Shown piece by piece: positions 1 to 64,000 of a stretch of 64,000 nucleotides of DNA. The notes below the pieces were generated by a model. It made no database searches and was not told where the DNA came from. It worked only from the letters and a program-made list of their open reading frames with translations. The translations under genes were made by a program, and so were the position numbers. Origin of the DNA: Catenovulum agarivorans DS-2 (GTDB lineage: Bacteria; Pseudomonadota; Gammaproteobacteria; Enterobacterales; Alteromonadaceae); contig NZ_ARZY01000004.1 of NCBI RefSeq assembly GCF_000568405.1, positions 1-64,000 of the forward strand. The letters are read 5' to 3'. How positions within the stretch are numbered: the stretch's first letter is position 1; each line of letters opens with the position of its first letter.

Positions 1-56
1 ATTTGTCCACGAAAGATCAACAGGCCCTAGCCCCCTGATAACTTGTCTGACCTCAA

Positions 57-776
57 TTAGATTTTAATGAGCTCAGCAGTATAAAGAACTTCTGTTGGTG
101 AACCCGTAGGCGAGCCACCTATTGGTTCTAAACTAACGGCTAGCAAAGCAATATTGCCGTTTGCAAAATCTTGAGGAACGGGCAGCGAAGCCGTGCCCGA
201 TTTAGGCAATAAACCAAGTGAAATTGGCGCTTCTTGTGTTTTCACTACCATCCATAGTTCATAATCTTTGTCACTACGCGCAACTAATTTGTCACTTGCT
301 TTCACAATAAGTTGTTCACTGGTGACGTCAATCAACCATAATGATTGTTGTTGCTTGCCTTTAACAAGCGCAAACTGATCACTAACAAATCGTTGATCGA
401 CTGGTTGAATTGGCTGCATTAATAAAATAGCAAGTACCAAACTCGCGGCTAAACTGATGGCACTAATGGTTGGCCAGAACCAGTTGTTTTTTGTGTTGTC
501 TTGTGTGTTACCGTCGCTACGAGCTTGAGTTAGCAACGAAATCTTTCCGCCATGAATGCGAGCTTGAATTTTTGTCCATACCTCTTCATTTGGTACCTTG
601 TGGGGTAATGGTGTACCTAATGCATTTAGATGGCGTTCCCACTGTGTTGTGGCCTCGCGAGCGTGGCTAGAGGTCATGAGTAAACGTGCAAAACGTTTAC
701 GAGCGGCGCCGTTTAGAGTGCCTAGTACGTATTCTGCTGCTAGGTAACTCATGAGTTCGTCATTGTCATACTTCAT
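57..776 (-). CDS. Anti-sigma factor, RskA-like, membrane anchored
   Basis: Probable membrane-bound antagonist of the ECF sigma factor encoded just upstream. The 239-residue protein has a cytoplasmic N-terminal part (about 1-95), one membrane segment (about 99-120, rich in Leu/Ile/Ala) and an extracytoplasmic C-terminal part of the RskA type. I chose the ATG at 776 because it overlaps the sigma gene's TGA in an ATGA junction, the usual sign of translational coupling; an in-frame start 12 bases upstream (788) is also open. No zinc-binding HxxxCxxC motif is visible in the N-terminal domain, so this is not a ZAS-type anti-sigma. The inducing signal is unknown. Confidence 0.8.
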   Translation of the reverse strand: MKYDNDELMSYLAAEYVLGTLNGAARKRFARLLMTSSHAREATTQWERHLNALGTPLPHKVPNEEVWTKIQARIHGGKISLLTQARSDGNTQDNTKNNWFWPTISAISLAASLVLAILLMQPIQPVDQRFVSDQFALVKGKQQQSLWLIDVTSEQLIVKASDKLVARSDKDYELWMVVKTQEAPISLGLLPKSGTASLPVPQDFANGNIALLAVSLEPIGGSPTGSPTEVLYTAELIKI

Positions 777-1291
777 ATTCCAAGGCACCTCTTAAGTTGT
801 GATAAACCTCGACGGATCCAGCTCTTTACCGTTCCCATTGGATCACCCAAATAAGATACTACTTCGCTATGGCTGAAACCGCGAAAATAAGCCAAATGAA
901 TAGCTTGGCGTTGCTCCGGAGCCAGAGCTTCAATACAGTGAGACAGCTGAGAGTTTTCTTCTACCACAATCTGCTCTTGTGCATTATGTTCTTCATTTAA
1001 GTCTTGTTCCTGTCTAACTTTTTGATAGCGCAACATGTCTAAGCAACGGTACCTAGCGATACTCACCATCCAACTTAGCACTTCGCCTTTATCCACTTGG
1101 TAATCACTAGCATTGTGCCAAATGCGGACATAGGCTTCTTGCAGTGCCTCATCGGCTAGTGCTCCGTTGCCAAGCATTTTTCGGCAGATTGTATTGAGTA
1201 AACCACTGGTGTCTTTATATAAATACTCAAAAGCTTTTTGATCTCCTTCAGCTACTGCAATTAGCCATGGTAAATGTTTATCTTTTTGCAC
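773..1291 (-). CDS. ECF-type sigma-70 factor
   Basis: Extracytoplasmic-function sigma factor that directs RNA polymerase to a small stress regulon. Region 2 is near residues 20-90 (DEALQEAYVRIWHNASDY) and the region 4 helix-turn-helix near 115-165 (GFSHSEVVSYLGDPMGTVKS). I chose the GTG start at 1291 because AGGGGAT lies seven bases upstream and it gives a normal 172-residue ECF protein; the frame stays open to an ATG at 1354, which would add a tail of 21 residues untypical of the family. It is coupled to the anti-sigma gene downstream. Target genes cannot be told from the window. Confidence 0.85.
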   Translation of the reverse strand: MQKDKHLPWLIAVAEGDQKAFEYLYKDTSGLLNTICRKMLGNGALADEALQEAYVRIWHNASDYQVDKGEVLSWMVSIARYRCLDMLRYQKVRQEQDLNEEHNAQEQIVVEENSQLSHCIEALAPEQRQAIHLAYFRGFSHSEVVSYLGDPMGTVKSWIRRGLSQLKRCLGI

Positions 1292-1544
1292 GTATATATC
1301 CCCTAAACGAATTACAAACCAATTTGGATGCATAATTTTCAACCAGCCTAGCACATAAAGGTTGATATACCATTTACCGTGTTAATAAATGTTAACAACA
1401 TCAAGTACTTCAAAATCCTAAGCGTTTTTTTATTTATGATTTGTGTTATGGCATGGGAGCTTATTTCAATATGTGTCGCTGGTAGAGCTCAACCTATGTT
1501 GCTCGTTGCTTAGGTGTGTTGGTGGCTACATGGTGGTATTAATA

Positions 1545-2210
1545 TTACTTTTGCTCAGGCCTTTTTGCTTTTTCAACCAATCGTTCGGGCATTTTTGTTG
1601 CGAGTGACGCCAGGGCCTTTTCAGCGCGTTTGTGCATTTTTTTATCGGCGATAACAGTGTTGTGCAGCCAGTGGTAGGCGTCTTCAAAATCAAGTGGGCT
1701 ACCAAGGCCTTGATCAAGGTATTCGGCAAATTGAACTCTTGCTTTTATGTGGCCAAGCGCGGCGGCTTCACGTAGATAGTTGATTGCGCGTTTATCATCT
1801 TGTTGCACGAGTATGCCGTTGGCGTAATAACGACCTAGTTGCTCAAGTGCACCGGGTAAACCTTGGTGAGCGGCTTGTTGCATATAGTACAAACCTAACT
1901 CGGGGTTTTTATCCACGCATACACCCCAAGCTAACATATCACCCCATAAAAATTGATATGCAGGGGTTTTAACGATTTGTGCACGAGCTTCAATATCTTC
2001 AACCAACTGACATCTATCTTCTTTTACGCGAGTGAGGTGAGTGTTGTTATTTATCCAACCGATTAATTCTTCTTGCGAGTAAATTTGCACAACTTTTAAG
2101 TTATCAAATTCATTGGCTTGGCTGTTAGCGGTTGTAAAGAGGCTAAACAAAGTTGCAAACGCACAAACGGCCACTGATGTTTGTTTTAAAGTTGAATTGT
2201 TGTTAGCCAT
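1545..2210 (-). CDS. motX: Sodium-driven flagellar motor protein MotX
   Basis: MotX is a periplasmic T-ring component of Na+-driven polar flagella, where with MotY it helps place the PomAB stator. The 221-residue protein has a signal peptide ending near residue 33 (TANSQA), then the diagnostic segment KEDRCQLVEDIEARA and GDMLAWGVCVDKNPELGLYY, which I recognise from Vibrio MotX, followed by Sel1-type repeats (AAHQGLPGALEQLGRYYANG, then AAALGHIKARVQFAEYLDQG). The two cysteines conserved in MotX are present. The gene stands alone, as motX commonly does, with no other flagellar gene in the window. Confidence 0.9.
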   Translation of the reverse strand: MANNNSTLKQTSVAVCAFATLFSLFTTANSQANEFDNLKVVQIYSQEELIGWINNNTHLTRVKEDRCQLVEDIEARAQIVKTPAYQFLWGDMLAWGVCVDKNPELGLYYMQQAAHQGLPGALEQLGRYYANGILVQQDDKRAINYLREAAALGHIKARVQFAEYLDQGLGSPLDFEDAYHWLHNTVIADKKMHKRAEKALASLATKMPERLVEKAKRPEQK

Positions 2211-2347
2211 AGATATCTGCCAAAAAAATGTCGTTAAGTTAAATTTAGCTCAATGTAGATGATTTAAGCAGATATTGTGCCGAATTTAAATGTTCAATGA
2301 TTGGCGATTAAATTGTAAGGTATAGCAAAATTTTATTGGGAATGATT

Positions 2348-3100
2348 ATGATAGAGTTTACTTCGGTACACACACCAAAATTAGTTGCGTTGAATCCAGC
2401 TGAGCACAGAAAATTACGTATGTTGGTGGATAAAATCGAATTGCATAACGCTCAGCAGCATATGGCACCAGCGATGTTTTCTGAATATGTTCGATTGGCT
2501 GCCAATTATCCAATTGTACTAAGTAAAAATGAGCACACAGGCCAATTCACCACTAATGTTTTATTTGGTTTAGAACAAAATGAAAATTTATTTTGGGATA
2601 AAAATCAATGGCAAGCAGCCTACACTCCGATGCAAGTGCGCCGCCAGCCATTTTTTATTGGCCAAGAACCAAACGAAGCTGAGCCTAGTAAACCTAAATA
2701 TGTGTTGTGTATTGATGAAAACAGCCCAGCTTTAAGTTTTGAGCAAGGAGAGGTGTTGTTTGATGAAAACGGTGAACAAACCGAGGTGTTTAAACAAAGT
2801 TATCAGGTGATCAGTGATATTTTAAAAGACGAGCCAATCACACAAGACTTTGTTCATCATTTAGTTCAACTCGACTTAATCGAACCGATGAACTTAGACA
2901 TCGTGTTAGACAACCAACAAAAATTACAAGTGAATGGTTTATATACCATATCTAACGAAGGTTTAAGTATGTTGAAAGCTGCTGAACTAGCGATGCTTAA
3001 CGATAAAGGCTACTTAAGTGCTTGTTTTGCTCTTGCGCACTCAGTCGCACAAATTCATACATTGATTCAACTAAAAAATCGGCGTGTTCAATCAAGCTAA
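2348..3100 (+). CDS. SapC family protein
   Basis: A 250-residue protein with the features of the SapC family (PF07277): the N-terminal segment HRKLRMLVDKIELHNAQQHMAPAMF is reduced to the pattern of alternating basic and aliphatic residues near 18-40, and a conserved YPIVLSKNEHTGQF segment follows. Biochemical function is not established; the family is often found near TonB-dependent receptors and tryptophan-halogenase-like genes in marine Proteobacteria, and two such units lie 8-18 kb downstream here. No signal peptide is visible. The ATG at 2348 has GGGA six bases upstream; ATG 2342 is an alternative. Confidence 0.75.
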   Translation: MIEFTSVHTPKLVALNPAEHRKLRMLVDKIELHNAQQHMAPAMFSEYVRLAANYPIVLSKNEHTGQFTTNVLFGLEQNENLFWDKNQWQAAYTPMQVRRQPFFIGQEPNEAEPSKPKYVLCIDENSPALSFEQGEVLFDENGEQTEVFKQSYQVISDILKDEPITQDFVHHLVQLDLIEPMNLDIVLDNQQKLQVNGLYTISNEGLSMLKAAELAMLNDKGYLSACFALAHSVAQIHTLIQLKNRRVQSS

Positions 3101-3158
3101 AGCCACTTTGTGTTTTAGCCAATAGCTGACTATGCTTATAGCTACTTTCGTCGTTTAG

Positions 3159-4073
3159 TTGTGGGTAAAAAGCTTGTTACTTAGGTTGACCATATTTTTT
3201 GTCGCTATATGGACACAGGCAACGGCATTTGCGTTTGGCACTTTGTTTACCTATATGGGAAACGAATCTGTGGAGGACGAGCGCAATAATTATGACAAGC
3301 GTTTACTCGAGCTTGCGCTGGAAAAAACTGTTGCTGAATACGGCCCATTTGCAATGGTGCCGACGAGTAAAGGCATTAATTTAAGTCGGATAATTAAGTT
3401 AGCCGAAGCTAATCATTTTAATAATTTCTTTTTTAAATTCTCTGTTACTGACGAAATGCTCAGTAAATTTCTGTCAATTCAAATACCAATTGATAGGGGG
3501 GTAGTTGGTTATAGAATTGCTTTTGTTCACCAACAGAATCAATACGCATTCGCCAATGTTAATAGTCTGAAATCTCTTACCGATTACTCAATTATTCAGG
3601 GAATAGGCTGGTTGGATACACAAATTCTCCACCATAACAAACTGAGTGTTTTTCAGGTTAGTAATTACAACAGTATGTTCGCTATGGTTGAGCGCAAGCG
3701 GGTTGATTTATTTTTCAGAGGGATAAACGAAATCACGCATGAGTTTGACGACTTTTCTATTGCTTACAATAATTTACGGATTGAGCCTCATTTGCTGCTG
3801 GTTTATCCATTACCCAGGTTTTTTATGACCTCGAAAGACAATGGTAAAAATGCAGAGCGAGTTGAACTTGGACTAAAGCGAGCTTGGCAAGACGGCAGTT
3901 TTGTTGCTTTATGGCGAGAACATCATTTAGCTAGCATCAAAAAAGTTAACTTGTCGGAAAGAAAAATTATTCGTTTAGACAACCCATTTATCAAAACGTT
4001 ACCAAGCAACTACACCCAATATAACTTTACTATTGACGAGCTTATTACTGAGCCAAAGGCAAACAAAAACTAA
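3159..4073 (+). CDS. Periplasmic solute-binding-like protein
   Basis: A 304-residue protein with an N-terminal hydrophobic segment resembling a signal peptide (LLLRLTIFFVAIWTQATAFA) and an overall layout like the extracellular solute-binding type 3 family often annotated as a transporter substrate-binding domain protein. No transporter permease is adjacent, so it may serve in sensing rather than uptake. The best available start is a TTG at 3159; there is no convincing ribosome site and no ATG before the signal peptide. Its 3' end overlaps the convergent histidine kinase gene by 29 bases. The ligand is unknown. Confidence 0.6.
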   Translation: MWVKSLLLRLTIFFVAIWTQATAFAFGTLFTYMGNESVEDERNNYDKRLLELALEKTVAEYGPFAMVPTSKGINLSRIIKLAEANHFNNFFFKFSVTDEMLSKFLSIQIPIDRGVVGYRIAFVHQQNQYAFANVNSLKSLTDYSIIQGIGWLDTQILHHNKLSVFQVSNYNSMFAMVERKRVDLFFRGINEITHEFDDFSIAYNNLRIEPHLLLVYPLPRFFMTSKDNGKNAERVELGLKRAWQDGSFVALWREHHLASIKKVNLSERKIIRLDNPFIKTLPSNYTQYNFTIDELITEPKANKN

Positions 4074-5505
4074 ATTCACTGCCTTTTTCAGGCGCTGATT
4101 TAACCTTAATTTCGCTTTTGTGTAACTTGAGCAAATGGTTGACTATAGCTAAGCCTAAACCCGCATTGAGTGATTGGCTTTTGCTATTGCTGGCTTTGTA
4201 TCTAGCATCGAATATATGCTTGAGTTCTGTTGGGGGAATGCCCACGCCAGAGTCAACAATTTTTATCAGCGATTGATGCGCGTTTACTCCAAGTACAATA
4301 TCGATACAGCCGTGGGGGGGAGTATGGCGAATTGCATTGTCGATTAAATTGACAAATATGCGTTCTAATTTAGCGATATCGGCTAGTACAATTGGTGAAA
4401 TGTGTTCGGGCATTTTAACTTGCACGCTAACTTGGGCTTTTTGCGCTTGAAAGGAGAGTCTTTGCACAATATCCAGCGTGAGTTCAACCAAGTTTACTCG
4501 CTCAAAGTGAGTTTTAATATCGCCATGTTCTAGTCGAGCAAGCTCGAACAGGGCTTCTACCAGCTGGCTGAGTTGTTGAGTATTTTTATGTGCCCTTTCA
4601 ATTAATTGTGGGCTTTTCTGTGGTTCATCTGCAATTAACCAAGTTTCTAAGTAACCATTGAGTGCTGTGAGTGGTGTTCTAAAATCATGAGATATGTGCG
4701 AGAGCAATTCAGTTCGCAGCTGTTCGGTCGATTTTATCTGACTAAATTGCTGTTGAATATGTGTTGCTGCTAGCTGAATATCTTGCTGGAGTAAATCAAT
4801 TTCATCAGAACTAAACCAGCTTTTGTGCAGTTGTGGCAATTGACTATAGTTGCTATCAACAAAACTATGTAATTGTTGGCTCACTTGGCGTACAGGCCGG
4901 CTAACGATATGAATAATTAATGCCAAAACTATTGCGGCAAACATTAGGCTTAGCAGTAAAATAATTAAACCATTTTGCAAAACTTGGCTGGCAGATAACA
5001 TATCCACTAAGCCAGTAAACTTTTGTCCGCCAATAACAACATACAAATACCCTGTTATGTCACCTTGCGGTGTGTAAATTGGCGCAGCTGAAAATATTTT
5101 TTGTTCGCCAGGGGTACGCGGATCACTGCCATAAATCGGATAACTTTGCCCTGCTAAAAATGCTTTTATCGGAGCAAGCTTTATCTGTTTTAGCTTAACT
5201 ACTCCAGCGGGGGCAGAATAAGCTAAAATTTGGCCATTTGCGTCAATGGCATAAAACTCCCACTCAGGCCCCAACAACATTTGCGTATGGAATACTTGTT
5301 TTAAATCCGTTTGGTTAATAACGCCACGTTGTAAATCATGGCTATCGTGAATAAGGTGATGGGCTAATTCGTGGTGGAGTTGTTGTTTAACTTCGTGGCT
5401 AAAGGTTTGGCTGTTCGACACATACCAATTAAATGCCAATGCGCTAAACAGTAAAAACAATAATGTGCATACTAAACTTAAACGGGCTGCCAGAGTGTTA
5501 AACAT
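4045..5505 (-). CDS. Membrane sensor histidine kinase
   Basis: Sensor kinase of an OmpR/EnvZ-type two-component system. It has a first membrane helix at about residues 8-28, a periplasmic sensor region of about 150 residues, a second helix at about 178-200, a HAMP-like linker, the dimerisation and phosphoacceptor box HISHDFRTPL with the predicted phospho-His at 273, and an ATPase domain with an N-box (NLIDNAIRHTPPHG), DSGVGIP and GLGLAIV. It lies nine bases downstream of the response regulator gene on the same strand, so the two are almost surely co-transcribed. The adjacent spondin-domain genes, on the same strand and upstream of the pair, are plausible targets; this is inference. Confidence 0.9.
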   Translation of the reverse strand: MFNTLAARLSLVCTLLFLLFSALAFNWYVSNSQTFSHEVKQQLHHELAHHLIHDSHDLQRGVINQTDLKQVFHTQMLLGPEWEFYAIDANGQILAYSAPAGVVKLKQIKLAPIKAFLAGQSYPIYGSDPRTPGEQKIFSAAPIYTPQGDITGYLYVVIGGQKFTGLVDMLSASQVLQNGLIILLLSLMFAAIVLALIIHIVSRPVRQVSQQLHSFVDSNYSQLPQLHKSWFSSDEIDLLQQDIQLAATHIQQQFSQIKSTEQLRTELLSHISHDFRTPLTALNGYLETWLIADEPQKSPQLIERAHKNTQQLSQLVEALFELARLEHGDIKTHFERVNLVELTLDIVQRLSFQAQKAQVSVQVKMPEHISPIVLADIAKLERIFVNLIDNAIRHTPPHGCIDIVLGVNAHQSLIKIVDSGVGIPPTELKHIFDARYKASNSKSQSLNAGLGLAIVNHLLKLHKSEIKVKSAPEKGSEFSFCLPLAQ

Positions 5506-5514
5506 AAGGGTATC

Positions 5515-6231
5515 CTAATGGACTAATTGATTGGGTGCGACAAACTTGTAACCGACACCCCAAACAGTTTGCAGCCATTGTGGATTCGTTGGGTCGACCT
5601 CTAATTTCGCTCGCAAGCGATTAACCGTAGAATTAACGGTATGGGCAGAGTTTGCGTGTTGATAACCCCAAATTTGCTCCAACAAATGTTCGCGTGAAAA
5701 CACTCGGCTAGGTTGTTGTGCAAGAAAATGCAGTAGTTCAAATTCCTTGTGGCTGATATCCTGAAATTCCCCGTTGAGTTTTATTTGATAGCGGTTTGGG
5801 TCAATTTCTAGCTGCTCAAAGGTTAACACTGGCTGCAAATTTTCATCTCGCTCGCCAGCAGTTAAGCTGTGTAAACGACGCAGATGTGCTTTTACCCGTG
5901 CTTGTAGTTCTAAAACTGAAAAGGGTTTAGTTAGGTAGTCATCAGCGCCACTTTCAAGCCCCACCACTAAATCCAGCTCAGACGATTTAGCCGTCAGCAT
6001 AATAATTGGAATATTTGGATGTAATTGACGCATGCGTTTACAAAGTTTCAAACCATCAGTACCGGGCAACATAATGTCAAAAATAGCCAAATCATAATGT
6101 TGATTAAGTTGTTTGTAGGCCTGGTTGCCGTCGTTAATCACGGTAATTTTATGGTCTAACATTCCTAAATTTATCGATACTATGTTGGCAATATCTGGAT
6201 TATCTTCCACCAATAAAATATGTTTACACAT
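5515..6231 (-). CDS. OmpR/PhoB-type response regulator
   Basis: DNA-binding response regulator of 238 residues. The receiver domain (1-120) has the acidic pocket (VED at 8-10), the phosphoacceptor Asp52 in FDIMLPG and Lys102 in LTKPFS. A C-terminal winged helix of the Trans_reg_C type follows (HKEFELLHFLAQQPSRVFSR, then VNSTVNRLRAKLE and the GVGYKF strand). It is the first gene of the pair with the sensor kinase. I could not assign it to PhoB or another named regulator; the sensor half has a large periplasmic domain unlike PhoR. Confidence 0.92.
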   Translation of the reverse strand: MCKHILLVEDNPDIANIVSINLGMLDHKITVINDGNQAYKQLNQHYDLAIFDIMLPGTDGLKLCKRMRQLHPNIPIIMLTAKSSELDLVVGLESGADDYLTKPFSVLELQARVKAHLRRLHSLTAGERDENLQPVLTFEQLEIDPNRYQIKLNGEFQDISHKEFELLHFLAQQPSRVFSREHLLEQIWGYQHANSAHTVNSTVNRLRAKLEVDPTNPQWLQTVWGVGYKFVAPNQLVH

Positions 6232-6289
6232 AATTGCTCCCTATCATCTACCCAAGCTGGTTTAGATAAGGAGCGTGTTTTCAACAATT

Positions 6290-7006
6290 TTATTGCATAC
6301 GAGTGATGGTTATTTTTGTGACAGGGTTATCAAATTTGTGCTCGGGGCTGAGTAACGAACCCGTTAGCTCTGCATTTGACAACACACCAGGGTGAATATG
6401 CACTCGGTCAACATCATTTCGAGCACTATTGTAACCTTCGCCACCGGCTGCAGGACCTGGCAAATTAATCTCATCATTTGCTTCTGTACCGGCATCGTAC
6501 GCCATGGTGGTGTAGTGCATGCTCATGCCGACATCTAAGCTAGACAAATCTATAGCTGTTTTGCCAGTAAAAGCATCGTTGGTATTAACCAGCATAGTTG
6601 CAATAGATAAATGCATATAATTTTCGTACATGCTTTCTATCATCCAACTTTGGCTATTACCTGGCATTAAAATGCCCTCACCAGAGTAGGCCATTTTTAC
6701 TGAAGGTAATTCAGCAAGTTGGCTGTTGTCACCGCCTTCAGCCATCACCTCTAGCGCATTACTAGCCAATTCACCCATCATCCATAATTTAGTTGATGCA
6801 TTGTGTAGGGTTAAACTTACAGGTGACATCGGCTGTGCTTGGGTTAAGTTAGTCACAGTGATCTGGTAGTGATAACTTTGCTTCATCTCATCATCTTTGT
6901 CGTCATCATCGCTGTTAATATCAATGCTACAGCCGCTCAATACAGACATTCCAGCAATGAGTGATAACCAAATCAAACTATGAGCAGGTTTAAATTGAGT
7001 TTTCAT
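6290..7006 (-). CDS. Spondin-domain lipoprotein
   Basis: A 238-residue predicted lipoprotein. The signal peptide ends in a lipobox (SVLSGC) and is followed by an acidic stretch (SDDDDKDDE) and one spondin-N-like domain of the kind found in marine gammaproteobacteria (YQITVTNLTQAQPMSPVSLT, AYDAGTEANDEINLPGP, VHIHPGV). I chose the ATG at 7006, which has AAGGAG six bases upstream. It lies ten bases after the second spondin gene, so both form one operon. Function is unknown; bacterial spondin domains are thought to be secreted or surface proteins. Confidence 0.8.
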   Translation of the reverse strand: MKTQFKPAHSLIWLSLIAGMSVLSGCSIDINSDDDDKDDEMKQSYHYQITVTNLTQAQPMSPVSLTLHNASTKLWMMGELASNALEVMAEGGDNSQLAELPSVKMAYSGEGILMPGNSQSWMIESMYENYMHLSIATMLVNTNDAFTGKTAIDLSSLDVGMSMHYTTMAYDAGTEANDEINLPGPAAGGEGYNSARNDVDRVHIHPGVLSNAELTGSLLSPEHKFDNPVTKITITRMQ

Positions 7007-7016
7007 AGCCAACTCC

Positions 7017-7730
7017 TTATTTCACTGTTACCACTAATTTTGCTACCGGATTTAACCAACGATGCACGCGACTATCTAAATCAGACATGCCGCCAGCATT
7101 GTCTGTGTCACCAACATTACCTGGGTGGATGTGTACCATGTTGTTGGCTTCAGTAGTGCGTACGCCAGATGCGCCTGAACCACCATCTCCATTCGGTGCA
7201 ACTGGAATCCCAGGTGTGCCAGAAGCACCACCACCGTTAATTATTTCATCGTTTGCTTCAGAGCCTGCATCATATGCGTTTAACCAAACTGTGTAAGTGC
7301 CAGCTTCAGATGGGATCTTCCAGCTGTCTAAACCAACAAAACCATCGTTAGTTGGCAATAACATAGCTGTGAGGGACAAATACATATTGTCTTGCGTATC
7401 TAACATGGCCGTAGTCATGGCACCTGCACCCAGCATACCTTGCGCTGGATTTTCAACTACAACACCACCTGCAGTTGTTACTTGGCTAGATAAATCGTCT
7501 ATTGCACCACCTTCAGCCATTTTTTGTAATGCGGCAGATGCCGTATCACCTACTTTAAACAACATGGTTTGGCTGTCATGCGCTGCAACTAACACGGGGG
7601 TAAAAGTAATGCCGTGAGTTAAGTTATATAGTTTAATATCTAACTCAGCCGCTTGAGCTGAAAAAGCACTTGCTGCCAATGCTGCTGCCATGACTGCGTT
7701 TTTTGCGAGTGATTGAGCTGTTATTTTCAT
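7017..7730 (-). CDS. Secreted spondin-domain protein
   Basis: A 237-residue exported protein with a signal peptide (MAAALAASAFSAQA) and one spondin-N-like domain carrying the same landmarks as the downstream lipoprotein: LYNLTHGITFTPVLVAAH, KMAEGG, NAYDAGSEANDEI and MVHIHPGNVGD. A glycine-rich insert (GGGASGTPGIP to GGSGASG) separates the last two. It is first in the two-gene operon. The pair differs in anchoring, one soluble and one lipidated, which suggests two parts of one surface system. The neighbouring two-component genes are on the same strand downstream. Role unknown. Confidence 0.8.
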   Translation of the reverse strand: MKITAQSLAKNAVMAAALAASAFSAQAAELDIKLYNLTHGITFTPVLVAAHDSQTMLFKVGDTASAALQKMAEGGAIDDLSSQVTTAGGVVVENPAQGMLGAGAMTTAMLDTQDNMYLSLTAMLLPTNDGFVGLDSWKIPSEAGTYTVWLNAYDAGSEANDEIINGGGASGTPGIPVAPNGDGGSGASGVRTTEANNMVHIHPGNVGDTDNAGGMSDLDSRVHRWLNPVAKLVVTVK

Positions 7731-8072
7731 TTTGATTCTCCGTCAAAGGAATTTAGTTATCAGGTCAGAATCATTGTCGAAAATAACTATCGCAAAACAA
7801 TATAAGTAAATATCACAAAAGTATCCCAAGTTGTTTTCGTACAATAGTTCGAGGTGTGGAGCTTGGGTGATTGTTTAATTTGTGCAGGACATTAGACTCA
7901 AACCTAAGCTTTAATAGCAGGGATTAGCACCAAAGTGCTAGAGCATAATTATCGCAAAAACGCAGCAAGTACGTCCTTGTATGCTTCGCTTTTTCATCCA
8001 TGAAAAAGAGATTTTGCTCTAAATTATTGTTCTATCACTTTTCACAAGTCACCTTAATAAAAGAAAACTCAA
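7731..8072. promoter_or_regulatory. Gene-free divergent region
   Basis: 342 bases between the spondin operon and the GlcG-like gene. It contains two near-identical 15-mers reading ATAAYTATCGCAAAA (7783-7797 and 7945-7959), a perfect TAGCAC-CAAA-GTGCTA hairpin (7925-7940) and the inverted-repeat-bounded element described separately. Promoters of both flanking units must lie here, but I cannot place a confident -35/-10. Confidence 0.4.
7939..8021. repeat. Small palindromic element bounded by TAGAGCA/TGCTCTA
   Basis: An 83-base non-coding stretch bounded by a perfect 7-base inverted repeat (7939-7945 and 8015-8021). It also holds a near-palindrome CAAGTACGTCCTTG and a perfect CTTTTTCAT-CC-ATGAAAAAG inverted repeat (7989-8008). 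The two halves are loosely complementary over most of the length. This looks like a folded RNA or a small dispersed palindromic element; no second copy was noticed in this window. Confidence 0.4.
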
Positions 8073-8468
8073 ATGAATATAACGTTAAAACTAGCCCAAC
8101 AGCTAATCACTAACACAATTGAAATCGCCACCAGTAAAAATCAGCAAGTCGCAGTCGCGATTGTTGATGCACACGGTGAATTGCTTGCATATGCTCGAAT
8201 GGATGGCACAGCTTTGCATGCAGGCGTGCTTGCACAAAACAAAGCTTATACCTCAGCGCGAGATAGACAAAAAACATCGTCACTGGCGAAATGGGCGCAA
8301 CAAACAGGTAAAGATTTAGCCTATTGGACAGATGTAAAATTTACCGGCATCGCGGGTGGTGTACCCATTGAAAGCAACCAAGGGGTGATTGGCGCAATTG
8401 GCATTAGTGGTTTAGCTGAAGAAGATGATGAAGCGTTAGCGTTAAATGTGCTGAAGATTAGTTTGTAG
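8073..8468 (+). CDS. GlcG/HbpS-family protein
   Basis: A 131-residue protein matching the GlcG/HbpS family (PF03928): it begins with a helix of the LAQQLITNTIEIA type, then VAVAIVDAHGELLAYARMDG, ALHAGVLAQNKAYTSA and a C-terminal GIAGGVPIE and GVIGAIGISG. Members bind haem or are found beside glycolate and propanediol genes; none of those neighbours is present, so the substrate is open. No signal peptide is seen, so it is probably cytoplasmic. The gene appears monocistronic, 102 bases before the LytS-type kinase. Confidence 0.8.
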   Translation: MNITLKLAQQLITNTIEIATSKNQQVAVAIVDAHGELLAYARMDGTALHAGVLAQNKAYTSARDRQKTSSLAKWAQQTGKDLAYWTDVKFTGIAGGVPIESNQGVIGAIGISGLAEEDDEALALNVLKISL

Positions 8469-8471
8469 CTT

Positions 8472-8503
8472 GCCGTTTATCACGGCTATAAACCGCTTAT
8501 CAT
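8472..8503 (+). promoter_or_regulatory. Putative LytTR-regulator direct repeat upstream of lytS-like gene
   Basis: GCCGTTTATCAC (8472-8483) and ACCGCTTATCAT (8492-8503) form a direct repeat with a 20-base period. ACCGCTTA fits the ACC[GA]CT[CT]A half-site known for the LytTR regulator BtsR/YehT. The last eleven bases recur exactly upstream of the first TBDR. Confidence 0.4.
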
Positions 8504-8570
8504 GTTTAGTTGTCAAAGCAGCTCCAGCCAAGTAAATTTAATGCTTGGGTAACTTGTTGTAAATTCTATT

Positions 8571-9692
8571 ATGTCGTTTTGGTCAAAAGAGCCATTGTTT
8601 TGGCTGTTCCACGCTATCGCACTTGCTTGTTATTTGCTGGTGGTGGCTGTGTTAATGCTGCCATCTCCAGATTGGCTATTGTACACAGTGCTGAGCTCGG
8701 GCAGCAAAATGGTGTTTCTGCTGTTGGGCTGTTTTATTTTTCGTTTCCTGTACCAGAAATATGCTTGGCAACACCTTCAATTGTTTCATTTAGCCAAGTA
8801 TATAGCGCTGACGAGTGTTATTGTCAGTGTTATGGCGTGCTCGCTTAGTTTGGCTATTAGTTATTTTTCAGCAAAATGGGTATTGGCTGAAAGTTTATAT
8901 CAAAGTGTTATTTTGCATGGCGAAACTAAGCATAAAGTTTTAGAACTGGCGTGGAACATTTTTAGCTGCATATTTATGGTGTTGGGGTGGTGTGCGCTGT
9001 ATTGTTTTGTTGAACACCGCAAATTACATTTTGCAACCAAACTTGAAAACTTACAGCTGCAACAAGCACTAAAACAAGCGCAATTAGATGCATTGCACAC
9101 GCAACTTAATCCACACTTTTTGTTTAATAGTTTAAATAACATTCGTAGTTTAATTCGCATTAACTCTGAACAAGCGATTGAGATGATAACAGCGCTGTCG
9201 CAAATCTTGCGCTTTTCACTTACGCATCAACAAGCTGATAAAATTCCGCTTGAAAGTGAGTTAGCCATCGTCGATTGTTTAATTGATATTGCGCAACTGC
9301 AATTTGCCGAACGGCTGGTTTTTAGCAAACAGCTTGATGCTGGTTTAATGCAAGCGCAAGTGCCACCTTTGGCGATACAAATTTTGGTTGAAAATGCGCT
9401 GAAACATGGTGTTGACCAACGAAAATCGGCCACAGAACTTAAGCTGACAATTAAACGTAACAATCAGCAGTTGAATATTGAAGTCAGCAACTGCGGTTCG
9501 CTTACCCCTGTGAATAAACAAACTCATGGTGAAGATAAAACAGCAGTCGGATTAAAAAATTTAACTCAAAGGTTGCAGTTGGTATATGCCAATCAGGCTA
9601 GCTTTCTATTAACCGAAGCTGATGGAAAAGTTGTTGCCAAATTAAATATGCCATTACAAATAGGACGGGAAAATGCGCACCTTGCTTGTTGA
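8571..9692 (+). CDS. LytS-type sensor histidine kinase
   Basis: Sensor kinase of the LytS/YehU class, 373 residues. It has about four membrane helices in residues 10-150, a coiled segment (KLENLQLQQALKQAQLDALHT is the linker), the His_kinase motif QLNPHFLFNSLNNIRSLI with the predicted phospho-His in NPHF, an N-box (PPLAIQILVENALKHGV) and a G-box (VGLKNLTQRLQLVY). It lacks the GAF/5TM arrangement of classic LytS. Its stop overlaps the start of the LytTR regulator gene by 20 bases, so they are translationally coupled. Confidence 0.9.
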   Translation: MSFWSKEPLFWLFHAIALACYLLVVAVLMLPSPDWLLYTVLSSGSKMVFLLLGCFIFRFLYQKYAWQHLQLFHLAKYIALTSVIVSVMACSLSLAISYFSAKWVLAESLYQSVILHGETKHKVLELAWNIFSCIFMVLGWCALYCFVEHRKLHFATKLENLQLQQALKQAQLDALHTQLNPHFLFNSLNNIRSLIRINSEQAIEMITALSQILRFSLTHQQADKIPLESELAIVDCLIDIAQLQFAERLVFSKQLDAGLMQAQVPPLAIQILVENALKHGVDQRKSATELKLTIKRNNQQLNIEVSNCGSLTPVNKQTHGEDKTAVGLKNLTQRLQLVYANQASFLLTEADGKVVAKLNMPLQIGRENAHLAC

Positions 9693-10422
9693 AGATTCAT
9701 ATCTTGCCAGAGAAGACTTAAAAGCAATGCTGGCAAAACACCCTGAAATAGAGTTAGTGGCTGAAGCGAGCAATGTAACCGAAGCACTAGAGCTAGTAGC
9801 AATGCAACAAGCCAAAAAACAAGCGGTTGAGTTAATCTTGCTGGATATTCATTTGCCAGAACAAGATGGTTTTGCTTTGCTGGAACAAATTGATGCCGAA
9901 CTGAAAGTGATATTCATAACTGCTTATTCGGAGTTTGCGATTAAGTCATTTGACTATCACACGGTCGATTATTTGGTGAAACCTGTGCATCCAAAAAGGT
10001 TAGCTGCAGCAATCAAAAAATTACAAGTGCCACAAACTGGCGAGTTGGGTGATACCAACACTGCTTTTTCTGAGCAAGACCGAATTTTTGTCAAAGATGG
10101 TGACAATTGTTACTTGGTTGCACTAAAAAATATTCAGCGCATTGAAAGCTGCGGCAACCACTCTTTATTGTATTTTTATCAGTACAACCACGCCAGCCAG
10201 TTACACAAAGCTTTTGTGTATAAGTCTTTAGTCAAACTAGCAGAGCGTTTACCTGAGCAAATGTTTTTTCGTGCCAATCGACAAAATATTGTTAATTTAA
10301 CTTATGTAGAAAATGTCGAGCCTTGGGTGAATGGGGGCTTTAGGCTAACGCTAAACAATGGCCACGAAGTTGAAGTTTCACGCAGACACGCTAGCCAACT
10401 AAAAAACAATTATGCCTTTTAG
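9673..10422 (+). CDS. LytTR-family response regulator
   Basis: Response regulator of 249 residues. The receiver has Asp58 in ILLDIHLP as phosphoacceptor and Lys in VKPVHP; a LytTR DNA-binding domain occupies about residues 135-245 (FVKDGDNCYLVALKNIQRIES, FFRANRQNIVNLTYVENVEPW, EVSRRHASQLK). It pairs with the overlapping kinase gene and lies 162 bases upstream of the first TBDR. A shared 11-mer upstream of the kinase gene and of the TBDR suggests it controls the receptor unit and itself. Confidence 0.92.
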   Translation: MRTLLVEDSYLAREDLKAMLAKHPEIELVAEASNVTEALELVAMQQAKKQAVELILLDIHLPEQDGFALLEQIDAELKVIFITAYSEFAIKSFDYHTVDYLVKPVHPKRLAAAIKKLQVPQTGELGDTNTAFSEQDRIFVKDGDNCYLVALKNIQRIESCGNHSLLYFYQYNHASQLHKAFVYKSLVKLAERLPEQMFFRANRQNIVNLTYVENVEPWVNGGFRLTLNNGHEVEVSRRHASQLKNNYAF

Positions 10423-10433
10423 CCGACTATTCT

Positions 10434-10445
10434 GCCGCTTATCAT
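10434..10445 (+). promoter_or_regulatory. Second copy of the LytTR-like site
   Basis: GCCGCTTATCAT here shares the 11-mer CCGCTTATCAT with 8493-8503. A related GCCGACTA lies 12 bases upstream (10422-10429). It is about 140 bases before the TBDR start. Confidence 0.35.
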
Positions 10446-10487
10446 AATTTACAACATCTTATTAACCTCTGTGTTTAGACTGATATG

Positions 10488-10524
10488 CCCAAGCTTTGAA
10501 GTGGGTCACTTCGAGTAGCTTGGG
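10488..10524 (+). promoter_or_regulatory. Strong two-part hairpin in TBDR leader
   Basis: CCCAAGCT (10488-10495) pairs with AGCTTGGG (10517-10524), and inside it GAAGTG (10498-10503) pairs with CACTTC (10507-10512) around a GGT loop. There is no U-run, so it is not a simple terminator. It is 60 bases before the receptor start and could be a leader structure or the end of the lytR transcript. Confidence 0.4.
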
Positions 10525-10584
10525 GATATTCCTGCATCTAGCAGGCACACATGCAAACGATAAACAAAAACAGAGGGAACACAG

Positions 10585-13500
10585 GTGAAAAACTTTAAAC
10601 CCAACCTACTAATGTTGGCGCTAACGGCAGCTGGCATAGCCGCACCAACTACAGTTTTGGCACAACAAAATAATACAATAGAACAAGATGAAGAAACTGA
10701 AGTCATTGAAATTCGTGGTATTCGCCGCAGTATTTTAGGTTCAATTGATAAAAAGCGTTTTAACGATACAGTTAGTGAAGTAATAGACGCAGGCGATTTA
10801 AATTCACTGCCAGATGTTTCAATTGCCGACGCATTGGGACGTTTACCCGGCGTGACCACCATTCGAGCCAGCGGCCAATCGTCACAATTAAATATTCGAG
10901 GCATGGATGGCGACTTTATCCAAACGACACTGAATGGCCGTGAACAGGCAAGTACCAGTGGTTATACAGCGGGGAGTCGTTGGATCTCTTTTGACCAATA
11001 TCCAGCAGAATTGATTAACCAAGCAGCTGTATATAAGTCCCCTAAAGCGTCTTTGGTTGAAGGTGGCGTCGCAGCAACTGTTGAGTTAAAAACGGTCAAT
11101 CCGTTGACTGCGGAAAAACAGCATAGCTTTTCAGGCTCGGCCCGATATTCGTGGAATGACGAAGCAGGAGAGATTGATGGTGAGGAATCAGGCCATCGAC
11201 TCAGTTTGTCTTACCAAGGAAAGTTTTTAAATGATACCTTGGGTGTAGCGGTAGGCGCAGCTGTACTTGACCAACCTAACTTCTTCAAAGGTTTTGATGC
11301 GCATGAACCAAGTAATCGGCAAGATTATCGCCAAGATGGCACTCAAGTCCGCTCACTTGACGGCATACAACTTAGGTATGCGCGCGGCAAAGACGAGCGC
11401 ACTGGGATGTTATTCACCACTGTATATCAACCAACAGATAATTTTAAAGTTGCGTTTGATTACTTTCGCTCAACTTTTAAATCAGAGGATTTCCGCCATG
11501 GCCTAAATTTCGAGGGTATGGAAAAGTCGATTAACCTGTATGATGTGACAAACCCTGTATATGAAATTGTCCCACAAGCTGAAGGCGAAGTAGACGACAA
11601 CGATTGGCTGGTTGGCGGTACTGTACACAATATGGCTTATAACGGCCCTTGGTTTGAAATGCGCTCAGAAGACCAAACCACAGATGCAACCACTGACAGT
11701 TATGGTTTTAACGCTGAATACTTGGGCGACAATTTCGAAATAAAACTTGATATCGCGCGTAGTGAAGGTAAAAAAACGCGTATGGATATGATTGCCAGTA
11801 TGCATGCCTACGAATTTGGCACTGATACAGTGACTGATGGCGACGGCAACGATGTCCAGGTAGAAACTTGGCAAGAAAAGTCAGACCAACAAATTACCTT
11901 TGCCTATCAAAATCAACAAATGCCCAGTGTTGTACTGAATACAGACTACACAGATCTAGACTACATGCGTTTGGGTATTTTTGAACGCTTCCCGCATTTG
12001 TATACAGATAAAATAGACAGCGCCAAACTCGATTTTAAATTGCATTTAGAAGGCGATTTTTTCACTTCAATTGAATTTGGTACTCGTTTGTCTGAGCGTC
12101 GTTTTGAAGACAAACGCAGCGTATTTAGATGGGGTACACGAGAAGGCCAAAAAGGCTACCGCATGCCCGATGGCACAGTCGTTAATGATCCAAATACCAC
12201 CTGTGAGTTTAATCACTATGGTTATGATTGTACGCCAAGATCGCTGGAAGGTTTTACTAAGGTTACTGAACTAGATGGATTAAAGTTTCTTGAAGTTACT
12301 GATATGAAAGGTTTAGGCGATGCAACTTTTGGTGTTGGTGGTTATGAAGCACAGCAAACTTGGAATCACAATTGGACTTTAATTGAAAGTGGTGCGGTAG
12401 AAGAAAAAGTCAGTGCTGGTTATGTGATGGCTAACTTTAATACCGACCTTGGTAATGTTGGCGTAACAGGTAACTTTGGTGTGCGTGTTGTTAGAACTGA
12501 TACTAAAACCATTGGTATTCAGCAATTACAAGGTGGCTTAATTGGTGATGAAATTACCGATGACAATGGTGTGACCCGTAACGACTATGAAAATGTTAAA
12601 TACGGCCCTGAATACACAGACACCTTGCCTTCGGTAAACTTAAATTTCCAAATATCAGAGCAGGAGCAAATCCGTTTTGCAGCGGCTAAGGTACTAGGTC
12701 GCCCTCCGGTTTATCAATTACGCGGTGGTGCTGGTTCTTGGGCGGATACGGCCAACGATGGTACGAGCCCTAGATACAATGTTTGGTCTAAAGGGAATCC
12801 AAATTTAGACCCGTTTAGAGCGACTCAGTACGATCTGTCGTACGAATATTTCACCGACAATGGCGGCGCATTTACCGCGGCAATTTTCTATAAAGACATT
12901 GAATCAGTAATTGAATCCATTACCTATAACGAAGGCGATATCCCTTGGTCTGCAATTGGTTTAGAAGCGCCAGAAGGTTTTGTTGAGGGGCAATATCAAA
13001 CGGTACGTAACACGGATGAAGGTGGTTATATGCAAGGTTTGGAGCTTGCTTTCACCACCATGTTCGATCAATTGCCTGGAGTGTTTTCTGGCTTAGGTAT
13101 TAATGCCAATTACTCATATACCGACAGTGAAATAGGTTTAGACGGAGGTAATACTTTTACGAATGTCCACGTGAGCCTACCCGGTTTGTCTGAACACGTA
13201 TGGAGCGCAACCGTATTTTGGGATATTGATAATTTAAGTACCCACTTTAACGCTAGATACCGTGACGAATATATCTACAACGGTGCTACACCTGGTGGTG
13301 CCACTTTTGAGCTAGCAGATGAGTACTTAATTGTTGATTGGCAAGTAAGTTATAACTTCAACAATGGTGTGGACGCCGTGCTGCAAGTGAATAATTTAAC
13401 CAATGAATCCAATTCATCGACCTATGGCACACCATTATCAACAGGGCGCTACCATAGTTTTGGTCGTCAATTCTTTGTTGGCGCAAACTTCAACTTTTAG
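10585..13500 (+). CDS. TonB-dependent receptor (unit 1)
   Basis: Outer-membrane active transporter of 971 residues, near the size of the large TBDRs used for oligosaccharides in Alteromonadales. It has a signal peptide (ALTAAGIAAPTTVLA), a TonB-box-like EVIEIRG segment near 39-45, a plug (about 60-180: DALGRLPGVTTIRASG, LNIRGMDGD) and a C-terminal barrel ending in the aromatic FVGANFNF. The start is a GTG with GAGGG upstream. The following gene is a tryptophan-halogenase-like flavoprotein, separated by a terminator-like hairpin. The substrate is unknown; the LytS/LytTR pair upstream is the likely regulator. Confidence 0.92.
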   Translation: MKNFKPNLLMLALTAAGIAAPTTVLAQQNNTIEQDEETEVIEIRGIRRSILGSIDKKRFNDTVSEVIDAGDLNSLPDVSIADALGRLPGVTTIRASGQSSQLNIRGMDGDFIQTTLNGREQASTSGYTAGSRWISFDQYPAELINQAAVYKSPKASLVEGGVAATVELKTVNPLTAEKQHSFSGSARYSWNDEAGEIDGEESGHRLSLSYQGKFLNDTLGVAVGAAVLDQPNFFKGFDAHEPSNRQDYRQDGTQVRSLDGIQLRYARGKDERTGMLFTTVYQPTDNFKVAFDYFRSTFKSEDFRHGLNFEGMEKSINLYDVTNPVYEIVPQAEGEVDDNDWLVGGTVHNMAYNGPWFEMRSEDQTTDATTDSYGFNAEYLGDNFEIKLDIARSEGKKTRMDMIASMHAYEFGTDTVTDGDGNDVQVETWQEKSDQQITFAYQNQQMPSVVLNTDYTDLDYMRLGIFERFPHLYTDKIDSAKLDFKLHLEGDFFTSIEFGTRLSERRFEDKRSVFRWGTREGQKGYRMPDGTVVNDPNTTCEFNHYGYDCTPRSLEGFTKVTELDGLKFLEVTDMKGLGDATFGVGGYEAQQTWNHNWTLIESGAVEEKVSAGYVMANFNTDLGNVGVTGNFGVRVVRTDTKTIGIQQLQGGLIGDEITDDNGVTRNDYENVKYGPEYTDTLPSVNLNFQISEQEQIRFAAAKVLGRPPVYQLRGGAGSWADTANDGTSPRYNVWSKGNPNLDPFRATQYDLSYEYFTDNGGAFTAAIFYKDIESVIESITYNEGDIPWSAIGLEAPEGFVEGQYQTVRNTDEGGYMQGLELAFTTMFDQLPGVFSGLGINANYSYTDSEIGLDGGNTFTNVHVSLPGLSEHVWSATVFWDIDNLSTHFNARYRDEYIYNGATPGGATFELADEYLIVDWQVSYNFNNGVDAVLQVNNLTNESNSSTYGTPLSTGRYHSFGRQFFVGANFNF

Positions 13501-13517
13501 TTGTCGCTAACATAACT

Positions 13518-13547
13518 AAGCTCACAGCCATTTGGTTGTGAGCTTTT
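13518..13547 (+). terminator. Hairpin with short U-run between TBDR and halogenase
   Basis: AAGCTCACA (13518-13526) pairs with TGTGAGCTT (13537-13545), followed by TT and an A/T-rich stretch. The halogenase gene begins 27 bases later without a clear promoter, so partial read-through is likely and would set the receptor above the enzyme. Confidence 0.6.
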
Positions 13548-13573
13548 ATAAACAGGGTTACGGAGTTGAGTTG

Positions 13574-15088
13574 ATGAAAAATATATGTATCTTAGGTGGT
13601 GGCACGGCAGGTTGGATGACAGCATGTTTAATGGCAAAACACTGGAATAATCGCCAACCAGACAGTCAAACTGAAAAAGTGCAAATTACTCTAATTGAAT
13701 CAGATAAAGTACCAAGCATTGGTGTGGGTGAAGGCTCAACCCCGCAGCTTAAAAAATTATTTGATACATTGGACATTAGTGAACAAGAATGGATGCCTGC
13801 TTGCCATGCCACATACAAAAATGGCATTCGTTTTGTTGATTGGTCTACTCGAGCTGGCTTCAAGCAATACTTCCATCCTTTTCCAGCACAAGTGGATGAT
13901 CACACAGTACCGGGGTTTTTTCACAACAGCTTTTTAATTCGCAAAGGGATTGATTTAGACGCTCACCCTGATCATTTTTTTCTAACCACACATTTGGCAA
14001 ATCAAAATAAAGCGCCAATTTCAGCAGAAAATTTTCCGTTTGAGGTGAACTATGGTTATCACTTCGACGCCGCCAAAGTTGCGCGAATACTTAAAACAAA
14101 AGCGCAGCAACTGGGGGTATCTGTGGCTGTTGCAACAATTGAGCATGTTGAGCAAGATATAGCTGGGAATATTAAACTGCTAATCGGTCAAGACGGCCAA
14201 ACTTTTTCAGCTGATTATTTTGTTGATTGTTCAGGCTTTCAATCACTATTGTTGCAGCAAAGCCTAGCGGTGCCATTTCAATCTTTTTCAGACAATTTAT
14301 TTAATGACAAAGCCGTGGTGTTAAGTGTGCCACGTAAAAGCCAGCAACCACTAATGAGCCAAACAATTTCCACTGCATTAAAGCATGGCTGGATGTGGCA
14401 AATACCGCTACAGCACAGAACAGGGTTTGGCTATGTTTATAGTAGTCAATACACAAATGCGGAGCAGGCTGAACAAGAGCTACGTAATAGATTAGTTGCT
14501 CAAAGCGCTGATATTTCAGCGCGGCATATAAATATGCGGGTGGGTCAAGTGACTAAGCACTGGCATAAAAACTGTGTGGCTATTGGTTTGTCACAAGGAT
14601 TTATCGAACCTTTAGAAGCAACTGCTTTGCATATAGTGCAAGAAGGTATTGAAGGTTTTATTGATGCACTCCACAAGGGTGGCTTTAGTAACCAACTTCA
14701 AGCCGACTACAACCAACAAATGACAGCGCGTTTTAATGCGATCCGTGATTATATTGTTGCGCATTACAAGCTCAATACACGCAAAGACACGCTTTATTGG
14801 CGTAACAATGCGGCCAATCAAAATTTGTCAGACTCATTGCAGCACATTATAAAAACTTGGTTTAGTGGGCAAAATTTGTCAGACGAGTTGGCGCGGCAGA
14901 AAATAGACGAGTATTACCCGAGTGTCTCTTGGCATTGTTTATTAGCAGGCTATGGCCACTTTCCGGACAAACAGCAGTTAATTGAAGGCAATGATTTTGC
15001 TAAACAGTACTCAATTGAGCAAATCAACAAATTTATTCACGCCTGTTGTCTGAACTACCCATCTCAGGTTGATTGCTTGGGTTGTTAA
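13574..15088 (+). CDS. Flavin-dependent tryptophan-halogenase-like protein
   Basis: A 504-residue flavoprotein of the tryptophan halogenase family (PF04820). The N-terminal FAD motif is GGGTAGW (8-14), followed by VGEGSTP, a lysine equivalent to the catalytic Lys of PrnA (K82 in ATYKNGIRF) and the halogenase signature WMWQIP. The late motif QGFIEPLEATALHIVQ is also present. Members of this clade in marine bacteria usually lie beside TBDRs and their true substrate is unknown; a free-tryptophan reaction is not implied. I chose the ATG at 13574, which has GGAG eight bases upstream, over an in-frame start 42 bases earlier. It is probably in one operon with the TBDR. Confidence 0.88.
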   Translation: MKNICILGGGTAGWMTACLMAKHWNNRQPDSQTEKVQITLIESDKVPSIGVGEGSTPQLKKLFDTLDISEQEWMPACHATYKNGIRFVDWSTRAGFKQYFHPFPAQVDDHTVPGFFHNSFLIRKGIDLDAHPDHFFLTTHLANQNKAPISAENFPFEVNYGYHFDAAKVARILKTKAQQLGVSVAVATIEHVEQDIAGNIKLLIGQDGQTFSADYFVDCSGFQSLLLQQSLAVPFQSFSDNLFNDKAVVLSVPRKSQQPLMSQTISTALKHGWMWQIPLQHRTGFGYVYSSQYTNAEQAEQELRNRLVAQSADISARHINMRVGQVTKHWHKNCVAIGLSQGFIEPLEATALHIVQEGIEGFIDALHKGGFSNQLQADYNQQMTARFNAIRDYIVAHYKLNTRKDTLYWRNNAANQNLSDSLQHIIKTWFSGQNLSDELARQKIDEYYPSVSWHCLLAGYGHFPDKQQLIEGNDFAKQYSIEQINKFIHACCLNYPSQVDCLGC

Positions 15089-15089
15089 A

Positions 15090-15359
15090 ATGCCAAGCAA
15101 AGAAACACTATCTTTTAAACTCAAGTGTATAGAAGCTGTTGTCCACCAGCAGCAAAGTTTGTGCAGTGTCGCAGAGCAACATCATGTCGGCAAACGCAAG
15201 CTCCTCAAATGGATTACTCAATACCATAGAGGGGAGCTGTATAGGCCACATGTTGAAGAGTTAAACCAAATACAATCTTCAGTGATTGATTTAGAGCGAC
15301 AGCTTCAAGATCTGCAAGCTCTGACAAAAATGCTTTCCATGTACACCAAACAGAATTAA
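15090..15359 (+). CDS. Orphan IS3/IS911 OrfA-like helix-turn-helix protein
   Basis: An 89-residue protein resembling the DNA-binding OrfA of IS3-family transposases: the N-terminal helix-turn-helix reads ETLSFKLKCIEAVVHQQQSL, then VAEQHHVGKRKLLKWITQYH, and a C-terminal leucine-rich coiled coil (VIDLERQLQDLQALTKMLSM). The ATG at 15090 starts one base after the halogenase stop, so it is co-transcribed with it. No OrfB, no A6G slippery site leading into a second frame and no terminal inverted repeats were seen. It is either a remnant or a domesticated DNA-binding protein of this operon. Confidence 0.65.
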   Translation: MPSKETLSFKLKCIEAVVHQQQSLCSVAEQHHVGKRKLLKWITQYHRGELYRPHVEELNQIQSSVIDLERQLQDLQALTKMLSMYTKQN

Positions 15360-15516
15360 ACGTTTTCAAGGTTGATATTTAACCTTTAGCGCTAGTTAGG
15401 TTTGTTAAACTCGCATTTTTCGCCTATTTTTTAATAAATATGTTAATTAAAGGTTCTAAAAAATGGGATTTTTGTAATCAATTAAGTTGACTATACAGAA
15501 ATGATCATCTAGATTG

Positions 15517-15530
15517 TGTAAATGTTTACA
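15517..15530. promoter_or_regulatory. LacI-type operator-like palindrome
   Basis: TGTAAATGTTTACA has perfect 6-base arms and differs by one base from the LacI-family form TGTAAACGTTTACA. It lies about 100 bases upstream of the second TBDR start. Confidence 0.5.
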
Positions 15531-15537
15531 TTGATTT

Positions 15538-15559
15538 GCAGGTTAGCCTGCTTTTTTTT
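15538..15559 (+). terminator. Short hairpin followed by eight T
   Basis: GCAGG-TTAG-CCTGC (15538-15551) followed by TTTTTTTT. It fits an intrinsic terminator for the unit ending with the OrfA-like gene, or an attenuator, since it sits between the two operator-like palindromes. Confidence 0.6.
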
Positions 15560-15568
15560 CGTAAACGA

Positions 15569-15582
15569 TGTAAATGATTACA
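15569..15582. promoter_or_regulatory. Second operator-like palindrome
   Basis: TGTAAATGATTACA repeats the first palindrome with one arm shortened to five bases. It is 49 bases upstream of the TBDR start and 52 bases from the first copy. Confidence 0.4.
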
Positions 15583-15630
15583 TTGGCAAAGGGGCCACCA
15601 AAAAGGTTTTCCAACACATGGGTGAACACG

Positions 15631-18600
15631 ATGAAAAATAATAAGTTTAACAAAACACGACTAGCAACCAGTTTATCACTGGTATTAAGTGCAACCGCAT
15701 TTACCTCAGCACCAGTATTTGCTGAAGAAGGTGCTGATACTGAAGTGATTAAAGTAAAAGGCATACGCGGCAGTTTAATGCGTTCTGTTGATTTAAAACG
15801 CAGTGCGGCAGGTATTGTGGATGCAATTTCTGCTGAAGATATGGGTAAGTTTCCAGATACTAACTTGGCTGAGTCTTTACAGCGTATTACCGGTGTATCT
15901 ATCGACCGCAGTAATGGTGAAGGCAGTAAGGTAACCGTGCGTGGCGTTGGACCTGATAATAACTTGGTATTGTTAAATGGCCGTCAAATGCCAACAGCAA
16001 ATATTAATGCAACCAGTGCATCTGACTCTCGTTCTTTTGATTTTGCAAACTTAGCTTCCGAAGGGGTTGCTGCAGTTGAGGTTTACAAATCAGGAAAAGC
16101 TGACATTGCAACTGGTGGTTTAGGCGCAACCATTAACTTAACGTCGTTTAAACCGCTTAATAATCCAGGCACCAAATTGAGTGTGGGCGTTAAAGCTGTT
16201 CATGACACTTCAACAGACTCGGGTGATTCAGTTACACCTGAATTTTCAGGGTTATTTAGCCAAACATTTGCCGATGATAAAATTGGTATTGCAGTTGTTG
16301 CTAGTTATCAGAACCGTCAAAATGGTGCTGCGCGTGCTGAAGCGGGTAATGGTTGGCGGCCATTCTCCGCTACCCAAGATGCAACTTGGGGAACCTTGCC
16401 CGATGCGCCGGCTGATGGCAGTGCCGATCCTAATCATCTAAATCGTCCGTCTACTGGCATTTATGCGGTACCGCAAAACATGCTGTATGGGTTTAAAGAA
16501 GTCGAGCGCACGCGTACTAATGGCCAATTAACGCTGCAATTTAGGCCGTTTGATGAGTTAACCGCGACATTAGATTATACCTACTCTAAAAATGACGTCG
16601 ACGTAAATCAAAATATTCATTCTGTGTGGATGAATTTTGGCCATACATCCAGCCAGTGGACCGATACTAACTCTGAAGGTGTTGCAGCACCTATTGTTAT
16701 TACAGAAAACAATACAGGTGTCGCAGGTGACGAGCCACCGTTTGGCCATGCAAAAGGCGACTTAACTTTTGCTGATTTAGTTAGCCAAGTAGAGCAAAGT
16801 GGCCAAGTAAATGAAAATAAATCGGTTGGTTTTAACTTAGAGTATCAAGCGAACGATAATTTAAAGTTTACTTTGGATTACCACAGTTCAAGTGCTGAAG
16901 CTAAACCAAACACCATATATGGCAACAGCAATACGATCCAAATGGCGACCAATATTCGTGGTGAAACCACCATTGATTTTAGTTCTGAGTTTCCAGTGGT
17001 TAGTGTGAAATTCCCAGCAGAATATTCAGTTAACGATTTTGATGACGCAACGGCGCATCCTTTGAGTGATGTATCTGGTTTAGAGCCTGATCGCGTGCGA
17101 ACAACTGGTACTAGCTTCCGTAACTCTTATATGAAATCTGAAATCGATCAGCTACAAGTTAAAGGGAAGTGGACCTTTGATAGTGGCATTGTTGAAAGCA
17201 TTGATTTTGGCATTGGCAATAATGTGGTGGAAAACCGCAACGCTTATGCTTTCGCTGAGCGCGCTACATGGGGTGGGGTAGGTCAATATGACGATGTACC
17301 AAATGAGTTATTGGAAGCCAGTCGTTCAACCATGGTTGAACGTTTTGATAACTTACCCGGTGACAAATCCAACATGATAAACGAGTTTTGGGCGCCAGAT
17401 TTTGAAGCCATCGCTAAGATTGTTGGTGAAAAATATGGTGATCCTTCAGACCCACAAACTTGGCCTTGTGGTACAACTATTTGTGCACCATCAAAATATC
17501 AAGAAGACCGACGCACTAAAGAAGAATCAGTTAGTGCTTATGTACAATCTAAGCTTGTTTTTGACCTAGGACCTATGCCTGCAACCATTTATGCTGGCGT
17601 GAGGTACGAAGAAACGGATGTAATTTCAACAACTCTGCTACCAGAAGTATTGCGCATTGGTTGGATTGCAGACAATGAATTTACAATTGAACGAGGCACT
17701 GAAGATGTCTTTGCAACAGGTAAAGGTAGCTATGACTACATTTTGCCCAATCTAGACTTACAGCTTGAAGTGGTTGAAGATTTATTTGTTAAAGCATCAG
17801 CGAGTAAAACCATTAGTCGTCCTGGCTATGGCAACTTAACAGCGGGAGGGCGTGTAAATGAAGCCCGTTATACAGGTGTTAAAGGCGCTAGAGGGAATCC
17901 AGGTTTATTGCCAATAGAGTCAACTAACTTAGATTTATCAGTTGAATTTTATTATGGTGAAGGTAGTTATGTGTCAGTCGGTTATTTTGATAAGAAGATT
18001 GATGGTTTTGTATCGGTAGAAGAAGTTAACGATACGCTGCCTGGCGTGTTTAATCCTGCTGCTGGTGAGCGATTTAATGACGCGGTTGCAGTGGTTGGTC
18101 CAAATGATCCTGCGGCTGTACGAGCCGAAATTCTTAAACAAAACCCAGCGGATGGTGTTTATATAGAAGAAGCTAACTCTACTACTGGTGAAGCAGCTAA
18201 AATCTGGGGGCACCCAACTGAAAACGCTGTTTTAGAAGTCACTTATACTCAGCCTGTAAACTCTGGCGGTAAAAACCTTGATGGTTTCGAGTTGGCAATA
18301 CAGCACTTATTTGGAGACAGTGGTTTTGGTTTGATTGCCAATGCGACTATAGTTGATGGCGATCTAACTTACGACAATAGTTCATTGGAGCCACAAGAAG
18401 CACCATTGATTGGTTTGTCTGACTCTTATAACTTGGTTGGGTTTTATGACAAAGATGGTTTGCAAATCAGGTTGGCATATAACTGGCGTGATAGCTTCTT
18501 AAAAGCTACGAGTGATGCCAGTGTGACGCACAATCCAATCTACACCCAGGATTATGGTCAACTGGATGCAAATGTCAGTTTTGATATTAACGAAAACTTC

Positions 18601-18729
18601 ACTGTATTCGCTGAAGCAATTAACGTCACTGACGAGTACACTCGTGATCATGGTCGTCATCAGCTAATGACCTATTTAATCGAGCAAACAGGTACACGCT
18701 ATAACTTTGGAGCGCGTTACACCTTCTAA
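15631..18729 (+). CDS. TonB-dependent receptor (unit 2)
   Basis: Outer-membrane receptor of 1032 residues. A signal peptide (SLVLSATAFTSAPVFA) is followed by a TonB-box-like EVIKVKGIRGSL, a plug with GKFPDTNLAESLQRITGVSI and VTVRGVGPDNNLVLLNGR typical of the TIGR01782 group, and a barrel ending in YNFGARYTF. I chose the ATG at 15631, just before the signal peptide; the frame is open upstream but crosses the second operator-like palindrome. A tryptophan-halogenase-like gene follows. TIGR01782 receptors with such neighbours are usually tied to carbohydrate use; the substrate here is unknown. Confidence 0.92.
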   Translation: MKNNKFNKTRLATSLSLVLSATAFTSAPVFAEEGADTEVIKVKGIRGSLMRSVDLKRSAAGIVDAISAEDMGKFPDTNLAESLQRITGVSIDRSNGEGSKVTVRGVGPDNNLVLLNGRQMPTANINATSASDSRSFDFANLASEGVAAVEVYKSGKADIATGGLGATINLTSFKPLNNPGTKLSVGVKAVHDTSTDSGDSVTPEFSGLFSQTFADDKIGIAVVASYQNRQNGAARAEAGNGWRPFSATQDATWGTLPDAPADGSADPNHLNRPSTGIYAVPQNMLYGFKEVERTRTNGQLTLQFRPFDELTATLDYTYSKNDVDVNQNIHSVWMNFGHTSSQWTDTNSEGVAAPIVITENNTGVAGDEPPFGHAKGDLTFADLVSQVEQSGQVNENKSVGFNLEYQANDNLKFTLDYHSSSAEAKPNTIYGNSNTIQMATNIRGETTIDFSSEFPVVSVKFPAEYSVNDFDDATAHPLSDVSGLEPDRVRTTGTSFRNSYMKSEIDQLQVKGKWTFDSGIVESIDFGIGNNVVENRNAYAFAERATWGGVGQYDDVPNELLEASRSTMVERFDNLPGDKSNMINEFWAPDFEAIAKIVGEKYGDPSDPQTWPCGTTICAPSKYQEDRRTKEESVSAYVQSKLVFDLGPMPATIYAGVRYEETDVISTTLLPEVLRIGWIADNEFTIERGTEDVFATGKGSYDYILPNLDLQLEVVEDLFVKASASKTISRPGYGNLTAGGRVNEARYTGVKGARGNPGLLPIESTNLDLSVEFYYGEGSYVSVGYFDKKIDGFVSVEEVNDTLPGVFNPAAGERFNDAVAVVGPNDPAAVRAEILKQNPADGVYIEEANSTTGEAAKIWGHPTENAVLEVTYTQPVNSGGKNLDGFELAIQHLFGDSGFGLIANATIVDGDLTYDNSSLEPQEAPLIGLSDSYNLVGFYDKDGLQIRLAYNWRDSFLKATSDASVTHNPIYTQDYGQLDANVSFDINENFTVFAEAINVTDEYTRDHGRHQLMTYLIEQTGTRYNFGARYTF

Positions 18730-18762
18730 AGTCTTTGTTTGACCTTGTAGTAACCTTTGTGT

Positions 18763-18796
18763 GCCGCTAACTGAGCAATCATTAGCGGCTTTTTTT
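18763..18796 (+). terminator. Intrinsic terminator after TBDR 2
   Basis: GCCGCTAA (18763-18770) pairs with TTAGCGGC (18782-18789), followed by seven T. The halogenase gene downstream therefore may have its own promoter in 18800-18932. Confidence 0.8.
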
Positions 18797-18932
18797 GATT
18801 TAGATTCACTTGCAGCTATTGCTGATGATGTTAATCGTTTGTTATGCTGATGCGATGAATGCGCTTTCGCGAATGATTTCTCATTAAAATAAGACTCTAC
18901 ACGAGCTATTTATACAAATATAAGGCGTACAC

Positions 18933-20414
18933 ATGAATAAAGTTACCAAGGTTGTGATAGCAGGTGGCGGCACGGCAGGCTGGATGGCTGCAGCTGCGTT
19001 AACCAAGCTGATTAGCAACCTAGAAGTTACCTTAATTGAGTCGGAAGAAATAGGCACTGTTGGTGTTGGTGAAGCAACCATACCAACACTTGTTTTTTAC
19101 CATCGACTGCTAAAAATCAACGAAGCTGAATTTATGAAAGCGGTCAATGCCACGTTTAAATTGGGCATTAGTTTTGAAAATTGGCGTGATGTAAATGAAG
19201 ATTATATTCATGCATTTGGGGTAACGGGCCGAGACTGCTGGGCAGCGGGTTTTCAACATTTCTGGAAAAAAGGCCGTGAAAAAGGCTTTGCTTCTGATTT
19301 TGGTGATTATTGTATAGAGCAAGTTGCTGCCAAACGTAATCGCTTTGCCCAGCTTCCTAAAAATGGCATTAACTACGCTTACCATATGGATGCCTCTTTA
19401 TACGCTAAGTTTTTACGTGGTATTGCTGAGCAACATGGCATTAAACGTATTGAAGGTAAAATTGGCAAAGTAAATGTTTGCTCTGAAAATGGCTTTATTC
19501 AATCACTTGAAATGGAAAACGGCCAAGTTATCGAAGGAGATTTATTTTTAGACTGCACCGGCCAGCGTGGGCTTTTAATAGAACAAACGCTACATGCAGG
19601 TTTCGAAGACTGGTCGCATTGGTTACCGTGCGATAGTGCAATTGCCATTCAAACGACAGCTGTTGAAAAACCGCGAGCTTATACGCGTTCAATCGCGCAT
19701 CCATTTGGTTGGCAGTGGCGTATACCGCTGCAAAATCGCGTGGGTAACGGTATTGTGTATTCAAGTAAATATGTTTCTGATGAAGAAGCAAAACAAACCT
19801 TACTGAACAATATTGAAGGTGAGGCGTTAACTGAACCAAGAGTGATCAAATTTAGAACGGGTACACGCCGCAAACACTGGCATAAAAACTGTGTTGCAGT
19901 TGGCTTATCCAGTGGCTTTTTAGAGCCATTAGAATCAACCAGTATTCACCTTATTCAACAAGCTATTGTGCGTTTATTGCGTATCTTCCCATACGATGGT
20001 GTTAAACAATGTGATATCGACGAGTTTAATCAACAAACTAAAGTCGACGTTGAGGCTATCCGTGATTTTATTATTATGCATTATAAAGTCACCAACAGAG
20101 ATGATGCTGATTTCTGGCATTATTGTCGCAATATGCAGGTGCCTGAAACTTTGGCGCATCGGCTCGAGTTATTCGAGCAAACCGGTAAAGTATTTAGGAA
20201 AAACAACGAGCTGTTTGATGATTCATGGCAGCAAGTGATGATAGGGCAAGGTTTAATACCTCAGCATTACCATCCTATTGTTGATAACATGCCGGACGAA
20301 GAGTTAAAACGCTTCTTAAAATCAATTAAAGATGGCATAGACAACACTGTTAATCAATTACCTGAACATTGGCAGTTTATTCAGCAGTTTTGTCCGTCTC
20401 CGCTAGCAAATTAA
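18933..20414 (+). CDS. Flavin-dependent tryptophan-halogenase-like protein
   Basis: A 493-residue paralogue of the first halogenase. It has GGGTAGW at 11-17, VGVGEATIPT, K76 in NATFKLGISFENW matching the catalytic Lys of PrnA, the WQWRIP signature and SGFLEPLESTSIHLIQ. All hallmark residues that I can check are intact, so it is likely an active flavin-dependent oxidase/halogenase needing a partner flavin reductase, which is not in the window. It is closer to the canonical family pattern (GEATIP) than the first copy (GEGSTP). Confidence 0.9.
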   Translation: MNKVTKVVIAGGGTAGWMAAAALTKLISNLEVTLIESEEIGTVGVGEATIPTLVFYHRLLKINEAEFMKAVNATFKLGISFENWRDVNEDYIHAFGVTGRDCWAAGFQHFWKKGREKGFASDFGDYCIEQVAAKRNRFAQLPKNGINYAYHMDASLYAKFLRGIAEQHGIKRIEGKIGKVNVCSENGFIQSLEMENGQVIEGDLFLDCTGQRGLLIEQTLHAGFEDWSHWLPCDSAIAIQTTAVEKPRAYTRSIAHPFGWQWRIPLQNRVGNGIVYSSKYVSDEEAKQTLLNNIEGEALTEPRVIKFRTGTRRKHWHKNCVAVGLSSGFLEPLESTSIHLIQQAIVRLLRIFPYDGVKQCDIDEFNQQTKVDVEAIRDFIIMHYKVTNRDDADFWHYCRNMQVPETLAHRLELFEQTGKVFRKNNELFDDSWQQVMIGQGLIPQHYHPIVDNMPDEELKRFLKSIKDGIDNTVNQLPEHWQFIQQFCPSPLAN

Positions 20415-20441
20415 TTATCCACTATAAAAAACACTCAAAGA

Positions 20442-20474
20442 AAAAAGGGGTGACTTAATGAGTCACCCCTTTTT
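20442..20474. terminator. Bidirectional terminator
   Basis: A 14-base perfect stem (AAAAAGGGGTGACT, 20442-20455, with its complement at 20461-20474) around a 5-base loop, with A-run and T-run on both sides. It separates the convergent halogenase and bacterioferritin units. Confidence 0.9.
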
Positions 20475-20509
20475 ACATATCTTTGGGCTTTCAGTGGCTT
20501 AAAAGCACT

Positions 20510-20977
20510 TTACATTTGTGATTGCAAATAGTTTGGTAAACCAAGCATTTTAATTAAACGCAGCTGTTGCTCTAACCAATATGCATGATCTTGTTCGGTG
20601 TCGTCGAGTAATTTCTCTAACATTTCACGTGTCACGAAATCTTGCTCTTTTTCACACAGCGCAATTACTTCTTTTAATGCATTGCCAACTGCATACTCAA
20701 CGCGCAAATCACTTTCTAACATTGAAGGAACATCTGTACCAATGACTAAACCATCTCGTTTAGTCATATCTGGTGTGCCTTCTAAAAATAGAATTCGCTC
20801 AATGAGCAAAGACGCATGTGACTTCTCGTCGTCAAATTCGTGGTCGATACGCTCATATAGTTTTTCTAATCCCCAGTCTTGATACATGCGAGAATGGATA
20901 AAGTACTGGTCCATTGCGGCTAGTTCAAAAGCCAATAATTTGTTTAGGGCGTCGATAATTGCTGGATTGCCTTTCAT
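20510..20977 (-). CDS. bfr: Bacterioferritin, ferroxidase-type subunit
   Basis: Iron-storage subunit of 155 residues. The ferroxidase ligands are all present at the classical positions: Glu18, Glu51, His54, Glu94, and Glu128/His131 (shifted by one). The haem-ligand position 52 is Lys instead of Met, so it should not bind haem between subunits. It lies 14 bases downstream of a second bfr gene that shows the reverse pattern. A good ribosome site (GGAGGG) precedes the ATG. Together they should form a mixed 24-mer shell. Confidence 0.93.
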   Translation of the reverse strand: MKGNPAIIDALNKLLAFELAAMDQYFIHSRMYQDWGLEKLYERIDHEFDDEKSHASLLIERILFLEGTPDMTKRDGLVIGTDVPSMLESDLRVEYAVGNALKEVIALCEKEQDFVTREMLEKLLDDTEQDHAYWLEQQLRLIKMLGLPNYLQSQM

Positions 20978-20991
20978 GATTTTCCCTCCAA

Positions 20992-21456
20992 TTACAGTTG
21001 AGATTGGAGATAGTTTTCAATCCCCATATTGTCGATTTGATATTGTTGCGTTTCAATCCAATCGATATGTTCTTCTTCATACTCTAAAATTTCTTCTAGA
21101 ATATCACGAGTGACATAATCTTGAGCTTGTTCACAAAGGGCAATTGCCTGTTTTAACAATGCAATTTGTTCAACTTGGAATTCCATATCGCACTTAAGCA
21201 TTTCTTCAGTGCTTTCACCAATGCGCAACGAACCTAAGCGCTGCAGATTTGGTAATCCTTCTAACATTAAAACACGCTCGATTAACTCATCCGCTTGTTT
21301 CATGTCTTTAATCGACTTTTTGTAACTTTTTTCGTTTAATGCTGAAAGTCCCCAGTTTTTAAACATGCGTGCATGTAAAAAGAACTGGTTAATAGAAGTC
21401 AGTTCAGACGTGAGAACTTTATTCAGAATATCAATAACTTGCTTGTCACCTTGCAT
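20992..21456 (-). CDS. bfr: Bacterioferritin, haem-binding subunit
   Basis: A 154-residue bacterioferritin subunit, first in the two-gene operon. Met52, the axial haem ligand, is present, while the ferroxidase centre is damaged: position 51 is Asp, 54 is Gln and 94 is Gln, although Glu18, Glu127 and His130 remain. It therefore probably supplies haem and electron transfer rather than iron oxidation. I chose the ATG at 21456, which has GAGG six bases upstream and gives the standard family N-terminus; the frame is open 36 bases further upstream. Confidence 0.93.
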   Translation of the reverse strand: MQGDKQVIDILNKVLTSELTSINQFFLHARMFKNWGLSALNEKSYKKSIKDMKQADELIERVLMLEGLPNLQRLGSLRIGESTEEMLKCDMEFQVEQIALLKQAIALCEQAQDYVTRDILEEILEYEEEHIDWIETQQYQIDNMGIENYLQSQL

Positions 21457-21583
21457 GGCTGGCCTCATATAGATTGGGCTTAAGATGGACAAAGTATAGA
21501 CGATTTAATCGATTTGTCAAAAAAATCTTTATATTTCAATGTGTTGCAAAGGTTAACTGTTCTCATTTCCATTCCTGTTATTG

Positions 21584-22957
21584 CTACTGCTGTCGCTTCT
21601 TAGGTTGGCCAATAACATAACCCACAATGTTTGTTTTATAGTCTTGAAAATGATTGAAAGGACCCTTCATCCACATTAGAACCTTGTAGCCGTGACCGGC
21701 CACTATTATTGGGCGGATGTTTCTGTAGCGAGAGTTTTTAGTCAGCGGTTGCCATTTGATGCTGTTTTTATCATCAAATTCCGCCACGGTTGCTAAATAA
21801 ATTTCGTGTTGGCCTTTTAAATGTTCGCCAGTCGTAGGGTTTACGTCCGTTGATATGGCAATGTTAGCTGGATTGGTTGGATCGAGCGCCAATAATCCTG
21901 AATAGCTGCTTTCTTTTTTGTAGAGGTAACTACCCGCATGTGCAATTTCTCGATCTAGCCATTTTTCCCCTGTCCATTGTGCTAAACGGTAGCGTATATC
22001 ATTGTCTTTTAGGTAGACGCTATAGCCTAAATAAGGACGTTTATTTTGGTCAGTTTCCATGTCAATCGTCCAGGCGCTGTTAGGCATGCTGCCATAACCT
22101 GTAGGTTTTTTTCGTAAGCTGCTGCCTTGATAAATTAATTCAGCCTCTTTTGTTATTAAGGGGCCATCTGCCAATGATTTTATTTTACTGCCATCGGCTC
22201 GATAAAAGCTCGCACCATTAAATGAAGCGTAGTATAAGCTATTCCCGTAATCGCGAGGATGTGCATCGGTAAAATTAACTCCGATAGTATTTGGCGTTAT
22301 TTGGCTATATTTAACATAAGGACGGTGTTTGCCAGCAACATCGTCTTGAAGAAAGTGGGTAAAGCCTTGCCACGTTTCACCTTGATTTGACGAATAGCTA
22401 AAGTAAGGATTTAAGTCCATACCGAGTCTAAAAAAATTGTATAAACGCTGCTGTTTCTCTATTGTGTACAAATTCATATAAGTGACACCGCCCCAATATG
22501 ATGATTTTGGCTTATCAAATGGGTGCTGATGAATTTGTATAGATTGCCAAGCTAAAAAATCGTTGGGAGCAGAAATTCTGTAGTAGTGCACTTTTTCTTT
22601 GCCATGTGTTGCCCAGGTTGCGACTAAACGATTGTCGGGTCGCATGTAAAATACTGGCGCATTGTGATCATCTACTTCAAATGCTGCATCCAATACAGTC
22701 TCGCCAATAATTTTATTGTTTTTTAGATCAAACACGCTGACTCTAATGTCGCCACTCTGGCCACTTATACCACCTATAATGAGCTTATCTTGATGGATAA
22801 TGGCTCTGGGATCTTGGTACCAACACCAACCTCCATCATGCATGAAGGTAGTCGGTGCTTTATTTGTTAACGTTTGTGCAGAGAAGTGTTTAACTTTGGG
22901 TGTTTGGCTACAGCCTAAAGTTGTTAGTAACAAAGATAAAATTATCCAATTTTTCAT
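21584..22957 (-). CDS. BNR_4-type beta-propeller lipoprotein, candidate ulvan/uronan lyase
   Basis: A 457-residue predicted lipoprotein (lipobox LTTLGC, Cys16) with a BNR_4-like seven-bladed propeller layout. Landmarks are GGWCWYQDPRAI (42-53), EVDDHNAPVFY with His98, WATHGK with His118, and GSMPNSAWTIDMETD late in the protein. This is the architecture of PL24/PL25 ulvan lyases, where a His and a Tyr or Arg act in catalysis; the fit is from memory, so lyase activity is a hypothesis. It starts one base after the stop of the GH105 gene (a GTG 15 bases upstream would overlap it). Pairing with a GH105 enzyme supports uronate-containing sulfated polysaccharide as substrate. Confidence 0.65.
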   Translation of the reverse strand: MKNWIILSLLLTTLGCSQTPKVKHFSAQTLTNKAPTTFMHDGGWCWYQDPRAIIHQDKLIIGGISGQSGDIRVSVFDLKNNKIIGETVLDAAFEVDDHNAPVFYMRPDNRLVATWATHGKEKVHYYRISAPNDFLAWQSIQIHQHPFDKPKSSYWGGVTYMNLYTIEKQQRLYNFFRLGMDLNPYFSYSSNQGETWQGFTHFLQDDVAGKHRPYVKYSQITPNTIGVNFTDAHPRDYGNSLYYASFNGASFYRADGSKIKSLADGPLITKEAELIYQGSSLRKKPTGYGSMPNSAWTIDMETDQNKRPYLGYSVYLKDNDIRYRLAQWTGEKWLDREIAHAGSYLYKKESSYSGLLALDPTNPANIAISTDVNPTTGEHLKGQHEIYLATVAEFDDKNSIKWQPLTKNSRYRNIRPIIVAGHGYKVLMWMKGPFNHFQDYKTNIVGYVIGQPKKRQQ

Positions 22958-22958
22958 T

Positions 22959-25289
22959 TTAGTATTGCTCACTCATTAATATATCGGTTTGATATGTGTT
23001 GTTGGTTATGTCGCCGCTGAGCCAAAATAGGCTAAACATTGAGCCAGTAGAAAATTTGGGGTTCAGTTGGTTAAACACCGGGTCGAATGTCAATTGCTGC
23101 CACTGTGTTTCTGTCTGATTTACCTGTGCTTTAAATAATTGGTTTTTATTGTTGGCTAAAGTGTATTGTTCGTGCGGATGAACTTGGGTAGAAATAACTA
23201 GGCTGTTTGCATTTATAGGATGTATTGCTACCGAGGCTGTATCTGCTTGTGCTTCAGTACCAACAAAGCCTATTTGGGTTTCAGTCCAGTTATTATTTGA
23301 CAAAATCGCTAGGTATAGTGCGTATTGGCCATTGGTTTTTCGTTTAATGTATGTGGCTGTTAACTTTGGCTTTAGGCTAACATCTGCGTTTGCAGCAAAC
23401 TTTCCTGTTGCAACAAGTGTTGCCGATTTAGCACTGTTAATTGGTTGCGAATAACTGTTGTAGAGCTGCCTATGTTGAAAATATATATGATGTAAATTTG
23501 TTGTATGCTTGGCCTGTTCAGTTGTATACAGTATGTCGATACGATCTAGACCATTGCTGATGATGTAGCTGTTGGTTGGCTGATGGCCGTTATTCGTAAA
23601 AGGGGTAACTTGTTGTTGCCAATTTTTACCTTGATCATCCGAAAAGAACATCACAAATTTGTTGTCAGAGCTGTGGGCAAATAAGTAAATTCTGTTATTT
23701 TCTGTACTCAATTTGAACATTTTAGGGGTAGACAGCTGTGACAATGCCTTTTGTTCGCTAGACAATTGCATTTCTGACCAAAGTGGCAAAGTTATGTTAC
23801 GTAAAGCCATATGCTCGTTTGCATATAAGCCTATCAAGTTCTCGTCAGTGGTTGCGACTAATGCAGGGATATCCCTTGTAAAGGGAGAAGAGGGCATGGC
23901 TAGTATTTTCTCTTTACGAGCATACGCACTGACATTAGGCCATACTTTGGCGGTAAAAGCGGTTAATGCTTGTCGGCCATCTGATTTTCGGTAACTGGGG
24001 TAATACACACCTTTGTGTGCAAGAAGACTCTGGTTATTGTTAGACCAATGGGCGTTTTTCGCGACTAACCTTGGAACAAACTGATTTGTTTCAGCTATTG
24101 GCAGTTCCGTTTGGTTTACAAGCGAATGCATCTCTGATGCGGCTAATATAAAAGCACCTTGGGCATAGTCGATACTATCGTGGGGCCTTACTTCATGTGG
24201 AGAACCTGCAACGACTTGGCTGTAACCTACTTTTCCTGAAGGTGAAACTATACCGACCAAACCACTCCAGCCTTTTATCAGAATGGGTAAAAAGTATTCT
24301 TTCTCTAGCCAACCTTGGTTGACACCTTTGGCAATACCAAAAATAAAAAATGCGGAACCAGTCGATTCCTTGGTTGGGTACCAATTTGGATCATTCAGTG
24401 ACGAACGCCATAGTCCATCAGGTTGTTGATATTTCGCAAGGCTATATGCCATTTGCTCAAATAGCGTTAGATATTTTTGTTTTTGTGGGTCGTTGTTTGG
24501 AAGGTAGCCTATCGTCCTTGCTAAACCTGCAAATACCCACCCGTTGCCGCGACTCCAGAAAATTTTTTTGTTGTTCGGACTGGTTAGGTGCTCGGTATCT
24601 GCTTTGCTATCGCGGAAAAACAGTTGTTCGTCAGGATCGTATAAGTTATCTACCGCATCCCAATATAGCTTGTGTAAAGTACTAAAATATCGGTTATCAC
24701 CAGTTGCTTTACCCAATCGTGCAAATACAGGAGGAGCCATGTACAAAGCATCGGCCCAACTCCAAACATTACGCCCAGTAAATGGTTTGTCTTCAGTGTC
24801 CCACTTGTGTAAATCACCAGCTTTTAACACTTGCTTATTAAAGTATGCTTTAGAAATTTTCTGTTTAAGAGTATCAATTAAAGTTTTATCTTGGTTGATA
24901 AAGTAAAGATCTAGGTAGGTTTGTCCTGGGCAAATTTCGTCTGCGTTAATGCTATGTTTGATATCCCAGTCAGTGGTTTTCCCCCATTTTAAGGCTTGTT
25001 TAAAATACCAAGGATCTTGAGTGGATTTATAAGCAGAAACAAAACTTGAGTAGAAAGTTCCAACAGTCCAACCTAAACCTGGGCTAGGGCCATACTCGTT
25101 TAGTTGAAATTCAGCTGCGTCGCGCATAACTTGCTGAATGTTGTTTTTCTCAAGCGCGTATGAATTTAATCTACTGTAAGGACTTAATAGAATTGAGCTG
25201 CTTTTATGATAAGTAGAATCAGCTGAGATTGCTCGAATAGGCTGTAAAAAACTTGCTACGAAAATTAATATTATTAAAGGTAAACGCAT
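22959..25289 (-). CDS. GH105 unsaturated uronyl hydrolase fused to a BNR-like propeller
   Basis: A 776-residue exported two-domain enzyme. After a signal peptide (LIILIFVASFLQPIRAISA), residues about 45-395 form an alpha/alpha-barrel of the GH88/GH105 type, with Asp117 in NADEICPGQTYLD and Asp180 in WSWADALYMAPP, the expected hydration and acid residues, plus SRGNGWVFAGLART. It should hydrolyse the unsaturated uronic acid left by a lyase. Residues about 405-776 look like a propeller related to the next gene, with FFSDDQGKNW, but the DHNAP histidine region reads RDIPALVATTDENL, so that domain may only bind. GH105 proteins are usually near 370-400 residues, so this is a fusion. Confidence 0.8.
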   Translation of the reverse strand: MRLPLIILIFVASFLQPIRAISADSTYHKSSSILLSPYSRLNSYALEKNNIQQVMRDAAEFQLNEYGPSPGLGWTVGTFYSSFVSAYKSTQDPWYFKQALKWGKTTDWDIKHSINADEICPGQTYLDLYFINQDKTLIDTLKQKISKAYFNKQVLKAGDLHKWDTEDKPFTGRNVWSWADALYMAPPVFARLGKATGDNRYFSTLHKLYWDAVDNLYDPDEQLFFRDSKADTEHLTSPNNKKIFWSRGNGWVFAGLARTIGYLPNNDPQKQKYLTLFEQMAYSLAKYQQPDGLWRSSLNDPNWYPTKESTGSAFFIFGIAKGVNQGWLEKEYFLPILIKGWSGLVGIVSPSGKVGYSQVVAGSPHEVRPHDSIDYAQGAFILAASEMHSLVNQTELPIAETNQFVPRLVAKNAHWSNNNQSLLAHKGVYYPSYRKSDGRQALTAFTAKVWPNVSAYARKEKILAMPSSPFTRDIPALVATTDENLIGLYANEHMALRNITLPLWSEMQLSSEQKALSQLSTPKMFKLSTENNRIYLFAHSSDNKFVMFFSDDQGKNWQQQVTPFTNNGHQPTNSYIISNGLDRIDILYTTEQAKHTTNLHHIYFQHRQLYNSYSQPINSAKSATLVATGKFAANADVSLKPKLTATYIKRKTNGQYALYLAILSNNNWTETQIGFVGTEAQADTASVAIHPINANSLVISTQVHPHEQYTLANNKNQLFKAQVNQTETQWQQLTFDPVFNQLNPKFSTGSMFSLFWLSGDITNNTYQTDILMSEQY

Positions 25290-25412
25290 CTATAGCTCCA
25301 ATAAAACTCTGATTTATCAGGCTATAGAATTGTTGTTGCAGCTACCTTCAAAAAATTGACGTAAGCACCTATAAAAAAATGAACAAAGATTAACTTATTG
25401 ATTTTCAAATGG

Positions 25413-26510
25413 TTAAGTTGTTTGTTTTTCAATATATTGTTGAGGACTTAAACCCGTAGTCTTTTTAAACACGGTACTAAAGTAGTTTGAGTTATTAAAG
25501 CCAACCGCAAATGCAGTGTCTGTGACGCTATTGTGTGGAAGCAGCTTTTTGGCTTGGGTGATTCGATATTCAGTTAAAAATTGTTTGATGGTTTTTCCAG
25601 TGTGTTTTTTAAAATTACGCATCAAATAAGATTCACTTACATTTACTTTATCAGCTAACTGTTTCGCTTCAATATTGTGTTGGTATAGCTCTGTTAGGCT
25701 CTGTATTGTTTGTTCAACAATTTGTTGCGCACGGGTCGGCGATTCTTCATTTACCAGTTGTCGTATTTTAATTACATCATTTGAGCTGGTTTGTTCTGCC
25801 AATTTAGCTTCTAAATTTTCCGAGTGTGCTTTCATCGCTTTAATGTCTTGGTACACAGCATAAAACCAACCACCTGCGGTAATAATAGAGCCAATGTAGT
25901 ACAACCAATACTTTTGTGTTGGTAAGCCCACAACAAAGAGAATGGCAAAACTGAGTGAACTGAGTAAAAAAATGAGTTGAGTTTTATGTTTGTGTGAAAG
26001 GGCTAAGCGCCACGTTAGGTAACTTAGCGGAATAACAGAAAATACCATGGTAAGCACCAATAGTACGTTATTGTAGTTGATGTGATGGAGTAGTTTAGAC
26101 CAATGAGCTTGAAAATAAATTTGTGACAGAGAGGCATCTGCGCTGCTTACATATATCAAACACAGGAGTAGCGAAAACGTATAGAGCAGAAGTTGGACTC
26201 TAGCTTTGTATCTATACCCAAATAAATTGAAATTAAGTAACAATAGCGATGGGATGCCAAACCCAAAAAACAATAAGGTTCGCAAAAACAATATAGTGTA
26301 AGCGCTGGTTAAATCTGTATATGACTGCAGACCTTTACCAAGTAAAAAAAGAATAAAGGTGACTAGAAAAATTATGGTGTGGTGCAGTGGTAGGTTTACA
26401 AAGATGCGCTCACGCATAAAACAAATATACAGCAAGACCAACAATAGTAACTGAGCCGAAATTAAAGGCATAAGCACATATTGAACAAGGTTGGTCGGTA
26501 TATTAAGCAT
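25413..26510 (-). CDS. Membrane-anchored AraC-family regulator
   Basis: A 365-residue regulator with about seven predicted membrane helices in residues 8-220, a linker, and an AraC-type double helix-turn-helix at about 265-360 (AKQLADKVNVSESYLMRNFKK, then VTDTAFAVGFNNSNYFSTVFKKTTGLSPQQY). It lies 123 bases upstream of the GH105 gene on the same strand, so it is the likely local activator. The membrane part resembles sensor-like 7TM domains fused to AraC in marine polysaccharide loci; its ligand is unknown. Confidence 0.88.
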   Translation of the reverse strand: MLNIPTNLVQYVLMPLISAQLLLLVLLYICFMRERIFVNLPLHHTIIFLVTFILFLLGKGLQSYTDLTSAYTILFLRTLLFFGFGIPSLLLLNFNLFGYRYKARVQLLLYTFSLLLCLIYVSSADASLSQIYFQAHWSKLLHHINYNNVLLVLTMVFSVIPLSYLTWRLALSHKHKTQLIFLLSSLSFAILFVVGLPTQKYWLYYIGSIITAGGWFYAVYQDIKAMKAHSENLEAKLAEQTSSNDVIKIRQLVNEESPTRAQQIVEQTIQSLTELYQHNIEAKQLADKVNVSESYLMRNFKKHTGKTIKQFLTEYRITQAKKLLPHNSVTDTAFAVGFNNSNYFSTVFKKTTGLSPQQYIEKQTT

Positions 26511-26610
26511 TGTTGTTTATTGTTTACATTTGTCTTTTTAATGCTAGCAAAAAGTATTGTTTAGAGCAATTAACCTGTACTCGCAACAAGTATAAAGTGA
26601 CTGAAAAACA

Positions 26611-26634
26611 AAAAAGGAGCCATGGCTCCTTTTA
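26611..26634 (-). terminator. Terminator of serA
   Basis: A 22-base perfect palindrome at 26612-26633 (AAAAGGAGCC on one arm, GGCTCCTTTT on the other, AT centre), flanked by further A on the left that gives a U-run for leftward transcripts. Confidence 0.75.
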
Positions 26635-26663
26635 AATATTAGGCATTAAATGACTTGTATTTA

Positions 26664-27899
26664 TTAAAGCAACACACGCGCTCTAATTGTGCCGTCAATT
26701 GCTTTTAATTGTTTCAACGCAGTTTCGCTGTCGTCAGAATCAACCTCTAATACAACGTAACCGATGTCAGCATTGGTTTGTAAATACTGAGCTGAAATAT
26801 TGATGCCTTTTTCTGCAAACGCTTGGTTAATTTTAGTCAACACACCTGGTTGGTTTTTATGGATGTGTAACAAGCGGCTGCGACCTTCGTGTGAAGGTAA
26901 AGATACTTCAGGGAAGTTTACAGCAGATAACGTAGAACCATTGTCACTGTATTTAGCTAATTTACCCGCTACTTCAATACCAATATTCTCTTGCGCTTCT
27001 AAAGTTGAGCCGCCGATATGTGGCGTTAACAATACGTTAGCTAGGCCACGTAATGGTGAAACAAACTCTTCAGCATTTGATTTTGGTTCAACCGGGAAAA
27101 CGTCGATCGCTGCGCCGCCTAAGTGCGGTTGTTCGCCAGCTAAGAATTCGGCTAAAGCTTCAATGTCTACTACAGTACCGCGTGACGCGTTAATGAACAT
27201 TGCGCCTTGTTTCATTGCTTTAAACTGCTCGGCACCAAACATGTCTTTAGTGCTGGCGTTTTCTGGTACGTGTAAACTTACCGCGTCAGCTTGCGCTAAT
27301 AATTCATTTAAATCATGAACTTGTTTTGCATTACCTAGTGGTAATTTGTCTTCAATATCATAGAAGATAACATTCATACCAATGGTTTCAGCCAAAATAC
27401 CTAACTGGGTACCAATGTGGCCATAACCGATAATACCAAGCGTTTTACCACGAGCTTCAATTGAACCATTGGCAGATTTTTGCCAAATACCCTGATGTGC
27501 CAAAGTGCTTTTTTCTGGAATGCGGCGGAATAATAGTAAAATTTCACCGATAACTAATTCAGCAACTGAGCGCGTATTTGAAAAAGGCGCATTAAAAACA
27601 GGAATACCGAATTCTTTAGCTGCTTGCAAATCAACTTGGTTGGTACCAATACAAAAGCAACCGATGCCAATCAGCTTTTCAGCTTGCTCTAATACTTTAC
27701 GTGTTAAGTTGGTTCTAGAACGAATACCAACAAAATGAGCATCTTTAATTTTGGCAATTAAGTCTTCTTCAGCAAGTGAAGTTTTAAGGTACTCAATATT
27801 GGTATAACCCGCGTTATTCAAAGTTTTTACAGCACTTTGATGCACACCTTCCAAAAGAAGGATTTTGATTTTATCTTTTGATAAAGAATATTTACTCAT
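26664..27899 (-). CDS. serA: D-3-phosphoglycerate dehydrogenase
   Basis: First enzyme of serine synthesis, oxidising 3-phosphoglycerate to phosphohydroxypyruvate with NAD+. The 411 residues match the E. coli form (410). It has the NAD-binding GKTLGIIGYGHIGTQLGILAE, the signature CFCIGTNQVDLQAAKEFGIP, the catalytic LLTPHIGGST near 290-300 and a C-terminal ACT domain (LLHIHKNQPGVLTKINQAFAE) for serine feedback. It follows rpiA on the same strand, the usual gene order in gammaproteobacteria. Confidence 0.97.
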   Translation of the reverse strand: MSKYSLSKDKIKILLLEGVHQSAVKTLNNAGYTNIEYLKTSLAEEDLIAKIKDAHFVGIRSRTNLTRKVLEQAEKLIGIGCFCIGTNQVDLQAAKEFGIPVFNAPFSNTRSVAELVIGEILLLFRRIPEKSTLAHQGIWQKSANGSIEARGKTLGIIGYGHIGTQLGILAETIGMNVIFYDIEDKLPLGNAKQVHDLNELLAQADAVSLHVPENASTKDMFGAEQFKAMKQGAMFINASRGTVVDIEALAEFLAGEQPHLGGAAIDVFPVEPKSNAEEFVSPLRGLANVLLTPHIGGSTLEAQENIGIEVAGKLAKYSDNGSTLSAVNFPEVSLPSHEGRSRLLHIHKNQPGVLTKINQAFAEKGINISAQYLQTNADIGYVVLEVDSDDSETALKQLKAIDGTIRARVLL

Positions 27900-28045
27900 T
27901 GGGTTTCCAGGGCATTACTTTAAATTGGGCGCAATTATATACTCAAACTAGCTGAAGATGCTAGATTTTAGCTATAGATTAACCACGCATTTTTAGCTCG
28001 AAAAGCAGTTAAATTCCGCTAATATCACAACATTTAACAGCTTGT

Positions 28046-28699
28046 TTAACGTGTTTTAACACCGTTGTCGGTTGCAACTAAAACCACATCAGCGCCGCGC
28101 ATTGCAAATAAACCATTTGTCACCACACCTGTAATTTGGTTTAACTTGGTTTCTAGTTCAATTGCATCGGTAATTTGTAAATTATGAACGTCTAAAATGA
28201 CGTTACCGTTGTCGGTGACAACACCTTGACGGTAAACTGGATCACCACCCAATTTAACAATTTCACGTGCAACATAACTACGTGCCATTGGTATCACTTC
28301 AACTGGTAGTGGGAAATTACCCATTACGTCAACTTCTTTTGAATCGTCAACAATACAAATAAAACGTTTGGCAACAGCTGCAACGATTTTTTCGCGGGTT
28401 AACGCGGCACCGCCACCTTTAATCATATGGCTTTGCGGGTTAACTTCGTCTGCGCCATCAACATAAATATCAAATGACGAAACTTCGTTTAGGTCAAATA
28501 CTTCAATGCCTAATGCTTTTAATCTTTCGGTTGATGCTTCAGAGCTTGAAACAGCGCCTTTTAAATCATCTGCAATTGGCGCGAGCGCATCAATAAAAAA
28601 GTTTGTGGTACTACCTGTGCCAACACCAACAATACTGCCTTTTTCAACATATTGAATAGCAGCTTCGGCGACGGCTTTTTTCTTATCGTTTTGGTTCAT
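28046..28699 (-). CDS. rpiA: Ribose-5-phosphate isomerase A
   Basis: Interconverts ribose 5-phosphate and ribulose 5-phosphate in the pentose phosphate pathway. The 217-residue protein has [16 protein letters not shown], the catalytic region [14 protein letters not shown] and [16 protein letters not shown], and [20 protein letters not shown] ribosome site precedes the ATG. It is divergent from the arsenic operon and lies 146 bases upstream of serA. Confidence 0.97.
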
Positions 28700-28803
28700 G
28701 TGAGCGGCTCCTCGTAAAAGTGGCGCTAGTATAACGAACCAGAAGCTCGCTTAACAACCAACAGACGGCAATTTAAGCATATTTCATTTTAAGGCTTGTG
28801 AAT

Positions 28804-28827
28804 TTATATAATTTATTTATTATATAA
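28804..28827. promoter_or_regulatory. Putative ArsR operator
   Basis: Two TTATATAA octamers (28804-28811 and 28820-28827) form an inverted repeat with an 8-base spacer, directly upstream of the arsC-arsR fusion gene. The location and A/T-rich dyad fit ArsR/SmtB operators. Confidence 0.45.
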
Positions 28828-28850
28828 CAAAAAAGTTATGAGGGTTGCCG

Positions 28851-29612
28851 TTGAAAGTCTTATTTTTATGCACCGAAAATTCAGCAAGATCGATAATGGC
28901 GGAAGCTTTGCTCAAGCATCATGGTAAAGGCAAGTATCAAGTGTTTAGTGCGGGCTCTGACCCGAGTGGTATTGACCCACGCACCTTATCGGCAATTGAA
29001 CATTTTGGATTGCCCACAGCCAATTTGACTTCGAAATCTGTAGAACAATTTGCCGGTGAACACTTCGACTTTGTGATTACCTTGTGCAATAAAGCCGCGG
29101 CAGAATGTGAAGGGCGAGTCAGTGGCACAAACTGTTTAGCCTGGGATTTCGTTGGGCCAAAATCACGTAAAGAAGCCAATCCATTTGAAAAGACGCTGCA
29201 AGAGTTGAATGAACGCATTAAAACCTTTGTGTTGCAACTTGAACAAGCGACGCCGAATACGATTTCGCCGACGCGCTTTTATAAATCATTGGCTGACGAT
29301 ATTCGGCTAAAAACTTTGTTGATTGTCGCGGTGGAGCACGAAGTTTGCGTGTGTGAGTTGTTGGTTGCATTGGCAGAAGAAAGCCAGCCTAAGGTATCGC
29401 GCCACTTAGCTCAGTTAAAAAAGGCGGGCATATTGTCGGATCGCAAACACCAACAATGGGTATTTTATTCACTCAACCCAACTTTACCTGTTTGGATGAA
29501 ACAGGTGATTACTTCAACTGTGGTAAACGAACCCAATTTTATTGAGCAAGAGTTGGCTAGATTAAATGCCATGGGTGATAGACCAACTCGTACTGCTAAA
29601 TGCTGTGAATAA
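28851..29612 (+). CDS. Arsenate reductase - ArsR repressor fusion
   Basis: A 253-residue fusion. The N-terminal half is a low-molecular-weight-phosphatase-type arsenate reductase: the P-loop is C7-TENSARS and the redox pair Cys79/Cys86 has the spacing known for the thioredoxin-coupled enzyme of pI258. The C-terminal half (about 138-230) is an ArsR winged helix with the arsenite-sensing CVC motif (VCVCELL, 166-168) and a recognition helix QPKVSRHLAQLKKAG. No separate arsR is present, so this protein probably both detoxifies and senses. The start is TTG at 28851, chosen for GAGGG six bases upstream. Confidence 0.9.
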   Translation: MKVLFLCTENSARSIMAEALLKHHGKGKYQVFSAGSDPSGIDPRTLSAIEHFGLPTANLTSKSVEQFAGEHFDFVITLCNKAAAECEGRVSGTNCLAWDFVGPKSRKEANPFEKTLQELNERIKTFVLQLEQATPNTISPTRFYKSLADDIRLKTLLIVAVEHEVCVCELLVALAEESQPKVSRHLAQLKKAGILSDRKHQQWVFYSLNPTLPVWMKQVITSTVVNEPNFIEQELARLNAMGDRPTRTAKCCE

Positions 29613-29624
29613 CAGGAGTACATT

Positions 29625-30644
29625 ATGGGAAATTTTGAACGTTATTTATCCGTATGGGTCGCAGCTGCAATTGTTTTAGGTGTCAGCCTAGGCTTGCTAT
29701 ACCCTAGTTTGTTTGCTTTTGTCGCCCAGTTGGAAGTGGCCAAAGTGAACCTAGTGATTGCTGTATTTATTTGGTTGATGATCTACCCCATGATGGTGCA
29801 GATAGAGTTCGCCAGCATTCGCGACGTGGGCAAAAATCCACAAGGATTATTGCTCACCATAATCATTAATTGGTTAGTCAAACCTTTTTCGATGGCGGCA
29901 CTTGGATGGTTATTTTTTGAAGGTATATTTGCCGATTGGGTGTCTGCGCAAACCGCCCAAGAATACATCGCTGGCATGATTTTATTGGGCGTTGCACCTT
30001 GCACAGCAATGGTGTTTGTATGGTCGCATTTAACCAAAGGGGATGCCAATTACACACTTGTTCAGGTATCAATAAACGACATTATTATGATATTTGCTTT
30101 TGCGCCGATCGCTGGATTTTTATTAGGCGTGTCAGACATACAGGTGCCTTGGAGTACCTTGTTTATCTCTGTTGTGCTGTACGTGATATTGCCGCTGATA
30201 GCGGGTGTGATAACTCGCAATTGTTTAAACAAATCAGCCAAAGACAGTGCGGCAATTGGCCAACTGCTCGATAGACTTAAACCTTTTTCTGTTATTGGTT
30301 TATTAGCCACCGTCGCTTTGTTGTTTGCATTTCAAGCCAACACCATTGTGGCACAGCCGCTAAATTTGCTGCTAATTGCGATTCCGCTGTTATTACAAAC
30401 CTATGGAATTTTCGCAATAACTTACTTTCTAGCGCTAAAACTCAAACTAAAACACAAAATTGCTGCGCCAGCATGTTTAATTGGTACGTCTAATTTTTTT
30501 GAATTAGCGGTTGCGGTGGCAATTTCACTATTTGGATTACATTCAGCGGCCGCTTTGGCCACGGTAGTGGGGGTATTGGTTGAAGTGCCGGTGATGTTAT
30601 CGCTTGTAGCATTAGTGAACAGAACTCGGCACTGGTTTGAATAG
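29625..30644 (+). CDS. acr3: Arsenite efflux permease, Acr3 family
   Basis: Inner-membrane arsenite/H+ antiporter of 339 residues with about ten helices. Typical Acr3 landmarks are [47 protein letters not shown] (conserved Cys) and [18 protein letters not shown]. It lies 12 bases after the arsC-arsR gene with a good ribosome site, second in the arsenic operon. It is distinct from ArsB-type pumps. Confidence 0.95.
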
Positions 30645-30679
30645 TCAGTTTAACTTAAAAAATTGAGAGGAAATTTATA

Positions 30680-31684
30680 ATGACCATTAAAGTGGGTATC
30701 AATGGCTTTGGCCGCATGGGACGATTAACTTTTCGTGCCGCATTTGATTATACAGATATTGAATTTGTGCAAATAAACGATCCTGCGGGTAATGCTGAAA
30801 CCCTAGCGCACTTGCTCACTTATGATTCAGTACATGGTAAGTGGCATAAACAAGTAGAGCATACAGAATCGAGCATAGTGGTTGACGGCCATGCAATTCA
30901 AGTCACTCAAAACAAAACAATTGAACAGACCGATTGGTCGAGCTGTGACATTGTGATTGAAGCGTCTGGCAAAATGAACAAAACCGAGTTGCTGCGAAAA
31001 TATTTAGACCAAGGCGTCAAAAAAGTGGTTGTCACGGCACCGGTCAAAGAGGCGGGTGTATTGAATGTGGTGATGGGGGTAAACGATCATCTATACAACG
31101 CAGCTGAACACACTATAGTCACGGCGGCTTCGTGCACGACCAATTGTTTAGCGCCTGTTGTTAAAGTATTACAAGATAAAATTGGCATTAAACATGGTTC
31201 AATGACGACTATTCACGACATTACCAATACGCAAACCATAATTGATGCACCACATAAAGATTTACGCAGAGCGCGTGCATGCGGTAGCAGTTTAATTCCA
31301 ACCACTACTGGCTCTGCAACTGCAATTACACATATTTTTCCTGAACTAAAAGGTAAATTAAATGGCCATGCGGTACGTGTACCATTAACCAATGCATCAT
31401 TAACGGACTGCGTATTTGAAGTCAGCCGCGCTACAACGGCCGAAGAAATTAATGCATGGATGAAAGAAGCTGCAGAAGGTGAGCTAAAAGGCATTTTGGG
31501 TTACGAAGAAAAACCTTTGGTGTCGATAGATTATAAAACAGACCCGCGCTCAAGCATTATCGACGCGTTATCGACTATGGTGGTAAACGACACTCAAGTT
31601 AAATTATATGCTTGGTATGACAACGAATGGGGCTATTCGAACCGTACCGCCGAACTAACGCGCAAGGTTGCCTTGTCTCTTTAA
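30680..31684 (+). CDS. ArsJ-associated glyceraldehyde-3-phosphate dehydrogenase
   Basis: A 334-residue GAPDH with NAD-binding [12 protein letters not shown] and the catalytic Cys152 in [11 protein letters not shown]. In this operon context it is the GAPDH that uses arsenate in place of phosphate to make 1-arseno-3-phosphoglycerate, which ArsJ then exports. The context is the argument; sequence alone cannot exclude a glycolytic role. It lies between acr3 and arsJ with short gaps. Confidence 0.93.
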
Positions 31685-31696
31685 GGAGAAATTGTC

Positions 31697-32938
31697 ATGA
31701 AGCGCTTGGCCAATTTATCAGCCGACATAAAACAGTACCTTATTGTTACCGGTAATTATTGGGCTTTTACTCTAACCGACGGTGCCTTGAGAATGCTGGT
31801 GGTATTACACTTTCATGCATTGGGTTACTCGCCATTGAGTATTGCCATGCTGTTTTTGTTTTACGAAATATTTGGTGTGATTACAAATTTAGTCGGTGGT
31901 TATTTAGGCGCGCGTTTAGGCCTGAATAAAACCATGAATATTGGTTTGGCGATACAAATTATCGCATTGCTGATGTTAGCTGTACCGGCTGAGTGGTTAA
32001 CCGTTGTGTATGTGATGATAGCTCAAGCGCTTTCAGGGATTGCCAAAGACCTCAACAAAATGAGCGCCAAAAGCTCGATTAAAATGCTAGTTGCGGCGGG
32101 TCAAGAAGGCACATTGTTTAAATGGGTTGCGATACTAACGGGTTCAAAAAACGCACTTAAAGGCGTCGGCTTTTTCTTAGGTGGGCTGCTGTTAACCCTG
32201 TTGTCGTTTAAAGGCGCAATGGCAGCCATGGCAGGTGCACTCGTTATTGTTTGGGGTTATAGCCTGTATGCACTTAAAAATGATTTAGGCAAAGCCAAAC
32301 AAAAACCAAAGTTTAAACAAATTTTGTCGAAAAGCCGTGCAATAAATATTTTGTCTGCTGCAAGAATGTTTTTATTTGGCGCGCGCGATGTTTGGTTTGT
32401 TGTTGCGCTGCCGGTGTTTTTATCCCAAGTATTTAATTGGGACCATTGGACAGTTGGAGGCTTTTTAGCCTTATGGGTAATAGGCTATGGTATTGTTCAA
32501 TCGGTTGTGCCTAAGCTGATAAACTTTAACCAAAGTTTATCGCCAGCCAATGAAGCGACTAAATGGGCCACATTATTAGCCACTGTTACTTTGTTCATTG
32601 CCTTAGCGCTTTATTTTCAATGGGCAATACACATCAGTTTGATAGCTGGGTTAATGATATTTGGTGTTTTATTTGCAATTAACTCATCTTTACATAGCTA
32701 CCTGATCGTCAGCATGGCGGATGCAGATGGCGTGTCTTTAGATGTTGGTTTTTATTATATGGCAAATGCACTTGGTCGCTTGATAGGCACAGTGCTGTCA
32801 GGCTGGGTATATCAAGCGTATGGCTTAGCGGCTTGTTTAAGTATATCGTGTGCCTTTATAGTCAGTGCAGCTGTGATTTCCATTAACCTACCGCGTGCTA
32901 ACCATAATGGTTTGGCTAGGGGTGATAATAGCCTGTAG
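31697..32938 (+). CDS. arsJ: Organoarsenical efflux MFS transporter ArsJ
   Basis: A 413-residue MFS permease with about 11-12 helices, beginning YWAFTLTDGALRMLVVLHFH, typical of ArsJ. It exports 1-arseno-3-phosphoglycerate, completing an arsenate-resistance route with the GAPDH upstream, 12 bases away. Its 3' end overlaps the convergent 5-formyl-THF cyclo-ligase gene by 51 bases. Confidence 0.93.
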   Translation: MKRLANLSADIKQYLIVTGNYWAFTLTDGALRMLVVLHFHALGYSPLSIAMLFLFYEIFGVITNLVGGYLGARLGLNKTMNIGLAIQIIALLMLAVPAEWLTVVYVMIAQALSGIAKDLNKMSAKSSIKMLVAAGQEGTLFKWVAILTGSKNALKGVGFFLGGLLLTLLSFKGAMAAMAGALVIVWGYSLYALKNDLGKAKQKPKFKQILSKSRAINILSAARMFLFGARDVWFVVALPVFLSQVFNWDHWTVGGFLALWVIGYGIVQSVVPKLINFNQSLSPANEATKWATLLATVTLFIALALYFQWAIHISLIAGLMIFGVLFAINSSLHSYLIVSMADADGVSLDVGFYYMANALGRLIGTVLSGWVYQAYGLAACLSISCAFIVSAAVISINLPRANHNGLARGDNSL

Positions 32939-33484
32939 TGGTACATCCCAAGATTCTATTGGCAATTCGTCTACTTGCTGGCAGTCGTGGGCGAGGCCAA
33001 CTAACTTAATATTACGCTTGTTGGCAAAAGTGCGATCGTAAAACCCTCCGCCCATACCCATGCGGTTGGCAAATTTATCGAACGCGACCAAAGGTAAAAA
33101 CACCAATTCCAACTCGGATGTTGGACAAATACTCTGGCAATTTAATTTAGGCTCAGCAATTTTGTACTTGTTGAGCTGCATTTCGCTATTGTTGTGGTAA
33201 TGCAAAAATGCCAAATGGCCTTTAGCAAAAGGATGCAGCACTGGTAAATAGGTACTAATACTATTATGCCATGCATATTCAATTAATGCGTGGGGACTAA
33301 CTTCACCATCATTCGCTAAATAGGCCGCAAATTGTTTCACACCATTTAATACGCCAGAGTTGATAATTTGCTTCAACAATAATTGGGCCGCGTTAGCTTG
33401 TTGCTCATTTGTCAGTGCGCCACGTTTTAGCCTAATTTTTTTGCGCAGCTCTGCCCGCAACGTTGCAATATTTGTTTTTTCCAT
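32888..33484 (-). CDS. 5-formyltetrahydrofolate cyclo-ligase
   Basis: Converts 5-formyl-THF to 5,10-methenyl-THF with ATP. The 198-residue protein has the basic N-terminus ELRKKIRLKRGAL, then FLPLVAFDKFANRMGMGGGFYDRTF, the ATP/Mg motif of the family, and the C-terminal VPLQAIITPSQ. I chose the ATG at 33484, after GAGG; a TTG 15 bases earlier is possible. In many gammaproteobacteria 6S RNA lies upstream of this gene, but I do not see it here. Confidence 0.93.
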   Translation of the reverse strand: MEKTNIATLRAELRKKIRLKRGALTNEQQANAAQLLLKQIINSGVLNGVKQFAAYLANDGEVSPHALIEYAWHNSISTYLPVLHPFAKGHLAFLHYHNNSEMQLNKYKIAEPKLNCQSICPTSELELVFLPLVAFDKFANRMGMGGGFYDRTFANKRNIKLVGLAHDCQQVDELPIESWDVPLQAIITPSQTIMVSTR

Positions 33485-33858
33485 ACCTTGCCACCTCAAC
33501 CTAAATCAAAATTGCTTTAAAGCATCTAACTGAACTCTGTTTACTTATTCTACCTCAATGACAGCTAAATACCTTGTGTAACTTAAATGTAAAAATAAGC
33601 ATCAGTTTATTTACAACTGGCTTGTTTAACCATTTTGACGGTTAAATAAGCAAGTGGTCTGCATCCGTTATTTTATAGGGCTTTACGCCAAGCGTGCTGG
33701 CCGCTGACTGAGATTTTTCTAATTAAAACAGTCAAGTAAAATTACAATTTGTAATCCAACTGTCATAAAACTTGCAACTTTCTGTCACTTTTCGTGCGTA
33801 GCCTTTGCCCTAAATTTTTGCGTGTTAAATCAAATAAGTGTTCCATTTGGAGACAATA
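33485..33858. promoter_or_regulatory. Divergent regulatory region with Pho-box array
   Basis: 374 gene-free bases between the cyclo-ligase and the large lipoprotein gene. A short IR-like stretch, CTTGTTTAACC with GGTTAAATAAG, lies at about 33622-33651 and could be a terminator or operator. The right part holds the Pho-box array given separately. Confidence 0.5.
33760..33804 (+). promoter_or_regulatory. Pho-box-like promoter of the lipoprotein/TBDR unit
   Basis: CTGTCAT (33760-33766) and CTGTCAC (33782-33788) lie 22 bases apart in direct orientation, with the weaker CTTGCAA exactly midway (33771-33777), giving an 11-base period as in PhoB sites. Ten bases after the last half-site is TAGCCT (33799-33804), a possible -10. 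Confidence 0.7.
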
Positions 33859-36800
33859 ATGAATATACAAAAGCTGTTTCAATTAAGTGCGGTTGCTGCA
33901 TCTTTAACCCTTGCAGGTTGTGGTGGCGACTTAGTAGTGCAAGAAGGCGATACGGTCAATAACGAATATGTGGATTGTAAAGACTGTACTATCAATAATA
34001 ATACGGGGACAAACCCTGATAGCGGAACATCTAGCCGTGATGATAGTTTAAATGGACAAACTGGCTTTGATACTGGTATCCAAACGGCAATTGATGCAGG
34101 GATTGCTTCTGAAGTAACTTCTGATGCCGCGTATAGTGATGTTGCGGCAAAATATCCAACTAAGAAGATCTACAAATTGTCAAGCACTACGGCTGCGCGC
34201 GGTACTGCAGCGAGAAATCCTGTTTTGACTAGTGACGTATCGTTAACAAACGATGCTGTATGGATCTTAGATGGCAGAGTTGCTGTTGGTGAAGACAATG
34301 CGAACTCTGCAACATTATGGATTCAGCAAGGAACCACTATAGTTGGTGAAACTGGTGATGACTTCTTAGTAGTTCGTCGTGGCTCTAAAATAAATGCGGT
34401 AGGTACTGCTTCTCAGCCAATCACGTTCACTTCTATCCAAGATATTTCTGGCGCTGAGACTGGTATTGGTCAATGGGGGGGGATTGTTCTTTTGGGTAAT
34501 GCTCCTGCAAACTCATGCGGTGACCAAAAAGGTGAAACTACGTCTGATGAATTGGCTAACTGCGGTGTATCAGCTGAAGGGGACGCTGGATTGTTCGGTG
34601 GTAGCGATCCACAAGACAACTCTGGTAAGTTGAAATATGTAGTTGTTAAACATGCAGGTAAAACATTAGGCAATGGTGACGAGCTTAATGGTATTTCATT
34701 TGCGGGTGTGGGTTCAGGTACAACTGTTGAATACATTCAAGTTCATGAAAACTTAGATGATGGCATAGAGTTTTTTGGTGGAACTGTAAGCGTTAAAAAT
34801 GTTGTTTTGACTAGCATAGGTGATGATTCTTTAGATTGGTCATTTGGTTGGACAGGTAGTGCAACAAATGTATACATTCAGCAACTAGAAGGCGCTGGCG
34901 ACAACGCCATTGAAGCTGACAACTCCGAGTTTGATGCAGCGGCTTCGCCTCTAACTAAACCTACAATCAAAAACGTAACTATTGTTGGTGCTGATGGAAC
35001 TAATGGTATCCGTTTGCGAGCAGGTACAGCTGGTGTTCTATCAAATGTATTTGTTACAGGCCCAGCAAATTATAGCAACTGTTTACGTGTAAATGGTACT
35101 GAGTCAGCAAACCTTGCTGCTTCTGGTGAATTGGCAATCTCAAATTCAGTTGTTGCTTGTGTTAATCCTGCGAACAACTTTGGTTCTCAAGCAATTGGAG
35201 ATGGTGATGTTAACTCTTGGTTTTTGGGCCAAGCTGGTAACCAAGAGTTACCTGTATCCGAGCTGATGCTTGAAGACAACGGTTATATGCCAAAAGCCGG
35301 TTCTCCTCTTATTTCAGGTAGCCAACAAATTGGTGCATTCAATGGTTCAACAAACTGGATGGATGGTTGGACTGTTGGCATCAACGGTGGTTTCCCTACA
35401 GATTTACAAACCCCAATTGACGCAGGTTTAGCTGCTAACGTTTCTTCAGAATTCCCTGAAATTACTGATAAGCCAGTCTATCGCTTACAAGAAAGTGTTC
35501 AAATTTCTGAAGATATGGCGTTAACAAATGACGTTCATTGGATTATTAAAGGTCGTACAGCAGTAGGTGGCGATCGAACGGATAGCGCTACGCTTTGGAT
35601 TCAGGATGGAACGACGATTATCGGTGAATCAGGTGATGATTTCTTAGTTGTTCGTCGTGGTTCTAAAATACAAGCTCTAGGTTCTGTATCGGCACCAATC
35701 GTAATGACGTCTATTCAAGATGTAACGGGCCAAGATACAGGTATCGGTCAATGGGGTGGTTTGGTACTGTTAGGTAACGCTCCTGCAAACTCTTGTGGTG
35801 ACCAAAAAGGTGAAACTACAACTGAAGAGTTAACAAACTGTGGTGTATCTGCTGAAGGTGCTGCTGGTTTGTTTGGTGGTACAGACCCAGAAGATAATTC
35901 TGGTACTTTAAAATATTTAGTCGTTAAGCATGCTGGTAAAACACTAGGCAATGGCGATGAGTTAAACGGTATCTCTTTTGCAGGTGTGGGTTCAGGTACT
36001 AAAGTAGAGTTCATTCAAGTTCATGAAAACTTAGATGATGGTATTGAATTCTTTGGCGGTACGGTAAGCGTTCGCAATGTCGTTTTAACTAGTATTGGTG
36101 ATGATGCATTCGACTGGTCTTTCGGTTGGACTGGTAAAGCACAAAACGTATATATTCAGCAGTCAGCGGCTGCGGGTGACAATGCATTTGAGGCAGATAA
36201 CTCAGAGTTTGATGCTAAAGCTACACCTCAAACAAAACCAACTATATCTAATGTGACCATCGTCGGTGCATCGGGTGCGAACGGTGTGAGATTGCGTGCG
36301 GGGACTGCTGGTGTACTTAAGAACTTTGTTGTTACAGGCCCAGCGGATTATAGCAACTGTTTACGTGTAAATGGCGACGAATCTGCAGCCCATGCGCTGT
36401 CGGGTGAGCTTTCTATTTCCCACTCAATTGTGGCATGTGCTGATGCTTCGAATAACTTTGGTTCTCAAGCAATTGGTGACGGTGACGTATCAACTTGGTT
36501 TGCGGGTCAAGATGGTAATGCGGTTCATACACCCGCAGAGTTGAACTTGGCAACGGATGGTTTTTCTCCTAAAACAGGTTCACCTTTGCTTGGCAATGGA
36601 TTTGATTCTTCTACATTAGATCCATTCTTCAATAAGACCGATTATATAGGTGCATTCGATGGTGAGTTCAACTGGATGGACGGCTGGACCTATGGTGTGA
36701 ATCAAAACTTCCCAGCAGATGTTCAAAATGCGTTTGAGCAAGGGTTAGCTACTGACGTTTCTAGTGAGTATCCGGAAATTACTGATAAGCCAGTTTATCG

Positions 36801-38010
36801 CTTAACAGAAGACACGACTTTCACGGCTGATGTCACTTTCACTAACGATGCGCATTGGGTAATTAAAGGTCGTACCGCTGTAGGTGAAGATAATGCGAGT
36901 AACGCGACGCTATATATTCAAGCTGGTACAACTATTATCGGTGAGTCTGGTGATGACTTCTTGGTCGTTCGACGTGGTTCAATGATTGAAGCTGTTGGTT
37001 CAAATGTTAAGCCTATCACTTTAACGTCAATTCAAGATGTTACAGGTGCTCAAACTGGTATCGGCCAATGGGGCGGTGTGGTGTTATTGGGTAATGCTCC
37101 AGCGAACTCATGTGGTGACCAAAAAGGTGAAACAACAGCACAAGAATTAGCTGAGTGTGGTGTTTCAGCTGAAGGTGATGCTGGCTTGTTTGGTGGTAAT
37201 CAACCAGAAGACAACTCAGGTACTTTGAAATATGTTGTGATTAAACATGCTGGTAAAACACTTGGTAACGGTGATGAATTGAATGGTCTGTCTCTTGCCG
37301 GCGTTGGTTCACAAACCGAATTGGATTTTATCCAAGTTCACCAAAACTTAGATGACGGCGTTGAGTTCTTTGGTGGTACCGCGAGCATTAGCCACTTAGT
37401 TTTAACTGAAATCGGTGATGATTCTTTAGATTGGTCGTTCGGTTGGAATGGTAATGCACAATACGTATTGATTAAACAAGGTGATGCAGATGGTGACAAT
37501 GCTATCGAAGCTGACAATTCAGAGTTCGATGCTGCAGCTACACCACTGACTAAACCTACCATTAGTAATGTAACTGTGCTTGGTTCTACTGGTACTAATG
37601 GTCTTCGATTGCGTGCTGGAACCGCTGGTAACCTACACAATGTTATTGTTACTGGGCCAGCAGACTACAGTAACTGCTTGCGAGTGAACGGAACTGAATC
37701 TACAGCTCATGCTGCAAGCGGCGAATTGACTATCACAAATTCAGTGGTTGCTTGTACAACGGAAGGTAACAACTTTGGTTCAGAAGCAATTGGTACTGGT
37801 GATGTAGAAAGCTGGTTTAAAGGTCAATCTGAGAACTTAGAATTGACTGCTGCGGAATTAAAACTAAATGGTTACGTACCAGCTAGTGATTCTCCATTGT
37901 TAAATGTACCTGCGGTTACTCCTAGCAACTCATTCTTTGATGAGGTCAACTTTATCGGTGCTGTAAGTGCGGATAATGACTGGACTGCTGGTTGGACTGT
38001 TGGTCTTTAA
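33859..38010 (+). CDS. Giant three-repeat lipoprotein
   Basis: A 1383-residue predicted lipoprotein (lipobox LTLAGC). After a linker it consists of three homologous units of about 430 residues. Each has YPxITDKPVYRL-like and LTNDAVWILDGRVAVG-like openings, GDDFLVVRRGSK, GIGQWGGIVLLGNAPANSC, GLFGG, VVKHAGKTLGNGDELNG, HENLDDGIEFFGG and ADNSEFDA, and four cysteines at fixed places (NSCGDQKG, NCGVSAEG, YSNCLRV, VAC). The alternating short strands suggest parallel beta-helix. No catalytic family is recognised. It is first in a Pho-box-controlled unit with a TBDR, so a surface ligand-binding or phosphorus-releasing role is possible. The ATG at 33859 has GGAG upstream. Confidence 0.75.
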   Translation: MNIQKLFQLSAVAASLTLAGCGGDLVVQEGDTVNNEYVDCKDCTINNNTGTNPDSGTSSRDDSLNGQTGFDTGIQTAIDAGIASEVTSDAAYSDVAAKYPTKKIYKLSSTTAARGTAARNPVLTSDVSLTNDAVWILDGRVAVGEDNANSATLWIQQGTTIVGETGDDFLVVRRGSKINAVGTASQPITFTSIQDISGAETGIGQWGGIVLLGNAPANSCGDQKGETTSDELANCGVSAEGDAGLFGGSDPQDNSGKLKYVVVKHAGKTLGNGDELNGISFAGVGSGTTVEYIQVHENLDDGIEFFGGTVSVKNVVLTSIGDDSLDWSFGWTGSATNVYIQQLEGAGDNAIEADNSEFDAAASPLTKPTIKNVTIVGADGTNGIRLRAGTAGVLSNVFVTGPANYSNCLRVNGTESANLAASGELAISNSVVACVNPANNFGSQAIGDGDVNSWFLGQAGNQELPVSELMLEDNGYMPKAGSPLISGSQQIGAFNGSTNWMDGWTVGINGGFPTDLQTPIDAGLAANVSSEFPEITDKPVYRLQESVQISEDMALTNDVHWIIKGRTAVGGDRTDSATLWIQDGTTIIGESGDDFLVVRRGSKIQALGSVSAPIVMTSIQDVTGQDTGIGQWGGLVLLGNAPANSCGDQKGETTTEELTNCGVSAEGAAGLFGGTDPEDNSGTLKYLVVKHAGKTLGNGDELNGISFAGVGSGTKVEFIQVHENLDDGIEFFGGTVSVRNVVLTSIGDDAFDWSFGWTGKAQNVYIQQSAAAGDNAFEADNSEFDAKATPQTKPTISNVTIVGASGANGVRLRAGTAGVLKNFVVTGPADYSNCLRVNGDESAAHALSGELSISHSIVACADASNNFGSQAIGDGDVSTWFAGQDGNAVHTPAELNLATDGFSPKTGSPLLGNGFDSSTLDPFFNKTDYIGAFDGEFNWMDGWTYGVNQNFPADVQNAFEQGLATDVSSEYPEITDKPVYRLTEDTTFTADVTFTNDAHWVIKGRTAVGEDNASNATLYIQAGTTIIGESGDDFLVVRRGSMIEAVGSNVKPITLTSIQDVTGAQTGIGQWGGVVLLGNAPANSCGDQKGETTAQELAECGVSAEGDAGLFGGNQPEDNSGTLKYVVIKHAGKTLGNGDELNGLSLAGVGSQTELDFIQVHQNLDDGVEFFGGTASISHLVLTEIGDDSLDWSFGWNGNAQYVLIKQGDADGDNAIEADNSEFDAAATPLTKPTISNVTVLGSTGTNGLRLRAGTAGNLHNVIVTGPADYSNCLRVNGTESTAHAASGELTITNSVVACTTEGNNFGSEAIGTGDVESWFKGQSENLELTAAELKLNGYVPASDSPLLNVPAVTPSNSFFDEVNFIGAVSADNDWTAGWTVGL
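34081..35406 (+). repeat. Lipoprotein internal repeat 1
   Basis: First of three homologous in-gene units, from the QTAIDAG segment to just before QTPIDAG. The distance between the shared GDELNG anchors of units 1 and 2 is 1278 bases. Confidence 0.85.
35407..36723 (+). repeat. Lipoprotein internal repeat 2
   Basis: Second unit, from QTPIDAG to before QNAFEQG. The same anchor is 1317 bases from that of unit 3. It alone with unit 3 carries SSExPEITDKPVYRL; it also has an extra DPFFNKTDYIGAF-type end shared with unit 3. Confidence 0.85.
36724..38007 (+). repeat. Lipoprotein internal repeat 3
   Basis: Third unit, ending at the stop codon with DNDWTAGWTVGL, which matches the inter-unit segments NWMDGWTVGI and NWMDGWTYGV. 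The protein thus ends exactly at a repeat boundary. Confidence 0.85.
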
Positions 38011-38023
38011 TTTTAAAACCTCA

Positions 38024-38057
38024 ACGCACTATGAACGATTCATGGTGCGTTTTTTTA
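38024..38057 (+). terminator. Hairpin with U-run after the giant lipoprotein
   Basis: ACGCACTATGAA (38024-38035) pairs with TTCATGGTGCGT (38039-38050) with one G-T, followed by seven or eight T. The TBDR starts 60 bases later, so either read-through or a second promoter is needed. Confidence 0.75.
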
Positions 38058-38116
38058 TTCTGGTTAGTTAATTATTCTGGCTGAGCAAAATGTCAGCCAA
38101 TCTGATGAGGTTGAAA

Positions 38117-40822
38117 ATGTTTGATACAAACCTATCAAAAAAAAGCCTTGCAGCATCAGTCCTTTTTGCGTTGTCTAGCCATGCAGCACATGCTGCTCAA
38201 GAAGATGACCCAATGATAGAGGAAGTTGTTGCTACTGCTAGTCGCCTTCAAGGGTCGGCCCAAGCAGTGATACAAGAGCGTCAAAACCAGGCATTTGTTG
38301 CTGATATAATGGGCGCAGAACAAATTTCACGAACAGGTGATGGTGATGCAGCATCAGCTTTACGTCGTGTTACAGGCCTTACACTTGTTGACGGTAAGTT
38401 TATATATGTACGTGGTTTGGGTGAAAGATATTCCAGCACTCAATTAAATTCAATGTTGGTTCCAAGTCCAGATCCAACTCGTTCAGTAGTCCCACTAGAT
38501 CTATTTCCATCAGATATTATTGAAAGCTTGAGTGTTCAAAAGTCATATTCTCCTAATATGCCAGCGCATTTTGGTGGTGGTAATGTGGACATTAGAACAA
38601 AATCTTTACCATCAGATTTTATCTTTAAAGTTAGCGGTGGTTTAGGGTCAACTTCGAAAAATACAGAAGACGGATATTTTTATGAAGGAGGGGCTGATGA
38701 CTGGAAAGGCGAAGACGATGGAACTCGGGGTTTACCTGCTCTATTCCAACAGTCAATCACCGATAACGGCGGTACAGGGATCGAAGGTGACAGAAATACA
38801 ACTTTAGAAGAACGCAAGGCACTGCTGTCTTCGATAAATTGGGAAATTGGTCCAGAGAAGCAGTCTGTTGACCCAGACTTTGGCTTTGGTGTTACTTTGG
38901 GTGACCGAATTGACACGGAAATCGGCAATTTTGGCTTCTTGGCAACAGCGGGATACGACAATAGCTGGTCAATAAGTGATGAAGATAGTGGTAGCAATAT
39001 CGGCTCTAAGGATAGAGACTTTGGGGTGTGTAATGCCCAAGGTGATTGTTTTGCTCAGTATCGTTCTGGCGTAACAACCGAACACAATGTGCGCTGGAGC
39101 GGCATGTTAAATCTAGGGTATGAGTATGAAGGTCATAAAATCGAGCTAGCTAATATTGCACTCCATGATATGAGCGACCGTGTTCGTGACCACGATTACT
39201 TTGACGAGAACGAGATCGGCTCTGATAACAATGACGTAAAGGCTTTACGCCGTATTGAAGTTTTGTATGAAGAGCGAGAAATGTTCTCGACACAGTTGAA
39301 AGGGAAACACAACTTTGCTGCTTTAAATAATTCGTTTTTTGACTGGTATTTAGGTACGAGTCGAACTAGCCGTAAGGCTCCAGGTTCGCTAGAAGCAACT
39401 TTTGAGCAAGTCCTTGAAAACGGTTCGGTAACAGAGGAGTTTTTACAAGACGTATCATCTGCAAAAATGAATCGAGATTACCAACAGCTACATGATAAAA
39501 TGGACACTTGGGGTTGGAACGCTGGTATACCTTTCTATTTAGACAATACTGAAATTGAAATAAAAGTCGGTGGTGATTTCTCTGAGAAACAACGAAACGC
39601 ATCGAATGTTTCGATAGATATACTTCACTTTGGTATCAGTGATGAGTTCACCAAAGGTAGTAATATTTATGATATTTTTTCAGATGAAAATATTGCGAAT
39701 GATGATTTTTATTCGAGTAGTACTGGCGCAAATATTTTCCAAGACGCCACTACCGATGGTGATGCCTACCTCGCAGCTAATAAAATAGATGCTTTTTATG
39801 GTATGGCTGATGTTTTTTGGAATAATAAACTTCGTGTGACAGGTGGTGTGCGCTGGGAAGAATTTTCTCAGGTATCTGTGCCGCTACAAGCTCATACCGA
39901 TAAGTTTGATGCATCAACTGAAGAAATCCAACAAACATCTATTAAAGAAGATGACTTGTACCCATCATTAGCTCTTACTTATTTCTGGTCTGAAGAAATG
40001 CAAGTTCGTTTCAATATATCTGAAACTGCAATTCGACCTGATTTTCGTGATGTAAGTAAATCTTTTTTTATTGATCCATTAACTGAGTTGTTAGTGCGTG
40101 GTTCACCAACGTTAAGAAGTACCAAGCTAACTAATGTTGATTTTAGATTAGAGTGGTATGGTTCTGCGGGAAATACATTGTCAGGTGCCCTGTTCTACAA
40201 AGATATGGTCAATCCAATAGAGCTTGTTGAGATCACCAGCGTAGGTGGCGCAACTCCGCAACTATTGACTGCCAATGCAGAATCAGCTGAATTATATGGT
40301 ATTGAAATTGAGTTTATGCAAGACTTATCAATTATTGATAACGATTTAGCTGCTTATTTCTTATCTGGTAATTTAACTGTTTCAGATTCAAATGTAGTGA
40401 TTGGTTTTGACGATCTAGACTCCATATTTAATCAGCAACTACGCGCAGCTTTAGAGGGCTCGACTGTATCTTCTAACTTTGTAACTAATAACGAACGTCG
40501 CTTGATCGGTCATTCTGAGTGGGTTGCAAATATGCAGTTAGGTTGGGATTCTGATGATGGTGAGCACTCAGCTTCGTTAGTCTACAATGTATTTGGACCT
40601 CGTATTATTGTTCCTGGTACGCGTGGTAATCAAGACGCTGAGGAGCAATCGTTCCATTCTTTGGATATGGTATACACCTACTATCCAACTTTTGAGAGTA
40701 GTGTTAAATTCAAGATTAAAAATATCTTAGGTGAAGAGAAAGAAATACTGCAACAAGACATTCCTTTCTACCGTAAAGATAAAGGAACTGAATTTAGTGT
40801 GAGCTTTGACTACGAGTTCTAA
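38117..40822 (+). CDS. TonB-dependent receptor of the Pho-linked unit
   Basis: Outer-membrane receptor of 901 residues. A signal peptide (SVLFALSSHAAHA) is followed by the TonB box IEEVVATAS, a plug with GDGDAASALRRVTGLTLVDGKFIYVRG shortened here to its motif, RGLGERYSSTQLNSMLVPSPDPT and VPLDLFPSDIIESLSVQKSYSP, typical of a TBDR group often annotated as outer-membrane receptors for unknown ligands. The barrel ends EFSVSFDYEF. The ATG at 38117 has GAGG six bases upstream. It lies between the giant lipoprotein and the TonB2-type operon, and probably works with both. Confidence 0.9.
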   Translation: MFDTNLSKKSLAASVLFALSSHAAHAAQEDDPMIEEVVATASRLQGSAQAVIQERQNQAFVADIMGAEQISRTGDGDAASALRRVTGLTLVDGKFIYVRGLGERYSSTQLNSMLVPSPDPTRSVVPLDLFPSDIIESLSVQKSYSPNMPAHFGGGNVDIRTKSLPSDFIFKVSGGLGSTSKNTEDGYFYEGGADDWKGEDDGTRGLPALFQQSITDNGGTGIEGDRNTTLEERKALLSSINWEIGPEKQSVDPDFGFGVTLGDRIDTEIGNFGFLATAGYDNSWSISDEDSGSNIGSKDRDFGVCNAQGDCFAQYRSGVTTEHNVRWSGMLNLGYEYEGHKIELANIALHDMSDRVRDHDYFDENEIGSDNNDVKALRRIEVLYEEREMFSTQLKGKHNFAALNNSFFDWYLGTSRTSRKAPGSLEATFEQVLENGSVTEEFLQDVSSAKMNRDYQQLHDKMDTWGWNAGIPFYLDNTEIEIKVGGDFSEKQRNASNVSIDILHFGISDEFTKGSNIYDIFSDENIANDDFYSSSTGANIFQDATTDGDAYLAANKIDAFYGMADVFWNNKLRVTGGVRWEEFSQVSVPLQAHTDKFDASTEEIQQTSIKEDDLYPSLALTYFWSEEMQVRFNISETAIRPDFRDVSKSFFIDPLTELLVRGSPTLRSTKLTNVDFRLEWYGSAGNTLSGALFYKDMVNPIELVEITSVGGATPQLLTANAESAELYGIEIEFMQDLSIIDNDLAAYFLSGNLTVSDSNVVIGFDDLDSIFNQQLRAALEGSTVSSNFVTNNERRLIGHSEWVANMQLGWDSDDGEHSASLVYNVFGPRIIVPGTRGNQDAEEQSFHSLDMVYTYYPTFESSVKFKIKNILGEEKEILQQDIPFYRKDKGTEFSVSFDYEF

Positions 40823-40841
40823 TCTAGCTATCTCGCACCAT

Positions 40842-40867
40842 AAAGGGATGAAATATTTCATCCCTTT
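40842..40867. terminator. Perfect palindromic terminator
   Basis: A 26-base perfect palindrome with arms AAAGGGATGAAAT and its complement, followed by an A/T-rich stretch. It closes the TBDR unit before the second Pho-box promoter. Confidence 0.7.
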
Positions 40868-40925
40868 AATATTTCTTTCACATAATCAATCCCTTTCCCG
40901 CTTACCTTGTTGCTTTGTCATATTA

Positions 40926-40970
40926 CTGTCATTTTGCATTAATCTCACTGTCATCTAAACGACATATAGT
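40926..40970 (+). promoter_or_regulatory. Pho-box-like promoter of the TonB2 operon
   Basis: Two exact CTGTCAT copies (40926-40932 and 40948-40954) lie 22 bases apart. Ten bases after the second is TATAGT (40965-40970), a good -10. The layout copies that at 33760-33804 base for base in spacing. Confidence 0.75.
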
Positions 40971-41009
40971 TGCTCATAATTTCAAACGGTAATTTTAGGA
41001 AGCTTAACT

Positions 41010-41771
41010 ATGAGCCTTTCGCAAATATTTAAAACGACTGTTGTCGCGTCATGCGTAGCAATGGCTTCGTTTGCACAAGCTAACAGCTTAGAGCCTGCAA
41101 TTGAAGCAGGGCAAAAAATTAATCAATCTGCTGAAAAGTCGCAACAAAAAATCGACAAAATTAGCGATGATATTCAAGCGCGTTTGCAGCAATTTAAAGC
41201 AATTAACAAGGAAATTGAAGGTTTATTGGTTTACAACCGACAATTAGAAAAACAAGTTGCTAACCAAGAAGCTGAAATGGCTGACATTAACGAGTCAATC
41301 GACAAAGTTTCTGTCGTTGAGCGCCAGGTTACACCATTAATGATTCGCATGATTGATGGTTTAGAGCAATTTGTTCGCTTAGATGTTCCATTCTTACCAG
41401 AAGAGCGCACAGGGCGTATTGCTGATTTAAAAAGCATGATGGATAGAGCTGATATCACGCCTTCAGAAAAATTCCGTCGCGTATTAGAAGCGTACCAAGT
41501 AGAAGTTGATTACGGCAAAACTATTGAAGCTTATACCTCAACTTTAGAAGTTGAAGGTGAAGTTCGTGACGTTGATTTCTTACGTGTTGGTCGCGTGGCG
41601 TTAATTTACCAAACGCGTGATGGCAAGTTCAGCGGTGCATGGGATAAAAATCAAAACGATTTTGTTGGTTTGTCTCCAGAATATCGCACTCAAATTACTA
41701 AAGGTTTACGTATAGCACGTAAGCAATTAGCACCTGATTTATTAGTTTTACCAGTTTCAGCTGCTGAATAA
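41010..41771 (+). CDS. DUF3450 periplasmic protein of TonB2 system
   Basis: A 253-residue exported protein (signal peptide to FAQANS) with a long coiled coil at about 30-100 (SQQKIDKISDDIQARLQQFK, NRQLEKQVANQEAEMADIN) and the DUF3450 core (ERTGRIADLKSMMDRADITPSEKFRRVLEAYQVEVDYGKTIEAY in part). It opens the operon whose next genes encode TtpC, ExbB, ExbD and TonB. DUF3450 proteins accompany TtpC-dependent TonB2 systems of Vibrio and Shewanella; the exact job is unknown, perhaps to bridge the complex across the periplasm. Confidence 0.88.
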   Translation: MSLSQIFKTTVVASCVAMASFAQANSLEPAIEAGQKINQSAEKSQQKIDKISDDIQARLQQFKAINKEIEGLLVYNRQLEKQVANQEAEMADINESIDKVSVVERQVTPLMIRMIDGLEQFVRLDVPFLPEERTGRIADLKSMMDRADITPSEKFRRVLEAYQVEVDYGKTIEAYTSTLEVEGEVRDVDFLRVGRVALIYQTRDGKFSGAWDKNQNDFVGLSPEYRTQITKGLRIARKQLAPDLLVLPVSAAE

Positions 41772-41782
41772 GAGGTTTTAAA

Positions 41783-43156
41783 ATGAAAAAGTTTGTTAAA
41801 CATATTCTAGCAACAGCGGCACTGTCTGTTTCTTTATCTGCGCCTGTTATGGCTGAAGCTGAAAGCGCAGTTAACTTAGATGAGTTGTTAACTAAGTTGG
41901 AACAAGGTCAATTGTTTCAAAACCAACAAAACAAACAGCGTGAATCTGAGTTTTTAGCTAAAAAAGAACAACAAGTTCAAATGTTAAATGACGCTCAAGC
42001 ACGTCGTAATCAATTGGTTCAACGTAGTGAGCAATTAGAAACAACTTTTGAAGAAAACGAAATTCATTTAGCCGATATCACCAATACTCTAAGCAACCGT
42101 ATGGGTTCGTTAAAAGAGTTATTTGGTGTGTTACAGCAAGTGTCTGGCGATATGAAAGGTAAGTTTCAAAACTCAATTATTTCAGCACAATACCCTGGCC
42201 GTGATGTCTTTTTAGATGAGTTGGCACAAAAAATGGGACAAAGCTCTAAACTAGCTTCAGTTGAAGAAATTGAGCGCGTTTGGTTTGAATTACAACGCGA
42301 AATGACTGAGTCAGGTAAAATTGTTCGTTTTAATGCGCCAGTGGTCAGTGCTGATACAGGTACTAAAACTGAACAAGAAGTGGTTCGTGTAGGTTCATTC
42401 AACTTAGTGTCTAACGGTAAATTTGTTGAGTATGTACAACAAACCGGTTCATTAGCTGAGTTATCTCGTCAACCGTCTGACCGTTACTTAGCAACTGCTT
42501 CTGCAGTGCAAGACAAAAAAGGTGAGTTAGTTGAGTTTGCTATCGACCCAACGGGTGGTTCTATCTTAGGTTTATTAGTTCAAGCGCCAAACTTGCAAGA
42601 GCGTGTTGAGCAAGGTGGTACTGTTGGTTATGTAATCTTGGGTGTTGGTTTAATCGGCTTATTATTAGCGTTAGAACGTTTCATTAGCTTAACCATAGTG
42701 GGTGGCAAAATTAAGCGTCAATTAAAACAAGCTACACCTCAAGCAAACAATCCGCTTGGCCGTGTTATGCAAGTTAAAAACGATAACCCACAAGCAGACA
42801 GCGAAACACTTGAGCTTAAGTTAAGTGAAGCCATTTTACGGGAAGTACCAAAATTGGCGCGTAACTTAACCTTTATCAAAATTATCTCTGTGGTTGCGCC
42901 ATTGTTAGGTCTACTCGGTACAGTGACTGGTATGATTAATACTTTCCAAGCAATTACTTTATTCGGTACAGGTGACCCTAAATTAATGGCAGGTGGTATC
43001 TCTCAAGCATTGGTTACAACTGTATTAGGTTTGGTTGTCGCAATTCCAACCTTGTTGTTATACACAGTTCTTAACTCGCGCAGCCGTGGATTGATTTCAA
43101 TCTTACAAGAGCAAAGCGCAGGTATTATCGCGGAAAGAGCAGAACAAGGAGAATAA
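41783..43156 (+). CDS. TtpC-like MotA/TolQ/ExbB-family protein
   Basis: A 457-residue inner-membrane protein. The signal peptide (SVSLSAPVMAEA) is followed by a periplasmic coiled-coil region, then a membrane helix near 270-295 (YVILGVGLIGLLLALERFI) and the MotA/TolQ/ExbB domain with VVAPLLGLLGTVTGMINTF and LVTTVLGLVVAIPTLLLY. The extra periplasmic part distinguishes it from ExbB and matches TtpC, needed for TonB2 function in Vibrio. It begins 11 bases after the DUF3450 gene. Confidence 0.9.
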   Translation: MKKFVKHILATAALSVSLSAPVMAEAESAVNLDELLTKLEQGQLFQNQQNKQRESEFLAKKEQQVQMLNDAQARRNQLVQRSEQLETTFEENEIHLADITNTLSNRMGSLKELFGVLQQVSGDMKGKFQNSIISAQYPGRDVFLDELAQKMGQSSKLASVEEIERVWFELQREMTESGKIVRFNAPVVSADTGTKTEQEVVRVGSFNLVSNGKFVEYVQQTGSLAELSRQPSDRYLATASAVQDKKGELVEFAIDPTGGSILGLLVQAPNLQERVEQGGTVGYVILGVGLIGLLLALERFISLTIVGGKIKRQLKQATPQANNPLGRVMQVKNDNPQADSETLELKLSEAILREVPKLARNLTFIKIISVVAPLLGLLGTVTGMINTFQAITLFGTGDPKLMAGGISQALVTTVLGLVVAIPTLLLYTVLNSRSRGLISILQEQSAGIIAERAEQGE

Positions 43157-43157
43157 G

Positions 43158-43685
43158 GTGTACGCTTTATTCGAAATGTCCGAAGCGATTCAGGGTTTTA
43201 TGGAAACAGGTGGGCAAGTACTCACCTGGATAGCCGCCCTAATATTCGTGATGTGGATCTTAATATTTGAACGTATTGCTTTTGTACGCATCAGCTATAA
43301 AAAGTATGAGCGAGAAATGATTGCCCAATGGGAAGCTCGTACAGAGCGCAAATCATGGAATGCGCATCAGATTCGCGAAGCGATTATCTCGCGTGCAAGC
43401 AATAAATTGAATGAAAATTTACCTTTGTTAAATGCACTTGTTGCGCTGTGCCCTTTACTTGGTTTGATGGGGACGGTAACTGGCATGATTGAAGTGTTTG
43501 ATGTTATGGCTATTTCAGGCTCTGGTAACGCACGCTCAATGGCATCAGGTGTATCAAAAGCAACTATCCCAACAATGGCGGGAATGGTTGGTGCTTTGTC
43601 TGGGGTATTTGCCTCAACTTGGTTAAAGCGAGTAGCAAAACGCGAATCTGAGCTACTTGAAGATCATTTAACAATGGATCACTAG
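43158..43685 (+). CDS. exbB: ExbB-type proton channel subunit
   Basis: A 175-residue ExbB of the TonB2 type, with an N-terminal helix (VLTWIAALIFVMWILIFERI), a cytoplasmic loop and LVALCPLLGLMGTVTGMIEVF then TIPTMAGMVGALSGVFASTW. With ExbD it forms the proton channel that powers TonB. The start is GTG, one base after the ttpC stop, with AGGAG six bases upstream. Confidence 0.93.
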   Translation: MYALFEMSEAIQGFMETGGQVLTWIAALIFVMWILIFERIAFVRISYKKYEREMIAQWEARTERKSWNAHQIREAIISRASNKLNENLPLLNALVALCPLLGLMGTVTGMIEVFDVMAISGSGNARSMASGVSKATIPTMAGMVGALSGVFASTWLKRVAKRESELLEDHLTMDH

Positions 43686-43826
43686 ATAATTATTGCACTT
43701 GAATTAAGCGACTACTTGGCACGCTTCAGTTCTAAACCTTCTGCACTCATAGATGGCGCAGCAGAGCTCTAGGGACAGATTTATGCGTGTTTAGAATTGA
43801 ACGCAGCTAAGTAGGAGCAAGAACAA

Positions 43827-43874
43827 ATGCAAAATTTAAAAGGTAAAAATTATGCGAGCAAGTCCTTTAAATAA
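43827..43874 (+). other. Possible 15-codon ORF overlapping exbD start
   Basis: ATG at 43827 has GGAG nine bases upstream and opens a 15-residue frame that stops at 43874, overlapping the first codons of exbD in another frame. It could couple translation or be chance. The 166-base exbB-exbD gap is unusual in an otherwise tight operon. Confidence 0.25.
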
Positions 43875-44259
43875 AATTATGGAAGAAGAAGAAACGTCGA
43901 TAGATATGACGCCTATGCTAGACGTTGTATTTATCATGTTGATCTTCTTCATCGTAACTGCATCTTTTGTTAAAGAAGCCGGTATAGACGTTAATCGCCC
44001 AGATGCACCAACCGCCGTTAAAAAAGAGCGCGCTAATATTTTAATTGCAATTAGCGATGCTGGCGAAATTTGGATTGACAAGCGTCGTATCGACATTCGA
44101 GCGGTACAAGCAAACGTCGAGCGTTTAAAAGCGGAAAACCCACAAGGTTCAGTGGTGATTCAAGCGGATAAAAAAGCAGACGTAGAAACGCTTATTAAAG
44201 TTATGGATGCATCGCGTGCAGCGGGTGCATATGACGTATCAATTGCAGCGAACGACTGA
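43852..44259 (+). CDS. exbD: ExbD-type energy-transducing protein
   Basis: A 135-residue ExbD/TolR protein: EEETSIDMTPMLDVVFIMLIFF contains the membrane Asp used in proton transfer (DMTPMLDVVF), followed by a periplasmic domain (KKERANILIAISDAGEIWID). ATG 43852 has AAGG upstream. It precedes tonB by six bases. Confidence 0.93.
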   Translation: MRASPLNKIMEEEETSIDMTPMLDVVFIMLIFFIVTASFVKEAGIDVNRPDAPTAVKKERANILIAISDAGEIWIDKRRIDIRAVQANVERLKAENPQGSVVIQADKKADVETLIKVMDASRAAGAYDVSIAAND

Positions 44260-44265
44260 TAAATT

Positions 44266-44871
44266 ATGAGCAGATATTTAATTGCAATTCTTTTATCTGT
44301 TGCGACGACTTTCTTAATTTTTTACGGCATGCAGTCGTTAATACAAAGCGGTGAGGGCGCGCTTACTGAGCCACCTCGCGGCAGCGTATTAGACTTTGTC
44401 CGTGTGAAAAAAGAGTCGGCACCAGAGCAAAAAGACCGAAAACCACAAAAGCCACCTAAACCTCAAGAGCCACCACCGCCAATGGAAGCGCCGCCAATGG
44501 ATGCGCCTGATCCAAATGCCAATGCGGTGACGACAGACTTTGCCGCAGACGTAGAAGCGGATGTTGGTCTATCAAATGGTTTATCGCTTGAATCTGGAGA
44601 TGGTGAGTATTTACCAATTGTCAAAGTTCAACCGATTTATCCACGCCGAGCACAGCAACGCGGTATAGAAGGTTATGTCATTGTTGAATTTACTGTCAGC
44701 AAACTAGGTACGGTTGTTAACCCAGTTGTTGTCGAAGCTGAGCCTGCGAATATATTTGACCAAGCAGCACTGAATGCGGCTAAAAAGTTCAAATATAAGC
44801 CAAGAGTGGTTAACGGCGAACCCATGGAAGTGGCTGGTGTACAAAACAGAATCACTTTTAAAATTGACTAG
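44266..44871 (+). CDS. tonB: TonB2-type energy transducer
   Basis: A 201-residue TonB. It has an N-terminal membrane anchor (LIAILLSVATTFLIFYGMQSL), a proline-rich spacer (KPPKPQEPPPPMEAPPM) and a C-terminal domain (PIYPRRAQQRGIEGYVIVEF, FDQAALNAAKKFKYKPRVV) that contacts TonB boxes of receptors. The short length is typical of TonB2. It lies directly after exbD and before the TPR protein. Confidence 0.94.
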   Translation: MSRYLIAILLSVATTFLIFYGMQSLIQSGEGALTEPPRGSVLDFVRVKKESAPEQKDRKPQKPPKPQEPPPPMEAPPMDAPDPNANAVTTDFAADVEADVGLSNGLSLESGDGEYLPIVKVQPIYPRRAQQRGIEGYVIVEFTVSKLGTVVNPVVVEAEPANIFDQAALNAAKKFKYKPRVVNGEPMEVAGVQNRITFKID

Positions 44872-44888
44872 TTGGGAGTGAATTTAAA

Positions 44889-46187
44889 ATGACAAAATTA
44901 TCGAAAAAAATGGTAATCATGTCGATTGCTATCGTGTTGGGTGCAGCGGTTTCACATACGCTGACGACGCCAGTACACGCTCAATCTAGTGCAACCAGCA
45001 AAACGGTTAAAGTGCCAGCCATGCGCTCTAAAGTATACGAGCAATTGGCTAGAGCGCAATCAATCGCTGATGAAGGCAAACCACAAGAAGCCATTGAAGC
45101 GCTTGATAATGTAAATCGTAAGCGTAGTTCAATGAATAGTTATGAAATCGCGATGATGCACAATTTTTATGCATTTGTGTATTACAACATGGAGAATATT
45201 CCAAAGGCGATTGAAAACTTCGAGGCTGTTGTTGCTGAAGAAGCTATTCCAGAGAGTTTGCGCCAAAGTACTTTATATAGCTTAGCTCAGTTAAGCATGT
45301 CGCAAGAAGATTACCAAGGCACCATTGATACGTTAAATGCTTGGTTGGCAGCAGGTGGTGATGCGGAAAATCCAAATGCACAAGTGTTAATGGCGCAGGC
45401 TTATTATCAGCTTAAACAATACGACAATGCGCTTCAGCCATTAAAAAAAGCAATTAAGTTAGTTGCAGATGCTGGCGACACACCAAAAGAAAACTGGTTT
45501 GTATTGCAACGAGCAATTTATTACTCGCTGAAAAAACCAGAGCATGTTGCCGATGTAACTGAAACGCTAGTGCGGTTATTTAATAAACCTGAATATTGGC
45601 TACAATTAGCTGGTATGTATGGTGAATTAGGTCTGGAAGATAAGCAACTAGCAATGATGGAAGTTGCTTATCAGCAAGGTTTTGTAACCAAACGAGCGGA
45701 CATTCTAACTTTGGCTCAATTATACGTGTATCACCAAGTACCGGTTAAAGGCGCGCTATTGTTGGATAAAGCAATAGAAGAGGGTAAGGTTGAGCAAAAT
45801 GTTAAAAACCTCAAGTTTTTAGCGCAAGCCTACACCTTAGCTAAAGAAGATGAAAAAGCTGTGCCAGTTTTGGCCAAAGCAGCTGAATTATCAACTGATG
45901 GCAACCTTGATGCTCAATTAGGCCAAACTTATCTAAATATGGAAAAGTGGCAGCTTGCGATTCAATCAACTCAAAAAGCGATTGAAAAGGGCCAGCTAGA
46001 CGACATGGGTAAAGCACAATTGGTGCTTGGCATGGCTTACTTTAATTTGAAACAGTATGATAAATCGCTTAAAGCCTTACAGGTCGCTAGCGAGCATAAC
46101 TCAAGTAAAATGATGGCTAAGCAATGGCAAAAGTACGTGTCTAAAGAGAAAGAAAACGCCGAAGCCTTGGCAAATATTTCTGCTTAA
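44889..46187 (+). CDS. Exported TPR protein of the TonB2 operon
   Basis: A 432-residue protein with a signal peptide (MSIAIVLGAAVSHTLTTPVHA) and TPR helices throughout (KVYEQLARAQSIADEGKPQE, AQVLMAQAYYQLKQYDNALQP, LGMAYFNLKQYDKSLKALQ). A TPR protein closes the TtpC-type TonB2 operons of Vibrio and Shewanella as well. It probably acts in the periplasm as a scaffold for the complex; no enzyme domain is visible. It starts 17 bases after tonB. Confidence 0.88.
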   Translation: MTKLSKKMVIMSIAIVLGAAVSHTLTTPVHAQSSATSKTVKVPAMRSKVYEQLARAQSIADEGKPQEAIEALDNVNRKRSSMNSYEIAMMHNFYAFVYYNMENIPKAIENFEAVVAEEAIPESLRQSTLYSLAQLSMSQEDYQGTIDTLNAWLAAGGDAENPNAQVLMAQAYYQLKQYDNALQPLKKAIKLVADAGDTPKENWFVLQRAIYYSLKKPEHVADVTETLVRLFNKPEYWLQLAGMYGELGLEDKQLAMMEVAYQQGFVTKRADILTLAQLYVYHQVPVKGALLLDKAIEEGKVEQNVKNLKFLAQAYTLAKEDEKAVPVLAKAAELSTDGNLDAQLGQTYLNMEKWQLAIQSTQKAIEKGQLDDMGKAQLVLGMAYFNLKQYDKSLKALQVASEHNSSKMMAKQWQKYVSKEKENAEALANISA

Positions 46188-46196
46188 TCTGTATTC

Positions 46197-46221
46197 AGCG
46201 GTTATCTATTGGATAGCCGCT
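46197..46221 (+). terminator. Possible terminator of the TonB2 operon
   Basis: AGCGGTTATC pairs with GGATAGCCGCT (G-T pair inside) around TATT, but there is no U-run, so termination may be Rho-assisted. Confidence 0.4.
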
Positions 46222-46317
46222 TAAACCCGCCTCACATTTCATCATAATTTAACTCGCATCTTTGCTGATATTCTTCTAAGCTATTTTTACACTTGCTGAA
46301 CCCATGGTGGAGTATTT

Positions 46318-46725
46318 ATGAGCTTTATTTTAGACGCCAGGCTTGAAGCGGACTGTATTGAAGTTGCGGATTTGGAGTTAAGCCGCCTGTTATTGATGAA
46401 TAACAGACTTGTACCTTGGTTAATTCTAGTACCTCGTAGAGAAAATGCTGCAGAGATAACAGATTTAACTTTAACCGAACAGCAAATTTTGCTAAACGAA
46501 ATCACTATGGTGACAAATCTACAGCAAAAACTGTTTTCACCAGATAAGATAAACACAGCAGCGATTGGTAATATTGTTAGGCAATTACATGTTCATGTGA
46601 TTGGCCGCTATAAAAATGATCCTGTTTGGCCCGCGCCAGTGTGGGGTAATTTGGCGCAAGAGCCGTATCACGAAGGTGAATTAGTGCAACGGGTGCAAAT
46701 GCTGCGACACGCTATTTGTATATAA
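46318..46725 (+). CDS. HIT-domain protein
   Basis: A 135-residue member of the histidine-triad superfamily, with the nucleotide-binding end QLHVHVIGRYKNDPVWP in which the triad is H-V-H-V-I. It probably hydrolyses nucleotide-phosphoryl or related bonds; the substrate cannot be told. The order of motifs resembles the diadenosine-type HIT branch rather than Hint. It stands alone between the TonB2 operon and acnB, with GGTGGAG just upstream of the ATG. Confidence 0.88.
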   Translation: MSFILDARLEADCIEVADLELSRLLLMNNRLVPWLILVPRRENAAEITDLTLTEQQILLNEITMVTNLQQKLFSPDKINTAAIGNIVRQLHVHVIGRYKNDPVWPAPVWGNLAQEPYHEGELVQRVQMLRHAICI

Positions 46726-46914
46726 AATCATAATCGCAACTTATGTTGGCTATTTGTGCAGTTAACGCCAACCTACCTGTTATTTTGCTAAGCATCACTT
46801 ATACTTGCTGGCATATTGTATGGGTAGGATAGGCGGTTTGTCTTTCCTATCTGTAGCAGAGTTAAGCAGAATTCAATTTAATAATATTTAGAGGAACTAC
46901 CCCGGAGGTGTTAA

Positions 46915-49722
46915 ATGAGCCTATATCAAGAGTATATGGCTGAGATCGAGACCCGTAAAACGGAACTTGGTTTAAATCCCAAACCAATTGACAGCGCTGA
47001 ATTAATGTCAGAAATCATTGCTCAAATTAAAGAGACTGGCAATGAATTCCGTGAAGACTCGTTAAAATTCTTTATTTACAATACTTTGCCGGGTACAACA
47101 CCTGCTGCAGGGGTAAAAGCTAAATTTCTTAAAGAAATCATCTTAGGTGAAGAGTCTGTTGCTGAGATAAATGCTGAATTTGCATTTGAATTACTCTCTC
47201 ACATGAAAGGTGGTCCTTCAATTGAAGTATTGCTAGATTTAGCTTTAGGTGATGATGCAGCCATTGCAGCTCAAGCATCTGAAGTATTAAAAACGCAAGT
47301 TTTCTTATACGAAGCAGACACAGATCGTCTACAGGCAGCTTTTAAAGAAGGTAATGCTGTTGCAAAAGAAATTTTAGAAAGTTATGCAAAAGCAGAGTTC
47401 TTTACAAAATTACCTGAATTAGACGAAAAAATCGAAGTTGTAACCTATATCGCAGGTGAAGGTGATATCTCTACTGACTTATTATCGCCAGGTAATCAAG
47501 CGCACTCGCGTGCTGACCGTGAACTTCACGGTAAATGTATGATCACCCCTGAAGCGCAGCAAGAAATTGTTGAGTTACAGAAAAAACACCCTAACGCCAA
47601 AGTAATGTTGATTGCTGAAAAAGGCACTATGGGGGTAGGTTCTTCTCGTATGTCAGGTGTGAACAATGTAGCACTTTGGGCGGGTAAACAAGCTTCGCCA
47701 TATGTACCATTTGTTAACATTGCGCCTGTTGTTGCAGGTACCAATGGTATCGCACCAATTTTCTTAACTACTGTTGATGTTACTGGTGGTATTGGTCTTG
47801 ACCTTAAAAACTGGGTTAAGAAAATAGATGCCGATGGCAATGTTGTAACGGATGCAAATGGTGACCCTGTGCTAGAAGAAGCATACTCAGTTGCAACTGG
47901 TACTGTGTTAACAATCGATACTAAAGCGAAGAAATTATTAAAAGGTGACGAAGAGTTAGTTGACGTTTCTTCTGCATTTACCCCGCAAAAAGTCGAATTC
48001 ATGCGTGCGGGTGGTTCATACGCTGTTACCTTTGGTAAGAAACTTCAAACTTTAGCTGCTGAAACTTTAGGTATTGAAGCCCCTCAAGTTTATGCACCGT
48101 CGAAAGAGATTTCTCACGAAGGTCAGGGTTTAACTGCGGTTGAAAAAATCTTTAACCGTAACGCGGTAGGTGTAGCATCTGAAGCACCATTACACGCGGG
48201 TTCAAACGTGCGTGTTAAAGTAAACATCGTTGGTTCACAAGATACAACTGGCCCAATGACATGTCAGGAATTAGAAGCGATGGCTGCTTCGACGATTTCT
48301 CCATTAGTTGATGGTGCATATCAGTCTGGTTGTCACACCGCATCAGTTTGGGATGCAAAAGCTCAGGCGAATATTCCTAAATTAATGGCGTTCATGAACA
48401 AATTTGGCCTTATCACTGCACGTGATCCAAAAGGCGTTTACCATGCGATGACCGACGTTATCCATAAAGTATTGAATGACATCACTGTAGATGACCGTTC
48501 AATTATTATTGGTGGTGACTCGCACACTCGTATGTCAAAAGGTGTCGCTTTTGGTGCAGATTCGGGTACGGTTGCAATTGCACTTGCTACAGGTGAGTCA
48601 GCAATGCCAATTCCAGAATCAGTTAAAGTTACTTTTAAAGGTAAAATGGCTGATCATATGGATTTCCGTGACGTTGTACACGCAACTCAAGCCCAAATGC
48701 TTAAGCAGTTTGGTGGTGAGAATGTATTCCAAGGTCGTGTAATCGAAGTTCATATTGGTACTTTAATGGCTGACCAAGCGTTCACATTTACTGACTGGAC
48801 AGCTGAGATGAAAGCCAAAGCGTCTATCTGTATTTCAGATGACGAAACCTTGATCCAATCAATTGAGCTTGCTAAGAGCCGTATCCAAATTATGATCAAC
48901 AAGGGTATGGACAACGAAGCTGGCATGTTAGCAGGTTTAATTAAATTGGCTGACGAGCGCATTGCCGGAATTAAATCAGGTGAAGAGCCAGCGTTAGCGC
49001 CAGATGACTCAGCTAAATACTATGCCGAAGTTGTTGTTGATTTAGACAGCATCGAAGAGCCTATGATTGCTGACCCTGATGTTAATAACGAAGATATTTC
49101 TAAGCGTTATACGCATGATGTGATTCGTCCAGTATCATTCTACAAAGACAAGCCTGTTGATTTAGGTTTCGTCGGCTCTTGTATGGTTCACAAAGGTGAC
49201 ATGCAAATTATTGCGCAAATGTTACGTAATATCGAAAAACAGAACGGTTCTGTTGAATTTAAAGCGCCATTAGTTGTTGCGCCGCCTACATACAACATTG
49301 TAGATGAGCTTAAAGCTGAAGGTGATTGGGAAATTCTAGAGAAGTACTCTGGCTTCGTGTTTGATGATGCAAATCCTAAGAGTTCGGCTCGTACTAAATA
49401 CGAAAACATTTTATATCTAGAACGTCCTGGTTGTAACTTATGTATGGGTAACCAAGAGAAAGCTGAACCTGGTGACACTGTTATTGCAACTTCAACACGT
49501 TTATTCCAAGGACGTGTTGTGGCTGACTCGGCAGAGAAAAAAGGTGAGTCTTTACTTGGTTCTACACCTTTAGTTGTGCTTTCAAGTGTGTTGGGTCGTT
49601 TCCCAACTATGGAAGAATATAAAGCTGCGGTTGCAGGTATCGACTTAACTAAATTTACTCCACCAGAAAAAGAATTGGCAAGTAAATTTGATGCAGAGAT
49701 TCCAGTAAAACGCGTTAACTAA
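46915..49722 (+). CDS. acnB: Aconitate hydratase B / 2-methylisocitrate dehydratase
   Basis: TCA-cycle iron-sulfur enzyme that interconverts citrate and isocitrate. It has the HEAT-like N-terminal domain, GEGDISTDLLSPGNQAHSRAD, VGSQDTTGPMTCQELEAMA, IIIGGDSHTRMSKGVAFGAD and the cluster cysteines in ERPGCNLCMGNQ. At 935 residues it is about 70 longer than the E. coli enzyme (865) and the extra parts resemble the longer form I recall from Bacteroidota. A strong GGAGGTG site precedes the ATG and a strong terminator follows. Confidence 0.97.
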   Translation: MSLYQEYMAEIETRKTELGLNPKPIDSAELMSEIIAQIKETGNEFREDSLKFFIYNTLPGTTPAAGVKAKFLKEIILGEESVAEINAEFAFELLSHMKGGPSIEVLLDLALGDDAAIAAQASEVLKTQVFLYEADTDRLQAAFKEGNAVAKEILESYAKAEFFTKLPELDEKIEVVTYIAGEGDISTDLLSPGNQAHSRADRELHGKCMITPEAQQEIVELQKKHPNAKVMLIAEKGTMGVGSSRMSGVNNVALWAGKQASPYVPFVNIAPVVAGTNGIAPIFLTTVDVTGGIGLDLKNWVKKIDADGNVVTDANGDPVLEEAYSVATGTVLTIDTKAKKLLKGDEELVDVSSAFTPQKVEFMRAGGSYAVTFGKKLQTLAAETLGIEAPQVYAPSKEISHEGQGLTAVEKIFNRNAVGVASEAPLHAGSNVRVKVNIVGSQDTTGPMTCQELEAMAASTISPLVDGAYQSGCHTASVWDAKAQANIPKLMAFMNKFGLITARDPKGVYHAMTDVIHKVLNDITVDDRSIIIGGDSHTRMSKGVAFGADSGTVAIALATGESAMPIPESVKVTFKGKMADHMDFRDVVHATQAQMLKQFGGENVFQGRVIEVHIGTLMADQAFTFTDWTAEMKAKASICISDDETLIQSIELAKSRIQIMINKGMDNEAGMLAGLIKLADERIAGIKSGEEPALAPDDSAKYYAEVVVDLDSIEEPMIADPDVNNEDISKRYTHDVIRPVSFYKDKPVDLGFVGSCMVHKGDMQIIAQMLRNIEKQNGSVEFKAPLVVAPPTYNIVDELKAEGDWEILEKYSGFVFDDANPKSSARTKYENILYLERPGCNLCMGNQEKAEPGDTVIATSTRLFQGRVVADSAEKKGESLLGSTPLVVLSSVLGRFPTMEEYKAAVAGIDLTKFTPPEKELASKFDAEIPVKRVN

Positions 49723-49752
49723 AGTTTTCGCTACACTTTAGCTTAATATATA

Positions 49753-49787
49753 AATCCCCGTTAGTTATAGACTAACGGGGATTTTTT
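49753..49787 (+). terminator. Intrinsic terminator of acnB
   Basis: AATCCCCGTTAGT (49753-49765) pairs perfectly with ACTAACGGGGATT (49771-49783) around TATAG, followed by T. Confidence 0.92.
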
Positions 49788-49821
49788 CGTTTTGTGAAAG
49801 AAGGGTAAAAGAGGGTAAAAG

Positions 49822-49846
49822 AAAAAGGCACGATAAACGTGCCTTT
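49822..49846 (-). terminator. Terminator of jelly-roll lipoprotein gene
   Basis: AAAGGCACG (49824-49832) pairs with CGTGCCTTT (49838-49846) around ATAAA; the A-run on the left gives a U-run for leftward RNA. Confidence 0.8.
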
Positions 49847-49886
49847 AAGGTGGTGCTAGAGTATTCTTATATACGCTATAAATTTG

Positions 49887-51635
49887 TTATAGCGCTTTCT
49901 CTGCTACTTTTGCATCAGCTGAAGATGACGAATATTCTGAGTCTGTGGTTAAGTCGTAATCTACTGAATAAGCTTCGAAGTCGGCTTCAAACGCTTTGGT
50001 TGTTGCTGCCGCATCAGAGTATATTACGATGTCATCAAAATAGGCTGCGCCATCCACTACTGCGCTGGTGTCACCAACTTTTAAGATAAGTGTTTGCACA
50101 CCGTCTTTAACATCAGCAAACGAGTCAGAGAACGAAGCGAAGTCGCCTAAACCAGAGTCTTGGCCGTTAATTTTTAAGTTCACGGTAGGTGCGACTGTAT
50201 CGCTGGCATTGGTCGCATCCCAAGTAATTTGAACATCATTCCACTCGCCTAGGGTAAATGTTGGAGTAATCGCTTGTTTACCGCTGCTATCAACTGTTTT
50301 TGGTACACGGACCGCAAGGTCACCATTGCCAATTCGTAAGTCAATTAAAGCGTCATAGGTACTTGTTGAACCACCGTATAATGCGATATATGCCTCTTTA
50401 GCTGTACCACCTGATGTTTTAATTTCGTCTTTGCTAAAGCGAATGTTCAATTGACCCGTTAACACTTTATCGTCAAGCTTCTTACGTAACTCACCTGCGT
50501 CATCGCTCATAGTATCACTAATTTTTGCCACTTTTGTTGTGGTCACAACTGGCGCGCTGGTGCTTTGTTGTTCAACAAATGCATCTGCTGTGCTAGAAGA
50601 ATATTCTGAATCGTTGCTTAAATCGAAGTTATCTGAATATGATTCGAAATCGGCTTCGAATGCTTTAGTTGTTGCTGATGCATCAGAGTATATGACAATA
50701 TCGTCGAAATAAGCTGAGCCATCTACTACAGCACTAGTGTCACCAACTTTTAAGATTAATGTTGCTATACCGCTCATTACATCTGTTAGTGAGTCACTGA
50801 ATGATGAGAAATCACCTAAACCAGAGTCTTGACCGTTAATTTTTACATTAACAATAGGTGCGACTGTATCTGTAGCGTTGGTCGCATCCCAGCTAATTTC
50901 CACTTCATTCCATTCGCCTATGGTAAATGTTGGGGTAATCGCTTGTTTACCGCTGCTATCAACTGATTTTGGTACACGGACCGCAAGGTCACCATTGCCA
51001 ATACGAAGGTCTACTAAAGCATCATATGTACTGGTTGAACCACCGTATAGTGCAATATACGCTTCTTTTGCGGTGCCACCAGAGGTTTTAATTTCATCTT
51101 TATTAAAGCGGATGGTTAGTTTACCTGTGATGATAGAGCCCGATAATTTTTTACGCAATTCGCCAGCATCGTCACTCATGGTGTCGCTGATTTTCGCCAC
51201 GTTGTTCAAGATAACCGGAGTCTGTGGTAATCCTGAAATAGTGATAACTAATTCAGCGGTTTGGCCATCAACAGATGTTACTGTGATTACATCATCCACA
51301 GTGTCGTTTTCATCTACTAAGTTTGCGATTGTATCATCACTGGTGTTTACCGTGTAAACCCATTTGCCTTCAAAGTCGATTGAAAATGTGCCATAGGTAG
51401 TTGCCATGCTAACTTGTTCAACAAAACCTTTTTCACCCAAATCTGGATCACTAACTTCCAAACTGCCTTGCAAGTCGCCCGCGTCACTGCGCACTTCTTG
51501 TGTTAAGGGACCTAAAATGACACCTGGAAGGTTTTCTGGTGGTGCAATGCTATCCCCAGTGCTGTCTTTGTCTAATTCACATGCAGCTAATGCTAATGTC
51601 ATTGCTGCTGTAATTAAGCATTTTTTCATGTTCAT
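49887..51635 (-). CDS. Lipoprotein with VCBS-like domain and two jelly-roll-like modules
   Basis: A 582-residue predicted lipoprotein (lipobox LALAAC, Cys19). Residues about 46-136 are a VCBS/cadherin-like domain (DLQGSLEVSDPD, GTFSIDFEGKWVYTVN). Then two very similar modules follow at about 147-360 and 368-582, period 223 residues, each with VAKISDTMSDDAGELRKKL, AYIALYGGSTSTYDAL, VDSSGKQAITPTFT and YFDDIVIYSDA. They look like LamG/CBM-type jelly rolls of the kind attached to alginate lyases; binding is inference. There is no catalytic domain. It lies next to PL7, and the ATG at 51635 has GAGG upstream. Confidence 0.75.
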   Translation of the reverse strand: MNMKKCLITAAMTLALAACELDKDSTGDSIAPPENLPGVILGPLTQEVRSDAGDLQGSLEVSDPDLGEKGFVEQVSMATTYGTFSIDFEGKWVYTVNTSDDTIANLVDENDTVDDVITVTSVDGQTAELVITISGLPQTPVILNNVAKISDTMSDDAGELRKKLSGSIITGKLTIRFNKDEIKTSGGTAKEAYIALYGGSTSTYDALVDLRIGNGDLAVRVPKSVDSSGKQAITPTFTIGEWNEVEISWDATNATDTVAPIVNVKINGQDSGLGDFSSFSDSLTDVMSGIATLILKVGDTSAVVDGSAYFDDIVIYSDASATTKAFEADFESYSDNFDLSNDSEYSSSTADAFVEQQSTSAPVVTTTKVAKISDTMSDDAGELRKKLDDKVLTGQLNIRFSKDEIKTSGGTAKEAYIALYGGSTSTYDALIDLRIGNGDLAVRVPKTVDSSGKQAITPTFTLGEWNDVQITWDATNASDTVAPTVNLKINGQDSGLGDFASFSDSFADVKDGVQTLILKVGDTSAVVDGAAYFDDIVIYSDAAATTKAFEADFEAYSVDYDLTTDSEYSSSSADAKVAEKAL

Positions 51636-51998
51636 GATTTCATTCCTCGTTAGCTTACCTATTGTCATTTCGCAATTAGATTAAGGCTTATTGCTAGACA
51701 GTTTAGATAAAATTGTCTGTTCTTTGTTGTGTCGTTACCAAGTCAATTTCCATATTAATTGCTACAGGCTTGCCGGATAGCAGGCTTGAGCATTCCGTTT
51801 TGTTCGTTTTGTAATTAAACGATATGTTTAAAATACAACAAAGATTACACTATTTACAAGATGTTTTTACAATTTGGACAAACAAAAGTGTAATACATGT
51901 TTGTCTGATTGTGAGCAGTTACGGTAAAGTTGCTTGTTATCAATAAGTTAAAATAAAAGGCACATTGAGTGCCTTTTATTATCTTGAAAAAAATATTG
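51636..51998. promoter_or_regulatory. Leader region of jelly-roll lipoprotein gene
   Basis: 363 gene-free bases between PL7 and the jelly-roll gene. It contains the terminator of PL7 (51950-51977), a GACAAAC/GTTTGTC dyad (51877-51905) and the FadR-type near-site ATGTTTTTACAA (51861-51872). Confidence 0.5.
51950..51977 (-). terminator. Terminator of PL7 gene
   Basis: AAAAGGCAC (51955-51963) pairs with GTGCCTTTT (51969-51977) around ATTGA; leftward RNA ends in a U-rich run. Confidence 0.8.
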
Positions 51999-53102
51999 TT
52001 ATTTTGGTTGGGTGCTTTCACCAACTTTAAGTTTGGTAAAGGTAACTTGCACATAATCACCATTGGCCTTGTCGGTTTCCCAATCACCGGTTCCCGGACA
52101 AGCTGTGTACCACCCACCTTTAGCGTCTTTGGTGCTACATTGGTTGTATGCTCCAGCTTTAAAGTAGTTCCAGTCGCCCGTGTAACCATTTGGATGGTCG
52201 AGTTCATCTACCTTGCCATATGCATCAACATTGTTAGTTAGGTCAATTGAGTATTTAACCGTAGGTTTGCCTTTGGCTGTAAACTCTAGGTGCATTACGT
52301 TTTCATGCACGTTGACGACATAACTAAATTCTTCGCCTAATGCGATACCCGCTTCACCCGGGTCTGCTGGGTTGTCCCAAGTGTTGCCCCATACTGGATA
52401 AGCTATATCTGTTCTATTTGGGTCGGTTTTTGGGAGGTTTCTTTCATAGTTCCAAAAGACCGAGCCTTTGTCGTGATGCGGAAACTTTTTATAGTAAATT
52501 TTCAGAGGTTCGTTACCCCAACCAAAACCTAAACCTAAGTCGATGATATTTTGATCTTTGCCAGCGTGGATCTGCCCAATAACAACAGAGTAAGCAGGTG
52601 GCTTGTCTGGATGGCCGGCTCTAGTTGCTACGTGATCGACTCTTAGGCTAGCTTCCATTTTTCCGCCGATACGCACACCTAAACGCTCAAAACGGTCTGA
52701 CAACGGATGTGCCGCTAAATAGAAATTATTCTGTGGTGCTTTGGTTTTTATTTTTGTATTGCTGCCACGTAATTGGTGACGTAATTCGCTACGCGTGTTA
52801 GTTGAGCCACTGGTTGTGATTGCTTTATTTGGCGCTGCAAAAACCATATGCCCGTTTTCATCTAAATAAAAATAATCAGGGTGTGAGTAACTTTGAATGG
52901 CTTTTACGTCTATTTCGTCTATCTTGCCATTACCATCACCGTCCATAGGTAAGGTGATTTTCCACTCGCTTAAATCAAACTTATCTGCTGGAACCAAGCT
53001 ATTGGTTGACGAACTGGTGGTTTGAGGCGTTTCTGTTGATGAACAGGCGATAAGCGCTGTAGCTATAATAGATAAAACGCTAACTGCTTTAATTCTTTGC
53101 AT
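51999..53102 (-). CDS. PL7 alginate lyase lipoprotein
   Basis: Secreted or surface lipoprotein (lipobox LIAC, Cys20) that cleaves alginate by beta-elimination. The three PL7 landmarks are present: RSELRHQLR at 104-112, QIH at 177-179 and YFKAGAYNQ at 313-321, giving the catalytic His and Tyr, with Arg and Glu in the substrate cleft. Cys322 and Cys335 may form a disulfide. An insertion with HAGKDQNIIDLGLGF follows QIH. The gene is divergent from a second lyase-like lipoprotein gene, across a motif-rich promoter region. Confidence 0.93.
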   Translation of the reverse strand: MQRIKAVSVLSIIATALIACSSTETPQTTSSSTNSLVPADKFDLSEWKITLPMDGDGNGKIDEIDVKAIQSYSHPDYFYLDENGHMVFAAPNKAITTSGSTNTRSELRHQLRGSNTKIKTKAPQNNFYLAAHPLSDRFERLGVRIGGKMEASLRVDHVATRAGHPDKPPAYSVVIGQIHAGKDQNIIDLGLGFGWGNEPLKIYYKKFPHHDKGSVFWNYERNLPKTDPNRTDIAYPVWGNTWDNPADPGEAGIALGEEFSYVVNVHENVMHLEFTAKGKPTVKYSIDLTNNVDAYGKVDELDHPNGYTGDWNYFKAGAYNQCSTKDAKGGWYTACPGTGDWETDKANGDYVQVTFTKLKVGESTQPK

Positions 53103-53168
53103 AAAAGTCTACCTTTGTTGCTTGATATCTTGACCTATACTTGATCGTAACTAAATCAATAATTGATT

Positions 53169-53193
53169 TTGTTTTTACAATAATGTAAAACAA
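53169..53193. promoter_or_regulatory. Two near-matches to the FadR-type site
   Basis: TTGTTTTTACAA (53169-53180) and ATGTAAAACAA (53183-53193) lie side by side in the PL7 promoter region, resembling TTGTAAAACAA found twice before the TBDR at 61497. Confidence 0.45.
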
Positions 53194-53212
53194 TATTTAT
53201 TATGTTGTAATT

Positions 53213-53322
53213 TATCTTGGTTAGTCAATAGCTGTTTGGTTAATATCCTCCAACTAATTTACTTTGCCACTAACCAAGAGATATCCAAATTGAGTTATTG
53301 CTTGATTAAATATTGGTTAGTC
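53213..53322. promoter_or_regulatory. Cluster of TTGGTTAG motifs between divergent lyase genes
   Basis: TTGGTTAGTC occurs exactly at 53217-53226 and 53313-53322, TTGGTTA at 53236-53242, and the inverted CTAACCAA at 53270-53277. TCTTGGTTAG and CTAACCAAGA form a 10-base inverted repeat. Confidence 0.45.
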
Positions 53323-53395
53323 TGTTTGTTTTGTCAAACAATCTGGCTGAATATTTAGTCTGGTTTTGCTTTAATTGTTATATAGGTGGAAATTG

Positions 53396-54373
53396 ATGAA
53401 GTGGATTAATAGCTGTGTTCCCGCTCTGGCTTTGCTGGGCGTTATCTCTTGTGGTAGCTCGGGGTCATTAAATGGCGAGGCGAGCAATCAGCCAGCAGAA
53501 GACAAAGATAAAACACAAAGTGAACAACAAGAAAGCAGTCACTTTACTGCTATAAAGGCATTTTCTTTGGAAGCTGATGGCCCAGAGCAAGGAGCCAGTG
53601 CTTATCAACTTATTGAGCAAGTGTTTGGTCGAGGATCGATTGAATCACCTGATATGTATTCTAATGACCACACTGACGTTGTACACATTATTGAAGATCA
53701 CGACGAGATTGTTGGCAATCATTTTGTTTTTCTCGCCCATCGAGATTTAGATTTAAACAAAGGGGTTGCATCTGACAGACAACGCAACGAGATTAAGGCA
53801 TATGATAAGTCGAATAGCGATTTATTGGCTTTTGAGGGGGAGACCTTTCAATATAGATGGAAATTTAAAGTTTCATCCGAGCTGGAATTGTCGAGTAAAT
53901 TCACCCATTTTTTCCAATTAAAAGCTAAAAATGCCAGCGAAAGTTTTGCCAATGGTAATGATAACCAGCCGATTATTACCTTATCTGGTGCTGAGGCAAG
54001 CTCTTCAGGTAACGAACTGCAAGTTCGATACAGTAAAGGCCATGCAAACGCCAGTCAGTTGCTGCAAAGTTACTATATGGCTAGGTTAAACTGGGATGTG
54101 ATAGTCGACGAATGGGTCGAGGTGTTTGTTCAAGCTACTTATGCTGAGCAAGGTGAGTTGATATTTGAGATAACTCGTTTACGAGACAATAATAAAGTGC
54201 TGGCGATTCACGAGCAAGATATTGACTTGCTACGAGCAAATGACGCTGGTGATTTTGTCCGTCCAAAATGGGGAATTTACCGTTCAATTGCTGAAACTGC
54301 CAGTCTACGCGCCGACGAAGAGCAAGTCCGATTTGCCAATTTTAGCATCATTAAAGGTGTCATTGATAAATGA
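53396..54373 (+). CDS. Polysaccharide-lyase-like lipoprotein (heparin lyase I-like fold)
   Basis: A 325-residue predicted lipoprotein (lipobox VISC) followed by a glutamate/glutamine-rich linker. The body carries RQRNEIKAYDKS, EGETFQYRWKFKV, FTHFFQLKA and PKWGIYRSI, the pattern I associate with heparin-lyase-I-like jelly-roll lyases (PF14099). Substrate is unknown; the alginate neighbours make a uronate polymer likely. It is divergent from PL7 and 101 bases upstream of a LacI-type regulator on the same strand. ATG 53396 has GGTGG upstream. Confidence 0.55.
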   Translation: MKWINSCVPALALLGVISCGSSGSLNGEASNQPAEDKDKTQSEQQESSHFTAIKAFSLEADGPEQGASAYQLIEQVFGRGSIESPDMYSNDHTDVVHIIEDHDEIVGNHFVFLAHRDLDLNKGVASDRQRNEIKAYDKSNSDLLAFEGETFQYRWKFKVSSELELSSKFTHFFQLKAKNASESFANGNDNQPIITLSGAEASSSGNELQVRYSKGHANASQLLQSYYMARLNWDVIVDEWVEVFVQATYAEQGELIFEITRLRDNNKVLAIHEQDIDLLRANDAGDFVRPKWGIYRSIAETASLRADEEQVRFANFSIIKGVIDK

Positions 54374-54474
54374 TTAGTATGCCAAAGAATCGACATGCAA
54401 TATCCGACAACTTGTTTGCCGATATTAAAACCGCTAATATTCTTTGACATAAATTTTAAGTTTAAGAGCATAGA

Positions 54475-55479
54475 ATGCCAACAATAAAAGAAGTTTCTGA
54501 ACATGCGGGGGTTTCCCAAGCGACTGTTTCTCGAGTTATGAATGGTACAGCCAAGGTGGTTGAAGAAACTCGACAAAAAGTACTTGCTTCGATGAAGGAG
54601 CTGGGCTATCGGCCAAATGCACATGCTCAGTCGTTGGCATCTAATCGTTCAAACAGTGTTGGTTTATTAATTTCCGAATTTGATGGTCCATTCTATGGCG
54701 CTCTGATGGCTGGAGCTGAAGAGGTGTTACGGGATGCAAAAAAACGTATCCTAATTTCAGCTAGCCATGGTGATAAAAAGTTAGAAGAAGAAGCGATTGA
54801 ATTTTTATTGAGCTGTCGATGTGACGCACTGATATTGCACGCTGAAACCTTACCCGACGAGTATCTTATTGAGCAAGCAAATCAAGGCACCCATGTTATT
54901 TTGATTAATCGAAATATCGAGCAAATGGAACAACAATGCTTGTATATTGATAACGAGCAAGGTGCCTTTTTAGCAACTGATTATTTAATTAAGCAGGGTC
55001 ATAGTAATATTGCTTATATTGCTGGGCCACAATGGAAGCACGATGCTCGAGAGCGTTTTTGGGGTTATCAACAAGCGTTAGGTAAAAACAATATTGGACT
55101 TAAGTTAAATTTGGTGGTTGAAGGCAACTTTCGTGAAGATGGTGGTGTCGCTGCGGTAAAAAAACTATTGGCATCAGGCGAGCCATTTACTGCAATTGTT
55201 TGTGGCAATGATCAAACCGCGTATGGCGCTATTTCAGCTATTGAAGAAGCTGGGTTAAGCGTGCCTGAAGATATATCTGTTGTGGGGTTTGACGATTTAC
55301 CCTATAGCAATTTGATTAAACCGCGACTCACCACGGTTCATTTCCCTATTCGACAAATGGCAGCTGAAGCAGCACGGAGAATTTTAACAGATGTTTACAA
55401 TGAAAAGGGGTTAGAGATTCAACCATCTCGGGTTGAAGCACATCTGGTAGAGCGGGACTCTGTAAAACAAATAATGTAA
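54475..55479 (+). CDS. LacI-family transcriptional regulator
   Basis: A 334-residue LacI/GalR repressor. The helix-turn-helix is TIKEVSEHAGVSQATVSRVM (3-22), with the hinge YRPNAHAQSLAS, then a periplasmic-binding-protein-like sugar domain (SVGLLISEFDGPFYGALMAG, VVGFDDLPYSNLIKPRLTTV). It follows the lyase-like lipoprotein on the same strand and likely controls this locus. The effector is unknown, perhaps an alginate-derived sugar. Confidence 0.93.
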   Translation: MPTIKEVSEHAGVSQATVSRVMNGTAKVVEETRQKVLASMKELGYRPNAHAQSLASNRSNSVGLLISEFDGPFYGALMAGAEEVLRDAKKRILISASHGDKKLEEEAIEFLLSCRCDALILHAETLPDEYLIEQANQGTHVILINRNIEQMEQQCLYIDNEQGAFLATDYLIKQGHSNIAYIAGPQWKHDARERFWGYQQALGKNNIGLKLNLVVEGNFREDGGVAAVKKLLASGEPFTAIVCGNDQTAYGAISAIEEAGLSVPEDISVVGFDDLPYSNLIKPRLTTVHFPIRQMAAEAARRILTDVYNEKGLEIQPSRVEAHLVERDSVKQIM

Positions 55480-55544
55480 ATATTTTGTTGACCTTTATTG
55501 AATAGGAGTGTTATTTTTTCACACTACTTTTAATGGAGGTTTTT

Positions 55545-56609
55545 ATGGAAAATCATAACACGGATGCTTCTTCTCAGGACGAGGCTATCTTAACAACAAC
55601 TCATTTTCAATTTACAGGTAAAGCGGGCGAGTTCTTTCGTATTTGGATTGTCAACTTTGCACTCACTATAGTCACTTTAGGTATTTACTCAGCTTGGGCT
55701 AAAGTTCGTCAACAGCAGTATTTCTATGGCAACACTTTGTTTGGCGGCAAACCTTTTCAATATTTAGCAACACCAATGCAGATCTTAATCGGCCGATTAA
55801 TTACCGCTGGTTTGTTAATTGCATTTTTCTTACTTAACTATTTACAAAGTCCTGCTGCTGGATTTTTAATTCTGGCCTTTGTTTTGGCTATGCCAGCGTT
55901 ATTTGTATCTAGTTTGCGCTTTAATTACCGAAATACCGCACATAGAAACGTTAAATTTGCATTTACTGGCAGTATTGCACAAGGCTATTGGTATTTCTTG
56001 ATTTTACCTGTGTTGTGCTCGCTACCATTGTTTTTGTTTATGCCATATGCAATTCGACAGCAACGAGCATTTATCGTGAATCACATTAAATGGGGCGACA
56101 AGGAATTTACCTGTGAGCCGCCAATTAAAAATTATTATATCCTGTTCTTGTCTATGTACGTTGCTATGGGTGTTATGGTTGGAGGGATGTTTGCTGTAAC
56201 TAAATCCCTTGGGGCGGGTGGTCAACCTGACATGACTAACCCAGCTTTTGTCTTGGTTTTCCTAATGATGTATTTGGCGATGTTTTATATCGGTATTGCC
56301 GTTAAAGCTTACTTGTTCAAGTGGAGCTTGCAGTATTCTAAACTGGCAGGTCACCAAGTGATAACTCAGTTAAAACCAAGTCGTTATGTGTTTGTTGCTG
56401 TGACCAACTTTTTAGCTATAGGTTTAACGCTAGGTTTAATGTTGCCATGGGCAAAAATCCGTATGGCAAGGTTTTTATTAGAGACCTCGGCATTAGAAGC
56501 ACCTGCAAACTTTATCAGTGAAGTTGAAGCGACCCATCAAAAAGAGAACTCAGCTATCGGTCAAGAAGTTGCGGATGGTTTAGATGTTGAAATTGGTTTT
56601 GGTCTATAA
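55545..56609 (+). CDS. YjgN-family (DUF898) membrane protein
   Basis: A 354-residue inner-membrane protein of the DUF898/YjgN family, with repeated helical units: FQFTGKAGEFFRIWIVNFAL, TLGIYSAWAKVRQQQYFYGNT and again TLGLMLPWAKIRMARFLLE. About eight helices. Function is unknown; the gene is commonly followed by an M48 peptidase gene, as here (three bases between stop and start). ATG 55545 has GGAGG six bases upstream. It has no clear link to alginate use. Confidence 0.88.
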   Translation: MENHNTDASSQDEAILTTTHFQFTGKAGEFFRIWIVNFALTIVTLGIYSAWAKVRQQQYFYGNTLFGGKPFQYLATPMQILIGRLITAGLLIAFFLLNYLQSPAAGFLILAFVLAMPALFVSSLRFNYRNTAHRNVKFAFTGSIAQGYWYFLILPVLCSLPLFLFMPYAIRQQRAFIVNHIKWGDKEFTCEPPIKNYYILFLSMYVAMGVMVGGMFAVTKSLGAGGQPDMTNPAFVLVFLMMYLAMFYIGIAVKAYLFKWSLQYSKLAGHQVITQLKPSRYVFVAVTNFLAIGLTLGLMLPWAKIRMARFLLETSALEAPANFISEVEATHQKENSAIGQEVADGLDVEIGFGL

Positions 56610-56612
56610 TTG

Positions 56613-57680
56613 ATGGCGCAGTTTCAGGCCTATTATTCAGACGGACAGAGCGCACAAGAGCGCTCTGTTGATGTGCGAGTTGTTGATGGTCACTTAGTTT
56701 TTAATTGTGAACAACAGCAATTTTGTCATGATGTAAAATCTTGCATATTAAGTCCAAAAATAGGAACTACACCGCAATTTATTCAGTTGCCTTGTGGCGG
56801 GCTCTTAACCAGCTCTGAGCATAGTGTTTTGAAACAAGCTTTTAACAAAACCCCTTTTGTTGATAGTGTATCTGACCGGCTGGAAAAGCACTGGCGTTTT
56901 GCTTTGCTGTCAGTGATTTTTAGTTTGTTTATTGTTGTTAATTTTGTCAAATATGGCATTCCATATTTTGCCGATCAAGCAGCAACACTTGTGAGTAGTC
57001 AAATATTAGATGATGCAAGCCACGCTTCACTGCAGTTATTAAAGGATGATTTACTGACTGACAGTGAAATAACCCTTGAACGACAACAACAAATTGCTGA
57101 ACTGTTTTACCAGCTACCTGCAGTTGAGGCCCATTCCAATAGTTATCGATTACATTTTTATAAAGGTAACGAGCTCAAAGCCAATGCTTTTGCCCTTCCT
57201 TCAGGTGATATTGTTCTAACCGATGAACTGGTAACGAATATGCCTTCAAATATGCATATTTTAGCGATTTTGGCTCATGAAGTTGGCCACGTTGAACAAA
57301 AACATGGGTTGAGGAATTTCTTTCGTCAGGCTGGTTTGTTTATCGTGTTTAGTGTTTTATTGGGCGATATAGGCGACATTTCTGGCTCGTTAACTGGCTT
57401 GCCAATGGCGCTGTTGCAGTTAGATTTTAGTCGCGAATTTGAATATGAAGCTGATCAATATTCAGTGGAGGTGCTGCAGGCGCGTGATCTTTCACCCAAG
57501 TTGTTGATTGAATCTTTTCAGCGGCTTGAAGAAATTCACTTGCACGATGAAGGTACTCACGAACAAACTGACTCAAAGTCTGCACACAGCGCTAATGCGT
57601 TAGAAATTTTTATGACGCACCCTTTAACTGAAAATAGAATTAAAAATATTGAGCGTTTAGCTGCTGAGTCTCAGCCTTAA
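56613..57680 (+). CDS. M48-family membrane metallopeptidase
   Basis: A 355-residue zinc peptidase with a membrane helix at about 97-115 (FALLSVIFSLFIVVNFV), the zinc motif HEVGH (222-226) in ILAHEVGHVEQKHG and the third-ligand region FEYEADQYS (Glu277 probable). The N-terminal part (1-90) is a small domain typical of YjgN partners. It likely cleaves or processes envelope proteins. Its stop is only two bases from the stop of the convergent xylR-like gene. Confidence 0.9.
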   Translation: MAQFQAYYSDGQSAQERSVDVRVVDGHLVFNCEQQQFCHDVKSCILSPKIGTTPQFIQLPCGGLLTSSEHSVLKQAFNKTPFVDSVSDRLEKHWRFALLSVIFSLFIVVNFVKYGIPYFADQAATLVSSQILDDASHASLQLLKDDLLTDSEITLERQQQIAELFYQLPAVEAHSNSYRLHFYKGNELKANAFALPSGDIVLTDELVTNMPSNMHILAILAHEVGHVEQKHGLRNFFRQAGLFIVFSVLLGDIGDISGSLTGLPMALLQLDFSREFEYEADQYSVEVLQARDLSPKLLIESFQRLEEIHLHDEGTHEQTDSKSAHSANALEIFMTHPLTENRIKNIERLAAESQP

Positions 57681-57682
57681 GG

Positions 57683-58855
57683 CTAAGCGCCATGGTTTTT
57701 CCTAAATTCGCTAGGTGTTACGCCATATCGGCCTTTAAATACCATCATCATATATTGGGGTGATTTGTAGCCAACCGCGTCTGCTATCTGTTGCAAAGTC
57801 ATTTTACTATTGAGCAGGTAGTTAGACACCAAGTTTAACTGTTCGTCGAATATAACTTCATGCACGGTCGCATTGAGCGCCGATTTAAAGCGTTTATCTA
57901 GGTTTGCTCTGGATATGCCTAAATGGTTCAGCACATGGATTACTTTTATCCCTTTGTCGGCATTATTTTTGATAAAAGATAGCGCTTTGCGCACGTAAAT
58001 ATCTGAAATAACTTCGAGATCAGTAGAGTGGCAAATTTGTAAGCCAATTGGATCAACCAAATGAATTGTGTCACTCGGTGGCACACCCGCCATGACTTGA
58101 TTGAGAATTGACGACGCTAGATAGCCCATGTGCTCGCTGCCTTGCGTTACTGTGCTTAGCTGATTACCTGTAATGTCTAAAATAAGGTCATCACCATCAA
58201 CCCCTAGCACAGCCACTTCTTCTGGGATGCTGACATCAATTTGATGACAAGCTTCAAAAACATGCCAAGCGCGCATGTCGGTTGGTGCCATGATTCCAAT
58301 CGGTTTTGGTAAACTAGCAATCCAATCAGCCAGCTGATTAATGTTTTCAACTCTGTCTACTGAGATGTTTTGTGGGCGCAGTACATGAATATCTTGTTGC
58401 TGATAACCATACTGAGCGGCATGATCAATAAAAGCTTGTTCACGCTCGACTGCCCAGCGGCTATGCTTGTCTGTGAAGCCTGTATAAAATGCAATATTCT
58501 TTAATCCCAGTCGGCTGATATGTTCGACGCCAAGCCGCGCTATTTCATCGTTGTTGGTTGCAACATAGTGAATACCGTTAGGGTATTGGTTGGTTTGCCG
58601 ATACGAGCTACCTACCGCGACACACGGAATATTTTTACTCATAACAAACTCGACTATGCTTGGGTCATCAAAGTCGGCAATCATGCCGTCACCTTGCCAG
58701 TTTGCTAGCTTGTCTAGTCGAGTAACCAAGTCTTCTTCAACACAAATATGCCAACTGGCAACTTCGCGAGAGTAACGCGAAATACCTTTGATAATTTTTC
58801 TGTCGTAGCCTTTGTTGGCATTGAACAAAACAGCAACTTTTTGTAGTTTCTTCAT
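57683..58855 (-). CDS. XylR-type sugar-responsive AraC regulator
   Basis: A 390-residue regulator with an N-terminal periplasmic-binding-protein-like sugar domain (about 5-280: VAVLFNANKGYDRKIIKGIS, IGIMAPTDMRAWHVFEACHQ, VAVLGVDGDDLILDITGNQL) and an AraC-type DNA-binding domain (about 285-388: MTLQQIADAVGYKSPQYMMM, then GVTPSEFRKNHGA). This is the architecture of the E. coli xylose activator XylR. It is divergent from the sugar-porter gene, its probable target. The sugar need not be xylose. Confidence 0.9.
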   Translation of the reverse strand: MKKLQKVAVLFNANKGYDRKIIKGISRYSREVASWHICVEEDLVTRLDKLANWQGDGMIADFDDPSIVEFVMSKNIPCVAVGSSYRQTNQYPNGIHYVATNNDEIARLGVEHISRLGLKNIAFYTGFTDKHSRWAVEREQAFIDHAAQYGYQQQDIHVLRPQNISVDRVENINQLADWIASLPKPIGIMAPTDMRAWHVFEACHQIDVSIPEEVAVLGVDGDDLILDITGNQLSTVTQGSEHMGYLASSILNQVMAGVPPSDTIHLVDPIGLQICHSTDLEVISDIYVRKALSFIKNNADKGIKVIHVLNHLGISRANLDKRFKSALNATVHEVIFDEQLNLVSNYLLNSKMTLQQIADAVGYKSPQYMMMVFKGRYGVTPSEFRKNHGA

Positions 58856-58985
58856 AAATGAAATGTTTAACTAATTTTCATACATTACATAAGAAATTTT
58901 GTAGGGCCAAATTACCATAAGTTTTGTTAATATAAAACATTAAAGGTACAAATTTTGTAAAATTGATTTGGTTTAGGAGGTTTGG

Positions 58986-60428
58986 GTGGAGTCGATCGCG
59001 AGCAATCAGTATCAGAATGATACTGGGGGTGAAAACACTTGGTTCATTATTATGGTTAGCTGTATTGCAACCATAGGTGGCTTTTTATTTGGTTATGACA
59101 GCGGGGTAATCAACGGTACTGTAGAAGGCTTACAAGTTGCGTTTAATTCAGATTCCGCTGGCACAGGCTTTAACGTTGCTTCTATGCTGTTGGGCTGTGC
59201 GGTTGGTGCTGCACTAGCTGGCCGTTTAGCCGATTTATATGGACGCAAGGCAATGCTTATTTTGTCTGCGGTTATGTTTATCGTCTCAGCCTGGGGGTCG
59301 GGCGTTGCGACTGGTTCATTTGAATTTGTGGTTTACCGAGTAATTGGTGGTATAGCCGTTGGCGCTGCCAGTGTAATGACACCTGCTTATATTAGTGAAG
59401 TGGCATTGGCTCGCTATCGTGGCCGTTTAACCACGATTCAACAAGTCGCGATTATATCTGGTTTGACAGGGGCCTTTTTAAGCAACTATTTGTTAGCCAA
59501 TATTTCAGGTTCTGCGCTTAACCCTTTGTGGGCTGGTTTTGAAACTTGGCGGTGGATGTTCTGGGTTGAGCTCATTCCTGCAAGCATCTTTTTATTTGCA
59601 TTGTTTTTAATTCCTGAAAGTCCTAGATTCTTAGTGGCTAAAAATCGTGCTCAACAAGCGAAAAGCGTACTTATAAAACTATATGGTGATGTTGAAGGCA
59701 ATCGAAAATATAGCGAAATTGAAGCGTCATTAGCCGACCAAAAACAATCGAAACATCAGCCAACTTGGTCAGATATCAAAGATAAAGCGACAGGTAAAAT
59801 TCGGCCAATTATTTGGGTTGGTATCGGGTTAGCTGTGTTTCAGCAGTTTGTTGGCATTAATGTCGTGTTTTATTATGGTGCTATTTTGTGGCAGTCCGTT
59901 GGCTTTTCTGAATCTGATGCATTATTTATTAATGTATTGTCAGGCAGTTTAAGTATTGGTGCATGTATTCTTGCCATTATATTGGTAGATAAACTGGGTC
60001 GAAAGCCACTGTTGTGGATTGGCTCAATTGGTATGGCGATTACTTTAACCATTGCTGCGTATGCTTTTTCGACTGCCACGTTAGATGCTGAAGGAAGCTT
60101 GAGCTTAACATCTGATATGGGGTTGTTGGCCTTGGTTTCGGCAAATTTATATGTCATCTTCTTTAATATGTCATGGGGACCCATTATGTGGGTTATGTTG
60201 GGTGAGATGTTCCCTAATCAAATTCGCGGCCTAGGTTTAGCAATTGCGGGCTTTTTCCAATGGGTAGCAAACTTTGCTATCACTATGACTTTCCCAATAT
60301 TGCTTGGTAGTGTTGGTTTAGCCTATGCCTATGGTTTTTATGCTTTATGTGCAGCAATTTCGGCATATTTCGTATTTAAATTTGTGACTGAAACAAAAGG
60401 CAAAGAATTGGAAGAAATGGCAGGTTAA
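58986..60428 (+). CDS. Sugar-porter MFS transporter
   Basis: A 480-residue sugar:H+ symporter of the XylE/GLUT group, with about 12 helices. The signatures are GGFLFGYDSGVINGT near 30-45, GRLADLYGRK, PESPRFLV, QQFVGINVVFYYG and VDKLGRKPLL. It imports a monosaccharide, which cannot be named. The start is GTG with AGGAGG seven bases upstream. Divergent from the XylR-type gene; no catabolic enzymes for the sugar are next to it. Confidence 0.92.
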   Translation: MESIASNQYQNDTGGENTWFIIMVSCIATIGGFLFGYDSGVINGTVEGLQVAFNSDSAGTGFNVASMLLGCAVGAALAGRLADLYGRKAMLILSAVMFIVSAWGSGVATGSFEFVVYRVIGGIAVGAASVMTPAYISEVALARYRGRLTTIQQVAIISGLTGAFLSNYLLANISGSALNPLWAGFETWRWMFWVELIPASIFLFALFLIPESPRFLVAKNRAQQAKSVLIKLYGDVEGNRKYSEIEASLADQKQSKHQPTWSDIKDKATGKIRPIIWVGIGLAVFQQFVGINVVFYYGAILWQSVGFSESDALFINVLSGSLSIGACILAIILVDKLGRKPLLWIGSIGMAITLTIAAYAFSTATLDAEGSLSLTSDMGLLALVSANLYVIFFNMSWGPIMWVMLGEMFPNQIRGLGLAIAGFFQWVANFAITMTFPILLGSVGLAYAYGFYALCAAISAYFVFKFVTETKGKELEEMAG

Positions 60429-60445
60429 GTTAAGTCGAGCACCAC

Positions 60446-60477
60446 AAAAAATGCCGACTTACCCAAGTAAGCCGGCA
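60446..60477 (-). terminator. Terminator of gntR gene
   Basis: TGCCGACTTAC (60452-60462) pairs with GTAAGCCGGCA (60467-60477) with one mismatch; six A on the left give a U-run for leftward RNA. Confidence 0.65.
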
Positions 60478-60509
60478 AATTTAAATGTGAGTGTGAGCTG
60501 TGTTGTCGG

Positions 60510-61271
60510 CTATTTCGCCGACAAAATACGATCTAAAGAATATAACTGCCGTGTTGCTTCAGATTTCTGTTTTATTTCTTCTAATGCCTGCACTTCGCTT
60601 GCTTCAAACAAGGCATTAATCAATCGATTAAAATGCTGATGCATGGCACTTCTCGCCTGTTCTGGATTACGAGCCTTAAGTGCCTGATAAATTACGTTGT
60701 GCTCTTCTTTACGTTGTGCTGTACTTTGGCTACATATATAGCTGTGCGCTTGTTGCACCGAAGGTTGCTTGCGTAATTCCCATAAGTTTTGAATGGTATA
60801 CATCAGCGCTTTGTTGCGAGTGCTTTGACAAATAGTTAAATGAAACTCTCGGTCAGCTTCGTCACTGTATTCTTCGTCGTCGAGCTTTTCGATTAACTCT
60901 TCAAGCTTGTCTAACTCTTCTTCAGTGATTGACACAGCTGCGAGCGCTGCAGCTTCGCCTTCAATTAATGCACGAGACTGTGTTAATTCAAATGCCGAGA
61001 TGTGACTAACAGAAGATTTTTTTGTTTTATCTTCTTGGTTCATCACGTACACACCCGCGTTGGTGCGAACTTCAACCCGTCCTCTAACTTCTAACGCGAT
61101 AATGGCTTCACGTAGCGTTGGTCGGCTCACATTAAACAGTTCAGACAACTCTCTTTCTGACGGTAAACGGGTGCCGGGTAAATATGATCCGTTGTCTATA
61201 CCTTCCTCTATTTTATCGACAACGCTCCAAAATAAACGACGACTTTTCAAATCTGTTTCCTCACATTTCAA
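60510..61271 (-). CDS. GntR/FadR-type regulator (FCD domain)
   Basis: A 253-residue regulator with a winged helix at about 10-78 (LPSERELSELFNVSRPTLREAIIALEVRGRVEVR in outline) and an all-helical FCD ligand domain (about 95-235: ELTQSRALIEGEAAALAA, DREFHLTICQSTRNKALM, HQHFNRLINALFE). FCD domains bind sugar acids. It is divergent from the last TBDR, with operator-like sites between. In marine alginate loci such regulators control uptake and lyase genes, and the site pattern here supports that role. Confidence 0.92.
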   Translation of the reverse strand: MKCEETDLKSRRLFWSVVDKIEEGIDNGSYLPGTRLPSERELSELFNVSRPTLREAIIALEVRGRVEVRTNAGVYVMNQEDKTKKSSVSHISAFELTQSRALIEGEAAALAAVSITEEELDKLEELIEKLDDEEYSDEADREFHLTICQSTRNKALMYTIQNLWELRKQPSVQQAHSYICSQSTAQRKEEHNVIYQALKARNPEQARSAMHQHFNRLINALFEASEVQALEEIKQKSEATRQLYSLDRILSAK

Positions 61272-61330
61272 TGACCCAACATGGGGTTTGTTATTTTCTT
61301 ACAATTAATAAGGTTATTAAATTAGCAAAA

Positions 61331-61341
61331 TTGTAAAACAA
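61331..61341. promoter_or_regulatory. FadR-type site TTGTAAAACAA (copy 1)
   Basis: TTGT-AAA-ACAA matches the FadR-subfamily form TNGTNNNACNA exactly and is palindromic apart from the centre. It lies 60 bases upstream of the gntR start. Confidence 0.6.
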
Positions 61342-61383
61342 AATCTATCTTTATTGTTTACGACTACAATTACACTATAGTCG

Positions 61384-61406
61384 TGGTATACCATGTTGTA
61401 AAACAA
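61384..61406. promoter_or_regulatory. TGGTATACCA palindrome and FadR-type site copy 2
   Basis: TGGTATACCA (61384-61393) is a perfect palindrome, followed two bases later by a second exact TTGTAAAACAA (61396-61406). The centres of the two 11-mers are 65 bases apart. Confidence 0.6.
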
Positions 61407-61496
61407 ATTGTGTTAAAATTATTTTAAAGTGTTTGACAATTGTTTCTTGGTCATTTTAAATAAGGTAAAACACAAAGGTCAGATAGAGGACTCAGC

Positions 61497-64000
61497 ATGA
61501 AACAAGCACATAAAACAAATAAAATCGCTGAAGCGGTTAGAAATGTATTTGTATACGGCGGTTCAACTCTTTTATTGTCTATGGTTCCTCAAGCTGCATT
61601 CGCGGCTGAAGAGGTTGCTGACGAAGAAGTTGCCGAAGTAATTCAGGTTACGGGTAACCGTGCCACAATGAGCCGCTCGTTGAGCGAGAAAAAACATACT
61701 GTTGCTGTTGTCGATGCAATTGCAGCAGCTGATTTTGGTGACTTACCAGGCTTATCATTGTCAGACGTTATTGAAAACGTACCAGGTGCGACTGGTCATA
61801 GATTGAAAGGCAGTCAGAACGAAATCTCGTTACGTGGTTTAGGTCCATTTTTAGGCAGTGCTACGTTTAACGGTCGTTCAATTACCAATGCTGGTCCTAA
61901 CCGTGCAGTCAACTTTAAAAAGTTTCCGTCTGAATTGGTTGACAAAGTGGTTGTATATAAAAGCCAACAAGCTGATTTAGTTGAAGGTGGTGTATCCGGC
62001 ACAATTGAGGTTGGGTCATTACGTCCGGTTGCTTATGGTAAAGAAGAAACCGTGGTTGAAGTAACAGGGGTATATAACCAAGGTGCTGATCATGTTGATG
62101 GGTTTAGCCCATACGGTAAAAAGTTTTTGCTTTCAACGGTGCAAAAAACTGAATTGGGTGATGGCCACTTAGGTTACACATTAGGTTTAACTTATTCTGA
62201 CTCGTCAAATCCAGAAGAAATTTACACTTCAAGCTCTACCCTAAATATGTGTGGCTTGAGAAATGCTGACGGTTCTGACATCGGTGGAACGGTAGTTTGT
62301 GACGCACGAGCTGGTCGTGGTAGTGATCATGTGATTTTACCAGAGCGTGATGTGGAAGCATCAAAACAAGCATTTGCACAATATGATCCAACCAGTTTGT
62401 TTATGATCCCGAACAGCTTCACTTACCGAAGCATCGAAGATGAAGATGAGCGTAAGGGGATTGTCACGGCGATTCAATATACGCCAAATGAACATTGGGA
62501 TTTCAACCTGGATGCTGTCTATTCAAAACTTGAGTATGTTGAACATCGTCATGAGTTAGCCGTATCTAACGCGCGTGACCAACACGATGCAGATGACATG
62601 ATCATCAATGATGAAGGTGCACTTGTATATTATAAAGGCCTGTCTGATTTACAATTACTAGGCGAGCGTCGTAGTCAGCTAGATGAATATACCGGGTGGG
62701 GGTTAAAAACTACCTATACGCCTAATACCGATTTAAAAGTTGAACTAGATGTATCTTACTCTGATTCAGAACGCTATCGTTTACGCCACAGAACCAGAGT
62801 TGAAACTGGTGAATCAGGGGTAGAGCCAAGTTACACTTGGGATCGTCGTTCTACTTTAGTGCCTTCTTTTGGTTTAAATGATGCAAACGGTAATGCACCA
62901 TGGGAAGAAGGGTACGATAGCAATAACGTGCCATTTGACCTATCCAGTGTTGAAGACTGGAGCAACGAAATCGACCGTCTACGTTACTATCGCGAACATG
63001 AAGACCGTAAAGACACTATTTACGCAGCCCGGCTAGACGTTGACTATTATATTGGTGGCAGCTTTATCGAAAGCATAAAAACTGGTGTGCGCTTGTCTGA
63101 AGAAACTATGTTAGTCGACAATGACACTCGTTTTACAAAAGATATGAGGGGCGAGCCTTCAAATATTGAGTGGGATTCGCAAAATGATGATGCGACCGAT
63201 GCCAATGGTAACTTGATTGTTGATACTTTATTAGATGAGGTAGCCACTCATTGTATTAGTGAGTTCAACAATAGCGACTTTTTTGCTGACCAAGACGGTT
63301 CAGGTTCAGGTGCATACCCAATGTTAGACGGTGAATGTACGGTTGCACAAATGTATGACAGAGACACAGCTGACCCTGCAAGTCGCCGTTATGTTGATAT
63401 TGGTGAAAACCCAAATACGCGTAGTTCTGGTGACGTTGATGCAACAGAAACGGTTAGTGCGGCATATATTATGGCTAACTATCGCAGCGAATTAGCTGGT
63501 TTACCGATTGAAGGTAACTTTGGTGTGCGTGCTGTGCATACAGAGATTGAATCGTTAAGCTGGAATCGTGGGCTCGAAATTGTGCCAAATGGTGCACCTG
63601 ATCCAGATACAGGCATTCAAGCATATGAATTGACCGAAGCATCTGTCAGTGATGGCTCATCGGATGTGCTCAAATCGAATAATTTACGTTGGTTGCCAAG
63701 TGCCACGTTAATCATGCATTTAAATGATGAAGTGATGTTACGTTTAGCCGGTTATCGTTCAATGTCGCGAGTGGCATTACAAGATATGGGCGCAGGTCGT
63801 AATTTTGTTATGGATGATGCTGAATCAAACACAGTGAATATCAATGTTGAAGACGGTAAGATCACCAATATTGATCAAGTTTCTGGGTTGGTTACTGAGG
63901 TTACTGGTGGTAATCCAGCGGTTAAACCATTGATGTCGTGGAATGGTGATGTATCGTTAGAGTGGTATCCAAGTGAAGATGCATATTTGAGCTTAGCTTA
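61497..64000 (+). CDS. TonB-dependent receptor of alginate locus, partial
   Basis: Outer-membrane receptor, open at the window end (834 codons seen). The ATG at 61497 has GAGGA six bases upstream. A signal peptide (LLLSMVPQAAFA) is followed by the TonB-box-like AEVIQVTGNRATM, a plug with LSLSDVIENVPGATGHR, EISLRGLGPF, TFNGRSITNAGPNR and VVYKSQQADLVEGGVSGTIEV, and part of the barrel. The group fits the TIGR01782 type. Its promoter carries the two TTGTAAAACAA sites, so oligo-alginate or oligo-uronate is the likely cargo. Confidence 0.9.
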   Translation, partial: MKQAHKTNKIAEAVRNVFVYGGSTLLLSMVPQAAFAAEEVADEEVAEVIQVTGNRATMSRSLSEKKHTVAVVDAIAAADFGDLPGLSLSDVIENVPGATGHRLKGSQNEISLRGLGPFLGSATFNGRSITNAGPNRAVNFKKFPSELVDKVVVYKSQQADLVEGGVSGTIEVGSLRPVAYGKEETVVEVTGVYNQGADHVDGFSPYGKKFLLSTVQKTELGDGHLGYTLGLTYSDSSNPEEIYTSSSTLNMCGLRNADGSDIGGTVVCDARAGRGSDHVILPERDVEASKQAFAQYDPTSLFMIPNSFTYRSIEDEDERKGIVTAIQYTPNEHWDFNLDAVYSKLEYVEHRHELAVSNARDQHDADDMIINDEGALVYYKGLSDLQLLGERRSQLDEYTGWGLKTTYTPNTDLKVELDVSYSDSERYRLRHRTRVETGESGVEPSYTWDRRSTLVPSFGLNDANGNAPWEEGYDSNNVPFDLSSVEDWSNEIDRLRYYREHEDRKDTIYAARLDVDYYIGGSFIESIKTGVRLSEETMLVDNDTRFTKDMRGEPSNIEWDSQNDDATDANGNLIVDTLLDEVATHCISEFNNSDFFADQDGSGSGAYPMLDGECTVAQMYDRDTADPASRRYVDIGENPNTRSSGDVDATETVSAAYIMANYRSELAGLPIEGNFGVRAVHTEIESLSWNRGLEIVPNGAPDPDTGIQAYELTEASVSDGSSDVLKSNNLRWLPSATLIMHLNDEVMLRLAGYRSMSRVALQDMGAGRNFVMDDAESNTVNINVEDGKITNIDQVSGLVTEVTGGNPAVKPLMSWNGDVSLEWYPSEDAYLSLA

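Follow-up and report, generated by a model that had tools for sequence, protein, structure and literature searches.

The window analysed here, a stretch of 64,000 nucleotides of Catenovulum agarivorans DS-2, contains two neighbouring gene groups on the plus strand. The first consists of the gene of an ElpS-like lipoprotein of 1383 aa (33859..38010), whose lipobox LAGC was recognised by eye, followed by the gene of a TonB-dependent receptor (TBDR) of 910 aa (38090..40822), assigned by profile match and structural model. The second is a TonB2-type operon. It encodes TtpB (DUF3450; 41010..41771, profile match of 311.7 bits), a TtpC-like large MotA/TolQ/ExbB protein of 457 aa (41783..43156, profile match), ExbB (43158..43685), ExbD (43852..44259), TonB (44266..44871) and a TtpD-like TPR protein (44889..46187), which together make up the complete run ttpB-ttpC-exbB-exbD-tonB-ttpD, with ttpD assigned only by position and TPR content. 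The first-pass annotation of this DNA had named a giant lipoprotein/TBDR unit and a TonB2 operon; these gene calls were right.

Terminator-like hairpins follow both genes of the first group on the plus strand. One is located in the gap between the lipoprotein and receptor genes (38023..38051; 13 pairs and a T-rich tail), and the other closes the first unit (40841..40868; fold -16.8 kcal/mol, z -6.25). Their positions are consistent with a division of the locus into two units. The region contained 11 terminator-like hairpins versus 11.3 in shuffles, so the hairpin at 38023 is weak when taken alone. The hairpins perhaps also fit a larger output of lipoprotein than of receptor. Together with the lack of a Pho box before the receptor gene, the one at 38023 gives a hint that read-through may control the lipoprotein:TBDR ratio.

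Just upstream of the first unit, an arsenate-detoxification operon was observed at 28845-32938, with genes for an ArsC-ArsR fusion, ACR3 (407 bits), an ArsJ-associated GAPDH (576 bits) and ArsJ (615 bits). The window scan detected no Pho box before this operon. Phosphate uptake can admit arsenate, so its position beside the Pho unit may be meaningful. In one Idiomarina locus (L081), a GAPDH relative was located about 6 kb past the receptor gene. Elsewhere in the window (10585-20411), two more TBDR genes and a gene of the tryptophan-halogenase family are adjacent to each other.

Each of the two gene groups is preceded by an array of four 11-bp units on the plus strand. Array 1 (33749..33792) has units at 33749 (TTGTAAT), 33760 (CTGTCAT), 33771 (CTTGCAA, weak) and 33782 (CTGTCAC), and array 2 (40915..40958) has units at 40915 (TTGTCAT), 40926 (CTGTCAT), 40937 (CATTAAT, weak) and 40948 (CTGTCAT). 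Both arrays thus show the order strong-strong-weak-strong at 11-bp steps, and both are conserved before orthologous genes. A -10-like hexamer, TAGCCT (33799..33804) or TATAGT (40965..40970), lies 10 nt past the last half-site on the same strand. The first-pass annotation had pointed to CTGTCAT/CTGTCAC at 33760/33782 and to CTGTCAT at 40926/40948, each pair followed by such a hexamer; the coordinates, the 22-bp spacing and the common geometry of the two promoters were all exact. The extra half-site 11 bp upstream in each array (33749 and 40915) was absent from it. In the text available from two papers, a Pho box is described as a pair of 11-nt direct repeats in which seven bases, close to CTGTCAT, are conserved per repeat (PMC4415409, PMC3511308). 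Both arrays have this structure.

To compare the sites with the sequence background, patterns were counted in the window and in the 4,572,425-base genome. CTGTCAY-N15-CTGTCAY occurred exactly twice in the window, versus 0.00 expected from 100 shuffles, and no further site without mismatch was present in the genome. When the pair was combined with 10 nt and TANNNT, only the same two sites were found at up to one mismatch, and 0.00 were expected. The looser pattern with the upstream half-site, taken alone, has an expectation of 0.86 at up to one mismatch. With two mismatches allowed, the genome-wide counts had little excess over the reversed controls (57 versus 46, and 131 versus 117 for a second pattern), so only near-exact sites are informative. 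The uniqueness of the exact sites favours the reading of the arrays as PhoB sites.

The genome encodes a true PhoB (370 bits, above the NCBIfam cut-off), and the window locus and phoB are on different contigs. A genome scan with YTGTMAYWWWWYTGTCAY returned a single exact site, at window position 40915; a further 14 sites differ from the pattern by one mismatch. Of these 14, five fall between 16 and 34 kb of contig C22, the stretch that holds pstS and phoB, and include boxes some 65 nt upstream of pstS and some 50 nt upstream of ppk. Another, on contig C25, stands some 85 nt ahead of a TBDR gene, which is followed by metallophosphoesterase and phytase genes. The remaining eight have no evident Pho link. 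This C25 unit (4107-9896 of region L381) is the genome's second Pho-boxed unit that includes a TBDR gene.

An unseeded motif search of 30 phoB promoters of the family gave TTTTAATAAAAgTGTCAtA, a box related to that of the window. The matrix built from these promoters ranked 33749 first in the window with 13.5 bits (lowest training site, 16.1 bits), and 40915 fourth with 10.6 bits, level with chance sites. As a discriminator on its own, this matrix was rejected, since it was too phoB-specific to separate sites.

Conservation was analysed in the upstream regions (at most 250 bp per gene) of 79 loci of lipoprotein relatives, 30 loci from genomes of the family and the window. No lipoprotein start could be recognised in four of these 110 sequences; once identical and short regions had also been discarded, 97 were left, 81 of them from outside Bacteroidota. 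With two mismatches at most, the box was present before 62 of the 97 lipoprotein genes, all within the 81 non-Bacteroidota sequences (shuffles 2.85, maximum 6), where deduplication covered identical upstream regions only and close relatives are still counted separately. The same box was present before 26/30 ttpB genes (shuffles 0.78, maximum 3). As a control, it was found before only 2/86 TBDR genes located inside a unit (2/76 outside Bacteroidota). None of the 16 Bacteroidota lipoprotein relatives had a box at this threshold.

The geometry behind the box was conserved as well. In the sequences from outside Bacteroidota, the combination of half-site, 10 nt and TANNNT was detected for 70/81 lipoprotein genes and 27/30 TonB operons, versus 4/76 internal TBDR genes; the reversed controls gave 16, 0 and 2, respectively. 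The Bacteroidota counts were 2/16 for the lipoprotein and 3/10 for the TBDR genes. Offsets and spacings were tabulated on an earlier set without 16 lipoprotein loci on the minus strand. Of the 79 boxed promoters in this set, 49 had TA and 42 had TANNNT at an offset of exactly 10 nt from the last half-site, whereas no other offset from 3 to 21 exceeded 18 for TA or 4 for TANNNT. Half-sites clustered at 11, 22, 33, 44 and 55 bp upstream of the anchor (45, 17, 12, 25 and 29 in 90 anchored promoters). An unexplained spacing peak was also observed at 27 bp, with 12 cases in the spacing table and 17 in the final count of lipoprotein promoters.

The genome holds two TonB2-type operons, that of the window and one on contig C20, beside an argS-like gene recognised by eye. 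The 250 bp upstream of the C20 operon contained nothing better than five mismatches to the box. A DUF3450 gene was present at least once in all 118 genomes of the family that were searched, and 92 of the 118 have at least two. We compared the 80 regions of 40 chosen two-copy genomes, taking the copy closer to the window TtpB as the window type. When up to two mismatches were allowed, the box was found in 36/40 window-type copies and 0/40 of the other copies. This putative phosphate-marked TonB2-type paralogue is new here. The 12 operons most similar to the window ttpB in other families of the order had four to five mismatches to the box within the 300 bp covered, and no lipoprotein or TBDR relative was found with them. 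Vibrio TonB3, considered as a phosphate TonB system, had no support in the operons read; among six further operons of this comparison, two (L329, L330) carried a site with two mismatches.

Gene linkage was then evaluated. A TBDR relative was present in 77 of the 79 lipoprotein loci, and ttpB in 31 of the 79 within the fetched flanks, which often end at contig ends. Both phoB and a closely related lipoprotein gene were located in 27 family genomes, and in 10 of these no more than 5 kb separates the two, a linkage that supports the PhoB reading; the DS-2 genome is not among these 10. At a threshold of 1e-60, the lipoprotein was found in 53 of the 92 genomes with at least two DUF3450 genes and in 6 of the 26 with one (P 0.003, uncorrected for kinship). 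Twelve further regions with a window-type TonB operon came from 11 of the 12 two-copy genomes that had no lipoprotein match at this threshold and from one other genome (G105). Nine of them hold a distant lipoprotein relative at 29-34% identity; the other three (L310-L312) keep the TonB-operon box with no lipoprotein relative within the 19 kb read. The apparent recurrence of lipoprotein, receptor and motor genes as a set is also new here.

The lipoprotein contains three repeats of about 440 aa that are 67, 68 and 71% identical (window 34054-38007), and its relatives have one, two or three of them. Neither Pfam nor NCBIfam has a family for it. AlphaFold2 modelled repeat 1 from 106 sequences with a pLDDT of 95.0 and a pTM of 0.94. 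Foldseek with this model returned weak matches, mostly to parallel beta-helix proteins, the best at E 4.5e-3; none was found at E 0.001, and TM was below 0.4 among the 50 matches listed. A sequence search for solved relatives of the repeat found none (best E 1.5). The repeats are predicted to adopt a beta-helix fold. Invariant acidic residues form three pairs, D235/D257, D236/D258 and E239/D261, whose members are exactly 22 positions apart, so that they would stack on neighbouring turns of the helix, and these Asp/Glu residues may bind a metal or a ligand. The receptor model (pLDDT 86.7) is that of a normal TBDR, with PhuR and PfeA as nearest folds at 12-14% identity. Its structural matches were mostly receptors for iron compounds and heme at 8-14% identity, which name no substrate.

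Caulobacter crescentus ElpS (CC0170) offers a known system for comparison. The parts of PMC2996285 available to us describe it as a surface-anchored lipoprotein that is produced when phosphate is lacking, and whose gene adjoins those of the TBDR CC0171 and of a T2SS. According to the same text, purified ElpS had no phosphatase activity, deletion of elpS left the secreted alkaline phosphatase activity unchanged, and overexpression of ElpS raised it. The window lipoprotein gene, likened to elpS by description and layout, also stands beside a TBDR gene. Eight regions with a lipoprotein relative from another class of the phylum all had a related TBDR gene adjacent and two had T2SS genes (by motif), as in the layout of the ElpS locus; of three regions from the same class as the window, two had the TBDR. 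Unlike the ElpS locus, the window has a lipoprotein of three repeats and no adjacent T2SS genes, and its neighbours are arsenic genes and a Pho-boxed TonB2-type operon. In addition, the Caulobacter study describes CC0171 as constitutive, and the window TBDR, by contrast, sits behind a lipoprotein gene with a Pho box (PMC2996285).

The window motor resembles TonB2 of Vibrio vulnificus, which the text seen of PMC6957404 describes as a system of TtpB2, TtpC2, ExbB2, ExbD2, TonB2 and TtpD2 that iron limitation induces and that is required for the uptake of siderophores. The six components are the same, with ttpB first and the TPR gene last. Unlike the iron-induced Vibrio operon, the window ttpB lies behind a Pho box, while the other copy of the operon in this genome has none. 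In Caulobacter, PhoB is described as controlling several TBDRs thought to import phosphate donors, and ExbB does not occur in the main text of that paper, so no Pho-controlled motor is described there (PMC11208175). In the open-licence literature, covered mostly as titles and beginnings of abstracts, we found no paper that joins an ElpS-like lipoprotein, a receptor and a phosphate-marked motor; the literature search returned no expression data for this clade under low phosphate.

Phosphorylated PhoB binds tandem 11-bp repeats that replace the -35 element and recruits RNA polymerase. At the window locus, low phosphate would thus place phosphorylated PhoB on the two arrays, where it would stand in for the -35 element and bring RNA polymerase to the -10 hexamer that lies 10 nt further downstream. 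Promoter 1 would then give the ElpS-like lipoprotein, with its three predicted beta-helix repeats and presumably at the cell surface, together with its TBDR. Promoter 2 would give the second, paralogous TonB2-type energiser of six components (TtpB, TtpC, ExbB, ExbD, TonB and TtpD). Together they would likely bind a phosphorus-containing substrate on the cell surface and import it via the receptor with a condition-specific motor. The sequences themselves show how the boxes are built, that they are conserved beyond the controls, what the genes encode and that the lipoprotein gene is linked to phoB in some relatives. From these comparisons we infer that the units respond to phosphate, that the lipoprotein is at the surface and works with receptor and motor, and what kind of substrate is imported; linkage and shared control suggest that the window motor may serve the window receptor.

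We consider it probable that both promoters are activated by PhoB and make the lipoprotein, the TBDR and a second TonB2-type motor for import of a phosphorus substrate. Co-induction by phosphate starvation through PhoB had been proposed in the first-pass annotation, and as far as sequence goes it is supported by the genomic background and by the orthologous promoters (62/81 and 26/30 versus 2/76; paralogues 36/40 versus 0/40). The production of ElpS on phosphate starvation also counts for a phosphate role of the window lipoprotein (PMC2996285). On the other side stand the constitutive CC0171 and the unchanged alkaline phosphatase after elpS deletion, both as described in that paper, the Bacteroidota relatives without box, the modest phoB-matrix scores at both sites, and the small genome-wide excess at two mismatches with eight one-mismatch sites off the Pho genes. 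The small excess is also what chance matches with no regulatory role would produce. We give this explanation hardly any weight, since the exact sites are unique with 0.00 expected, and the conservation in orthologues, the 11-bp phasing and the 10-nt geometry all stood out from their controls.

Another regulator of the OmpR/PhoB family might bind the repeats. Members of this family can bind direct repeats, and the genome has 11 PhoB-like matches of full or nearly full length in addition to partial ones, among them a response regulator encoded in the window itself (5515-6231, 201.5 bits). Such a regulator is nevertheless improbable as an alternative to PhoB, because the same box precedes pstS, ppk and the phytase unit, a related form precedes phoB in 30 relatives, and the lipoprotein gene neighbours phoB in 10/27 genomes. 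Both units may be induced by phosphate starvation with a TonB operon that serves all Pho-induced receptors and has no special tie to the window lipoprotein and receptor; we rate this as having nearly an even chance. The Pho-boxed TBDR unit with phytase on C25 and the three of 12 regions that keep the TonB-operon box with no lipoprotein relative in the 19 kb read fit such a general motor, but the presence of ttpB in 31/79 lipoprotein loci and of a distant lipoprotein relative in 9/12 further regions argues for a closer association.

TonB motors are usually discussed in connection with iron. The difference between the two paralogues (36/40 versus 0/40) suggests that the motor itself, beyond the receptor, is specialised by nutrient. 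With somewhat less than even confidence, we propose that Alteromonadaceae and their relatives keep two TonB2-type motors and have given one of them to PhoB, and that this dedicated energiser would drive a beta-helix surface lipoprotein and its receptor to import a phosphorus compound intact across the outer membrane. The ElpS-like lipoprotein thereby gains a defined set of candidate partners, which is open to deletion tests in marine bacteria. The conserved switches suggest that related marine bacteria maintain a distinct import motor for times when phosphate is short.
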